A DNA stretch of 64,000 nucleotides. It comes from Physcia stellaris (lineage: Eukaryota > Ascomycota > Lecanoromycetes > Caliciales > Physciaceae). The translations under genes and the position numbers were made by a program. The stretch's first letter is position 1. Each line of letters begins with the position of its first letter. Under the pieces are notes generated by a model that saw nothing but the letters and a program-made list of their open reading frames with translations, was not told where the DNA came from and did no database searches. Location of the stretch: positions 41,802 through 105,801 of the forward strand of contig JABSSW010000083.1 of the NCBI GenBank assembly GCA_018902385.1. The letters are read 5' to 3'. Shown here piece after piece: positions 1 through 64,000 of the stretch.

Positions 1-2841
1 ATTCAATATAAATGAGCAATTTTGTCGTAAATTCATTAAAAATGTAATCAATTTTCGAATTGCTTTTCAACGTCAAAGTCAACAAAAATTTCAAAAAAAT
101 TTAATTTGATACATAATGAGTTTAATGTAAAAAAAAAGATTTTCATTTAAAATGAAACATATAGAAAATAATACATATATAATGAATTATGCGCTCGAAT
201 TACAATTCAATAAAAAAACAAATAAAAATTTCAAAAAAAATATAACGTGAAAAAAAGTCAAATACTAATAATGATCATTTGAAAAAAACACACATTTATA
301 ATGAACATTGAAATTATATCAATATAAAAAATGAATTTTTTTTTTTTTTGCAAATTTTTCATGTATCGAAAAATTTGATAAAATATCGATGAATTTTCGT
401 TTCATGTTTCATTTTTTTCGAAACGAAAATTATTTGTTTCACGATTTTCGTTATATGCGTAATGATAATTAACAACAATTTTCATTTTAAACGCATGAAA
501 TCAAATACATTCGTTTTTATCATAAATTTTATGAATTCAAATTGCGATATAAACAGAAATTTTGTCATTCGAAATTTTGAAAATTTCAAACGTTAATTGT
601 TGACGAAATGCAAATTTTTGAAAAAATTTTCATTGATTAAATGCATTTATAATGAATTAACAAAAATATATCACATTTTTAATGAAATTTATTTTTGATA
701 ATTATTTCGAGTATTTTTTGTATGAGAAATCGCAAATGTATTATGAACAATTTTTTGCATTGTTTCATATTTAAAGAATGTATCATCAATATTTTTTTGT
801 AAATCGACAAATTTTAAATCAATATTGATTTCGTTTATAGAAAATTTTCGATTAATATTGTTCGTTGTCGATAAATTTTTCGAATTCAAATAAACAAATT
901 GTTGTTTCAAAAATTGAAACATATCACAAAATGAAATAACAATTTGATTTCAATGAATATATATTAAAATTATTCAATAATATTGACAATGTTAATGATG
1001 AACAAATGATTGAAATCGAAAAATCATTAAATTTTTTTGTACAATTTTATTGCATTTGATTCGTTTAAATTTCAAAAATTTTACACAATTATCAACACAT
1101 TATCAACGAATTCAATTATATTGTAATTCAATCAAACATGTCTCGAAATTCAAAAAAAAACAAACAACGAACAAATGTTAAAAAAATTCAAAATTTACGA
1201 ATTCATACAAAACAATATTTCAATATCAACGAAAATGTTGAAAATGACAAACGATTATCGAAAAAACAACAACAATTTTTGAAATAAATTGATGAATATC
1301 ACGCACAAAATGAATTCATTTTAAAAAAAATTGAACAAAGATAATCGTCAAATGAACATCAAAAAATTGCACGAAAAATATGAATTATCAAACAAAATAT
1401 TACGTTAATAATGAAATTTATTAATATAAATATCAATTTTGATGTCGTTTTTTCAATCGATATTTTTTAAAATGTTTTCACGAAAAACGAACGTTTCGTC
1501 ATTACGTTCACAAAAAATGAATCATTTATCAATGTTTTTGTATCAAAATTTTTCACGATTTCATTTTCAAATTTCGTTAAAAATGTATCAATTTTCATTT
1601 TTCAAATTACATTTACATTTTATTTTCAACATTACGTTTTTTTTTTCAAATTTCGAATTCAAACATCATTTTGAACGAAAACGTACAAAATGTCATTAAA
1701 AATGTTGTCGTCGATAAAATTGATAAATTTATTTTTTCGTTATTTATGAAGCAAATTTTTTTTTTCGTTCAAAACGAAAAGTAAAAAAAATAATTCATTA
1801 AAAAGAAAATTTTTGTTCATGCAAAATATCAAAATTGCATATTTTTTGAAAAATGTTTCAATTTTTAATATATCAAATTTTGCACGAAATGTTTCACAAT
1901 TATTCGACGAATGAAACAAATTCGATATATTTGTTATACGCGAAATATTCATATTTTTACGTTATTGAAATGAAATTTATCGACAAAAATCGATCATTTG
2001 AAAAGTTTTGAAAAAATTTTACAACGATTGAAAAATACGTTTTTAATGAATTCATCAATCAATTTTTCGTTAAAAGTGTATGAACGTTCAAATTTTTTAT
2101 ATTTAACGAAATTTGTGTTTTTCGCGTTAAATTTATTTGAAATTTTTGTGAATTTCATCGTCGAAATACAAATTAAAAACTGTTTTTATTAAAAATGAAT
2201 TCATCGTTTTTTTTTTTTTTTTTTTTTTTATGAATTTTGTTTCGTTTTTTTTCACAAAATTAAATTAGAAATTCGAAATTTTTTCTTTATGAAAATGTTT
2301 CATTAAATATAAAGAAATTTTCATAATGTTTATATTAAATGTCATGTGTTTTAAAAACGTTAAATTTGTTTAAAATTTTTCAATTTTTTTCGTTGAAATA
2401 CAAATTAAATATGTCATTCATTTTAAATGAATTTATTTTCAAACATTACATTTATAATGAATTTTTTTGACTTTTTTTTTTACAGATGATTATTCAAAAA
2501 TTTTAAAAATTTTCGAATCGTGATGCGTTTTGAACGTTTCATACGACAATAAATAAAAAAAAAAAAATTTCGATTTTTTATTTACACGAAAATTATAAAA
2601 TCTATTCGTCAAAATCGAAAATTATTGAATGAAAAACATTCAACAAAAACGAAAAAATGTTTATCGACGAGCAATGAAATAAACATTTTAATTACAAAAA
2701 TCGAAAAAATTCGTTATTACAATAATGATAATGCAATTGTTCGTATTTATTGTAAACATATTCATCAATTTACAATGTGAAATTTTGAAAAAAAAAATAA
2801 CGTGAAAAAAAATAACGTCGAAAAAAATAATGCGAAAAAAA
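1..2841. other. Decayed AT-rich sequence, no recognisable gene
   Basis: Only short open frames of low-complexity Asn/Lys/Phe/Ile-rich peptide are present, and they share no domain I recognise. Long A and T homopolymers (for example around 2,200-2,230) are common. It is probably ancient repeat sequence mutated beyond recognition. Nothing else is seen. Confidence 0.7.
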
Positions 2842-3140
2842 ATCATTGACAATGTATGATACAAAATTTTGCGAATTTTTGTAAATTTTCTCGACGTTTC
2901 GATGTTTTTTTTCATTTTCAATGAACATTACACATAAAAAAATTATTGATAATGTATGATACAAAATTTTGCGAATTTTTGTAAATTTTTTCGACGTTTC
3001 GATGTTTTTTTTTCATTTTCAATGAACATTACACATAAAAAAATCATTGATAATGTATGATACAAAATTTTGCGAATTTTTGTAAATTTTTTCGACGTTT
3101 CGATGTTTTTTTTTTTTCATTTTCAATGAACATTACACAT
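2842..3140. repeat. Tandem repeat, three copies of about 100 bp
   Basis: A unit holding aatgtatgatacaaaatttt, a gtttcgatg run and aatgaacattacacat recurs with the first motif starting at 2,851, 2,951 and 3,052, giving a period of 100-101 bp. Copies are nearly identical apart from T-homopolymer length and a few C/T or A/G changes. A shorter, poorer repeat of about 18 bp (poly-A plus taacg/taatg) lies just upstream at about 2,785-2,850. The function is unknown; it may be a satellite remnant or the tail of an old element. Confidence 0.85.
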
Positions 3141-3487
3141 AATTTAAATTAACGTGTATTGAATTTTGCGCAATTTTTTTGAAATTTTTTAATTTTTGTT
3201 CATTAAAAACAAGTTTGTTCGTGAATTTTTTCAAAAAAATTTCATGCAAAGCTTCAGAATTAGAACTAATTTGCATATCAACAAACACAATTTTGACAAC
3301 GAAATAATTTTCAAAGTTTCAAAACTATTGCGATCATGAATCGATTTTTGTCATTTTTGCAACATTGAAATGCGCTTATCTTGCTTTACAATTGTAGCTA
3401 GATAAGTGAAAATTATATGAAATGAATGTTTGATGTGCAAGTTGCGAAACATCTGTACGAACGCATTGCATTTTTTGATGATTGATC
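3141..3487. repeat. Old dispersed repeat flanking the Gypsy insertion
   Basis: The stretch at about 3,310-3,480 resembles 12,535-12,690 in the same orientation. Shared landmarks are 'actattgcgat', an 'atcgatt' string, 'gaaatgcg', 'ttgcttta' and 'gtttgatgt'. The 7.8-kb Gypsy element therefore seems to have landed in, or beside, an older repeat family that has a second copy about 9 kb away. No coding content is visible. Confidence 0.55.
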
Positions 3488-3492
3488 GAAAT

Positions 3493-3684
3493 TGTTGATG
3501 TATTGGATGTAAGAAGCTTAATTAGTTATTTAGAAGTCAATGGCCAGATATATATCATAGTAATTACATAAGTCAAGTCACTCAGTTGACTGAATGTCAA
3601 TTGATTGACTAAGTGCTAGATACAGAAAGTCTGTCTATTCATCTGACAATCTTCAAATCCTAATCATAATGCCAATTCATAACA
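3493..3684 (-). repeat. LTR (3' LTR relative to element transcription)
   Basis: This is a 192-bp direct repeat of 11,112-11,303, starting TGTTGATGTA and ending TTCATAACA. It differs from its partner at 24 sites, all of them transitions in CpY or RpG context. It is preceded by the target duplication GAAAT at 3,488-3,492. Confidence 0.95.
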
Positions 3685-4119
3685 ATCTGTTTCAATAAAA
3701 AGAAGTTAGCATTCGACCCGATGCTATTCATAGTCATACTATCATTCATACTTCATATCCATATCATATCTCTCAGCTGAATCGAGGAAAGCGACGAATC
3801 AGAACGTTGAAAAATTCGACGATGTTAAAGAAATTCGTAGCTTGATCAGCTGATTTGGTTAGCGAAATTGAAATGACGACGAAGCTAGCTAACGAAATCT
3901 TAAACGAAATGACAACGGCAAAGCTCTGCTTAGAAAGTAAAATAGCTTGCGAAATTGACTCGAAATATTTTGAGAATATTGCTTTAACTGAGAAAATCGA
4001 TGACATTGATGATCTTTCTTTAATTCTCGAAGTTGACGTTGTTGATGATGATGAAACTGACGATGATAAGACTAGTCAATCTGATAAAATAGTTTGATTC
4101 ATAGTTGTTTCGTAGTCAT

Positions 4120-4260
4120 TGACTAGATTCGTGACATTTTCGAGTTCTGAAAGATTTCGTCATATATCATGTTTTGATTCGTAATCTTTTCACTCAACAA
4201 GATACTTAACGCCTCGCTTCTTGATTATGCGCTTGTTGATGATGCGTGACAATTCAAAGA
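4120..4260 (-). pseudogene. Chromodomain remnant at the C-terminus of the Gypsy integrase
   Basis: On the minus strand the frame reads a short basic stretch (KRIIKKRGVKYLVE), then an aromatic-containing KDYES segment and RNLSEL. This is the layout of the chromodomains found after integrase in chromoviruses. The two positions where the family has tryptophan, after LVE and after HDI, are both TGA codons. Chromodomains of this type are thought to steer integration to heterochromatin, which fits the AT-rich location. Confidence 0.75.
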
Positions 4261-4899
4261 ATTTGACGTTAGTTGTATCGTCGTTCACGAAGACGGAATC
4301 AAAATGATTTGATTTAGATCGTTTGAAAAAATCAGCCGATGAAAACGGGCATTTTTTCAGTTGAATTACGCTGAAAACCGGATGAATAAATCAGTTGCTG
4401 GAAATATTCAGTCGATAGATCAGACGATCAATTTTCTCGATGATAGTGAAAGATTCAACGAATTGTTGGTCATATTTCTTGCTGATAGTCGAAAATATAT
4501 TATAGTTTTTGTGTAGTTTGATGAGCGCGACATTTTCTTGTTTCATGAACATAGATTGATGTTTTTTGTCATAGTGAAATTTAGCATTTATTTGATCAAA
4601 GATTATGACATCATTAGCATCTTAACGAGTGATAAAACGGCGTTTCTTTAGCGTGAATTCGAAGATATCGACGTCGATAAACTTAGTCAAATCAGTGATT
4701 TGAATTGAAATAAAGTCATAGACGATTTCATTTGGAAAATTGTCAATGTTAGTTGAATTGTTGAAGTTTCGTTGTACTTGCGACAAAACGTTAGGTCAGA
4801 GGTCAGAATATTTCAGCGTAAAAATCAGAAAACGAAAGACGATTTCAACGGTTTGATTAATTCGTTCCGACAAGTCGTCCGTTTGAGAATGATAAATAG

Positions 4900-5536
4900 C
4901 TGAATACAAGAGTTTAATTTCTAGTTTGATAAACATGACAATTCACATGTTCGATAGAAACTTTCTGTCACGATTCGAGATAATAGTTTTAGGTAATTTC
5001 CAATCAGTCATATCTAGACGATTTAGCAAGACATGATTTCATTGCGCAATTGTTCATGTGTTTTTGTTTGAAACTAGCACTATACGCTTGAAATATTTAC
5101 AGCTAATCGGCATCACGCAGTCGAATTGATCGATTCGTGACTTTGATAGAGTCAAAATGAAATCGATAGTAATAGTGTGAAAGAGAATATTCGAAGTGAA
5201 TATAGATTGCAGTGAATCATAGAATTTGTGCCGACGTGTTTGATATGTTTGACATTTCGGACAGTGCTTAAGAAAATTTTTGAGATATTTGAACAAGTCA
5301 CGAATGTAGTAGAAAGTTGCTATTTTCTCATAGCAACGAACGAAATTTGAATGACTATCATCGTGAGCGACGATTAGAATATTCTGAATAGTTGAGTGAG
5401 ATATGCACAGTCGATGAGATTCGTAAACGTGATTGTCAGTGATGAAATTATCAAATCGAAAAATTAGTTCATTAATCTCCCGATAAAAAGAAAGCTTGAC
5501 GACGTTCTCGTCGTTTTTATTTTGTTGATTTAGCAT
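4900..5536 (-). pseudogene. Gypsy integrase remnant
   Basis: The open part (5,054-5,536) holds an HHCC-type zinc-binding region, with two His near HDDSHS and CPKCQ further on, followed by the start of the catalytic core with an Asp in TITIDF. Below 5,054 the same frame continues through TGA codons into a region with SNRDRKFL and HSQTD, typical of the core. Integrase would insert the cDNA; this copy cannot make a full-length enzyme. Confidence 0.8.
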
Positions 5537-5551
5537 TGAGCATATTTTTTT

Positions 5552-5914
5552 TCAATTCAGATCGCTGATGTAATTTGCGACAAGTTTTTTGCGAAAATTT
5601 TTTTCAATTTTCACTAAAACTGTCGTGAAAAGAGTATCGAGCTCGTTTTTTTCGAGTGTTACGTCAGTATTGAAGCTGACTAAACGAGAAAGAGCGTCAG
5701 GCACAATGTGTTGCTTGTTCGATTTGTGACGCAGTTCGACGTCGAATCGTTGAATATAGTCAAAAGCGCGAACAAGTCGAAAATTGAGCTTGTCAGTGAA
5801 AGTTGTAGTCATGCTGATCTGTTTAGTTATGCCTAGAGTCGCGTCATGATTCGTGAAAATGATAGTGAAACGCTGCTTCGAGAAGTCGATTAAATGTTTT
5901 ATTTTTTTTAGCAT
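5552..5914 (-). pseudogene. Gypsy RNase H remnant
   Basis: The minus-strand frame ends with RLVRAFDYIQRFDVELRHK and then PDALSRL. This is the well-known C-terminal motif of the Ty3/Gypsy RNase H region, where the family has an RH.G..N..PDALSR pattern. The preceding part, with FTNHDATLGI, matches the usual active-site Asp neighbourhood loosely. It is separated from the RT and integrase frames by stops. Confidence 0.75.
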
Positions 5915-6033
5915 TCAGATTATATCAGCGAACTCTAGTTCGATGAATCAGTATTTTGTTTTCGCGTTCGTTAGAAGTCGACTAAAAAACAAAATAGATT
6001 CGATAGTTTTTTAGGCGAATATTTTTTATCATT

Positions 6034-6934
6034 TCATTTGACGCTATTTTTCACATGATATATCATGTCAATTAGTTCAAATTTCTTGTTAGCATCGAGG
6101 TCGACGTATAGTTTTTTACGAAAATCCGAATGAACGAGATAGAAAGACTTAGCTAGCAGAGATTGTAATGTTTGAAAGAAAATTAACTCTTCAATAGTGA
6201 AATTTTTAATTCTAGTGTTGCGTGAGTAGATTTTTCTGACATTGTCAGTTACAGATTCGTCGTGAAGTAGTTCAGTCTTCAGTTTTTGAAGCGATTTGAA
6301 CATTTCAACGTATCAAGGTACATAATTTCGTAGTCAGTTCGTGAGATTCAAATACGTTTTCAGCAGTTGCAAAATAATAAAAAAAAACAAGCGTGAAATA
6401 GTTTTCAGCTTTTTCTCAGCGATGGTTAGTTCAAGAAAGTCAATCTTCTGATTTAGCAAGTGAACAGTGAGGTAATCAATGAAAGTTTTTTTCGATTTGA
6501 TAGAAATGTTGTTAATTTTGAGCATATCGAAGATTTGCTTGAAATGAGTTAAATGTTTTTGTAAAATGTTTGAGTGAACGACGATATCGTTTACATATGT
6601 TTTAGCGAAAGCTCGAAACGATCGAAACAATCGATCGATTTGACGTTGTACGTAAACAGAAAAATTTTTGTAATTTATCACAGTTACGTTGAAACTTTCT
6701 TGATTTTTATGTGTGATCACAGTCAGTTTATGTTTGTCGTCTGAATGAATTTTTCATTGATAAAAAAAAGCTGAACAATTCAGCACAATAATGTATTGAC
6801 ATTTTAAAACAGCTGAAATTATGTCGGATTGAAGAGATAAAGAATACACATTCGATTGAATGATAGCGTTGAGATTTCGAATATTTACAACAGATCGATT
6901 TTTTTTTTTGTCGTTGATTTTTTTTCATACACAA
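6034..6934 (-). pseudogene. Gypsy reverse transcriptase remnant
   Basis: The segment 6,334-6,720 contains THKNQESFNV, YVQRQIDRL and TYVNDIVVHS, which correspond to RT palm motifs. The catalytic YVDD box is YVND here, so one catalytic aspartate is asparagine (a G->A change after A). The frame continues at 6,728-6,934 across a TGA where the family has tryptophan (FFYQ then stop). A C-terminal connection segment lies at 6,034-6,303. Polymerase activity is not expected. Confidence 0.8.
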
Positions 6935-7509
6935 AACACAAAATAATTAAATGAAATAAATTCGTCGATTCAATTAAGTTTATTTGATTCATGTAGTTTG
7001 TCAAAAGTTTCGTCGACAAGTTTTTTATTTTTTTTGTTTAAAAAGTATATTTTAGTTTTGTCAGGTATTTTTTGCTTTCAGTTCGACTTGAGCGAAATTC
7101 TCATTCAGTTTTTCTGAGATAGCTTGACAAAGTTTGTGTTTTTTCAAATATTTGAATAGATTGACATCAGTTTTGTGATAATTTGCACGACATCGTCGCT
7201 AGATCGATGAATGATGACGTCATTATCAAAAATGATTTTTGTCGAAAGCTTCAGGTCAGTTTTTGGCTTCGCATTTTTCAAGTTTGAAATAGTTGAAGTT
7301 TCGCTTGTGAAAACTAAAAATTGGAAGTCGTTATAACAAGTTGGCGAAAACTGAACATCTAATTTTGAAAAAGTTTGACGTTGCGACAGAATCGAATTGT
7401 GAAAAATTTTCGAAGCTGCGATTGTAACGGCGATAGTTTCAAAAATAAAAAGGTTATTATCATTCAGCACGTTGATGACGACGTAGATCGCGACGATGAT
7501 TTTCTTGAA
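6935..7509 (-). pseudogene. Gypsy linker between protease and RT
   Basis: A 108-codon open frame (7,144-7,470) lies on the element strand between the protease and RT regions. It is rich in Ser, Thr, Asp and Ile and has no motif I recognise. Position and strand make it part of the former pol polyprotein. The remainder is broken by stops. Confidence 0.55.
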
Positions 7510-8214
7510 TCAGTTAGTTTTATGTTTTTGAGCAAAACGTCGTAGAGTTAAATCGACGACGTGGCTAGTTTCGTCGACGTGAATTTGAAAAACATTGATG
7601 TAGTTTATTTCGATTATGTGATCGACGCGATAATTTCGAGATATATGAACGGTTTGATTGTTTTCATTGCGAACGATAATTTGCTTAATATTGAAGTTTA
7701 TTAAGTGAACGTAAAGTGAGAGTTTCAGCTCATTCGACTCAAAAAAATAATCTCGATCGGATGAGACAGTCGTATAGTGCATTGGAAGAACTAGCTCGAA
7801 ACGAAAAAATATTACAGTGATTTTACGAGCATGAATCGAAGTTTGAATAGCTATTTTAGACGTTCGAATTTTTAAATTAGCGATAATTTCACAGTTTTCG
7901 ATGTAAGTTGTTTTTTTAAATATGCTAACATCGATTTTTTTTGATTCAATAACGTCATTGTTCAGTAGCATGTTAGTCTTGAGATTGTCGATCAAATGAA
8001 TTTTTTTGATGATTTTAGTTCTAATTGTGACGTCATTTTTTTGGTCAGAAAAGTACATAGATAGAATAGCATACTCGGTTGTCATGTGCTTGTCGACATT
8101 TAGTTCACGTATTGAAATGAATGTAGTCATGATTTTAATAGACACATCCGAAGCTTGTTTCTTGAAGAATTGACGATCACAAAAAGTTATTTCAGCGTCG
8201 GTGTCTAAACACAT
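7510..8214 (-). pseudogene. Gypsy aspartic protease region remnant
   Basis: A 234-codon open frame begins with CLDTDAEITFCDRQF, the place of the retropepsin active-site motif D-T-G. The glycine position is Asp, which a G->A change after G would explain. The rest (IPxR-like and long hydrophobic/charged stretches) matches the protease-linked part of the second copy at 57,021-57,992 in order and spacing, including a DRxFF segment after the active site. Loss of the active-site glycine predicts an inactive protease. Confidence 0.75.
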
Positions 8215-8265
8215 AGATTCGGCATCAGCTGTAGAAAATAAAACTACATGAATACGTGCATAGTT

Positions 8266-10589
8266 TCAGTCTCGAAAGTCATGATCAGTGTCGACGTTTT
8301 TGTTGAAGTCGACGTCTGAAACAATGATGAGAATCGATGCAGATTTAGTTTTTTCAGGAAAATCGAAATGAGCATTTGTGAGAGATTTTGACGTTTTTGA
8401 TACAATAGTTGAGTCAGAATCGATGATTTCGATTCTCGATTGCGTGATAGATGAGTTCGTAAGTTCGTCTGACTTTGAAGTTGTCAGAAGTTTTCTAGTT
8501 GAATTTCGAATAATCACACTAATGCTTTGAGTAGTCATAATAATAGAAGAGAATTGATTAGATACATTTGCTGAATAAATCAAGCTAGTTTTGTCAAAAC
8601 AGTCGAAACGAAGATGTTCGTGTAATTTATTGTTGAAGAAAAAGTCATTGTTACACTTTTTGCAGATAGTTATCTTATTCGATTTTGACAAAAGCATTTT
8701 TGACGTGATCAAATAGACAGCGTTGTCATTTTCGTTTTCGAAATCGTTGTAAGAAATTGATTGATAATATGAAATATTTTTTGAAACATGATAGTCGTCA
8801 GCATTCTTTTCGTCAAAATAGTTTTTTTCAGCTTTTTCAGCTTCGTTATTCTCGTCAACGTTGTAGATTTTAGTCTTGTCAGACTTGTCAAATCTTCTGA
8901 CGTTTGGCTTGTTGAACTTCTGATTCGAAACGAATTCGCTTGAGAATTTTAGCAGAAGAGGTTGTCTTGCAGTCGACAAGACAGTTGAAAATGAATCGAA
9001 AGGTTTTTGCTGATAGTTTTTTGAAAATTGACGAGACTGATAACTTGATTGAGATTGATAAGCTGAATTTCTATACTGATATGAGTTGTAGCCCGAAAGC
9101 GATCACATATACGCTTGATTTGAATAGAAAAGATTGGCGTAGGATTGTTGATTAGAATCGTCTCTATCTCGATTTTGCTTATTTGGTCGATTAGATCGAT
9201 CAGCATTATTACTGGAATCTGAGTTGCTAGCTTGATCGCGATGACGAGTTGTCATATTCATTCATACATTTTTTTTCGCATTCAGCTGATTCAAAAATGT
9301 AGTCAAAGTGATATTTTCGAACGGTTCGGAAATTTGAGCTCGAAAGTTCAGTTCGAGATTATTTCAGACAATGATACATTGATGAAATATTGATGGAAAG
9401 TTTGCAGTTTTGACATGTCGAAAAATATTTTGCATGTAAGTTCGAGATTTGCGTTCTCGACGAGCGTCGACATAAATGTAGTTTTCGATTTGTAGTTTTT
9501 TCAGAACAGTCGACGTTCGTTTTTTGAATCGCTTGATGAAATGAGTGCATCAGCGTTCAATACTGATTTTTCGAAAAAAGTTTTTTTCAATTTCAATTAG
9601 TTTCGCGTTATATCAGGTTAAGGCATCGTTTTTTAGACAGATAGACATCAGCTTCTTGATTTTAAGACCGGATGAGATTTTTTTCAGATTTTTAAGATGA
9701 TCAGTAAAAATGAAAACGTTTCGATAAAAGTTGTGTCGATCAGAGTTGACAATGAATTGATTTGTGCCGATTGAATTTTCATAGTCAGAATCAAAGTAGT
9801 TCACATTTTCGACAGATTTGAAAGCTGATTGTAAAATATTGTTGACAGCAGAAGATGTTTCAGTTGCGAATCGAGACATCGAAACGAACGCGATAGTCAC
9901 GATCATGATGTCATTTCACAAAGCTTGATTCATTCCAGTTGACGGCGGAATTATTGAAGACATGTTGCGACGAATTTTTTCGATCTGAGTGAAAAAAAAT
10001 GTCTGACTATTGTCAGTCTGAATGCTGACTGAGCGACGTTCACTGTTCGTGATATCTGACTCGACAATAAACTGACGAGAAACGTTTAGGTCAAAATCAG
10101 AATTAGTGATGAGCGAGTAGCTAGAAACTATTGACGAGAAGGTAAAATCACGGATTTCTGAATTGCTATTTCGTCGAAATCTTGAGTTAATAGAAACTTC
10201 AGACTGAATAGCTGTAGGAATTTCGAATCGGATAGAAGTATCGAGTCTGGATACGAGAGATTGCTCATTCGGAAGCTGTACACGAAATACTGAAAATGAC
10301 GACGAACTGTTAACAGACGAACTAGTTACGATTTCGAGTCTAGTTGAGAAGCTTCGAAAGACGTTCGATTGTCGAAAATCGACAATGTCGATTCGAAATT
10401 GATTCAAGGCGTTTTGCAATGAGACAACGTCGTCAATTCATTGAAATGAGTAGACAGCGTCGTGAGCTCGTGTTCTAGAAAATTTGTAGGTTTTAGCAAT
10501 GAGAATCTCAATCGTACGTCTATTTTCGTTGCTGAGCAGTGAACTGAAAAAATGGTCAGTTTGCAGAAATTCGTGTATCGATCACGCAA
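8266..10589 (-). pseudogene. Gypsy gag-like region with a C2HC zinc finger
   Basis: Several broken frames (10,404-10,589; 9,916-10,419; 9,613-9,906; 8,266-8,979) lie between the 5' LTR and the protease. They are Ser/Asn/Gln-rich as in gag. The frame at 8,266-8,979 holds a zinc-finger-like motif CKKCNNDFFFNNKLHEHL...C (C-x2-C-x3-F-x5-L-x2-H-x4-C) at about 8,605-8,670. The same pattern recurs in the copy on the other flank at about 56,905-56,975. Gag would form the particle and bind RNA. Confidence 0.65.
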
Positions 10590-11111
10590 GCTGAGTAATC
10601 TGATTAGAAACTGAAGTCAAAATGCCGAAAAGGTGTTAAGAAAGTGTCTGAGATTGTCTTTCTAGTCAGTGGTAGAATGTAGAAGACTTTTTAGACTAGT
10701 CGGAAAATTTTTTCAGTCATAGAAAGTTTGCGGCAGAAAGCAGATACAAATCAAAAAAATGTAGTAATAGCTTATTGCAAAAAGAACAGTCTGATATCAA
10801 GAGATGACTCCAAAACGAGACAACGAACGTAGGTGAAAAAAAGAAAAAACTGAAAAAAAAGAAAATTCAAATAGATGAGATTTGGCTTCACTCAACGAAA
10901 AGATGCGAAATTGGCAGGTTACATCGATGACGAATCAAATGCTTCGATTGATGACGTAGTTAGTCTGACTCGACGCAGCGATAATGCAATGAAGCACATC
11001 GAAAAGAAAGACTGTCTTGATGATGAGATAGTACAAGTTGACTGATTTCTGATTGCTGCTAGCTATAGCTAGCGAACTGATTTGATGATGTGGTAGATGA
11101 TGCTATCAGAT

Positions 11112-11303
11112 TGTTGATGTATTGGGTGTAAGAAGCTTAATTAGCTATTTAGGAATCAATGACCAGATATATATCATAGTAATTACATAAGTCAAGTCAT
11201 TCAGTTGATTGAGTGTCAGTTGATTGATTAGATGTTAAGTACAGGAAGTTTGTCTATTCATCTGACAGCCTCCAAGTTCTAGTCATAATGTCAATTCATA
11301 ACA
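11112..11303 (-). repeat. LTR (5' LTR relative to element transcription)
   Basis: This is a 192-bp partner of 3,493-3,684 with the same TGTTG and AACA ends. It is followed immediately by GAAAT (11,304-11,308), the target-site duplication. The promoter and polyadenylation signals expected of an LTR cannot be recognised. Confidence 0.95.
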
Positions 11304-11308
11304 GAAAT

Positions 11309-13540
11309 TCTGATCTAGACTCAATCAGAAAACAGTGTCGCAAAGATGAAACGAGAAATTTCGTGAATTCGAAGATTCGTGCAATAATCTGATTTCGAAA
11401 TCGAAACAATTTGACAGCATCTTCGAATCATGATATGATTTCTATTGAAAATTAGTGCATTAAAGTTTAAATCGAATCTTTGTTCTAATATCGTTCATTC
11501 TGAACTCTATGTACATTCGATGATTTCTGAAAATTGCAAAATGATTTTTTTTTTCGTAGATTTTCAACAACGTTTTCAGACTGAAATAATTTGATTGTTT
11601 TCGAAAAAACGAAATTATATCAATCATATCGTTTTGCAATTCGCGATACATTCGTGATTTGAAATCAAAGAAATTTTCTTTTTTGAACAATCGTTTCATT
11701 TCGTGTTCGAAGAATTTCTGTACAAAATCATCGAGTTTTCATTTTTTATTTTTTTTGAATCGTTTTAGAAACATTCAATCAACATTGACATCGTCTTGTT
11801 TGATTTCAAACTCGATAATTAATCGATTCGATTCAATATAAAATCGAATTTTTTTTATCATAGCATTTTCATCGTCGTTGTGATAAATTTTCACGTATGA
11901 TTTTTCGCAATGTCGTGTAGCGTCAAAAAGCATGATTTTCAACAAATGATTTCGAATGCTGTTGTATTGAATTTTTTTGATTCGTTGAAATTTCAATAAA
12001 TCAAATTGATTATCGATGCTCATTTTTAATCATTGTTCGTTTTTTTCGCGAGAATTTTTTTGTTTGTATTGACAAAGCGTTTTTAATCGACTTCTCAAAG
12101 ATTTCTTAGTTTCAAAAATATTCATAGTAGAACGACGAGTTGAAAAGAAAATTTCATGATGTGCGTTGACGTTTTTCATATCGTAAATGTATTGCACGAC
12201 GTTGTGCTCATCGACAAATTGTTTATTGACAACGAAAACAAATTTTCGTGAAGACGAATTTCAAAAAAAAAGAAAAAGAAAAAGATGAAAAAAATAAATT
12301 GAAATCGAAACTCGAGCATTTGCTGTTGTTGATGTTTCTCGCGCATTTGTCGTTTTTTCGCGTGTTTAATGACTTGTTTTCGCGATTTAGCATTGTCAAA
12401 TAGATCAAAATCGAAAAAATTTTCCATGACGAACGTGCAGATGTTTGAGAGATAAATAAATAGATAAATAAACAAATGAGACTTTGCGAGAAGTTGATCA
12501 TTTCGCAAGCTTTTCAGCAAATCAACTAATTTACATAAATCGTAACTATTGCGATAAAGAATCGATTCTCGTTATTTTTGATGCGTTGAAATGCGTTTAT
12601 TTTGCTTTATAATTTGACTTCAACAAATCAATGTCAAATGTGATTGTTGTTTGATGTACAAAGTGCAAAGCAATTGTATGATCACAAAAGTTTCGATGTT
12701 TGTGCTAGATTCAATAAGCAATGATATACTTTTTCTTTGAAAATTCGAATTCTCAATTGATGAAAACATCGAATTTAACGAAAAAGATTTTGATTTGCGA
12801 AGCAAACTCGACGAGCTCGAAAATCATTTTATTTTCAAATTTCATAACAAATTCAATATTGCTCGAATTAATGTGATTGTTGATGCGTTGAAATGCGTTT
12901 GAAACGCGTTACAATTATGATTCATTTCATGTGTGCGATGCATCGTGAATGATGATGAACGAAAATGCAAAAATTTTGATGTTCGAATTCTGAAAAGTTG
13001 ATTTCTCGATCGAGTCAGAAATTTCTGTTAAGAAGTGTTCAAAATATTTTGTTTTAGAAAAAATCTATGAATTTTTTTTTCAAAATTTCATTAAAAATGT
13101 TCAAAATTTTCGTTTGAATTTTGTCAAATTCGTTAAATTCAAAAATCGTTTTGCTTAATTGAAAAATTGAAATTTTTTTTTTTTGCACGTTAAAAACGCG
13201 ATTTTGAAAATTGAATTTATGTTATAAATCGACGATTTTTGTGAAATTGAAACAATTTCGAATTTTAAAATTTTTTTTCAAAATTTTCAATATTATGATT
13301 CGATTTTAATGTAATTTATTCAAATAAATTTATTTAAAATGAATTTTTTTTTTCAATTTTGATGTGCTTTTTTTTATTTCATTTTTTTTGATTATCATGT
13401 TTCGTTTTCATTTTTTTTTTGCATATATTCATTGATTCACGTTTTTACAATTACGATATTCAATTCGACACATTGTTTTCACAATATTCATCAAACATAC
13501 GTTGTTTTCGTGTTCATTGCGTGACGATACATTTTTCGCG
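11309..13540. other. Older decayed repeats right of the Gypsy element
   Basis: Minus-strand frames at 11,460-11,699, 11,775-12,023 and 12,176-12,520 encode short Lys/Phe/Asn-rich peptides with no recognised domain. They may be fragments of a further element. The part at 12,535-12,690 is similar to 3,310-3,480. From 12,830 to 13,500 the sequence is extreme A/T with homopolymers. No gene is supported. Confidence 0.6.
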
Positions 13541-13884
13541 TGCAGAACTCATCGGACGCGAGCCAAGCCGGATTTCTCTGTCAGCTCTCTAATCTCGATC
13601 GGGCGGGGACCGTCGGTTTGCGCGAAAGAAGCCCCAATTCTGACTTGGATTAAGTGTACCATGAAATCGCAATTAAGAGTACTAAGACTACCTTGACTCT
13701 AAGCCATCAGCAGTCGGTGCGATACCCCCGGCAGTACATTGCTAGATCCATGGCCAGAACCATCATCATTGGCCGAGAAATAGCTGCCAGCTCACGTTCC
13801 TTTTCGCTCAATTCTTAACAGCTTGTGTATCATAACATATTCCTGCAGTCAGGGTATCATCCGTAACCACCTAAACGCCTAAAA
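13541..13884. other. Isochore boundary and DOP1 downstream region
   Basis: Composition switches to normal GC near 13,540. Nothing coding can be supported in the 344 bp before the DOP1 stop codon. It probably holds the DOP1 3' UTR and terminator, but no clear signal was identified. Confidence 0.6.
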
Positions 13885-16800
13885 TCAAGCCAATGTGGAA
13901 TCATCAAACAAATCATCAAGAAGGATGTCATAACACGCTTTCCAATCTGCCACTACCATGCTATAGGTGCTCTCGAAGGCGTTGATGCTTAGTTGTCTGA
14001 AAAAAGGCTTCAGGACACGATCAACGATGTCCTCTGTACATATATCCCTGGTTACTTCTGAGCTGAGCAGAGGTTTCCGCTTGCCAATGGGAGCCACGCT
14101 TGCAATTGTCGGAGAAAGCGCATTATCATGTCCGCCGGAGTATGAGTCAAGGTCTTCTGCCAATTCATCAACTAATGCTACAGGACTCCATGCATGGGGT
14201 CGATAAACGGCGTCAACAGTATCGGTAACGAAGAGCCATTCTCGCAATTGGAACTCATCTGGCGCCAGGGTGACGAGGGTGTCGAGGAGTTTGCATGCTT
14301 GTAGGATGGAGTGAACGTTGTAGGTATCGTGTTGCTCGCCTGGAAATACTGATGATAGGGCCTCATACAGCTCCGAACTGATGATGGGCCAAAAGGAGGC
14401 CATGTGCACCGCTGAGATCTTCAATACTAATGCCCGTAGCAGCATGTAGATCTCGGCCCGTGTCGCCGACGAAGGAGAAGATGCGGCCGTTGCTGTTAGT
14501 AGTTCTAGAACCTTCACTTGAATCGCGACGAGGTTCGTGACATAGGCGTCATCAGCGGCAGCAAGCACCAGAAGTGTCATCCTACGGAGGATAAGCTGGG
14601 TCTTGCGATCTGCCTCTATTCGGGCAGAAGAAGCCCCCACACCAAACATGATCCCTGCAGCAGTTGGAGCAAGTATGCGTGAAAGGTAGTCTTGAATTCG
14701 GTCCTTATCTAGCAACGCCCACTGCCGCAAGACCGGAACCCAGCCTTCTTCCGCAAGGCTAAGTGATCTTGTGCAGAAGAATCTTGAATCATTGAATGCT
14801 TCCGCTACAAGTCTGCGCCAAACTTTTGAAGCCTCAGGTATCCGGGACATAGCAAGGAAGATGCGCAGAGTGCTTGATGAAGCCGTTTGAGGGTAAGCTT
14901 TAGACTGAATGGTGGGTGTGAGGATCTGTAAGGAGATGATTGATGATGCAGCTGCAATACGATCTGTATCAACCAGAATCTTCGAAAGTTTTGGAAGAAG
15001 CAAGGCTACGATGCCGACAATGTCATCTGATTGAGTTGGCCTAGGATTAGTCGCATGGTCTGCACTAGCAACATCGCTGTCCGCGGGCTTCCCTTCGTCT
15101 TGTGCGAAAGTCAATGGTTTCGCGGTGAAGGTCGCAGCCAAGAGCCTCACGAAAAGATCCTGCGATATTGTAAGTCAACTAAGCTTACGGGAGGAGAGTA
15201 CATACTCCCAGATCTCGTCGCATTCTTCGCTGTTCACCGAAGGTTGTATTGTTGACTTTTTCTCCCAGCACTGCCGTGAACTCGAGAAGTCTGGGCAAAG
15301 TCTGCCTTTGCGGCAGTGGATTAGCAAGTACATCTTTGAGAAATGTCATACAATCAGTCCAAATCTCATCCATAGCGTCGTCTTCCAGCGAGCGCATATA
15401 CCGTACAAGAAAGTCAGCTAGAGTGTTGTCCGAGATATCTGCAGTCAGGCTCGATTTCCGACCGGGGTCTAAAGCGTTCGGGTTTGTCCGACTGTACATG
15501 GCGTTGAACAGAGCTGGGATGATGTTCCTGGGTCTCGAACCGTCGAGAACATGAAGGAGATTGAAGACAGCTGAAGATCTGGACGTATCCATTTGGTCTC
15601 TTGATTGACACCATATCTCGACGAGAATTTCAAGACACTCAAGTGGCTCTGCGGCAAAAAGGTGTTCGAGTATCCGACGTGTCCGATTTTTCATGCGTAC
15701 TGAAGTATAGTTGAGTGATGCTAAGGTAATCAAGTCCCTTGCTTGACTGCTTTGACCGTGACTTGCCCAAGTCCATATGTCCAAACATACATGTATCGCG
15801 TCCTTGAAGCACAATAATACCGTTAGTCGGTTGTTGGCGGTGGTGCGCTTTGATCTGCTAAGCTCTGGTGCAAATACTCCGGACACCATGTTCCCAAAGA
15901 ATCCCTGGCTCTGCTCTGGGGCCTTAAGGGATATTGTACCGGCTTCGTCCTGAAGTAATCGTTCATGAGCTCGTGCAAGACTGCGTTCTAAGCCGTGTAG
16001 AAGAGAATGTAAGGTCACGAGAGGTTGGTAATTAGCCGATGACTTGCCCCGTCCCTCGAACGCCGCTCGCAGAAATTCGGAAACCGCTCTTATTGTCTTG
16101 TTGAGACACTCCACAAGAGGCATTAGAATATGAAATGCATTTTCCGCATACAACGGTAGACACTCATCCAGAAAATGAACCCAATGGTCAAGGACAGGAT
16201 AGCTACCTGGCGAGCTGAGACCCAAGAGCAAGCAATCAAGGAGCGCGGGAGATGGAGGACAAGCTGCTGCCGAGGGATCATCAATCTCACTTGCCTCCAC
16301 TGAATCAGATAGACTTGGTAAAGATTGCAGATTATCACTTGTGAACATTCTCGGGTGCGTTAATCTGGGAGGAGCTTTAGGATCCATTGCACGCGTTCGC
16401 ATGACTCTCACAAGTAAATGCATTAGTTCCACTTGTAGCAAACTGTCTTCCCGTCTGATGGACCGATTTAGAGCCACTATCACGGTATCTTCCATAATCG
16501 AGTGTTCTACAGGCACAGAAGACTGTCCAGGCAGCATATGCTGCAGTAACGTCGCCGCTACTCGTCGCAAAGCGAAAGATTGAGCTATCAGACTTGTTCC
16601 GTCCGAAGGGTGATCCTGCAGAACGGTAAGACAAGCACGGATGAGGAATGCTTGGATAGTGGCTTCATCATTTACGCCACTATTAGGGAAGGCTGCGATG
16701 CTCTCCGCAGCTGAGGCCTGCCGATTGTCAGGTTGGCGCTCTTCCATTGTTAGCGATGCCCAGATGTTCCCCGGAGAGCCAACTACCAGATTAGACATAG

Positions 16801-19800
16801 TTTGAAGCAAATATTGGCATTCCTCAAGATCGCTGAGGTCATAAAGAGCAGGCTTTGCAGCGTTACTCGAAGAGAAGATTGAACAGTTCACAAACAACTT
16901 GGACGTTCGCAAGTGATTTAGTAGTAGTTGTACAATTCTAACGGAGACATGTTGGTTATGATCCGCATATGAACCCACGTGGAGTGAACTTACAGGTGGA
17001 GAGCTGGCAGCGATTGTAGCCAGTTGCTGGTAAATCTTGATATTTCCGTTGTGGGTTCGGAAAGAGAATCCAATAGTAGCATCAAGGGACGTTCAAGTAC
17101 TATCATCTCTGGCGTGATACTTGCTGTCTGGCTCTCTGGGCCTAGACGCGTGGAACGTGAGAGGGACGAGCGCCGAGATTGCAAGCTGTTGATGGATGAG
17201 CTACTGTGGGTCCAAAGCGTGGTGAAGCGACGTGCTCCTTCAAGCGCTGCTCCGGCAGGTAGTTTACAGTCATCAATCATTAAGGTTGCAATACACGCTT
17301 CTATGAATCGAGTGCCTGGCAAGACCATTTGGAGTCGCCAAATGCAGCGGACAGCCTCCACGTTGTTGCTAGGCTTTGACGGAGAGAGCCACGGCCACAG
17401 ATTCGTGACAAGGTCCGTAATGAGTCGTCGTATCTGATAGCTGCTATGCCAGATCTCTGAAGGCAATGCAATCGAAAAGACCTCCATTGCAGATATAACA
17501 GCCGTGATGGTTTCTATGGACGTAGGTGTTCCGCTATGGTCTCTTACGCTCGCTAAAGCGTCTACGAGTGCCTGTAAACAAGTGTCTCTGTTTATGTCGT
17601 CCGTCTTTATGATTTTCTGTGTAATCTTTTCTAGGAGAGAGAGGTGCATCTCCAGATACCGTGCTTGGCACTTTCCCCGTAGTTGTTGCAGGATCAATTG
17701 GACAATGTTATGTAAAAGCAGCTGACCAATGTTCTCTAAGGAAAGTGGAATGCCCGCCTGATCGATGTTACCTTGAGAGTGTCCGTAGAACGTTTGAACG
17801 GCTTTTAGAAATTGCTGACTGGACTCTGCAAAATCGCTGAACCCTTCTTCAAACATTTCTGAAGATGGTGCAGCAAGCCCCTTCTCGAACGCTCGCTCGG
17901 GGATCAGGTCAAGAAGGGAGAGGGCAATCTTCAGCGCTATCTGTTCAGGCTCTGTTAGACTTGTCTTTCCCTGACCCACAGACTCGCGCATGCTGTTTCG
18001 TAGGTATATAACAGTTAGTAGCGTGACCATCGGTATATGCGTCGTTTGCATTTCCTCATCTCGGATGTTAAACCTATTGATAATGAAAAAGATTAGACCC
18101 AAGCCATCTTGATTATCATCCAGAGCCTCACGGTTGCTGAAGCTCGATGTCAAAATCCTCGATATCTTGCCCCATATTAGTCCCGCTTCTATGTTATCAA
18201 AAAGGACGCTAGCACTGCGAAAGACTTCTTCAAAATTGTCTTGTGAAGGGGCTATACTCTGATACTGCCATACACTCTGGAGTAGCGGGATGAGTATTTG
18301 AGGAACAACCATGCCACCGATCTCCCATCGATCCATAAGCGACAAGCATATGCGAAAAGGACGAGCCTTCTCGGTTGGCGTCAGGGAATCGGTCTGTACC
18401 ATCTTGAGAATGGTTCGTACCAGAGCGTCAAGGCTATAACGCTCAAAGTAAGTGTGATAATCCTCCTGGGGTATATTTAATGGCGTCAAAGCGATACTGG
18501 GGGATGTGTGCTTCGTGGTACGGGGGGTACTTGGCTGAGATTCAGCAATTGGCTCTGGCCCGAGGAACCAGGCCCACAGCCTTCGATTTAGGCTCATCTC
18601 GCGGCGAGTCACTACCGAGGCAGCAGCGGCTACTAGTCTATCAAGGTCGTCGCGAGCCGTCTCGCGCTGTAGCACATCGGAATGTATCGGAAGATGGGTA
18701 ACCAGGAGGTCTAAGAAGTTACGCTGGATGAGGAGTTGCTCGTCACGAAGTCCGGCAGCGAAAGAACGCACAAGAAGACCAGGCTCTGGAGAAATGACCG
18801 CCTCGACAGTTGATAATGGCTCATCCATGGCTCCTAGCACTCCTTCATTCAGACTTTGGTGATGGCCGGTGGTTTCGCGACCTTGCTTTACAGACCCAAG
18901 CTGTGGTAGGTTGCGGACCATGAAAGCTAAAGCCCCTTGACGGCGGCTAGTACTTGTTATTGAGGCCAAAAACAAGCATTGCCAATAAAATTGATCACTG
19001 GACATATCTCGCGGCTGACTGTCGTTGCCACATCTTTGGCCAATTGCCGTCCTCAATTTGAGCAGGATCGAATGAGTACGCTCAAACTCATCACTGTTTT
19101 GCTCTTCCAACCCTGGGAGCAAAGCGAGAATAATTGCCTTGAGTGCTGGACGTAGGAAAGATTGATCTATCGCTAGTATGTGAATCTCGAACAGTGAAAG
19201 CACTGCTGGTCGGACCGAGAGCGAGGCGTAAGATAGGGCTGGAGAGAGACCTGGCAAGTAGAGTGCTAGATCTCTTGCGAGACCCTCGGGCTAATATGAT
19301 GTTCAGCGACGGCGACACTTCAATCTAGGGCAGCAGAGCTCTCGGGCTGTGTGTTACGTACGCCTAAGACATTGAAGATATAGGCATAGACCTCCATAGT
19401 TTTTTGGTGTACCCCTGAGGGCAAGGAGGGACTGAGGCATTGTGCAAGGCGCCTTGCGACTAGAGGTTTGTGGGGAATCTCTGCGATTTCCGAAGGTCTG
19501 AGTTGCAAAGCCTAGGGAAACATCGACAATCAGCCTCTACAGGGAAAATTGGAGATGCCGGAGTTTTGGCACCTTGAGCAGTCGCGCAAGGAAGGATATG
19601 TAGTCAGCCCATTCCTGCAATGCTGTGTCGAACAGCGACAACGCTCGCCCCACAGCAGAAGAATACCGGCGGTAATTCTTGTCCTTCTTGGTTGAAGCTA
19701 CAGCATGCTGTTAACGAAACCTCCTGATCATGCTCGATGCTCAGCACGGACGTACTGTCTTCTGCAGCAAATCGGGGCCTAGGATTAATTTTTGGCGAGG

Positions 19801-19858
19801 ACCTCCCCGAACTTGCAGGAGACGTAGCTCTCTGCAATCGGCTCGCATCGAGCGACAT
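13885..19858 (-). CDS. DOP1: Dopey family protein Dop1, Golgi-endosome traffic
   Basis: Dop1 works with Mon2 and a flippase at the Golgi/endosome and is needed for retrograde traffic and cell polarity. Six exons were read on the minus strand: 19,858-19,756; 19,697-19,573; 19,511-19,362; 19,290-16,994; 16,937-15,206; 15,159-13,885, giving 1,893 codons in one phase. Introns are 46-71 nt. The conserved N-terminal Dopey domain is clear (LSLFDTALQEWADYISFLAR, then LPSGVHQKTMEVYAYIF and LYLPGLSPALSYASLSVRP), as is the C-terminal block around DEFQLREWLFVTDTVDAVY. The start ATG opens MSLDASR, followed by a Ser/Pro-rich leader as in fungal homologues. Length fits the family. MON1 starts 253 bp away on the other strand. 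Identity is secure; the third intron and small exon edges are less so. Confidence 0.93.
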
Positions 19859-20111
19859 GTTGTAAGAAAGCCGTCCTGCACTGGCCGTAGGTGTGACAAA
19901 TTGGTGACATGACTAACACATCATTGGAGGAGGTGGTGAAATTGCTGGGTGAAGATGGTGTTCTCCTCCGCTCTCAGTTCGGGTACGGTCTCCGCCGAAG
20001 ACAGGACCCCCCTTCCTCTTTCTTTCTCGAACATGCAATATTCACGTACCCCCATTCAGCTTCTGCCGATCATCGTCGCCTTGCTAATTAAGTGGGTTAT
20101 GTTTTGGTTCA
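19859..20111. promoter_or_regulatory. Shared DOP1/MON1 divergent promoter region
   Basis: Only 253 bp separate the start codons of the two head-to-head genes, so both core promoters and 5' UTRs must lie here. No TATA box or known factor site stands out. The gap is short enough for a bidirectional promoter, which is inference. Confidence 0.6.
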
Positions 20112-22270
20112 ATGACTCCGCCTCTGGATGCTTCGTCAAGAGGCCGAGACATTAATGCAGCTTATGTGGTAAAGAGCAAGTCCTCTCAACAAGGGGAAGA
20201 AGTGACTAGCGAGCAGTCGGGCAAGGAATTCGAATCTCGCGAAGACCCTTTGTCGGTACTTGGCATCGCCGATGCGGTTCCGCGTGAGTACAAACCGCCT
20301 CCGCTGCCAATTAGACCTCATGATCTGGCGAAACCCAGTCAGACAGATCATCCTCCACCCAGCAGTCTACACTTACCGAAAACGTCGCCAAGACCAAAAC
20401 TGCAGTCTGCAGCTACCACTGCCGTATCTTTGACAGATATCCACACTCAATCCTACCAGGATGGCTCACGTGAGACATACGCTGCCCAAGCCAAGCCGAC
20501 ATCCTCCAACCAACTTTTGAAAAAGTATGGTAGTATAAGGCCAGTCAAGGGCAATGGCAGCATTGTGGCGGAGACCGCCAGCGTCAGGAGCTTTGCACCA
20601 ACACTTGAGACAGGCGCGGATGTGGAAAGCTTGCTGGGAAATGTTCTTGGAGCATCTCGGGAGATCCCAAACCGGACGGAATTGAGCTACCAGACTGAGA
20701 ATCTTGATGTGTTTGATTCGTGTCTTTACGAGGTTAACGATGAACTTTCGTCCTTTGCCAAAGAGTTCGACGAGCTGGCTGAATCGAGCGTGGAGGACGG
20801 GACCGAAGGTATCCTCCTCAGCAGCAAGAGCCGGAAGCCGACTAACAGAAGCTGCAGAGCAGCTTCTGAATCTATGGAAAGCCAAGAGAAAGCACTTTCT
20901 CATTCTCTCGTCCGCCGGTAAGCCTATATACAACCGACATGGGGACGATAACTTGATCTCGGGTTACATTGGAGTCATTCAGACCATCATATCCTTCTAT
21001 GAGGGCGCGCAGGACCGACTAAAGGGTTTCACAGCAGCAGACGCTAGGTTTGTAATCATGTCTCAAGGACCTTTATATCTCGTGGCTATATCTAAGCTTG
21101 GCGAGAGCGATGCCCAGCTTGGGGTCCAATTGGAAGCTTTGTATATGCAAATACTTTCAACCTTGACTTCGCCTGTCTTGGGCCACCTATTCTCTAATCG
21201 TCCCTCAACCGATCTAAGGCGCCCGTTGCAAGGAACAGAAACGTTGTTGTCCGCCTTGGCTGATTCTTTCACTCGCGGCTCCTCTTCCACATTGCTATCG
21301 GCCCTCGAATGCCTGCGGATCCGCAAAAGCCACAGGCAGCTAATAAATCACACCTTGCTTCACAAAAGATGCGAGAGTCTCCTTTATGGGTTGATTGTCG
21401 CCGGAGGCAGACTTGTTAGCGTTGTGAGGCCTCGGAGACATTCCTTACACCCTAGCGATCTTCAACTGATATTCAACATGCTCTTCGAAGCCGACAGCGT
21501 CAAGACTGGAGGTGGCGAGAATTGGATCCCTTTATGTTTGCCAGGCTTCAACAGAAATGGCTACCTATATATGTATGTAAGTTTCATTCAACCGAAAGTC
21601 CTAGACGACGCCGAGACTAGCCGCACAAGCGATAAGTTCGGGAAAAAGGACGAAGTTGCTGTGCTTTTGATTAGTGCGAACAAGGATAGCTTTTACGAGC
21701 TCAGAAATATGCGAAATGCCGTAGTCGAGGTTAGTGCTGCCTCTCATGTCGCTTGTGTAATTGATTAAATCGCGACAAGGAGCTCGAAAAGAATGGCAGC
21801 ATGCAAATCGTCACGTCTGCTGTTGCTCGTGGACGTCCGACAGCCACAGACATTGTACCAGGAACCGTTTTGCGGCATTTTCTCTACAAGTCAAAAGCTA
21901 ACGTCCAGTTCGTTATGCCATCATATGATCCATACTTCAGTACATTAGTAGCACGGCGAAGGCAAGGATCTTACCAAATTCCTAATATCTCTAATGACGT
22001 CCTAACGGTATGGACAGATTGCTTTCTCTGTATCATAGCCTCCACGCAAGCATTCACGCAAAGAACGCCCATCTCAAGGTGCATCACTGTGTGAGTCGGG
22101 AAGCTACTTCATTGGCTTGGGTGACGCCACTGTTCGAAATGTACTGCGTTGCTGGATCCTCGACAAGCCGAAATGCCCTTGCGCAAAGCGCGAATCAGAT
22201 TGTTCAGTGGGCCCGCCGAGAAGAAGAGCGGATTTTTATCATTGGTGGCGCTGTAAGTCCTCAGGCTTGA
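20112..22270 (+). CDS. MON1: Vacuolar fusion protein Mon1 (Rab7/Ypt7 GEF subunit)
   Basis: Mon1 pairs with Ccz1 as the exchange factor that activates Ypt7/Rab7 on late endosomes and vacuoles. Exons: 20,112-20,808; 20,858-21,729; 21,780-21,961; 22,018-22,270, giving 667 residues. The N-terminal third is disordered and Pro/Ser-rich. The three longin-like segments follow: [16 protein letters not shown] with [12 protein letters not shown], then [14 protein letters not shown] with [16 protein letters not shown], then [11 protein letters not shown] and [13 protein letters not shown] to the end [12 protein letters not shown]. The third intron appears to be GC-AG (AG|GCAAGG ... CAG); no GT donor restores the conserved ARRRLLSLY join. 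A GTAAGT right after GGA would allow a slightly different C-terminus. The start is the first ATG of the frame. Confidence 0.93.
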
Positions 22271-23207
22271 ACTGCGAGCTCATGAACTCAGTCGGAGAAT
22301 CGAAAGGCAATGCTGATGGCAAGAAGGTATTTTGATTGAAGAGACCGCTTGATCATACAATGGCCAAGAAGTCTTTCCCTAGGGCATAGGGCATAAGACC
22401 GGATCACTTGTGGCAGACACTCTGTTGATCAATGGAACATATGAGAATAATAACATGGTAAATCGGAACTGTCAGCACGCAATACTATCCTGCCTTTTCG
22501 AGTGTCTCAGGAAACTACCAGCAACAAACCACCACCGTACACGTAGCCCGTAAGGGCCAATCATGAAGCAATAACAAATATGGAAGCCGAGGTCTACGGC
22601 CAAAGAAGTGAGGTGTCTCCGATTGGCTCCTCCATACATAATTCCCATTGTCAACATCCAAATTACCTATTCACTGCGTGGGGTCTGGTACTGTCCTACG
22701 TGCTCTGAACTGGGCGAGATGCCCGCAGTTGTCTGGAGATGGTGTGCCTCACAGTAGAAGACAATCAATCGTGGGACGATGCTATTCAAACACCAAAATA
22801 TAACCCATGTTGCCAGTGGTCTGCATATAGACTACCAGGTGTACGGACATTCACTTCGAATACGCAACTAAAACTCTGAAAGCGCCATGGCGGCAAAAGT
22901 CCGGCCCATCAGATCTTGCCCATGATGCGGCATGATATAGAAGCGAAGAGTCGAGCAGCTATGATACGGGAAAAAAGCGGAAACCATCTCTTTATTCATC
23001 TGCATAGCGTCCAATCTGGAATCGCCTCCAAGGATATCGATAGAACCTGTAAAAAGCATACGGAAAATGCCAGAAATAGCAATAGAGCATAATTGGGAAA
23101 TTCGTGCAGCCTCAGTAACGCTCTGGTGGCCTGCTGAAGCGTGAAGTCGCAGAATTTAGCATCACTGAGGCCACCAAGGCTCGGTATTTGCGCTGCGATT
23201 ACCGAGC
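22271..23207. other. Convergent intergenic region after MON1
   Basis: These 937 bp lie between the 3' ends of MON1 (+) and the next gene (-). Frames are short and overlap in both strands, without domain features. It likely contains the two 3' UTRs. Nothing else is seen. Confidence 0.6.
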
Positions 23208-26200
23208 CTAGGCTTTCCTTGTGACGAGATGGAGAAACCAGGTTTTGACCTTCTCAACCAATCGCCATTTAGTAGTATCATTCTGGTGAGTTGTTCCAAC
23301 TGCCCGTTGGCTGCGTTCATTGTCATGGCTGTTGCGTCCGCTACCACGATGCTTTATGGCAGAACCCAGCAGAGCTCGATCAGCACCCTTATCATCATCT
23401 GAGGTGCTCGACCGTATCACTGTAGCTTTCAACTGCGATAATCTTTTCCGTAAGCTTCCTTTGGGTTGCATTTGAGAGCTGTCATCGGAAAAGAAGCTGC
23501 GAGCCTCGAGATTCAGCCCTGGAGAAGGAGGAACTAGCGTCAAAGAGGGAGCTGTCTGGAACATGAAATCGCTGGCCGGCAGATCGAATGACTCAACAAA
23601 ACGTGTGTTCAGTGGTGCTGGACTTGCACGACTGCTATTGTTTTGCCCAGGAGCTTTATTTACTAACGGATTTAGGCGAATCTTCCTTCCAAAGGGCGTG
23701 GTTTGAAAGATGTCGCTAGAAGTGCTGAACCTCTGACCCTGTGGCGAATCATCAGCTTAGCAACTAATGTATTTGTTATCACGACTTTGGGAGGAACACT
23801 TGCCGTACTGTTCTGCTTTTGTACATTACAAAATTCATCAGACTGCCGGGGCTTTGTGATTTTGACGGCATTTGTCGTGGAGGGTGATGATCGGCGCAGC
23901 TTTAGCTTGAAGCGAGGCGCTTTGGTCGGGACGAGTATTTCTGTATCAGATGGATTCGATGTAGGAACGGCGATCTCAAGCTTCTGTTTCCAGTCGGTCC
24001 AAGGATAATTTTCTTCGGAGTTCCACGGGCGAGAGCTCGGTCGTACTGGCGAGGAGCTACTGTACGAGTGTGCTCTAGATGTGACTTTGTAAGGATTCGT
24101 TGGGGTTTGTGTCCCCACCCGATCCAAATGATCTAGGTAGGATGCTGCAAGCTTGCCCAACTCGGTAACTGAATCTGTCTCTTCCTTCAGTTCAGGCCGA
24201 AGCGCTGTAAACGAGAAAGGTAGCAGGGTAGCAGTCTGACCAGGTGGGGGGCAACCGAAAACATAGAGCTTCGAGGTAACGGAGGAAGTTCTTTCATCGT
24301 TCGCACGACCTTGTTCGAAGGTGCGGGAGCTACATCATTGTGATGGACAGCTGTACTAGCATCCGATGGCAACGAACGTAACTGGTCGGGTGACTGTTCG
24401 TGCTTTACAGGGGCTAATTGTTCTTTGAAATGATATACGGCGGGTGTGTGCGCCTCACTAGCTTTGGCCCTCATTTCACGAGTTGTTTGGCTTTCGGCTA
24501 AGTCGTCTTGCGCTTGTCCTTCGTACGTCAAGCCATAACGATTTGGAGCCCCTTTAGATTCCACGTCGAGGCTTAGTTTAGCCTTAGTGGTATCTGCCAT
24601 GCCGTTCAGTTTCGGCGGATCATGACAATAGCCGGATGTACGGCGAGATGAACCGGGTCTGCTGCTGATAGGAATGGATGGTGTGAGATTCTCAGGAGTT
24701 GGCGAGATACTGTGTCTGACAACGCCTGGCTCATTTGGCTGTTCAAGACCCTCATCGATAGAGAGAATACTGCTGAATCGACTTCGATTACTGGGCGATG
24801 AGAGCGATCGCCTTGGGACAGGAGAATGGATCTTGCTGTGATCAGTCTGAGAGGGTAGTCTGAAAAAAACCTGGCTGCCGATTGTGGTAGAACCGTTTTC
24901 GTGATGGGAAAGGCGCTTGACATATGCTCTTTCAGACTCGAAAGAAAATTTGGCAGCGTCGGCTTCAGGTACATAAAGCTCTTGAGCGCGAACAGAACTA
25001 TGAGCAGACAGAAAAATGCCTACATTGGGCCGGAATTGACAACTTTTACGGTTGGAGGATTCTTGTGCCGAATTGTCGGACGAATTGGGAGGGTTACGCT
25101 GCCCAAACGGCACGCCGTTCATCTCTGCGATGGAACGCTCAGAGGCTGCTGTTGGGTCTTCTCTGCCCCGTCTATATGAAGAGAATCTGTGATGTCCAGT
25201 AGTGTCTCCAACAGTACCAGACAGACCTTGTGGCATGGGCTGAGAGCTCTCTACTCTTTCAGAATCAGAAGCAGGCCCCTTTGGGGATAAGCTGACGTGC
25301 ACGATGCCTGTATCTGCATATGTTTGTTCAATATTAGGGTCCAAACCATTCCAAGACATCAGGTTCGGATGTTCGATCATACCTCGCTCGGATGTTTCAG
25401 TAGCGGAGGCGTGGCCAGCCTGTCCTGAATCCCCAAGCCCTCTTATTCGTGATGTCGGCATCCTGGTATCGACAGGTAAAAGTTCGTCTGGTGCCAAATC
25501 ATTCGAACTCTGGTGCAAATCGCGCATGTAGTCTTCGTCAAGTACGTCTGTTGTTCGAAAAATTTCTTCGGCTAGGGGGATATTGTAATTAAGCTCCTGC
25601 TGGAATTGTTCGGAATAGTCGTAGAAAAGAGGCGGCGCAGGGGGTGCCGCTTGTCTCCTTTGTACTGTGCTGTTTGGAGTACCGAGAGACTCTGCGTATA
25701 TGGGTGGTGTGGGTGTCGGAAGACGAGTGTGAGCTCTTGGGACTTCGAACGGTCGCCGTGCAACAGCCTCGAAGTAGTGGGCGTTGTGGTTTCTTGCATT
25801 CGATGGTAATTGATGACTTGCTAACACTAGATCGGATTGATTTGCACCTTGCGGCCAGCGTCTAGGTAGCCCTCCAGCGCTGTATGTAGACAAAGGGGAG
25901 GCAGTCCGGAAGCTCGTGCCACGATTCACTCCAAATGGTGACCTAAAAGGCTTTTAGCCTTCAATAAAAGTTTTAGGGGTTCAGATTCGCCCAAATAGAT
26001 AAGAGACAGTAGTAGTAAAAATGCGCTGGTTAGCTAGCAGCAGAATGTTCCCAGATATCCTGATGACTCGTAGACTGGATATGCTTACCTCGACCCTGAT
26101 CGGTACAACTCTGTAAGTGACGGAGAAGATGGTCGGTACCCAGGGCGCTTTAATCTAGTTGGGTATACCAACGGTGACCGAGGTCTCATTCCTCGAAGAT

Positions 26201-26852
26201 CTCCCGGGCTTCTTAGGTGTCCATTGATGTGAGTGGGGCGTCGTGGAATGTTGTAACTGGTGGAAGAGCTTTGCATCATTGCATACGACCTGACATCTCC
26301 AAGCTCAGAGCCTCTGGACGGCCCTCGATGGTGGGTCGCGGCAGAGGTCTGGCTTCTGTTACGGTATACGAAGGTAGACGGCGAGCCGCCATTCGTGCGC
26401 CCCAGGCTGTGGTAAGTTGACAAATCGTGGGGCATGCCATGCTCGTCGGGGGTCCCGTGAGCTTCATCACGGTAGCGGTGAGTTCTTTTGCTTGCCGACG
26501 GTGGAACAGAGCTTGACAACCTGGGCGGCGAAAGTCGTTGACTAGAAGGAATTTTTCGGTTTGACCTGAGTGCAAGTTCCGCAACGTCACCGGTTTCGGT
26601 TCGGTTCTTGAGCATGCTCTGTACAGAGGAAGGTGTGGGTAGAGCGGCAATTCGAGCCACACCACTTGGCGTCCTGAGTTGGGCCGCTCGTTTTCCAGTA
26701 TCGGAAGTGTCACTGTCTGGTGGTGTCTCGATTGCAGGGCCATTTCGGCCAATGTGGCCAGCAGACAGCTCAGACAGAGGCATAGTCTTACTGCAATGCT
26801 TCTTGGATATCCAGCTGAATTGGTGCCGATGTGGTTGACATGGAAGTGGCAC
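23208..26852 (-). CDS. Ser/Pro-rich fungal protein, function unknown
   Basis: I do not recognise a domain. Minus-strand coding is supported from about 26,852: exon to 26,089, a 146-nt intron (25,943-26,088) joining ...LYRSGSR to SPFGVNRGTSFR, then a long exon. The next join near 24,250 is uncertain: either a 56-nt intron with a weak GTCAGA donor, or a one-base frame break in a run of six C. A further intron of about 47 nt (near 23,740-23,790) leads to a better-defined C-terminal part with FQTTPFGRKIRLNPL, RFVESFDLPASDF and a basic end KVKTWFLHL. The body is disordered, with many SP/TP sites suggesting kinase targets. The start may be ATG at 26,852 or 26,782, or lie further upstream (to 27,126) via a phase-compatible intron with a GTAAGA donor. 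Confidence 0.65.
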
Positions 26853-28028
26853 GGCCGACCAACACGGGGTGGGATAGGACTGGGCCCTGACGGAAAAAGG
26901 AAGGCACGAGGGGAGATGGGTAATGGGAGCTCGAGGAGGAAATGGAATAGGAGGAATTAAAGGATGCGAGGAAGTCGGATGGAAAGCTTGGCGATGACAA
27001 AGTGACGGTCATGGAATTAGACGAATTAGAAGGAGAGGACGTCACCCTCGCTGGCAAATTCTTGCCAGATGCAAACATCCTCGCTACGAAAGACGATGTC
27101 GATGTCAGAATACTTGGACGCTCCATTCCCTCTTCTTCTTCTTCTTCGTCTCCTTCTTCTCTTCCATCACATGTTTCAGTCGATGGAATTTCCGAGCAAC
27201 GGGGGACGCTGAACCTTTACAATTCAAGAGATAAGGAGACGACCCACACCCTCACCACAGGACGGTCCAAGTCATCCAAGGGACTTGACATTCATGCTGG
27301 GTCCTTCATCGGAACCGTGACGGTTCAACCTCTGTAGTTCCCTTTTACGCCGCGACCGGACAGCGGTTCTCGCTTGGACGTTGTCTCATTGACAGTGTTT
27401 GTCATAAAGCGAATGGCTTCTGACATGGCAAGCCAGATCGCTTAATATAGCTCACAGAATACGGCACGATTGATCGTCGTGAAAAGGGTATCGAGAGGTC
27501 CTGATCTGCGAAGTCTGTCCTTGGATATGCGTTGGCGTGCGAAAGTACCGGCGAGGCGGTGCCGCAACACTACCATGGCCTACACTGTACCGAAACAATA
27601 TGCGCGCAGGAAGGATGATGCAGTGAAGAACTGAGCATCTCGGATACCCCATCATCGCAAAAGTAGCGCAGCTCCTTTACGCTTAGTGCGCTATTCATAT
27701 CCGTGCTGGGCAGGGAGGCTACTCGAGATGAGACAATTCGGGATTGGGGACTCACATAGTCGGGAATACCTCGACAAGAGGCTTCGAGACATCCTCCACT
27801 TTCGACCCCGGTTGTCTTTAGATTGCCGCTGCAGCTTTATAGCAATCTTCTCAGAATACATGTATCTACATGTTCTGCCCTTTCCACGGTCAGGACCCGC
27901 AGCCTCATTCGGACACCTTCCGGTGCTTAATTCTTCCCACTCCCTTCAATACACGTCACATAGAGCCAAGCGATACCTTACAAAGCATGAGTAGTGACAT
28001 CGGCGTGACGGTAACGACAATGATTTTA
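26853..28028. promoter_or_regulatory. Upstream region of the unknown gene and downstream of SGS1
   Basis: About 1.2 kb separates the upstream end of the unknown minus-strand gene from the SGS1 stop codon. The part near 26,850-27,130 is open on the minus strand (Ser-rich) and may be a first exon or 5' UTR. There is a TTC/TCT-rich stretch at about 27,126-27,170 on the plus strand. No other gene is supported. Confidence 0.5.
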
Positions 28029-31000
28029 TTAGATCGGCATTGCAGCGATGCCCCCTCCATTGCCTGCTCTAGATGATCCATGTCTGAAAGAGGTACTGTT
28101 GGATCTACTACCTGCAGACTTTGGACCACTCTTGGATGGCACTCTGGGCTTGCTGAAATTAGCTGAGGCTTTACGACCACCTCTTCTAGACCCGCCGCGA
28201 CCACCACGATGGCTACCGCGACCGGTATTGCGGCTTTGGGGTGGTGCGCGGGTTTGAGGCGCCATTGGGAGCGATTGGATCTGCGAAACTGAGAGTACTG
28301 GTAAGTCGCGATGCACTCCATTGCAACGAAGGGAAGCTCTACACTTAGCGTTGAATGCTTCAACTTCAGGAGGTGCTTGGAAGTAGGCGCTTTGCTCTTC
28401 GTGGGGGTCATCGTTCGCAAGCTCATCCAAATCCGCGTCGTCGTCATGCTCTTCGTCACTGCTGATGTCGATTACATTTTGGTGGTTTGGGTCCAGGGGA
28501 CGGTCCTCTTGTTGCCTCGTCATATCTTCATAACGTCGATGTGACTGGCGCACAAGTTTCAGGAATCGCTTGCCGTACAGTTGCGCCTTATCGGGATCTA
28601 TGCCTGGTATCTCAAGCAGCTCACGGTCGTCTGCTATTTGTTAGCACCGGGGGATTCAATGTCAATGCTTCGCTTACCTTGCGGGAAACTAATTGCCATT
28701 TCACGAAGCACAGTATCCGTGAATGGATGAGCTCGCAGATTCTTCTCGAGTAGAAGCTAATAGATGTCAATACCGTGATTATTGAATCACGGACACGCTG
28801 GGGTGGATGGAGATCCCACCTTTCTACACTCATCGGCAGCAAGTACCATGAATTCCTCTAAAACATACCGGTGGATTGAGTCGAGTCGTTCGATTTTGTC
28901 ATCGATGGTAATAGGTGGCCCCAGCCTCTTCTTCTGTCGCACGCGAGGGTTTCGTGACTCGCTTGTGGGCTGGCCATAGTCTTCGAATTCGGCCTCTGAC
29001 TCATAGTATGAAATGTCATCGTCGCTTACCACCAAATCTTCAAATTGATTAGGTACTGTCGATTTCTGGATATTGCGTCGCTTCGTTGCCGCATGCACAG
29101 GGGAGGATACGTTTGTCGACTGCGGATACTTGTTCTGTGATGTGGAATTGCCATTGTTCCGAGGCTTGGGTTTCTTGCTGCAGTGGTTGTTTTTCGCATT
29201 CGGCGAGACTCGAACTTGGATCTGGATTTCTCTATTGCCCGTTATAAAATCGCCGTGATTATGTCCGAGCTTCTCAACAGTCAGCTGTTGCGCTCAAGAA
29301 GGTGTTAGAGGCGGCATGCCGAATCCGAACCCGAACTTACATGTACATACTGAGTAGGAAATCCAGCTTTGTTTATTACGTGCTGTTCTGTCAGAGCTTC
29401 TTCGCTTAACAGCCGATGGAACAATCGTTCTACGTCTCCTCGTTCAAGGAGAGACCCCGCGCCATATTGCTCGAGAGTGTTGTGTCGCCGTTCCGTAATC
29501 TTTTTGCTCTTCCCACCCCGAAGAACATCAACACAATGTAGAATAGTCACCTTCTGGTCTTCAATCTGCGCTACTAGCTGTAGCGCAGACTTGGCATAGG
29601 CCGTGAAATCTTCACTCTTGAATGTACTCTTTGAATTGCAATTGTCACATGAAGCATTGCAATCTTCTGGTCGAAAATCCTCACTGAAGTATTCCAAAAC
29701 CTGGGCTCTTCGGCAGTCGCTTCTGTTTTCGCAAAATTGGACGACAGCGCGGAGCATCTCACGCTGGCGCTCCTTCTGCTCACGACTTCCTTCTCCGTCG
29801 TCAATCATGCGCTTCAGAGCGCTCGTATCCTGGTATCCATAGTAAAGGAAGCAACCAGAACGTTTCCCATCACGTCCTGCACGCCCAGTCTCTTGATAGT
29901 AACCCTCGAGGCTTTTTGGTATTGTGTGATGGATCACGAAACGTACGTCTGGTTTGTCAATGCCCATTCCAAAAGCTATCGTAGCCACAATCACATGATA
30001 TTCTCCAGCTTGCCACTGCTTTTGTACATTGTTCTTGACTTGCGGATCCATTCCTGCGTGATAATGATGAGCCTTAATTTCGTGATCGTTTCGGAGTTGT
30101 TCCGCAATTTTTTCGCAGGTTTGCCTCGAAAGGCAGTAAATAATGCCAGACTGGTTTCGATATGAGGACTTAATAGTTGTGGCAATATCCAGAAGTACAT
30201 CCTTAGACTTTCCTTTGCTGCGTATCTCATAAGTTAGATTTGGACGATTGAAGCTTTGTGTGAGCACCTCGCAGCCCTCAATCTTGAGATTATGGATGAC
30301 ATCTAGCTTGACGGTCTTAGTGGCGGTAGCGGTCAGTGCCATCACAGGAACACCGGGGAAATGCTGGCGGACCTCCCCGAGTAGCTTGTAATCTGGCCGG
30401 AAGTCATGACCCCACTGACTAACGCAGTGTGCTTCATCGATGACGATTCGCGCAAGCTTCTTACGCCTGTATAGGTCACGGAAGGCTTCGACTATTCTTA
30501 AGCTCTTCGAGATCATCTCAGGTGTGATATAAAGGAGCTGAATGTATTTCTCAACCTGTGGCTCCTTGAGGCTGTCCATGACAAGGCGACGGTGCTCTTG
30601 CGTAACCTCACTGTTGACGAAAAGAGCCTGTATCTTCAATTGCTGCAGATGGTTCACCTGATCTTGCATTAGGCTCAATAGTGGAGAGATTACCACAGTC
30701 ACTCCTCGAGTTTGGCCCGAACTTATAATGGAGGGCAATTGATAGCACAGAGACTTCCCTCCTCCAGTCGGCATGAGCACAAAAGTGTCCTTCCCACTCA
30801 GTGTAGCGTTGATCGCCTCCAGCTGGTTCGGTCGAAAACCAGTCAAATGAAATCGAGCTCTCATCGCTGTTTTGACGTCCTTAGACCATTTATATTGCAA
30901 CTGTACAGGTTTCGGAAGACCTGGCGCCGGCAAAATGGGAGACTTTTGGCTGTCCGCTTTAATTATATTACCGGACGTTTCCGCAAAGACATTTCGCAGG

Positions 31001-33361
31001 CCTTTTCCCATACCGAATGACTTTTTCGCATCTTGGTTTTCCAATTTGTCGGCAACCTCGAGCATATCCTCATCGTCATCATCCTGACCGTAATAATCAT
31101 CATCACCATCTGACATGAGTCGAGTGGGACTGCCCATAATTGTGGTGAATGGTTCTTCATCCTCTTCGCTACCGAAGTTGGAGTAAATTTTCGCCAGAGA
31201 GTTAGGCGTCGGCTTATAACCTCCGGCACCGATGACAGGTCGAGAGATCGATCCCGAACCCGCCTTTCTCTTTGATGGGGAGAAGTAAGCATTCACATCT
31301 TTAGGGCCTGGCGACGAAATATAGGTCCTGATAGGAGTCCTTTCAACTGTACTAAATCTGTCGTGAACTAGTCCTCGAGGTGTGGAAGGAGTAAAATCAG
31401 GAACTTGCGTCTGTTGAATGTATTCTGTGGTTGCAGGACCGCTTGATGCAGGATTCCTTGCCTGTGGTATTTCGCGTGTGAGGTTTTGCTGATGCATCTG
31501 GGTTGATTGAACAAGCGTCGTCGAAGATTCAGAAATCGGAATACTCACACCTGCAGATGATACTTTTTCGCAATTAGACCAAGGGCGAATCTCATTCACA
31601 GGCATTGCGGATTGAACTAAGAGAATACAAATCTCTCTCTCGACATGGAAGAGCTGCTCCTTGATTTTTTGTTGGTTTGCGAGGTCTTGACCATAATCAT
31701 TTAAAATCTGGCCTTCTCTGAGCACATTGAGCAGACGGCTTCTGACCTCATCTTGCTGCCGATTTAGCCTGAAGTGGTTTTCTCGAAGCCGAAGTAATTT
31801 CTTCGTAGCTTCTATCCTGGAATTTATAAGTGCGGTATGCTGCTGCACATTAGAAACGTTAGTTGAGCCCTGCATGAGGAGGTCGTAGGCTGCTTCTGCC
31901 GAAGCATTCCTGGCATGTTCCAACTTATCACTATATTCGCGAATTCGGTAGGGCTGGAGTTCCAGAAAAGCATGCATCGAGATCTGGTCTTGGCTGTTCA
32001 TGTTCGTCATTGGTATATTCAAGGGTTCAGCAACAGGCTGAGTTTCTTGCATATGCCGTTGTTGCTGTCTTGAGGATACTTTGGTCGGTGAGTCCCTTTG
32101 AGGGGGAAACACCGCGGGTGGTTGTCGCACAGAATTGCAGTTGAGGCTGCGGACCCAATTGTACGGCTGGTGGTATGTCAAATAGCGGCTGACTTTTTAT
32201 GAAGGACTGATCCGAACCATGTTGAGGTTCAGTAGCCGGTACTGGTTGGATGGGATGGATTTCTGCCGGGTCCGCTGTCGCACAGGCGGCGTATGGCGCT
32301 TTGTCAGGTCTCACCTTCAAATCGGCATAATCCGTCTCATCGTCAATTTCGTCCTCGGAGTCTGCGATAGCCCTTCCCAGCCTCTTCCCGAGGGTTTCAT
32401 GACTCACCATAGGGTCATGGGGCACGCCGTACTCCTCGAAGGCTCCCTCTGATTGTGCCTCCTCTTTGACGGGTGAGATTGACTGTCTGCACTTTGGAGT
32501 GGACTGCGAACTCTTTAAGCGTTGAGGGCCACTTGCTGGCATCATTGTTTTTGGTAGCACGTCTTCGTCGAGATAAGAGTCTATTGCCACAAAACTATCT
32601 TGGGATACTCGAGGATGGAGCTCTAAGCTAAGATCATCGCTCTTCCTCTTCTTTCCTCTCTTGGGCAATGGCTCCTTTCTCGTGGCGCTATCCTCCCTCC
32701 AAAGGGCTCGAGGTTCGCCAAAAACCTCAACAGTACTTGAAGACGATGTGTGATTATCAACTTCAAGGGCTTCTTCAAAAGCACTTGTTGGGGTTTTGAA
32801 GGTGCGTTTCATATTTGTTGATGCAGCTGGAATCTGCAATTGGGGCCTCGCAATAGTTCCCTTTTTCAGAGTCCTAGAATCAGCTACAAGAGGTTAGTCG
32901 CAGGAACGAGGGCCTCTCGTGATATAGCTTTCATACGCACTTGTATTATACCGAGCGTTATACTGGTCTGTAAGGGACATGCTCGGGGCGCGATCCGGGT
33001 ATGTCCTCGGCGTTTGTAGCTGACCCGGCAGCGCTTGGCTAAGCAGCTTCGACTTCGTTGAGGATCTCGGTACAGCTTGAAGCCGCGCCATGATATCAAT
33101 GCTATCAGCCTCTAAGGATCCGTCGTAATCTGGAGCGTGTGCAAGAGGCAATGGTGGAGCTTCGTCATCATACGTTGTAGGCTCGTGAGGGTTTGGCCAG
33201 CCAATGGTTCTATACAGATTGCTATGCAAAGGATTACCCGACCCGCTGCTGGATGACTGTGGAATTATAGGATCAGAGGGAGCAGGGCCAGGTGTTGGTG
33301 GAGCAAAGGTGTTTGAGCTAATTAGCCATGTCAAATGCTCTCGAAGATTGTTCTTCGTCAT
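28029..33361 (-). CDS. SGS1: RecQ helicase, Sgs1/BLM type
   Basis: This 3'-5' DNA helicase would act with Top3-Rmi1 in dissolving recombination intermediates in the nucleus. Exons on the minus strand: 33,361-32,941; 32,883-32,111; 32,064-29,341; 29,284-28,820; 28,756-28,678; 28,630-28,029 (about 1,687 aa). The 46-nt intron at 32,065-32,110 is provisional; the others fit phase and family. The N-terminus MTKNNLREHLTWL is typical of fungal orthologues and is followed by an acidic disordered region. The core has Walker A PTGGGKSLCYQ (about residues 830-840), DEAH in VIDEAHCVSQWGHD (about 941-944), and the GRAGRDG motif. The RQC zinc site (CENRSDC...CNASCDNC), a winged-helix region and an HRDC domain (HRYVLEEF ... 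LLEIPGID) follow. The tail is Gly/Arg-rich. Confidence 0.93.
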
Positions 33362-34014
33362 AGGACTAGGGAAGCAGCCGCTTCAAGGGAAGCAGCCATT
33401 AGGTTCGTGGAGTTTCCAACAGTGTCACCTGCTGACATTATCGACGCATGGGAACTTTGGGAAGTGATGGTGTACTTACCACGATGATGTTGGGATTGTG
33501 CCGATTACATGTAACACAGGATTGGAACGCGACGACCGCGTCTATTTTAGCGCCATTCGCACCCACGTGACCAACCCCTACTCGAGTATCCTCGTTAGGT
33601 CTCGGCACGATCAAGACGCCAAAAATGAACAAGCTCCAGGATCTTGACGTTCCGGGATAGGAGTATCCGCACTCTGTATCTGCACACGCCAAAAATACAC
33701 GCAGAGTCGAAATCGCCCTTACACGAGATATCCCATAGTCTGGTAGTAAGTGCCGATTTTATTGATGCACCGACAGATCTGCGGTTACCTTACTTGAGAC
33801 AAAACTAAATGATGATATCGTTTTCATGTCGTGATGATAAGTTTTGTGCCAGAGACGGAGTCGCGTTTTGTCATGATGAATGTATTAGTGACGATGCATC
33901 AGAGACAAGATAGCACCGCACCAGACCGTGGGATACATGGCAAACCCACGTGCCTGTCGTGGAGGAGGTGCTCTCGCTGGTAGAACCTAGGCTGATTTCC
34001 TAACCTCCACAGTA
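33362..34014. promoter_or_regulatory. Divergent promoter region, SGS1 / Kelch gene
   Basis: These 653 bp lie between the start codons of SGS1 (-) and the Kelch gene (+). No gene or clear known binding site is visible. Confidence 0.55.
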
Positions 34015-36938
34015 ATGGCAAAGAAGGATAAAAAGTCAAAGTCTGCTGAGCAGAAAGCTCGAGTCGCGGCGAAACAGACCAGAAAGGCCACACAGAAAGA
34101 AAAGAAGGCCAAAGCAAAAGGCGGTGGAGACAGCGACGCTGAGGATATTGACCTGCAAGCCGTACTTGAAGAATATTCTAGACAGGTATGCGTGCTTTAC
34201 ATTGAGTATGAATCACCTGCATCACAATCTGGCGATATCAGATTGATCAACCATAATCGTCGGTGTATCTTCAATGCCAACATACTAGAAAAATTATGGT
34301 CCCATGATCGGGTAATTGGTCACGTACCTGACTTGCCATACGACCTTACAAGGCTTCCTTAGGTCTTGGGGTTCAGGAACAATCTCCAGGATGTACTCCA
34401 GTACAATTTTATGCCGTAGGCTTTAATCCATCGTGACGACAAATTGCGAAGAATCTGACACTTTCCATCGAAATTAAATGACTCATTTTAAAGAACGGAG
34501 CTGAGATTTCTAAATGATGCTAACATCAGGCGACAGCAAGCACAATTCTTGAAGGTTTCCGAGTCTCCATGTGAACCGCCTTCTCCTCGCTCATCCTCGA
34601 CCTTCATTAGCTCACCCTCTACTAGTAGAGAACTGTTTTTGTTTGGAGGCGAGCATTACAATGGAGCGGCCGCCACTTTCTTCAATGATCTGTTTATTTA
34701 CATGATTGACAAGGATGAATGGCGGCGAGTGACAAGTCCTAACAGCCCGCTCCCTCGAAGTGGGCACGCTTGGTGCAGAAGTGGGAATGGCAGTAGTATC
34801 TATTTGTTCGGCGGCGAATTTTCATCCCCGAAGCAGTAGGTCTTCCCGGAGTGGTCTGTCGCCTTTGACTCTCGTCACTCTCAGTTCAAGCCACAGGACA
34901 TATCGCCGGCGGCGCCAGTCCGACAGACACGTCTTAAAAGTCAAGTTGCTCTCCCAAGACTAAAGCTGACTCGCAATGCTCCACCAGAGGCACATTCTAC
35001 CATTACAACGACTTTTGGAAGCTCGAGCCTTCTACAAGAGAGTGGACGAGACTAGAGAGTAAAGGAAAGGGGCCACCAGCGAGAAGTGGCCATCGAATGA
35101 CATATTTCAAGGTAGGTCAGCTAAGCATGTGTAGAACAGCTTTGTAATGAATTGTTACATTTAGAACTATATCATCTTGTTCGGGGGGTTCCAAGACACG
35201 TCGCAAACCCGATATTTGCAGGACCTCTGGGTCTATGACTGCCAGGCCTTTACATGGCATAGTATTAATTTACCTCCGGCGAGTCAAAAGCCTGATGCAC
35301 GTTCGTCTTTCTCATTCCTTCCCCACGAGGCGGGAGCCGTCATAATAGGGGGCTATTCGAGGGTGAAGTCCACAGTAGCAGCAGGGAAACAAAGCAAAGG
35401 AGGATACCAAGGCACTCGCTCAGTAATGAAGCCTATAGTCCGTACGTATCCAAGAACGAGATCGCAATGTGTGCAAGGAATTTTCACATGGACGACATAA
35501 TCCTGGACTGTCAACCCTGCTGGCTCTCATGTTTCCGGTGCTGACCCCCAACTGCTTATAGATCAGGACACCTGGTTCCTTCGTATCACACAGCCGGCGT
35601 TCGATGCTGTAGCGAATGCTCCACCCAGTGTTCGTTGGGAAAGGCGGAAAGCCCCCATGAATCGCCCGAATCCTCCTCGTGCTGGGGTCAACATGGCCTA
35701 TCGTGAGTTCCTGCCCGAGTTTTATCTATTATCCCACAATGCTTGGAAACGCATCAGAAATATTCGTCTCCTGGGGAGCTTTCTGCCAGTCAATCGGTTA
35801 CCCCTTAGAGCTGACATCACGACTATGTACAGACAAAGGACGCGGCATCCTCTTCGGTGGGGTTCATGACGTTGAGGAAAGCGAAGAAGGTATCGACAGC
35901 GAGTTCTTCGATGCTCTCTTTGCGTGGAGCATAGAAAGAAACCGGTACTTCCAACTGAGCTTGAAAAGGGCTAGAATCGCGCCGAAAAAGCACGCCGATC
36001 AAAGAGTACCCGCAAGAAAAGATCGTAGCAAAGCTGACGAGGCAGACCTTCTACGCAATCTGGCTACTTTAGAGACAAAGGATTCGACTGGGAATGCTGC
36101 GACTACAAATGCGCTTGTAGACATTGACATGCCAGACATTCCCGTCAAGCACGTCAAGCCTGTTATGGATGTCATGCCACATCCCAGGTTCAACGCCCAC
36201 CTCGCTGTCCATGACGACGTTCTATACATTTTGGGAGGCATTTACGAGCAAGGAGACGCTGAATATACGTTTGACGAAATGTAAGTCTAATTCTAGTATC
36301 GCGCTCTTCTTGCCATCATGTCGCAAGGTTTTGTGACCTTAACCCATCTATAAGGTTCTACAATATCTTGAGTTCTGCAAATACTTAATCTCGTGTCTCA
36401 GGTGGGCAGTCGATCTTGGCAGACTTGATGGTGTGCAGGAGATTTATCGACGCGAGCTTGAGAATTGGCAGGGCAGTGACGACGAAGGAGGCGACTACTC
36501 AGAAACGGAAGGTGAGGATTCGGATGACGACGATGAAGACGAAGGGGGTGTTCAGCTCGATACTTCTTTGAATCTTATGGAAAGCACGAGGCAAAACACG
36601 CCAGAAGCTCCCCGCAAGTCGATCAAGACTTAAATGAAGCTGTAATGGTCGATACTAGGCCACAGCCTCGCCCATTCGAGACTTTGCGAGACTTCTTCAG
36701 TCGGACGTCAACCGCGTGGCAGGACATCGTACTTGAGAGATTGCGTAAAGATCTTGCGATGGACAGATCGGTTAAAGAACTTAGGAAGACTGCATTTGAC
36801 ATGTCAGAAATCAAATGGTGGGATAGCCGAGAAGAGATAACAGCCCTTGAGGACGAGCAAGAAGAAGCTGGTATCGGAGAAGTGGTCAACATAGCTGATC
36901 GCAATAGTCAGACAGGCGGCGTAGGTCGAAGGCGTTAA
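34015..36938 (+). CDS. KEL3: Kelch-repeat protein of the KLHDC4/Kel3 family
   Basis: This is a cytosolic Kelch beta-propeller protein with a C-terminal DUF4110-type domain; the biochemical role in fungi is poorly known. Eight exons: 34,015-34,185; 34,537-34,835; 34,988-35,111; 35,165-35,441; 35,562-35,702; 35,833-36,280; 36,402-36,617; 36,659-36,938, in one phase for 651 residues. The N-terminus is a Lys/Ala-rich coiled stretch (MAKKDKKSKSAEQKARV). Kelch blades show LFLFGGEHYNGAAATFFND, SGHAWCRSG with IYLFGGEF, SGHRMTYF with IILFGGFQDTS, and GRGILFGGVHDVEESEEG. The C-terminal domain ends with WWDSREEITALEDEQEEAG. Introns are longer than in neighbours (351, 152, 53, 120, 130, 121, 41 nt); the last has a weak GTCGAT donor. 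Confidence 0.9.
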
Positions 36939-37682
36939 ATTCAAGCATATTCCTGGGTCAAGCCTTACACTGCAAGAATGCTGTGATGCAGTCTGATACT
37001 TTCGTGCCGTTGCTATTCAACAGTGTGGTTCCCAAACTGCTTCTATCTAGAAACCTGTCAGAAACAGCATGTGGAGATTTTTTAAAGAAATCATCCCGTG
37101 GTCTGGCGAGGTGTGATTCACGGATTGCTACTATAGTAGAATTCCCAATCCAGTAAGGGTCAAGAAAACATGGCAGTGCCAGTGATTTTCCATTGAAAGG
37201 AATTCTATAACCTGCTTCTTAGTGTATCTCTCTGTCACAACGGGAGACGTTGGCTGATGAAATGTACCAAAGTATTTTGCACTCACCTTGAAGTGGTCCA
37301 CGGGGAGGGGTTGCAGTACTTGCAAGCATGACAGCAATGTAATCGAAGGTAAGATCAGTTCATTGGAAATATCCGAGGCAATTGTTTTGGTTCTAAAGGA
37401 AGTTTGCTTGATCAATCTCAACAAACGAGTCCCATGTTCAGTACAGAAAGGTTCCAAGATCTCGATGAGTACAACATTCTCGTCACTACTCGTCACTTAC
37501 TCCCCGCAGATAACAGTCCTTCGACGCCATTTAATTGTATATTGTCTTGAAGCATTACAGCCTAGAAGAGTCTGGTAGTCGGTTGGAAACTAAGAAAGTA
37601 TGGTACTAGGTAGGACACTGAATGTCTCAAGCGTCGTTTGAATGGAATTTCTGGTTGCCTCAAGTTCTAAATTAGGATGTCT
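36939..37682. other. Convergent intergenic region
   Basis: These 744 bp lie between the 3' ends of the Kelch gene and the decarboxylase pseudogene. Short frames exist on both strands but show no conserved motif. Nothing further is seen. Confidence 0.55.
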
Positions 37683-39731
37683 TCATTTACTTATTACATC
37701 CTCTATCACATCTCGAACGATCTTCATATCCCGCTCGGGATCAACTTGCCAATTGGAGACCGCGATCCGACTTGCGGGCTCATCCTGTTCGGGGTCCGAA
37801 GTCAGCATTCCTAGTCCAGAGTATAACAGCATTTTATAGCGTGGTCTCATGCAGGCCATTATTGTAACATATCTCATAATACCCAGCCAAATTGTAGAAA
37901 GGAATAAAGCCATCAGAAAGACTTACTCGCCACACTGTCCCAGAGACATACATTCTCGCACTGGCGTTGATGCGGCCCACGAGCTCAGCATTCAGCTTTG
38001 GATTTTTGGCTCGGAATAGAACCACAATGAAGATTTCCGTTCCGATGCCATCTTCTCGTGTTAGCTGTTCGGGTAAAAGTTCCAAAGCCGGATGGTCATG
38101 AATGAATGCAGCGGCAAGTCGCGCGAACCGGATTTACCTGATTAACATATCCCTACAATTACGGATCCACAGCTGAGCAAGAGACTATACGATCGCTAGA
38201 GGCTTCATACCTATACCCTCGTCGACCATAAGCCATCAATGAAGCATAAACCGGGAGACCTCTAAAGCGACGCGAATTTTCGATCCCAGCGTCGAGCGGT
38301 GACGCAATTCTTGCAGCCCCTGAAGCGTTGAAATTTAGGTACGCCGCATTCGGGTTATGTAGAACTTGTTGTAATAAGTCTTTGTGACGACAAAAGAAAA
38401 AGCCGCAATCGTAAGGGACATTAAGAAGTTTGTGCGCATCGCCGGTGATGCTATCCGCGAGCTCGAGCGCATCAGCACCAGATCGTACTCGACCAAATTC
38501 TGGACCGTCCTCCAGCATCCGAGCAAAAAGGCCGAATGCTGCAATGCAGATCAGCTGAAGAAACACAGAAATGCTCGTGAACCAGCCTACCGCCGTCAAT
38601 ATGTATCCACGCGCCATGTTTGTCACATAAAGCTCTGATACATTCAATTTCACTGTAGCCGTGAGTGGCGAACAGGCCGGTGTTGACTTCGCCACATGAC
38701 AGGGCTACAATAGACACGGTATTCTGGCGCTTAAGGTGGTCCTCAAGGACCGCGAGATTGAATTCAAGGGACTCTTTTGAAACTCCAACATCAATGACGC
38801 AGGACCTACCTAAACCTACTATACTACTTGCTTTAAGCAGAGAAGAATGGTACTGAGGACCTGAATACAATCAATGTCGGCAGCTCGACAGGCCGCTAGG
38901 AGGCCGTTGTCCCCAACGGATTCTGATTTGGCACCAGTCGTCCGCTTTTTGATAGTTTCGTTAACAATGTATTCCCGGCCACAAAGCAGACCCAGAATAT
39001 TGCTGGCTGTTGCTCCAGTTGAGAAAGTACGGCCAGACCATATACTGGCGTCTAATCTGAGGAGGTCAAGCAGGAGACAGAGTGCGTTATTCTCGACGGT
39101 GGTAGTAATGCTCTGATCCGGCAAATGCACAGAGACATTTTGATCGTAGGCGCTCACAATAGAGTCTGCAACCCTGGCTGCTGGGTTCGCACCACCGGTC
39201 TGTTGGATATTTCATCATTAGTGTTGCTAGAATGGGGTAGGTGTTGCATTGTAAAACATGTCCTGACCAGGACGCTCTCATAACACGTCTCGTAAACACA
39301 GAGAAGGTCTTGAGAACGGAATAAGTGGTCTAAAAAGACCTACGACGAAGCCATAATAATTAGCCGATAAACTTGAGCCATTGCTGATCGAATGCCTTCA
39401 GTTAGCACGGCTTCGCTATATGTCTGAGTTGGGCTGTAGCAAGCTGGATTGGGGAGAAGGATTATTTACGATTGATAATGACGCCTGCAGGGGGACAGTG
39501 CGTGTCACGATGACGGTCAACTACCTACAGAGCTGGAGCAATCGTGTGCAATAAATGGTTCGTTGTCTCTGCTATGCCACATCCGTGGTCGGGCAGCGTC
39601 GTTATTAACTCAGAAGCCTTTTCCTGCAGGACTGAAACGGCGGGTAGAGTCCCATGCTCGTGGCTTGACCACAAACTCAGGATATGCTGATGAGAGCGCT
39701 CGAATGAAGCAGTGTCTTGAGAGTGATCCAT
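37683..39731 (-). pseudogene. PLP-dependent (group II) amino acid decarboxylase, disrupted
   Basis: The family removes the carboxyl group of an amino acid (aromatic L-amino acids, glutamate or diaminobutyrate in relatives); the substrate cannot be told. Exons on the minus strand: 39,731-39,529; 39,383-39,344; 39,199-38,591; 38,538-38,211; 38,152-37,927; 37,784-37,683. Conserved parts are LSANYYGFV, a TGATASNILGL segment, HGAWIHIDG, and DAHKLLNVPYDCG with the PLP-binding lysine. The end holds SRIAVSNWQVD. Two lesions are visible. Near 38,850 the frame shifts (five bases appear missing before HSSLLKASSIVGLGRS). At 38,134-38,136 an in-frame TAA stands where CAA would give Gln (MLIR-stop-IRFARLAAAF). 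Splice sites and most motifs are intact, so decay looks recent. Sequencing error could explain one lesion but hardly both. Confidence 0.82.
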
Positions 39732-39970
39732 TCTACCCAGTAATGTTTGCCGTTCATCACGTAAATATCACACTGTACGGGTGGCTGATGACCTAAAGAG
39801 AGTTTCCGTATTATAATGGGAGTGAGTGAAACCAAACAAAATCAAGACAACAGTATGATTCCAGAGTACTCGTACGTCGTACGATGATGCCCTTAGTCGT
39901 GGCACAGTCAAAATATTTAACTTACATACATGTATGCTGCTAGGCGCCCCGACAGACGCCTTGCGCCTCG
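39732..39970. promoter_or_regulatory. Divergent promoter, decarboxylase relic / conserved unknown gene
   Basis: The 239 bp between the start codons contain a few short palindromes (gtacgtcgtac near 39,870) but no site I can assign. Confidence 0.45.
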
Positions 39971-42273
39971 TTGATGAATCTCGCCAATCAATCGCTAATC
40001 GTGAATGGTGCCCTTCATGAAGTCGTGCAGAGATCAAGCACTCGGCATTACCCTCCCTCATCGCCGCTACTTGTCACATTCAACGCACCTCTCGCGAGCG
40101 TGGGTATCTCTACACCTACAATATCCATGTCCGACCTAGATCCGCTGACGGCCGTCAACGGGTCGAACACGCCACAAAGTCATTTAACTACTCAACTGCA
40201 GCAGGAGCTCACGGCCTGCCTTGATCATCCAAGCTCGACCAGCACCGTCGAAAAGCTGAAACCGTTCTCCGTGGCCAGCATACCGCGGCCATGGACATCA
40301 CACGATACCACCCGTACTCGATCAAGGCTGTCACCTTCACCAACCTTCAATGAGAAATCAGCATACTCAAAAGATGACACCTACGCCATCCCGAGTCCGA
40401 TTACTCCTCGAAGGTCGACCTTCTCTTCTCGAGGCCTTAGCTTGCAGATGCCGCCTCGCGACGTCAGCAGTACTTCTACCGCCAATTTAACAAAGCGCAT
40501 CCCTCAGTCACCCAAGCTCGAATCACCTACTTCGTATACGTATCCGGCATCTGCACTTCCGCGTCGGTCAAGAGGAATGGACTTCTCAAGGGCCTGCACA
40601 AATCTCCACCACTCTACGCTGGCAGAGTCTTCTCCTGACTCGTCGCCGACTGTCAGTGGAAGAGGCATGATGATTCCATCTCGGAAAGGACTCTTCAATG
40701 CTTTCTCAACGTCCAATCCTCCAGACTCGCCTGGCAGCGGACTGAACCCTACGTGGTCTACGACGGCTCATCATGAAAAGGGTCTATCAAGCTCAGTCGG
40801 CAGTAGCAGCTTCATGGATTATAACTCTGGAAGCTCATCGTCCGATGACAATCCTATGGTTGGCGAAGACGAGGAGGAGGATAGCATCCATAACACTTCA
40901 CAAGCCTATAGCCTTGGGTCCAGCGCTACGAACGCATTCGGTATATATGCTCCAAGTCCACGCGGTGATGGAGTAGGGGGTTTTGCAGTGCCGGCGGCGA
41001 GGCTAATGAGCTATCAACGAGCAAGATTACACAAGGGGAGATCCAGAAAGAGTTCTGGTAGCACTAGTACACACAGTTCGATGCCTAGCCCAGGTCCATC
41101 TTCTCCGCCATTGCTGCGGAGCATCGAAAGTGGCAATACCGCGGGATATTTCTTCAAAGATCCTTTGAAGAAGGAGATTGATTCACGCCGCGAAAGTCTT
41201 AGCCTTGGGACTACCGAGCTGCAATTATCGGACTTTGAAGAAAGTGATGAAGGAAGCACGCTCAGGATTAGTCCACATGAGATCGGGATAGCTAGTACGC
41301 CGCTTACACCTACTGTAGACGAGCGAAGAAGTGTGATTCGAAAGGCCGTTACCAGGCGAGGCAACTTGTTGGTCAGTACCAAACCTTTCAGGTTCTTGTG
41401 AGCTCTGCGAAAAAGCTAACGCACGCGGCTTAGCCGAAATCGAAGAATTTTGCCCGAATTAAGGCGGCGCTCCAAGAGGAGGGCGCTCCCGTTGATACTG
41501 AAGTCAGGCGTGAGGCCGAAGTCATTCGACAAGTTCGAGAAAGTGATGGCGACGCTGACTTGTCCCTACAACCACCATCTCACCCCAACACTACTGCCTC
41601 TTCACCGAGCATCCTTGCGACCGCAGGACAAGTGGACGGCCTTGAGGACATTCCTGAGGATGTTACAATGGGTAGTGAATCTGCGAGTAGGCGATCCTCT
41701 AGTACCTTCTCGCATCAGGCTTCTAGGAATTCAGCAGGCTTAAATTTCTGGAACCAGTTCGATGATCGAAGGATGAGAACGCCCCCTCCACTCCTAGTCC
41801 CCCGCGGTAGTTCATCGGGCATCAGCGACGACGTCAGCATGGACACGCCAATGTCTTCCATTCATTCGATCCCAGCCCATCAGGTCACTGCAAAGCATCT
41901 CCATACGTCAGAGTCATCTTCCACTTTGCCCCAGCAATTTTCCAACCTCACTGACCCTCCGCGAAAGGGGAACAAGCGTATGCGTGACGATGACTTCGAT
42001 CCTCATTACTTCAAGCGTCGAGCTGTTTCACCTGGCATGAGTTTGCAGAACAGTCCCATCATGCCTCAGTCTCCGCAGGGTGGATGGTGGACCCAGGCGG
42101 GCAAACCAAATCGGGAGTCGCCCCATGCCCAAATAATAGGGGAGAGAGTTAGTAGTGGCGGCAGCAGCTCTAGCAGCGCAGGTGCTCCCTCGGGAACCCC
42201 CAAACGTGTCGGTCTGCAAGGCATGACAGACACGCACGATGCAATAATGAAGATGAACCTTGACGAGCATTGA
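39971..42273 (+). CDS. Conserved low-complexity fungal protein, function unknown
   Basis: Two exons, 39,971-41,371 and 41,434-42,273, are joined by a 62-nt intron (GTCAGT donor, GCTAAC branch site, TTAG acceptor). This restores RRGNLL|PKSKNFARIKAAL in frame. The product is 746 aa from the first ATG or 694 aa from ATG 40,127 (MSDLDPLTAV), which looks the better start. Most of the chain is Ser/Pro-rich and probably disordered, with many SP/TP sites. One block stands out: from about SVIRKAVTRRGNLL through ARIKAALQEEGAPVDTEV to REAEVIRQVRESD, highly charged and likely helical. A KRMRDDDFDPHYFKRRAVSP segment near the C-terminus could be a nuclear localisation signal. I cannot name the family; a regulatory nuclear role is inference. 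Confidence 0.8.
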
Positions 42274-42696
42274 AGTGGGGATAGTGTCCTGAACTAGATA
42301 TTGGCGTCTCATTCAGGTTTAATTGGATGTGCATGACGACGATACCCAATAGTGCTGAGCTGTGTTTTGCGAGCTCTGAGCATCGGTGGCGTCTGTCTTG
42401 ACTTTGGAGAGGTGTTTCTGTAGATTAAACGCGAGAGCAGTCTCCCTCATGCCATGTACTGTATTTAGCATACCTCTACGGTGCCTACACGCCGAATTGT
42501 AATAATTGTTTCGGACAACGTTTTATTGCTTAGATTTAAAGCGTTCCACAAGCTCCTTCTTCCTACTCTTCATCCGCTTCCTCGTCTATGAACCAAACCC
42601 GCAGAGTCGGACGGCGCTCTTCACCTTGAGCTACCTTGGGTAACATAAAGCATCGAGAGCATTATTGGTTGATGCGGTGTCCCTCGCACCCCAGAA
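42274..42696. promoter_or_regulatory. Intergenic region, upstream of capping protein alpha
   Basis: These 423 bp lie between two plus-strand genes. They must hold the 3' end of the upstream gene and the promoter of the capping protein gene. No specific motif was identified. Confidence 0.5.
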
Positions 42697-43938
42697 ATGG
42701 CCACAAACAACGCAGCTGCTGTCTCAGCTTTCATCGAGGGCGTCCCGCCGGGAGAGGTATCGTCTTCACAATCCATCGTACCAGTCCTTTCGGTCTAATC
42801 AAAGGTGCAGCTCAATGATGTAGTAGCAGGTACATCGAACCTTCTGAAACAAACAATTTGAAGGGAGCTTCGCAGCTCATACCTCAGCAGATATCAAGGC
42901 CCTTACGGCTGACGACTTCAGCCTGCTGCAATCGGCCCAAAGTGCGTTCAAGAAGTACAACGAAGAGCAATTAGCGACCATAAAGCTCCCAGGTAGCGAT
43001 CAAGATGTATGCCATGAAGGTGTCTGGAGCACTTGCGTTGGTCCGGAAACTTATAGTTCAAGAGCAGGTTCTCGTCAGCTCGTATAATTTCTTAGGCAAC
43101 GATAGGTACTATGATGTGGAAAGCTCAAGCTCGTTCATCTTCGACCACATCGCACAGGTGGGTTGATCAGGTTCGTGGGTGAGCGCTTGATACTAAGGGC
43201 AATGCAGAAGGCATCGTCTGTGGAGTCCTACAGCGTTGAGTCTCGACACATTGACCTTGTGTAGGTACCTCAAAAGATCTAATTATCATTAGGTTCTAGA
43301 TGTGTAGCTAACACCCGGCTCACAGTAAAACTCTATCGAAATCGATGTCCATCCACGCTCGCGAGCATTTCCCGTCATCAACCTTCTCCGTTTGCCCGAC
43401 TTCTTCAGACTCCTCCATTGCCATATCATTGGTCGCAAACAAATACTCTCCTTCGAACTTCTGGTATATACTCGCTTCGTACTTGGTCTCGGCGATGAAA
43501 ATACTAAAGAGCAATGCTATAGGAATGGCCGATGGCGCTCTACCTATTTTCTCGACCCATCATCTTCTACTCTATCAGGGAGCATCAAAGTGGACGTTCA
43601 TTACTACGAAGATGGCAACGTACGCCTGACTACCTCGAAACCTATTCCTAGTGTATCAGTCGCGGGGTCGGCAACAGGGTCCGAAGTAATTAAGCAAGTT
43701 GCACAGATAGAAAAGAAGTATCAGGAGGAATTGAACAGGAGTTTCACAGCATTAAGTGAGGGTACTTTCAAAGGCTTAAGGCGACAGTTGCCAGTCACAC
43801 GACAGAAAGTTGAATGGGAGAAGGTTGGTGGATATCGGGTAAGACCATGCATCCTTTTGCCTTCTGCACAAAACGTAGTACCGGATGCTAATCACGCTAC
43901 AGCTGGGTCAAGACATCGGTGGCGGTAGGCAACGGTAG
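42697..43938 (+). CDS. CAP1: F-actin-capping protein subunit alpha
   Basis: The alpha subunit dimerises with beta (Cap2) and caps actin filament barbed ends at cortical patches. Eight exons: 42,697-42,756; 42,811-42,829; 42,891-43,006; 43,068-43,157; 43,208-43,260; 43,326-43,463; 43,523-43,838; 43,903-43,938, giving 275 residues, the normal family length. Family hallmarks are SLLQSAQSAFKKYNEEQ, NDRYYDVESSSSFIFDH, the NGRWRSTY box, KVDVHYYEDGNVRL, and the C-terminal LRRQLPVTRQKVEWEKVGGYR then LGQDIGGG. Exon 2 is a micro-exon of 19 nt, needed to restore GELNDVVADIKAL. Seven introns in a 1.2-kb gene is dense compared with neighbours. Each junction has GT-AG ends and correct phase. Confidence 0.94.
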
Positions 43939-44235
43939 CACGAATGGGATGGCTCAATTAGTGTGTAGCTTATGAAAAGATTATCGGAAATGACCCTTGA
44001 CGGATCAGCGTTGGCCGACTGTCTAGGCTTAATGGCCATTTACTATGGACGCAATGCTCACTCCAGCCACTGAAATTCATAGACCCATCCGTCTTATTGG
44101 CTGTTGCGAGCCAGGGAGCGTAGAACTCTGACCGATGCATCCTGACTGTCGATATTGACTCATCCGTATCAGCATGAATCTTCCGTCATCGCTTACAACA
44201 TCTTCTGATTGCGGAGTACAGCCGCTTGAACAAGG
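43939..44235. other. Convergent intergenic region
   Basis: These 297 bp lie between the capping protein gene and the deubiquitinase 3' ends. No gene is seen. Confidence 0.6.
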
Positions 44236-47200
44236 TCACCGGGCTGGTGCCCTGATGTAAAACACTAGGTAGGCTTGCTCGTTCTGTAGCCGTTGCTCTG
44301 GTCTTAGCTTTGCTGGCTCGAAATCCGACGAAAACTCATCATCAAACTTTCGCCAACAACTCCGTGCATAGTCTCTGACTAGAGCTATGTAATGTCCTCC
44401 GCTCAAAGAAGTACCTAGATGTCGCATCACAGCGTAGCAATCATAAACGTAAGGGGGCGTTACTGCTGGGTCGCCGCTCTCAGCGTTCGAGGTTGCCTCT
44501 TTTGTGTTCGGTGCTGGAGAAGGAAGCATATAAGGTTCGATGTTAAGCTGATGAAGCGGGAAGTTGATTGGCGTGTGTACCTTTCTGGCCGTTTCATTCT
44601 TTGACGCGGAGAAGCGCTTAAAGTGTACCACTAAGACCTTCGGCGCTCGTGTTATAGTGATCTGCTTGGTCGCCTCCCGTTCACACTCGCAGTATGGACA
44701 CTTCCAGAGCTCACCACGGCCGAGCTTTTCCTCCTTGCAGTAACTTCGCAGGCAATCGTGGATATCGCCTTTGCCAGAGCGAGGGATTTCGACACTTATC
44801 GAATAGAATGCCTCGTGCGTTGTTGATGTGTGTTTACAAGTCGTGCACCGAAGCTTGCTAGCATGCTGACCGGCGAAAAGGTCCGAGATATAGGACTGTT
44901 CGCGATGCGTATACCTTGACCATTCAGTCGCTGATACATAATGTGGAGACAGCCTCTCGCGGTACAATTCTTGCTCTGTGGTCAGAGGCAGAAGCTGCGA
45001 ACGGTGCCAGTTTGAATTCAGATCTTCGTGCAGGCAATCGACAAGGAAGTCGAAGAACTCCTTAGCATCCTGTTGTCTGTCAACACCCCATTCGTTGTTC
45101 AGACGGGCACAGAATTTGCGGAAAGAGGCAGGCTTTATTGCTTTCTTGTCGCCGCGCCACAGATCACGTATGAGATTAGCGTAGATCTCAGGCATGATGC
45201 CTTGAGATCCTTTCCAATTCTTCTGGGTCAAGTCTCGCCACTTATCATCGAGGAAGAAGTGAGACAAGGGTAGCGTAGCGATTAGACATTGTATAGTCGC
45301 ATTCATGTAGCAAGTTACGCTAAAGTTGACTAGACCTGTTCGTGGAAGCTTTCGGTGGTGGGAAACAGCTCTTCCGGTGTACAAAGGAGGTTGCACTGAC
45401 GAGACCTGGCGAGAGGTCGGCGAAAACGGAGACGATTCCCGTTCAGACACCCCACTGTAACTGGGACGAGGAACCGCAGGAGGCGGTCGAGACGGAACAC
45501 TGGGCATTGATGGTGCTATCCTTGACGGTTGAGGCGGCAGGGGAGGTCGAGAGGAGGCCGTCATCGATTGTTGCATACCAGGATGTTCTGGGAATCTCCG
45601 CAGAAATTCGTCATAGCTATGCACGAAAGGAGACGGCGGCTCCTGGGATTGTGAAGTAGTTGAGTCTGTGTCGCTGTCACTTTGTGCGTGAGCATAGTCA
45701 GCGGACTGGACCCCCTCCGTCCTGGCTTTTTCCAGCCAAGTCTTTTCCTCGTCTGCGTTCAAAGGGTTATACTCTCGTAACCTTCGTCTGCGGACCTCCA
45801 AACTTGAATTTGCACTAGCCATTCGCACTCTACCGATCGGACGACCTGGCCGTCCGGTGGGGTTCTGTGCGCGCGCCGATGCCGATAATGCAGCAGTCTG
45901 AGACATAGCAAGACTCTGTGGTGTCATCAGATCCATCCATGCTTCTAAGCCACCTATCAAGAGAAGAGGGCGATGTCGTAGTGGCTTGTCAATATTGAAT
46001 TCGTATAGGCAGTCATACAAGGCCCTCAACGTCGAAGAGTCATGATCCGTTGGAGGTCTGTCCAGGAACCTGTCCGAACGTGTCTTCTGATCGTAGTAGA
46101 CCACAAAATCGAATTCGTTCCTGCGTTGGAAAAGGCTCTGTTCGGCTTGGGGAGATATGACTAGACGATCCTCAAGCTCATCCGCTGACATACCCAATCT
46201 CAAACCCACCGGTTCTATGCACATAACGGATGTGGCGAAGATATGACCTTCGTCATAATTTTGACGATTTCGGACATCGATGACTAAGATATTCGAAGAT
46301 CGCAAGCATTCTTTCAGTCCCATTGCGGTTATAGTTCTGGTAGTTGAAGCGTTAATAGTTTTTGGGTGCTCCAAAACGTCAGTGACCCTTGTAGTCGATG
46401 CGACAGTGGCTTGAGATCTCTGTACGCGTGTGTCTGAAGCATTTAGTCTTACCTTTGGGTTGGCGATACTGTGTTCTGAGTTCCGTGATGAAAATCTCGA
46501 GATGGCCGAAAGATCGCTAGTAGCTATGGGTGCAGATCGTCGGTCCTGCTTGTGCTGTAAATTCAACTGTGCGGTCGTAGGACCGCTCCGGGAGGGATCG
46601 TAGGCAGGGCTGGGAGCTCTGGGAAAGGATGCAGCTTGCCTCGTATCAAGTGGTAATTTGGGGGGATGAGGCGGCCTAAGAGCTAAAGGAGGCATTTCAC
46701 GGGGACCATGTGGTCCGCCAGTGGTGGATGTTGTTGTGGAATCAGAGCTTCTGTATTCATGAGGGGCCAGCAGCCCATGAGAACATGTATCGTATTCTGT
46801 AGAAGGTGGTATCAGGACGTTTCCGTTAAGTATAACGTCGTGGGGATCGACTTTCAGTTGTGTCTGTACAACTTTCCGCTGAACCCTGAGCTGTGAAAAT
46901 CGCTGTTCTAGATTATCAGTTGATGAATGAAGTGTCCGGTCTGCGTAGTATTCGCGTGCTTGTAGAGCGTCAGGCTTAGGTCGAACAAATGGTCGATTCC
47001 TACGCACGCTATTGTGATACTGATTTTCCGGTTCGGCTACAGCATAGCTGATGTTGGGACCCAAACCGAGATGGCTATCGCCTCGGTCTAGGAAAAGTTC
47101 ATCCAAATGCCCTCGTGTAGCAGCGACTGGATCATCAGGCATTGAAAGTGGACGCGGAGAGCCTGAGGATAATGCATTTCTGGTTCCACTTCCAGGTAAC

Positions 47201-47851
47201 GAGCTTCGAGCAGCGAGAGACGCAGAGGGTTTGACGCTGCTTCTCTCGTTGTCTTCCACAATCATGGCGCGAATCTCCAAGAACATAGCATTCTGTCCAT
47301 CTGCTTGCTGCTCACAGAGAAATCAGCCTGCAGATCGAAGTGGCGAGGTCCACCAAGATCGGGCAAACCCTACGATCATGGTGAGTACGCAGGTAAGGTT
47401 CTTAGACTTACTTTACGGGTTGAGATGTATGATCGATACCAATCACGGCTGTCATTGCTCATTGAAGGAAAGTCTCGATGGCGAGGTATGAGATGCACCA
47501 AAATATCGCAGCTGACCATGTACTGGACATAAGCACGATCAATCTGCTTGAAATCAACCATGGAGTCCGCTTGCGTCGCCGCCCGCTGCGCACGATTCAA
47601 CAAGGTGCGGATCTAGCACCCCATCAATCAGCCCCAGATTTTTCAAGGTGGATCAAAACCGAGATAGACCGCACCGGGGTATGAATGCCAAGGTCCTTTG
47701 CTTCCGCCTCGGCCTTCGCCTGTAGATCTTTGAGATGCGGGTATCTGGGGTCCGTGGCTCCATCTGCCCTTTGATCTGGAGATTTGCCGATGGGTCCATT
47801 ACCATTGACGTGCTGGGGAATGCCATCATTTGGAGGTGTCCTTGCGACCAT
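44236..47851 (-). CDS. DOA4: Ubiquitin carboxyl-terminal hydrolase, Doa4/Ubp type (rhodanese-USP)
   Basis: This family cleaves ubiquitin from cargo at endosomes before ESCRT-III vesicle budding and so recycles ubiquitin. Exons on the minus strand: 47,851-47,675; 47,612-47,412; 47,307-44,236, giving 1,149 residues. The N-terminal helical part (PYPHL/RYPHLKDLQAKAEAEA, DRAYVQYMVSCDILVHLIP) resembles the MIT-like domain of the family. A rhodanese domain spans about 445-590; its active-site cysteine position reads VVYYDQ, so it should be catalytically dead, as is usual here. A Pro-rich linker (PPLPPQPSRIAPSMP) may bind SH3 partners. The USP domain has the Cys box GLVNFSVTCYMNATIQCL (Cys about 792), CTTCKH and CPYCEC zinc-finger pairs, and the His box SLSGGHYIALV (His about 1,098). 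The gene symbol is by family; paralogues such as Ubp5 are possible. Confidence 0.9.
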
Positions 47852-48532
47852 GGCTATCGGTTCTAGATAGCAAGAGACTCTGGAATCATGCCATAAAGCA
47901 GGCTTTGGTCAATCTGCGAGACGGAATTCATGTCTCCTCAGTGGCTAGGGATCGTAGGAAAGATGCTTCTTCTGGGAGATGGAAGGGCGGCTTCGCAAGC
48001 TCCTCCAAGGCAGACAGAACTACTGATCTTTATGTCTTTTTGATGAATGTAGCGGCTGATACGCTGAAGCGATCAAGGTCGTCAAAAAGCAAGATTGGTC
48101 TCGGTGTTGCTGTGCAAAAGAGCTGCTTTTTACTCGAGGCGAAGTACCTATGTAGCTAGAAGCGTTGATTGATTAGCCGTCATGTCACGTGATCCGACAA
48201 ACCTCGGCGGGAACCTACGATTACCCGTAGTAGTAAGGCTGCATTAGCGGAGCCGCAAGCTATGACGCTCCGGCGTTCGATGAAGCCTGGAATGAATTCT
48301 GTTGGGAGTGTCTGTAGAGTACGAGTACGAGTACATCAACCCTACTGTCACCCTACTGGTAGGCTCTAGGAATTTGGGCAAATCTCGGTATAGCCGCTCA
48401 GCGTCTTCACAGGATCCTCACGCCACCTCCAGCAACTTTCATTCTACTGTGTGACACCCAACACCAAGCAAGGAACACATCCCAGCTACTACTACTAGAA
48501 CCAACCTTGTCGCGTAGTAGCATATTTCTACC
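47852..48532. promoter_or_regulatory. Divergent promoter region, deubiquitinase / VPS27, with an E-box
   Basis: These 681 bp lie between two head-to-head ESCRT-pathway genes. A palindromic E-box TCACGTGA sits within GTCACGTGAT at 48,184-48,193. In fungi such sites bind Cbf1/Pho4-type bHLH factors. The ten bases differ by one from the animal lysosomal CLEAR consensus. A 109-codon open frame at 47,830-48,159 shows no conserved feature and overlaps the deubiquitinase start, so I treat it as non-coding. Short gagtac repeats occur near 48,318-48,335. Confidence 0.55.
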
Positions 48533-50917
48533 ATGGCTGGCTGGTTCACGTCTAGCTCAGCTCTTGATGAGCAGATTGAGCGTGCCACATCGTCCAGCCT
48601 GTATGTCCATACCTCTCAAGTTCAAGCGGCCTTGACAACTTCACAAGGAGCTAACGCGCATGACAGGGAGGACATTGCTCTGAATCTAGAGATCTCAGAC
48701 CTCATCCGTTCGAAAAGTGTACAGCCTAGGGAAGCTATGAGGTCTTTGAAGCGCCGGATAGGACACAAGAACCCAAACATCCAGCTAGCTACCTTGAAGG
48801 TGTGTAGCTGCTGTATCAATATGAACGAATAGAAATGACTGAGACGCTATCCAGCTCACAGATACTTGCGTGAAGAACGGGGGCGCCCATTTCCTAACAG
48901 AAATCGCTTCTAAAGAATTCATGGACAACCTTGTGTCACTGCTGAAGGCATATGGCACTGTCGCGTCAAACGATGATGTTAAGAATAAGATTCTTGAGCT
49001 CATCCAGACCTGGGCAACGGCAACCGAAGGACGAAGTGATATGGTTTACGTTGGCGAAATATATCGCACCCTACAGAGAGAAGGGTTTCAATTTCCACCA
49101 AAAACAGAGATGGCAAGCAGTATGTTGGACAGCAGCGCCGTAAGTGTCTGCCAGGGATATATGAGTGAACCAGTGTCTAACTCAGTCCAGCCACCCGAGT
49201 GGATTGATTCAGACGTCTGCATGCGCTGTCGGACTGCTTTTAGCTTTACAAATCGCAAGCATCATTGCAGGAATTGTGGGAACGTCTTCGATGGACAGTG
49301 CTCCACGAAGTCTATACCTCTACCTCACCTTGGAATCGTCCAGCCCGTAAGAGTCGATGATGGTTGCTATGCTAGGTTATTGGAGAGATCTCGAGGCCCT
49401 CTGCCAGAACGTTCGCTTGCCAAGGGTAATGCAAGCATCATCAGGAACCGTAATCCAATGCAGCCTCGAGATGCCCGCGTCGATGATGGATATGACGATG
49501 ATCTGAAAAGGGCCTTGAAAATGAGTCTTGAGGAAGTCAAAGGTCATTCGAGTGGAGGCTACGTGCCGCAGTCACAGCTCCAAGCGCGAAAGGACCCTCC
49601 TATAACAAACGGGAATTCTGGAACCTCTAAAGCCAACGGCGAAGAGGAAGACCCCGAGCTGAAGGCTGCTATTGCTGCAAGCATCAAAGACATGGAGGAA
49701 CAAAAAAAGAAACACGCCGAGACCTTAAAGAAACAAAATGCAAAGCCTACAATGCTAACAAACCCAAGCTTTGTTACTCCTAGGAACGACTATGAGCTCA
49801 GTCCTGTCGAAGCTGAGAATATTAATCTATTCTCGACTCTAGTCGATCGATTACAACACCAGCCGCCGGGGACAATCCTTAGGGAACCACAGATCCAAGA
49901 ACTGTATGACAGCATCGGCTCGCTGAGACCCAAGCTTGCAAGGTCATACGGAGAAACCATGAGTAAACACGGTGAGATCCGTAGTGGGTAGCCTCATCAC
50001 TTCAGCTATTGACTGCCACAGATACCCTTCTTGACCTACATGCTAAATTGGCCACAGTAGTGCGCTACTACGACCGAATGCTTGAGGACCGGCTCTCACA
50101 TACTTATGGCCAGCATAGCTTGGGAGGTAACAGAACTTTTGCTTCTCAGCAAACGTTCAGTATGTATCCATCAATCCCATTGGAGCCGTCCGTTGGGCAC
50201 GGCGGAACCGAGAACTATTACAGCGGACAGCCAAGCACCCACGGCGATCAGTACGCTCATTCTCAATTGGGTTATTACCCGCAGCGACAGCATGCGCCCC
50301 ATGAGGGAGATGTCCAAAGAACACCCTCTGCATATGGAGCGGTGAAAATTGACTATGGAGCTAATTCCCGTGGACAAATCCAGCCTTATGGAGCCAATAC
50401 TCAAAACCTCCACCAGCCGCCCGCTCAACGGCAAGACTCAGCCTACGATAAGGGAAGCACATCACAAGGCTATCAGCAAATACACGACCCATTTTCTCAA
50501 CCACAAATGCAGGCGTCGTCAATGCCGCAACCTCCGACACCAGTAATACCGCAATCTTCGAACCCAAACTCAGCTCTACTGTATTATCAAAGCACAGATG
50601 AGCAAGTATCGCCGCCGCAGTCTCATTACCAGCACAGACAGGAGGATGACTATGCTCGGTCGCTTCCATCCCCAGAACAAGCACAGGCTCTACCTCTACA
50701 GCATGTCCAACATGGCGCGGCCCTTCAGCAGCGGCAACAGCAGCCGCAGCCAATATATTGGCACCAACCGATGGGCTCATCTCAACCATCTCAAGCCCAA
50801 ACCCAAAATGCCGCAGCGTACAATTCTCATCAAAATTATACTCAAGAATCCTTCCCCACGGCACCACAGCACCAGCCCCAGCCGAAAGCAGTCGAGGAAA
50901 GCTTGATAGAGTTGTAA
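48533..50917 (+). CDS. VPS27: ESCRT-0 subunit Vps27 (VHS-FYVE-UIM)
   Basis: Vps27 with Hse1 gathers ubiquitinated cargo on PI3P endosomes and recruits ESCRT-I. Exons: 48,533-48,600; 48,667-48,799; 48,855-49,139; 49,191-49,971; 50,022-50,917, giving 720 residues. The VHS domain covers about 1-150 ([30 protein letters not shown]). The FYVE domain is at 165-228 with [14 protein letters not shown] and VRVDDGCY; two of the eight usual zinc cysteines are Asp (VFDGQC, RVDDGC). Two UIMs follow at about 264-280 ([13 protein letters not shown]) and 314-331 ([13 protein letters not shown]). A GAT-like helical part ([19 protein letters not shown]) and a long Gln/Pro-rich tail ending in an acidic SLIEL complete it; that end resembles a clathrin-box. 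Introns 1 and 3 are multiples of three without stops. Confidence 0.94.
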
Positions 50918-52070
50918 ACAGCAGTGTACGCTCAATACCACACGCCCGTTTGCAACACGCATGGTCCATCAGAATGTCGGAGTGCAAAGCTCTTAGTCTC
51001 AGCGACACGTCACCTTTCATCAAAGAATTGGTATGCACTCAGATTAAATACCCCCAATTGTACGCCACAGGAGTACCGCTGTCGCCTGACTACCAAAATC
51101 CAGAGGTGCTGAGCCAGTCTCGTCGAAATTGCAAGATGACGCCTATATCTCCTTTCAAATTTACTGAGATAAGTCCTGGATCTCCAATCTAACGCTCCAA
51201 TGGCGCAGGATTTCTAACATCGATCAATATCCATCCCTCCCATATCAGGTACTGCACAGCTATGCTCACTGTAAGCCCGCTGGGAGATTGTAACTGCTGC
51301 CCAAAGTTAGACTTAAAGGGGCATGTATCTACGTTATAGATCGGGAGCCTCCTAGCTTGGCCGGAAATCGAAGCGAAAACATGAGGGCGCCTTTCTGCAC
51401 CTGCCCCTCACATCAATCTTTTGTTTTGAGGCACGAGCCATCGAAAATGCCTTTTCAGCGAGTCTCCGCAGGGTATAAAAATAAGACCTTAGACAGATGT
51501 GTCGCCAAAGCACCCGTGCTGTTGCCCAACTAGCCACCCTGTTCAGATTAGGGTATCCGACAGTTGAGAACAACCTGGTTACTAGTGGAATGGAACTCGT
51601 GCATCGCGCACGGTGTCGTCACTATCTCCCACTCTGTACAGCATTCAGGTACAGCCACACAGGTAACGAGGATATAGCCCTTGGAGACAGAAAGTTTTGG
51701 TCATTCGAGGTTGGACCCTAGCGCCGTGTGCTACATTTAATTCACTTGACAAGCTAAGGATCGTCTCTTTTACTGAGGATCTCTAACACCCCAGAAGTAA
51801 TCGATGCTTTGACTTTTACACCTTCGACCCAATTAAGGGTTTGATACCGGTACTACGAGGTACAAAAAGCAGCAAATGCTAGTAATACTGTATAGATCCT
51901 GTTAGCCATGAGATTCACGTAACTGTTGACCTCAAGGTTTGTAAGCTCTGTGCAGGTGAAGTTCGGCGGCTAATTGCAAGGGCCGTAGAGCCGCGCTGCG
52001 CGCCTGAACTAGTTTTGACGTGTGCACAATGCACAGTAATATCTTGACATTACAAAAATTACTTATTCGC
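50918..52070. other. Gene-free transition between VPS27 and the right AT-rich block
   Basis: About 1.15 kb of normal-composition DNA follows the VPS27 stop. Open frames are short and lack recognisable domains. It probably includes the VPS27 3' UTR. AT-rich sequence begins sharply at about 52,070. Confidence 0.6.
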
Positions 52071-52839
52071 ACCCCGCACCAAATTTCGATGCATTTTCTG
52101 AAATAACTCTTGTAATTCACATCTCGTTGATATTATATTTATGATGTTCGTTTGATAAATTAAAACTTTGATAAATTTAAACAAGATGATTTCGATCGAT
52201 TTTGAAACGAACATTGAACTTTTCATGACTTCGAAATTCGAAAGAAAATAAACATCAAGAAATTGTTAAACAAGATATACAAACTTTAATATATCAAATT
52301 GAATTAACAAAGAGTTGTGAAAAGTTGTGAATCAAATTGAATGTTTCAAAAAATGCATCGATTCATCGAAACTTGATGCGAAATGCGAAAAGATTATTTT
52401 TTAATGTCAAAACTTTTTAGTGCATTTTGCACACGACAATTGTTAATTTGAAAATGAAATGACATGCGAATTCAAAATTTCAAATTTCATGATTAAAATT
52501 TTATGTTACAAATCGATAAATGTTTTTCGTAAACATTTCGCTGTTAAATACGTGTAGAATTGAATGATCGAATGATCAATTAAAAATCGTCAAAAATTTA
52601 ATAATTAATGCGCATTTCAATGACATTAAATGTTAAAAATCATGTAAATTAACATTTCATAAAACAACATGTAATCAATGATTTATTTATTCAAAAGTTT
52701 TACAATTATGAATTCGAATCACATTTATTGTTGCATTCAATACGTGATTTAATTGATTATCAATATTTTCAACATTCGATTGTTTCGACAAATTAACACG
52801 AAAACGTCGAGAAAAAGTTTTTACTGATTTATGCGCTTA

Positions 52840-53420
52840 AATTCGATTTCGAGTCGATTAGTCGATTAGTCAAAAACACTGCTTTTTCGTAGCATTGAGC
52901 CGAAAATAGCTGTATTTAAGTCGATTTTGAATCAATTGAGTCAACTTTGAGCAGTGAATAGCAAGATTTAAGTCAATTAAATCAACAATATTAAGTATTT
53001 AAGTCATTTAATTGCCAAAAGTCGATTTTTCTTTTTACTTAATAACAAAAATTGTTATGTAATGTATGATACACGTATTATATCATAAATAACATCTTTC
53101 TATGTGAAAAATACGTGAATTTTTCAAAAATAAAATTATTTTTTCATAACGTTGATAACGACGTCGTTACGCGCTTTTCGTTATTTTTTCTTGATTTTTC
53201 TTGACAACGAACATCAAAAAACGCGAAAACGCTAAACTTAATTGAGATTTTTACAATCAACGTCGAATTTCTACTATTGATTATCGACTTTTGACGCTTC
53301 ACGCTTGTTTAAATACTTAATATTATTGATTTAATTGATTTAAAGTCGATTTAAATACTGCTATTCATTGTTTAATGACTAAAAAGTCGACTTATAACGC
53401 TTATACAGTTTGCATAATTC
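52840..53420. repeat. Large imperfect inverted repeat
   Basis: The stretch 52,951-53,027 is matched in reverse complement by about 53,283-53,370. Shared strings include atattaagtatttaa, tgaatagca and aaaagtcgat. The arms are about 80 bp with partial extension outward, and the spacer is about 255 bp. It may be a MITE or a two-ended remnant of a DNA transposon, or an LTR pair in inverted order. No transposase frame is seen. Confidence 0.65.
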
Positions 53421-54949
53421 GTTTGTAAACTTTATGTCGATAAACAATGAAACATTTTCTCGACGAAATCAAAACATCGCGAAAACATTTTTGTGTTTAC
53501 ACTTTTTTACAATCAACAACAATCAAGAATTTTTTTTTATTTATTCGTTCGTTCAACACGATGACGAATACGAAACGAAATTTCAAATTGAATTTTTTCA
53601 AAAATTGAGACGCGTGATTTTCAATGATACGAATTAAAATCATCGAATATTCGATTTGAAATTTCATCGATTTATTCAAAGATATTAAATCAACGAACAA
53701 ATTTGAATTCGTAAAATTTAATTTTGATGCACAATTGAATGCGAATTTCATCGAGAAACATGTTCGATACAAAATCGCGTCGTCGAAATACAAAAAAGAA
53801 TTTCAAAATTGAAAAAAACAAAAAAATTTTATAACAAAAATAATCAATCACATTTACGATACAACAACGATTACAAATTTCAATTTTATTCAAATCGTTG
53901 AAATTCATTCATGAATCGTTTTTGTTATGACATTGACATATTGACATAACTAATTAAATGATTAAATGATTATTTCGAAATCATAATGTTTTGACACGTG
54001 TAATATTTAATCAGCAATCTTTTTTAATTAATCAATTCATTTTTTTTACATTACAAACATTTGTATCATAACATATAATAACATCATCAAATTTTGCTTT
54101 GCATCATTCGATTGCTAGCAAATTGATCAAATGTTTTTTTAATATTTGTTTGTTAAAACATCAACATCAAAATCAACATCAAACGATTCGACACATTCGA
54201 TCAATCAATCATCAATTCGCTCGCTCGTTCGTTCGTTTTGTTGCAATTTTTTTGTATTTGATTTCGTATTGCAATTTGATTTGCACGATATTCGTATGCA
54301 AATAATTTACGAATTGTTTACATTGATTACAAATGATTAACATAATCGTCGTCGTCAACAGTATTAACAGTCTGATTTATTTATTTCATCAAACATCGAA
54401 TTTTGCTCAAAAGTGAATGATTATTCATCAATTGAATGTCTTTCTGCTTTGTGAAACGAATACGTCAACAATTCGTCATTTCAAACGTGCGTATTTTTCG
54501 ATCATTGAACAGAAAATTTCGCATTCGCATTTGCATGCATTTGTCACAAATGATGATAAAATGAATTGTTCAAAGCATTTTTTTTATTTTTTTTTCTGTT
54601 TTCATTTCATTCGCAATTTTATCATTCGTTATTTGTTGTATTATATTCGTTTGTTTTCGTTCGTTTGTTATAGTACACTCGTTTGTTTCAATTCGTTAAT
54701 TGTTGTATTTTATTTTCAGCACGTTGATTCGTACGTTGCATTTGTACGTTCGTTTGTATTTTGCAATTCGCACGTTGATTATCGTACATTTTTTTGACTT
54801 TTATTTCGTTTGTTTCGTTATCAACTTTTCAAATTGACATTTTTTTCAAAAAATTCGAATATAGTCAGCAAAACGTTCAAATTGTACGACTTCAAAATTT
54901 TTGCAAACGTATCGTGATCATTCGAAACATTCGAAACAAAAATTACTGT
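53421..54949. other. Decayed AT-rich sequence
   Basis: The region holds only short Phe/Asn/Ile/His-rich frames (for example 54,417-54,797) without any domain I recognise. It may belong to the 5' part of the Gypsy copy that follows. Confidence 0.5.
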
Positions 54950-57900
54950 TTTAAACATTGTATTCAATTCAGTTAAATCAATTGATTTACGATTTCAATT
55001 TTTTCGATTTAAATTCGATTTCAAGAAATCATTTGATTGATTTACGAATTGAAAACAATTTCGTGTGTTTGTTAGAATCGTTCGAAACTTTTGCAACGTT
55101 ATTACAGTTTATCGTAACTCGAAATACTTTCAAAAATTAATTAGAAAATGTCAACGTTCAACGTTTAGCAATTCTGTGACGTTTTCGCATAACTCGTTCA
55201 ATGACACATCATTCAAGTCAAAATTGTCACTAAAGTCACAGAATTCTTTTGTCAAAGTTTCACGAATATCACGTCGAAACAAATCAATGATCAACACGAA
55301 AAACGTTTTTATTCGTTTCGATTTACGTTTTGTTTCGTCACAAACATCAAATTATTCGTTTGTGATTAATTCATTTTTTCGACGTGTTACAAACTTTACG
55401 TTTGTTGACGAGATTATTTATCACGAATTTATTGAATCACAATCAACACGCAATATAATCGATTTCATTGTAAAACAACAACGTATTATTGCAGTCATTG
55501 TACGCGAAATTATTCAAACTATATTTCGTGAACGTGATGATGACGATGATAACGTTGAATCATTTAATTCATTTGATTTTTCAAAATCATCAAATCAAAA
55601 TGATAATATTGACAACAATATCAAATGAAATTTTGCAAATTTCGACTTTTTCGATTTTTACTACGATGACAAATCGTTTGTTAACGAAGCAAATTCTATC
55701 GTTAACATTGATAAAAATATATATTTTCGAAACGTACATCTATTCATTATACGAGCAAAAAAGATGATTTTTACACGTGACGAACAACTAATTAAAAACA
55801 ATTTGTGATTTAATTTAAAAAATATTGCGTTGAAATGATGAACAGATGAATTGTTTGATGTCGAACGTCAAATGACTAAAATGATTATGATTGAACAAAA
55901 AAAATTGTTTGAATGAATTAGTTTGTTGCACAATAAATTCAAACAATCTATTAACGTTGTCATGAATAATTTAATGTAACAACGTTACACATTGAAAAAT
56001 GTCGTTGTACAGCGTCAATTTCGTGAATACGCACAAAAAATCATTCGACTAATCAAAAATGTTGACATGATCAACGTATTCAATCAACTCGATTTCATTT
56101 ATAATGACATCGACATTGATGTACGAATTGATACGTTACGTCGTTTCAAAAATAATACTATTATCAACGAAATGTTTAACGATATGAACGAATTCAAACA
56201 CGATTGATGAATTAAAACTGCTAAATTACGCAGCAATATCAATATTCAAAATAATCGTAATCAATTATTTAGACAGAATGTTCGTTCACAACAATTCGAT
56301 CAATATAATAGCAATCGTCAATCGCAATCTCAGCGATAATCATTTCAATTTCAATCGTTTCAACGACAATTTTTTCAATCTCGTTATTCGAATAATGTTT
56401 ATCAAAATCAATTTTTTCAATCTCGTCAGAATTATCAACAAACAGAATATCAAATTTACAAATCAATTGATTATCAAATCGATTATTCAAACAATCAAGA
56501 AAATCAATACTTAAACGTTCGCACGTTGTTTATTTTATCGAATCGATTACAGATTACAATCGATTCAGCAAACGTCAACGCGTCAAATTCGAATCAACAG
56601 CAATTTATATTATCACGACAATCTTTTAAATTTTTCAACAATACTCAACGAAATGATTATAATGACTATAATGAATACGCACAACGTTCGCAGACAACAT
56701 ATCAAATTAACATGTTTGATGAAATGAACGAAAATAATTACATCATTGTTGATATTAACGATGTTCATTGACTATTTGAATATCATGATATTAATGATAA
56801 CAACGTATTCGTTTACGATGATCAATTTGATTTGCTCGATGATTACAATTAGAACGTTGAAACAACACAAAACGTCAATTTTTTGACGTTTGCTATCGAA
56901 ATTGTCGCACACAATTGTACTCATTGTAGTAACATTTTTACGTTTAAAAATTAATTATTCAAACATTTACGTAATGCGTGTTGATTTTTTGACACGTTTA
57001 AACACGTTAATCACGCAACAATGCACGATCACGCAATATCGCACGATGATTTCATTATATCGCACGTTGATCACGTTGACGTTGTATTGATAATAAAATT
57101 ATCATTTTCGTTTATTTCGAACATTAAAACTTTTCGCAAAAAGATTTACGAGTTTTCACACGTTTTTTTTTCAGTCAATCGTCGCGTTATTCAATCTATT
57201 GTACGTTTTGATGAAATTAGTTTTGATTACGTTTTTCGCGAATATCAATACGATCAAATTATTGTTAAATTAGATAGTAGCATTGAAAATATCAAAATAT
57301 GCATCGATATCGATTGTTTCGTTATTATGATTGATCGCAAATTTTTCATTCAATTATTATTTAACGTATTCGTTCAAAAGTTAGTTTCATTTATATTTGT
57401 GCGAAACGTGAATGACAAAATTGTCAAATCAAACGAATTTATATTTGTTAACATGACGTTTGATGAAATGCTTAAATCAAAACACAAAATTATTGACGTT
57501 ATCGAAATTGAAATGCATTTTATTGACGATTTTGTAGTTAACATGCTGTTCGTTAATGATGTTATTTATTCACAAAACATCAAAATAAATTTCGAAAAGC
57601 GTCGTTTTATTATAATTAAATGTGAAAATTTTCGTGTGTCAATTGATGTGTTTAGTCGAATTATTTCGCACGTCAAACGTATCATTCGTTTTCGTCAAAC
57701 ATACATTTTACAATTTGATGATTTTGCGAAAATATTCGTTACGTATCACGATTTTTTTTTTGACGATAAAAATTTTCTGTTCGAATTTCATTGTCAATAC
57801 GATTTAAAATACGATGACGACGTGTATGTTCACGTTGTAAATAACAATTTGTTCAAAATGTTTGTTCGCAACGTTACATTTCAATCTATCACGTTTGCAA

Positions 57901-58000
57901 AGCGTGCACGACTAAACATGATTATCGAATACAATCGAATTGAATGTTATTTGATCATGTCAAAAAAATCATACAAAACAACTAATGATTGAATGAACGA
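54950..58000 (+). mobile_element. Gypsy relic, gag and protease part, same family as the left element
   Basis: On the plus strand, gag-like frames at 55,065-55,628 and 55,992-56,207, then Asn/Gln/Ser-rich sequence to 56,771, are followed by a zinc-finger motif CTHCSNIFTF...LFKHLRNAC (about 56,905-56,975). A 323-codon frame (57,021-57,992) then carries the protease-like segment CIDIDCFVIMIDRKFF. The order and the finger pattern match the left element (8,266-10,589 and 7,510-8,214). RT, RNase H and integrase of this copy were not found, so it is truncated or interrupted near 58,000. No LTRs could be recognised. Confidence 0.75.
57021..57992 (+). pseudogene. Gypsy aspartic protease region remnant (second copy)
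   Basis: The active-site region reads CIDIDCFVIMIDRKF at about 57,298-57,345, where the family has Asp-Thr-Gly; the glycine is lost. Downstream sequence follows the same order as 7,510-8,214 on the other flank. Its long open frame is notable for such mutated DNA, but the active site is not functional. Confidence 0.65.
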
Positions 58001-58900
58001 ACGCTCATGAAAAAAACAATTGATCGTCAATTTCGTTATTTTTGTTGCAACGTATGTTATATTAAATATCGTTTCGCACGTTTCGCACGTTTCGCACGAA
58101 TCGACGTTGAACAAATTTATTGTATCGTTCGCATCGAGCACGCAATTCATCGTATTTACTATGTCACAAATCGATTTTTGTAAGAAATAAAAATTCAGAA
58201 TTTTCGAAAATGCGATTCGCATCTCGTCAAACAATTCGATTATCGAAATTCGAATGATTTCGAAAAAAATCAATCTCAATCATTTTACAACTCGATCAAC
58301 GATAAATTCAACAAGTTTACATTGTTAGTCGAAATCGATCGAATTCGTACGATTGAATAAATAAAATGTGAATAAAAAACAATTGCAAAACGTAATTTGT
58401 TTTGTAACGATTAATAAATCAATATATTACATTTCAAATTATACATTTTTAATGTCAATAATTCATTAGATTATACTATTTCTAATACGAGTTTTACATT
58501 TTAATCGTTATCATATTTCAAAATGATGTTATTCGTGTATATTTAACAAAACACAATTTTGTTGTTTCGCATACATCATGTCGAACTTTAATAATGATTT
58601 GTTTTTTGAATTTGTCGAAAATGTTGATTTATTTTTTTGATTGATTTATTACAAACAACAAATCGAAAAAAATCACAAAAAAAAATTAAATTCAAAATTC
58701 GAATTGTCGAACGTTCGAAATTTGCAATTTTTATTTCATTTATTTTTGCTTTTGTTTTTGTTTTTGATTCTGTTTGAAAATTTTTCGTCATGAAAATTAT
58801 CGAGACAACATCGAATCAATATAAAAAAAAATTACAAAAAATGAAAAAAATATTGCAAACAAATGAAAAATCAATTCACGCAAAACAACGTGAATCACAT
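58001..58900. other. AT-rich sequence between two Gypsy relics
   Basis: This includes a short repeat of cgtttcgca (about 58,075-58,098). No open frame with recognisable content is present. It may contain eroded LTRs of either relic. Confidence 0.5.
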
Positions 58901-59534
58901 GATTCAATTTTCGAATTTGATCAAAATCGTATATGTTGATATTTATTTTAAATCAAACAACAATGCGAACAAATTTTGAAACGCAAAAATCGATTTTCAT
59001 TCAAACAAACAATACATTTGAATCGAATTCAATTTTTTTTTTAAAAACGACATCGAACGAACAATCACGTTGCAACAAAATTTTTTGAAAAAATATCGCA
59101 AACACAAACAGAATCACAATCAATCGATTAAAAATTACAATGTCGAACGAATAAATATGTTTGTTGAATTGAAATTCGAATTCAAACTCACGAAAACAAT
59201 GAAATTCAACGATTTTCGTGACGAATTACGTTTGAAATTTCGTTGCATGCTTTTAAAAAAAAAAATTCACAAAAACGAAATTGTTTGAACGATTCAAGCG
59301 TATGAAAAACGTTCAAATTTTGAAAAAAAATTTCAAAAATTTCAAAAAGCGTAAAATTTCGTTCGATATTGACAGTTTTGAAAACGAAAACGAAAAATTC
59401 AAAATTGCGAAATTCAAAAATAAAAAAATAAAAAATATCAACAAAATCAATTCGAATCACGAGTTTGTCAAATCGAAAAATATTCGAATGTATCGTTGAT
59501 TCGTCAACGAATTCAAAAAAATTCAAAACAAAAA

Positions 59535-59590
59535 TAATTGTATAAATTGTGACATATCAAATCATCAAATCGAAATTTGCATAAATAAAA
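59535..59590 (+). pseudogene. CCHC zinc knuckle of the Gypsy gag
   Basis: The frame reads CINCDISNHQIEIC, a C-x2-C-x4-H-x4-C pattern, the nucleic-acid-binding knuckle of retroelement gag proteins. The usual Gly before His is Asn. It survives although flanking frames are broken. Confidence 0.7.
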
Positions 59591-60559
59591 AAAACAAAAT
59601 CATTTTCGTTGATCAAATTTTTGAACAATAAAAAAACTAATCGATTTGATGATTTTCGTTCAAATCGTTAAAAAAAAAATTTCGAATTTCGATTTCGATA
59701 CGTCGTTTTTTTCAAACATGAACAAAAATCATGTCAACAAAAAAAAACGACGCAAAAAATTTAAAAAATTTATAATTCGTAAATGCGTCAAAATCAAAAT
59801 TAACATACAAAACAAAAATCAAATTTGAAACGAATCGAAAACAATACTCGATACAAAAACGAAAATTAATTTGATAAATTATATTTATGCGAAAAAATTC
59901 GATTTTTGTCGTTTCGAAATTTTAAATTGTGATGCAATAACAATTGACAATCATCGTTTGAAAACATATGACGTTTATTTCGTACAATTCGAAATGTCAA
60001 ACGTCAAAAAAATCAATCGCTTTTTCGAAAAATCGTTTTTGATCGTGAATTTGAATTGAAATTTAACGTTAAACATGTTTTGAATACAATTTTCGAAAAT
60101 CAAAATGAATTGAAACGACGACAATATCAAAATTTGACGTTGCAAAAAAAACATTTCATTTTCATCACGAATCGTATCGAGAACATCGAATCAAAACAAT
60201 TGACAAAAAACGTCATCGATAACGAAATCGAAACGTATTTCATGTTCGTACGAATGTATATTGACAAACAATTCGACATGCATAAAATGCATGTTTCAAA
60301 ACGAATTCAAATAAAATTTGTTTTGACGAAAATGAAAAAAAAAATTCGATATCAAAATCACGTTTCTCGAAATTCTGAAGACGTATGAAAAACTCGATAA
60401 CGAAAATAAAATTTACGAATTATCGAATCATGATTCAAACGATCATGTTATTGATTTAAAAAAAACAAAAAATCGTCGCATAAATCAATTTATTTTTTAT
60501 TTGAAAATGAATTTCGAATTTGCGTGTTTATATCGAAAAACATTTAATTAACGATTTCA

Positions 60560-61620
60560 TTCGATTTTCACAATTTTTTGCAAAAACGTTCATTTTGTTC
60601 GTCAAAAAAAAACAATAATTTACGTTTATGTGTGAATTACAAAAATTTTAATGTTTTCACGATAAAGAATAAATATTTTTTATCGTTAATCGATGAAAAT
60701 TTAAATAAATTCAACAAAATCGTTAAATATATCAACATTGATTTGATTGTTGTTTATCATCGATTGCGTATCAAACATGAAAACGAATAAAAAACAATTT
60801 TTCGTATTCGTTATGATTATTTCGAATATAACGTATTTTTTTTCAATTTCATTAACGTTTCGACGACGTTTCAAAATTTCATCAATAAAATTTTAGCGAT
60901 TCGTTTCGATATTAACGTCATTGTATATTTGAATGATATAGTAATTTATTCGATGAACGTCGAAATTCACGTCGACGATATCAAATGAATTTTTGATCGT
61001 TTTAAAAAAAATAAATTATACATTATTTTTGAAAAATGCAAATGATTCGTTGACGAAATAGATTTTTTTGAATTCGTCGTTTTTTTTTCAAAAAATGAAA
61101 ATGCAAAACAAAAAAATCGAAATTATTCAACAATGATCAATATTTCGTAACGTTTTCGATATCATGCAATTTCTCGACATCGTTAATTTTTATCGACGAT
61201 TCATTAAACATTTCAATAAAATTGTTGAATTTTTGATCGTTATGTTAAAAAAATCACAAAAATTTCGAAAAAATATTCGTAAACGCAAACGAAATCAAAA
61301 TCGAAATCGCAACAAATCATCGAATATTCACATTTTTTTGATCAATGAAACGTTGAAAATTTTCAAACGATTTCGTAAAACATTTATCGAAATATCAATT
61401 TTACGTCATTTCGATTTCGAACGCGTTATTCGAATCGAAATCGACGCATTCGACAAAATCATCGAAATCATTTTATGTCAACAAAACGACGAGAATTATT
61501 GACATTTCGTTGCGTATTTTTCGCGTAAATTGATTTCGATCGAATGTCATTACAAAATTCATGACAAAAAATTGTTGATTATTGTGATTTCGTTCAAATA
61601 ATGAAAACATTATTTCGAAA
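60560..61620 (+). pseudogene. Gypsy RT-RNase H remnant
   Basis: The frame at 60,578-60,790 reads NNLRLCVNYKNFNVFTIKN and LSLIDENLNK, the classic fingers-palm start of Gypsy RT. Near 60,930 the catalytic box reads VYLNDIVIYS in place of YxDD, so one catalytic Asp is Asn. The part from 61,164 (DIVNFYRRFIKHF) is the RT connection, and FVAYFSRKL with YKIHDKKLL (about 61,505-61,580) is RNase H. Several frames and TGA stops break it. Confidence 0.8.
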
Positions 61621-62399
61621 ACGCAAAAAAGCAAATTTTTGTTTTTATTGATCATCGCAATTTGAAACAATTTATGATTACAATTAAATTGTTTTCACGT
61701 CAAATTCGATGAATTCAAAAATTGAATCGATATAATTTTTTAATCGATTATCGTTTCGATAACAAAAATTTTGTTGACGAATTTTCAAAACGATTTGATC
61801 ACATGATGATTATTAAAAAAAACGTCGAAAACAATCGTCAAATTTTGAAACAATTGCAAAAATCATTGATCGCAAATTCGAAACGTTTCGAAAAAATACG
61901 AATAAATGCGATCAAAATCATGAATACGATGCATATCATGAAACGATTCATGAATGTGATGCATAACATGAAACGTCGATCGCATTTAAATAATTCAACA
62001 ATCGAATTAATCAACGTTGTTTCGAAAATATTTGATTTAAAAAATTCAAAACGAAATCGAATTTCAATCAACGTTGTTTCGAAAACATTCGATTCAAAAA
62101 ATTCAAAAAATTCGAAACATTCGATTGAACAGAAATCAAACGTGACATTTATAAAATGAAAAATTTTTGTGTTAAAATCAACGATTGTATTTGAATGCGC
62201 AATGCATAAAATTCGAATACAAATTGTTTTACGAAAAAAAACGACATATAACGACGAATCAACACAATCATTGTTAAATTTCGTTCGTGATTTGATCGTT
62301 AAAAATCAATTCGTTTTTGAAATATGTCGAAAATTAATTATTTCGAAAACAAAAACAAATCATTGATAACACAAAAATGAATATTTGTATTACGACGAC

Positions 62400-63310
62400 G
62401 TCGTTTACATTTTAAAAAATTTGCGTGAAAACGTTATTCGTGTCAATCACGATAATTCGTTCGTTGATCATTTCGACATCGAACGAACGTTGAAATTGAT
62501 ACGTCGAAAATATTATTGATCGAATTAAAATTTTATCGAAATTTTTGAAATGCGACAACAAATCAAAAAATATTGTAAACATGCGTCGTTTGTAAACGAA
62601 ACAAAATTGCACGACACAAATCATACGACGAGTTTTTTTTTTTCGATTTTTGAATTTAAATGAATTGATTTTTTCATGAATTTCGTGACAGAATTTTTTT
62701 CAAATAAAACGTGAAATGAAACGATTTACGACTCGATTTTAATGATTGTGAATCGTTTAACGAAAATGATTCATTACATATTAACGATTAAAACGATTTT
62801 CGCAAAAAAATTGATCGAAATTTTATTTCGCGAAATCATTCGATTTCACGATTTTTTCGTCAATCGTTATCGACAAAAATTTCATTTTTACATTCAAATA
62901 CAACGATGCGTTGTGTTACGTTTTGAAAATCAAACGTAAATTGTCAATCGTTTTTCATTTTTAAATCGATGAACAAATCGAGCGAATGAACAACGTCATG
63001 AAACAAATTTTTCGCGTTTTCGTCAATTTCGAACAAAATGATTGAATAAAATTATTGTTCATGATCGAGTTCGTTTACAACAACAACAAACACGCATTCA
63101 CAAACATTTTTTCGTTTAAAATCATGTTTGAATATTCGTTTCGCATGTTTTTCGAAAAAATATGAAACAAAAAAATTAAATTTAAATTCGCAAAAAAACA
63201 CGTTGAACATTTAATTGAACTATTTCGAATATTGAAAAACAATTTACTCGTGACACAACAATAACAAACAATGTACAAAAACGAACGCACAAAATCAATG
63301 TCATACAACG
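62400..63310 (+). pseudogene. Gypsy integrase remnant
   Basis: The frame at 62,742-62,939 reads LIVNRLTKMIHYI-like sequence followed by FREIIRFHDF, the core of Gypsy integrase (compare IVDRLTKMAHF in the family, where Asp is common). The upstream zinc-binding part near 62,450-62,600 is only partly legible. It is broken by many stops. Confidence 0.7.
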
Positions 63311-63589
63311 TCGAAAATTACGTGAATTTGAACGATAAAAACATCAAAACTAAACGAAACAAAAAATTGAAATGAAATTTTTTTGAGTCATTTCAAATTT
63401 TAGAAACTATAAAAAATCAAATTTATCGTTTAAATTTATTCAAACGTTGACGCATTCACGACGTTTTTCACGTTTTTTTTTTAGAAAAATTCAATGTTAA
63501 AAAAAAAAAACATACGTTACATGTTTTTAAATTTTCGTATCAAATTGAAAATATTGAATTCGACGAAAACATGAAAATGAAAATCACAA

Positions 63590-63770
63590 AAAAATTTTAT
63601 GAAATCGAAATCATTAAAAACAACAAAATTTTCAAAACAAATGAAATTTCAAACAAACTTTACAACGAATTCGATTTTTATTATTTAATAAAATGAAAAA
63701 ATTATGAAAACGCGATTTGAAAATTCCGCATCGTTTGTCAAACATTTTCGAAAAATTTTGCGACAATTTC
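63590..63770 (+). pseudogene. Chromodomain remnant of the second Gypsy family
   Basis: The frame reads EFDFYYLIK, stop, KNYENAI, stop, KFRI. This matches the YLVKW-x-x-Y-x-x-xW layout of a chromodomain with both tryptophans replaced by TGA, as at the left element. Its position right after integrase supports the call. Confidence 0.6.
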
Positions 63771-64000
63771 ACAACGAAAATTCAAAAAAATTTGATGTCA
63801 ATAAAAAACAAATCATCGAAAATCACGAAAAAAATGAATTGAAATATTTATTGCATGTTAATACATTTCGTTTTTAAAAAATTTTGTATGTTATTTATTG
63901 TTTAGAATTTTACGACGCATGAAAATTGAATTGTGTCGAAATATTTTCAAAAATTGTTGTTCGATTCGATCGAACGATGAGTCGTTGAATAAAAAATGTG

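Follow-up and report, generated by a model that had tools for sequence, protein, structure and literature searches.

C-to-T mutation of repeats at CpC and CpT, with CpA largely spared, in the lichen fungus Physcia stellaris

RIP in Neurospora crassa, which depends on RID and DIM-2, resembles what is described here for Physcia stellaris in its C-to-T changes on both strands, its repeats, its AT-rich islands and its RID- and DIM-2-type genes, but it targets CpA, which Physcia largely spares while CpC and CpT are taken. CpA preference is the basis of the RIPper and RIPCAL indices. As described by Badet and Croll (2025, PMC12543289), it is common to RIP-like defences. According to van Wyk (2021, PMC7882544), large RIP-affected regions have a product index of about 1.6 and a substrate index of 0.2-0.3. 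According to Amselem (2015, PMC4352252), transposons of Botrytis, Sclerotinia and Magnaporthe carry CpT signatures, and a CpT signature is also described for Anisogramma (PMC10998396). These fungi, with one to two copies of RID/Masc1-type genes per species, share CpT-to-TpT change in transposons with Physcia. In the published descriptions, however, CpT accompanies CpA, whereas in Physcia CpC leads and CpA is undepleted; the term 'CpC' is absent from the main text of Amselem (2015). These published CpT signatures may be the same tendency in a milder form. The same source reports CpG-type signatures in transposons of Basidiomycota and Tuber, likewise C-to-T in a non-CpA context, but CpG is the best-preserved dinucleotide in Physcia (rho up to 4.0). 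Among lichen fungi like Physcia, Gyalolechia flavorubescens and Cladonia metacorallifera are reported to be RIP-positive by CpA indices (van Wyk 2021, PMC7882544). For Cladonia rangiformis, transposon islands rich in AT are reported together with homologues of RID and DIM-2; RIP was called there by GC content, and the text of that paper is without the whole words 'CpA' and 'dinucleotide' (PMC12542154). A CpC-led, CpA-sparing RIP was not found in the available text of the literature searched (including PMC2621366, PMC8959702, PMC5555474, PMC7513301, PMC4350166 and PMC7296669), a statement that covers this literature and no other.

The window, i.e. the whole stretch of 64,000 nucleotides analysed, contains the following features.

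1..3490, no strand: AT-rich flank; GC 0.21, CC 0, GG 0, CT+AG 47, CA+TG 427, CG 124
3488..3492, no strand: target-site duplication GAAAT
3493..3684, minus strand: LTR, 3' relative to the minus coding strand, with TG...CA ends
3685..11109, minus strand: mutated internal region of the LTR retrotransposon, strand-biased (CC 22 vs GG 74, CT 238 vs AG 507)
6034..10419, minus strand: element coding frame of 1,462 codons with 17 in-frame stops, all TGA
11112..11303, minus strand: LTR, 5' relative to the coding strand, with TG...CA ends; 24 transitions against its partner, all CpC/CpT
11304..11308, no strand: target-site duplication GAAAT
14001..52000, no strand: gene-rich control, unaffected; GC 0.496, CC rho 0.89, CT rho 1.09
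52500..64000, no strand: AT-rich repeat block; GC 0.265, CC 3 and GG 0 in 11.5 kb, CG 690

The direct repeat 3491-3684 / 11110-11303 aligns without gaps at 88% identity and, once trimmed to its TG...CA ends, gives LTRs of 192 bp with GAAAT on both sides. As the first-pass annotation had claimed, the ungapped alignment of this pair shows 24 mismatches, exclusively transitions, and all 24 lie in CpY context (C followed by C or T, or G preceded by A or G). It had also claimed that no CpA/TpG or CpG site differs although dozens exist. The CpA/TpG part holds, with 0/31 differing, while the CpG part is empty because the LTRs are without any CpG. With 73 C-bearing sites (42 CpY and 31 CpA), the chance that a blind draw places 24 of 24 changed sites in CpY is 3.0e-8 (Fisher 3.1e-8). 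Within the internal region, Pfam gave an Integrase_H2C2 match (PF17921, an integrase zinc domain) above cut-off and an RVT_1 match scoring below it; three ORF pieces from the element's side had no Pfam match above cut-off, and Rfam returned 0 matches across the window at gathering scores. The element may be of the Ty3 rather than the Ty1 type.

LTR pairs of five elements, assigned by position among 19 LTR matches, show 77 transitions and 0 transversions, with changes at 69/102 CpY and 8/138 CpR sites; two of these pairs align over just 110-140 bp, and the one on contig C9 is spaced 10.4 kb. CpA accounts for 8/77 of the transitions. For the element copies (11 non-overlapping loci), changes are found at 200/201 CpC, 1803/2458 CpT, 208/2759 CpA and 89/2203 CpG sites, with no notable effect of the 5' neighbour of the changed C. 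In the closest copies, 99% of CpC, 71% of CpT, 4.7% of CpA and 0.8% of CpG sites differ. Alignments below 84% identity (80% for the second family), shorter than 300 bp or 100% identical were excluded before counting. Two copies are separated from the window copy by 417 transitions, with 0 transversions, in 3,386 aligned columns; the ratio is 440:6 for one copy and 2,058:153 over nine loci. A second repeat family (7 loci) has changes at 930/1136 CpT, 7/7 CpC, 514/3199 CpA (16%) and 323/2747 CpG (12%) sites. Its 2,084 transitions to 465 transversions mark it as the older one. This family is unclassified; none of three ORF pieces taken from the 52-64 kb block has a Pfam match above cut-off. Neither outcome that the first-pass annotation named as refuting it was seen among the fetched loci: CpA leads the changes in neither repeat family and in none of the five LTR pairs, and the CpY bias is not limited to a single element, since the second family and the other LTR pairs behave alike. 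The target order that best explains these counts would be CpC at least equal to CpT, both far above CpA, and CpA above CpG. Changes at CpA and CpG are nonzero, and we count them against reading the process as CpY-directed RIP.

Base composition follows the same context. In AT-rich repeat DNA, CC/GG is virtually gone and CA, TG and CG are in excess, whereas gene-rich DNA is normal. Tiles with GC <0.30 (n=244) have a rho of 0.00-0.01 for CC, 0.07-0.41 for CT, 1.27-1.89 for CA and 2.3-4.0 for CG; CA rho is 1.09-1.89 in tiles with GC <0.40, and GC-rich tiles have dinucleotide rho near 1. Simulated CpY mutation of the gene stretch, with hand-set rates, approximates the dinucleotides of 52500-64000, which a CpA simulation does not match. 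Each of the 4 AT-rich window stretches used as queries has further copies in the genome: for part 501-3000 of the flank, one lies on contig C31 (identity up to 93%), and 56001-57500 and 60001-63500 each recur elsewhere. Blind genome samples were GC-rich and unaffected in 14/14 cases (46 kb), none falling in AT-rich DNA. As in RIP in the wide sense, the mutation is confined to repeated DNA (in the window, with all blind samples GC-rich), and C-to-T (and G-to-A) transitions predominate in the LTR pairs and both repeat families. The marks of classical CpA-type RIP (CpA preferred, CpA/TpG depleted, TpA enriched) are absent. The RIPper/RIPCAL thresholds were passed by 0/215 AT-rich 1-kb windows, and the RIPCAL threshold by 2/100 GC-rich ones; in tiles with GC <0.40 the product index is 0.46-0.57 and the substrate index 1.08-2.25. 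Because the mutation of repeats spares CpA, standard RIP detectors miss the repeats of Physcia stellaris.

A search for RID/Dim-2 type methyltransferases, proposed in the first-pass annotation, was productive: the PF00145 profile found one DIM-2-like gene and two RID-type genes in the Physcia stellaris genome. The RID homologue (P0001/L022, contig C5) has SPPCQ, EQT and QIGNAVPP motifs; the second RID-type gene (L020, contig C6) has SPPCQ and EET and contains introns. A RID-class methyltransferase with catalytic motifs, as belongs to RIP in the wide sense, is therefore present. A tree built quickly under LG+G4 from 58 chosen rows of 239 proteins plus L020, in which long branches are joined, was used only to place P0001 as nested among its Lecanoromycete relatives and L020 in a separate clade. 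Altered domains had been anticipated; the RID homologue looks ordinary, with nothing in its sequence that accounts for a switch of context, while the second RID-type gene is divergent.

With a probability of roughly 0.78, we read these data as a repeat-directed, RIP-type C-to-T process with a CpY target, carried out most likely by a RID-class enzyme in the sexual cycle. Repeated DNA would be recognised and cytosines before a pyrimidine turned into thymines on both strands. The agent would most likely be a RID-class C5-methyltransferase, encoded either by the RID homologue (contig C5) or by the second RID-type gene (contig C6), and DIM-2 may also be involved. For the action in the sexual cycle we infer a homology trigger and premeiotic timing. 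The earlier idea of a RIP-like or deaminase-like activity with a different target context is supported, RIP-like fitting better because the changes fall on both strands, in a balance that varies between copies, and extend to other AT-rich repeats but not to gene-rich DNA, and because the genome has RID/DIM-2-type genes.

An unlikely alternative is that DIM-2 or a RID-type enzyme methylates CpY in repeats and the resulting methylcytosines are lost by slow deamination, with no mutagenic burst. A DIM-2-like gene exists, the methylase would set the context and repeat tiles show graded loss, but at 417:0 (two copies) and 77:0 (LTR pairs) transitions to transversions, slow deamination would need to be very many times faster than other mutation. 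This argument is strongest for young copies, as older ones carry transversions (2,084:465 in the second family).

While a single LTR pair cannot show direction, C-to-T is supported by stop codons and by outgroup copies, which have C at 354/780 variable CpY sites vs 162/2,046 all-T TpY sites. Both strands are mutated, and copies vary in strand balance. The window copy is skewed to G-to-A on the sense strand, with AG/CT at 1.58-2.78 vs 0.52-1.29 in 14 other copies over the same stretches (both strands counted); this bias was counted against a CpY-RIP reading. It is what editing of retroelement cDNA or single-stranded DNA by an APOBEC-like cytidine deaminase predicts, and a search for deaminases, also proposed earlier, gave 8 PF00383 matches in the genome. 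Such editing is nevertheless very improbable. The bias is absent from the 14 other copies, so that the one fixed strand of AID/APOBEC retro-editing (sense G-to-A) is not seen, and the other AT-rich repeats of the window, though maybe old retroelements too, are depleted on both strands. PF08210 had no match in the genome, in a search without positive control that does not establish absence. APOBEC3G alters GG at the first G, whereas here the second G is altered (TGG to TGA).

The coding frame of the window copy contains 0 TAA, 0 TAG and 0 TGG, and 97 CAA/CAG/CGA codons are intact (p = 1.3e-20, assuming that every TGA was formerly TGG). TGA-only stops with intact CAA/CAG/CGA are the signature expected of CpC targeting. 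Besides TGA stops, other copies have 10 in-frame TAA/TAG stops, which we also count against a CpY-RIP reading; 7 of the 10 fall where the window copy has CAA/CAG/CGA (7/394 such sites covered). The 2,173 residues of 12 out of 12 relatives found with the integrase piece comprise 1 Gly, 0 Pro, 75 His, 78 Gln, 51 Cys and 22 Trp. For Gly and Pro this scarcity is the signature expected of CpY change, although some relatives may be of the same species and their sampling is biased because the query itself is mutated; Trp is kept because long ORFs retain it by survivorship. A viral_contigs scan for the relatives' DNA confirmed none. A progenitor that read TGA as Trp, or base-call errors of the assembly at CC, would fit a main frame open for at least 1,462 codons with TGA read through and the fetched copies, where TGA stands at 94/94 covered sites and TGG at none. 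Either is hardly credible, as CC/GG loss extends outside frames with GC down to 0.21, the two longest gene-region frames of the same window keep 12 and 5 TGG, relatives in other records are likewise short of Gly and Pro, and errors would not track repeats. UV-type damage in an exposed lichen has next to no chance: CpC and CpT are dipyrimidines, but the UV signature targets TpC and CpC, and it is contradicted by the sparing of gene-rich DNA and by a context in which TpC is undepleted (TC rho 1.27-1.53 in AT-rich tiles) and preserved except before a pyrimidine (TCA changed at 185/2161 vs TCT at 795/1104, proportions only, since some overlapping loci were counted twice).

The CpC/CpT pattern of Physcia stellaris is the reverse of the usual CpA preference of fungal RIP. 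Since two other Lecanoromycetes are reported to be RIP-positive by CpA indices, a change of context may have taken place inside this class. That the RIP machinery of the Physcia lineage swapped its target from CpA to CpY, via the RID homologue or the second, divergent RID-type gene, is a tentative proposal at slightly less than even odds; a natural change of this kind in what the mutator targets could be traced to one branch and to RID-type sequences. As repeats are strongly mutated yet 0/215 windows pass the indices, surveys can miss such clades. If the proposed switch is true, the result would be a CpA-sparing mutator whose only route to a stop is TGG-to-TGA and which otherwise inactivates elements by removing their Gly, Pro and Trp codons. 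Stops other than TGA would be nearly ruled out, a point that matters for recognising and annotating decayed elements.

The retrotransposon on the minus strand at 3493-11303 is bounded by two long terminal repeats (LTRs):

3493-3684, minus-oriented element: 192-bp LTR, TG...CA ends, outer flank duplicated as GAAAT
11112-11303, minus-oriented element: 192-bp LTR, TG...CA ends, outer flank duplicated as GAAAT

Its interior (3685-11109) contains an integrase zinc-binding domain (Pfam) and a weak reverse transcriptase match, below Pfam's cut-off. As claimed in the first-pass annotation, the 24 differences between the LTRs are all transitions. In 24 of 24 cases a C on one of the two strands has C or T as its 3' neighbour, and the CpA sites are unchanged (0 of 31 differ). 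The claim that CpG sites were unchanged as well proved empty, since the LTRs are without any CpG.

The bias towards CpY (CpC or CpT) reaches beyond this single element and is found in other LTR pairs, element copies and a second, unclassified repeat family. Five LTR pairs, assigned by position and two of them partial, show 77 transitions and no transversions, with 69 changes at CpY and 8 at CpA. Element copies were compared to the window copy without overlap between loci. Across 9 loci, 157/157 CpC, 1483/1994 CpT, 189/2309 CpA and 87/1897 CpG sites are changed (2,058 transitions, 153 transversions). For the element's other end, covered by 2 loci, these values are 43/44, 320/464, 19/450 and 2/306, respectively, with 417 transitions and no transversions. 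The 5' neighbour and the second 3' base have little effect, with 66-74% of CpT changed when the 5' neighbour is A, G or T. In the second family, taken from 56-57.5 kb of the window (7 loci), 930/1136 CpT and 7/7 CpC sites are changed, next to 514/3199 CpA and 323/2747 CpG. CpA and CpG changes are thus commoner than in the element and transversions number 465 (vs 2,084 transitions), as expected of older copies.

The same preference is visible in base composition alone. Loci picked by similarity to repeats include 244 tiles (500 bp each) whose GC is below 0.30; dinucleotide ratios in these are 0.00-0.01 for CC, 0.07-0.41 for CT, 1.27-1.89 for CA and 2.3-4.0 for CG; GC-rich tiles have ratios near 1. 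One 4,500-bp locus (L054) even has zero CC and zero GG. At a GC of 0.35-0.40, CC has fallen to 0.16 and CT only to 0.87, so CC is lost before CT as GC drops, ranking CpC above CpT. At manually chosen rates, a CpY simulation on the gene stretch approximates 52500-64000, and a CpA simulation gives the opposite. The GC of 0.21 at 1-3490 lies below every simulated round. None of 215 AT-rich 1-kb windows from loci picked in this way passes RIPper or RIPCAL thresholds, and 2 of 100 GC-rich windows pass those of RIPCAL. C has a pyrimidine as its 3' neighbour in less than 35% of cases in 210/215 AT-rich vs 0/100 GC-rich windows.

The window's two most saturated stretches are both repeated in the genome. 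Stretch 501-3000 has a further copy on contig C31 (up to 93% identity). At least 39 other long matches exist for 60001-63500 (91-96% identity, 40 of 491 candidates scored), where CpY is almost gone. Copies this saturated may resemble each other through exhausted targets. The gene-rich 38 kb adjoining the element is unaffected, with sharp borders at 14000 and 52000 (gene-rich GC about 0.50 vs 0.19-0.38 per kb in mutated AT-rich DNA). In blind sampling, 14 of 14 positions (46 kb) fell in GC-rich, unaffected DNA and none in AT-rich DNA.

For CpY mutation, the sole route to a stop codon is TGG to TGA. The frame at 6034-10419 (minus strand, 1,462 codons) has 17 stops, all TGA (p 1.3e-20, assuming every TGA was once TGG), no TGG and 97 CAA, CAG or CGA codons. 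Twelve other loci carry TGA at 94/94 covered stop sites and no TGG in frame; a thirteenth covered none of the sites. In-frame stops of these twelve also include 9 TAA and 1 TAG. Of the CAA/CAG/CGA sites of the window copy that they cover, 7/394 have turned into stops; both findings are consistent with weak CpA/CpG activity. In 12 of 14 other repeat loci scanned, a frame free of TAA and TAG extends over 400 codons or more, and all 12 best frames, selected for this absence, have 0 TGG, 0-8 GGN and 0-3 CCN codons; one second frame within 1-14000 has 1 TGG. Outgroup copies have C at 354/780 C/T-variable sites vs 162/2,046 invariant-T sites. Together with the TGA-limited stops, this excess sets the direction as C-to-T. 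Mutated element frames are open up to 1,554 codons when TGA is read as Trp, because the mutator's stops are almost only TGA, and automatic pipelines could misread this as a genetic code change. Retroelement proteins P0240-P0251, relatives of the element's integrase piece, contain 1 Gly and 0 Pro in a total of 2,173 residues, alongside 22 surviving Trp. Amino-acid composition may be a means of screening protein databases for CpY mutation.

Mutation occurred on both strands. The window copy is biased along its length (CC 22 vs GG 74; CT 238 vs AG 507), with roughly one plus-strand CpY for every two on the minus strand. This asymmetry is absent from 14 other copies, with AG/CT of 0.52-1.29 vs 1.58-2.78 in matching stretches of the window copy, and suggests few rounds, with one strand favoured per round. 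Editing of cDNA as the source of the changes would fix a single strand, but strand balance varies between copies.

The analysed assembly (43.97 Mb, 147 contigs) differs in extent from the published one (184 scaffolds, 46.57 Mb, GC 43.32%; PMC7513301). The proposed search for RID/DIM-2-type methyltransferases was successful, as PF00145 gave 4 scored candidates representing three genes. Their names and motif labels, which follow usage in the literature rather than a match to Neurospora sequences, are:

L020, contig C6: second RID-type enzyme with SPPCQSFSPAQ and EET motifs
L021: DIM-2-like enzyme
L022/P0001, contig C5: RID homologue with EQT motif

The L022 product matches the Physcia stellaris protein G7Y79_00005g016670 (P0001) and is identical to it over residues 132-796 and 796-929 with an intron in between (first piece 665/673, running 8 residues into the intron; second 134/134). 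In the tree, this homologue is nested among Lecanoromycete relatives, e.g., Usnea and Heterodermia; L020 belongs to a separate clade, whose members include Heterodermia.

The process works like RIP (repeat-induced C-to-T mutation), but it is not classical CpA-type RIP, since CpA is not its preferred target. The simplest account is a repeat-directed, RID-class, CpY-specific RIP, for which we infer homology sensing of the repeats, the timing of mutation and a RID-class enzyme as putative agent. The abundant apothecia described for Physcia stellaris (PMC7513301) fit this account; the word RIP is absent from that genome paper. A CpA preference is described as common to RIP-like defences (PMC12543289). 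CpT alongside CpA is known from Botrytis, Sclerotinia and Magnaporthe (PMC4352252), Anisogramma (PMC10998396) and some Neurospora and Stagonospora repeats (PMC2621366). An apparent CpT signal from CpA saturation is ruled out in Physcia stellaris repeats, where CpA is in excess. Physcia belongs to the Lecanoromycetes (Caliciales, Physciaceae), and since two other Lecanoromycetes are listed as RIP-positive in a CpA-index study (PMC7882544), a switch of target context inside this class is suggested.
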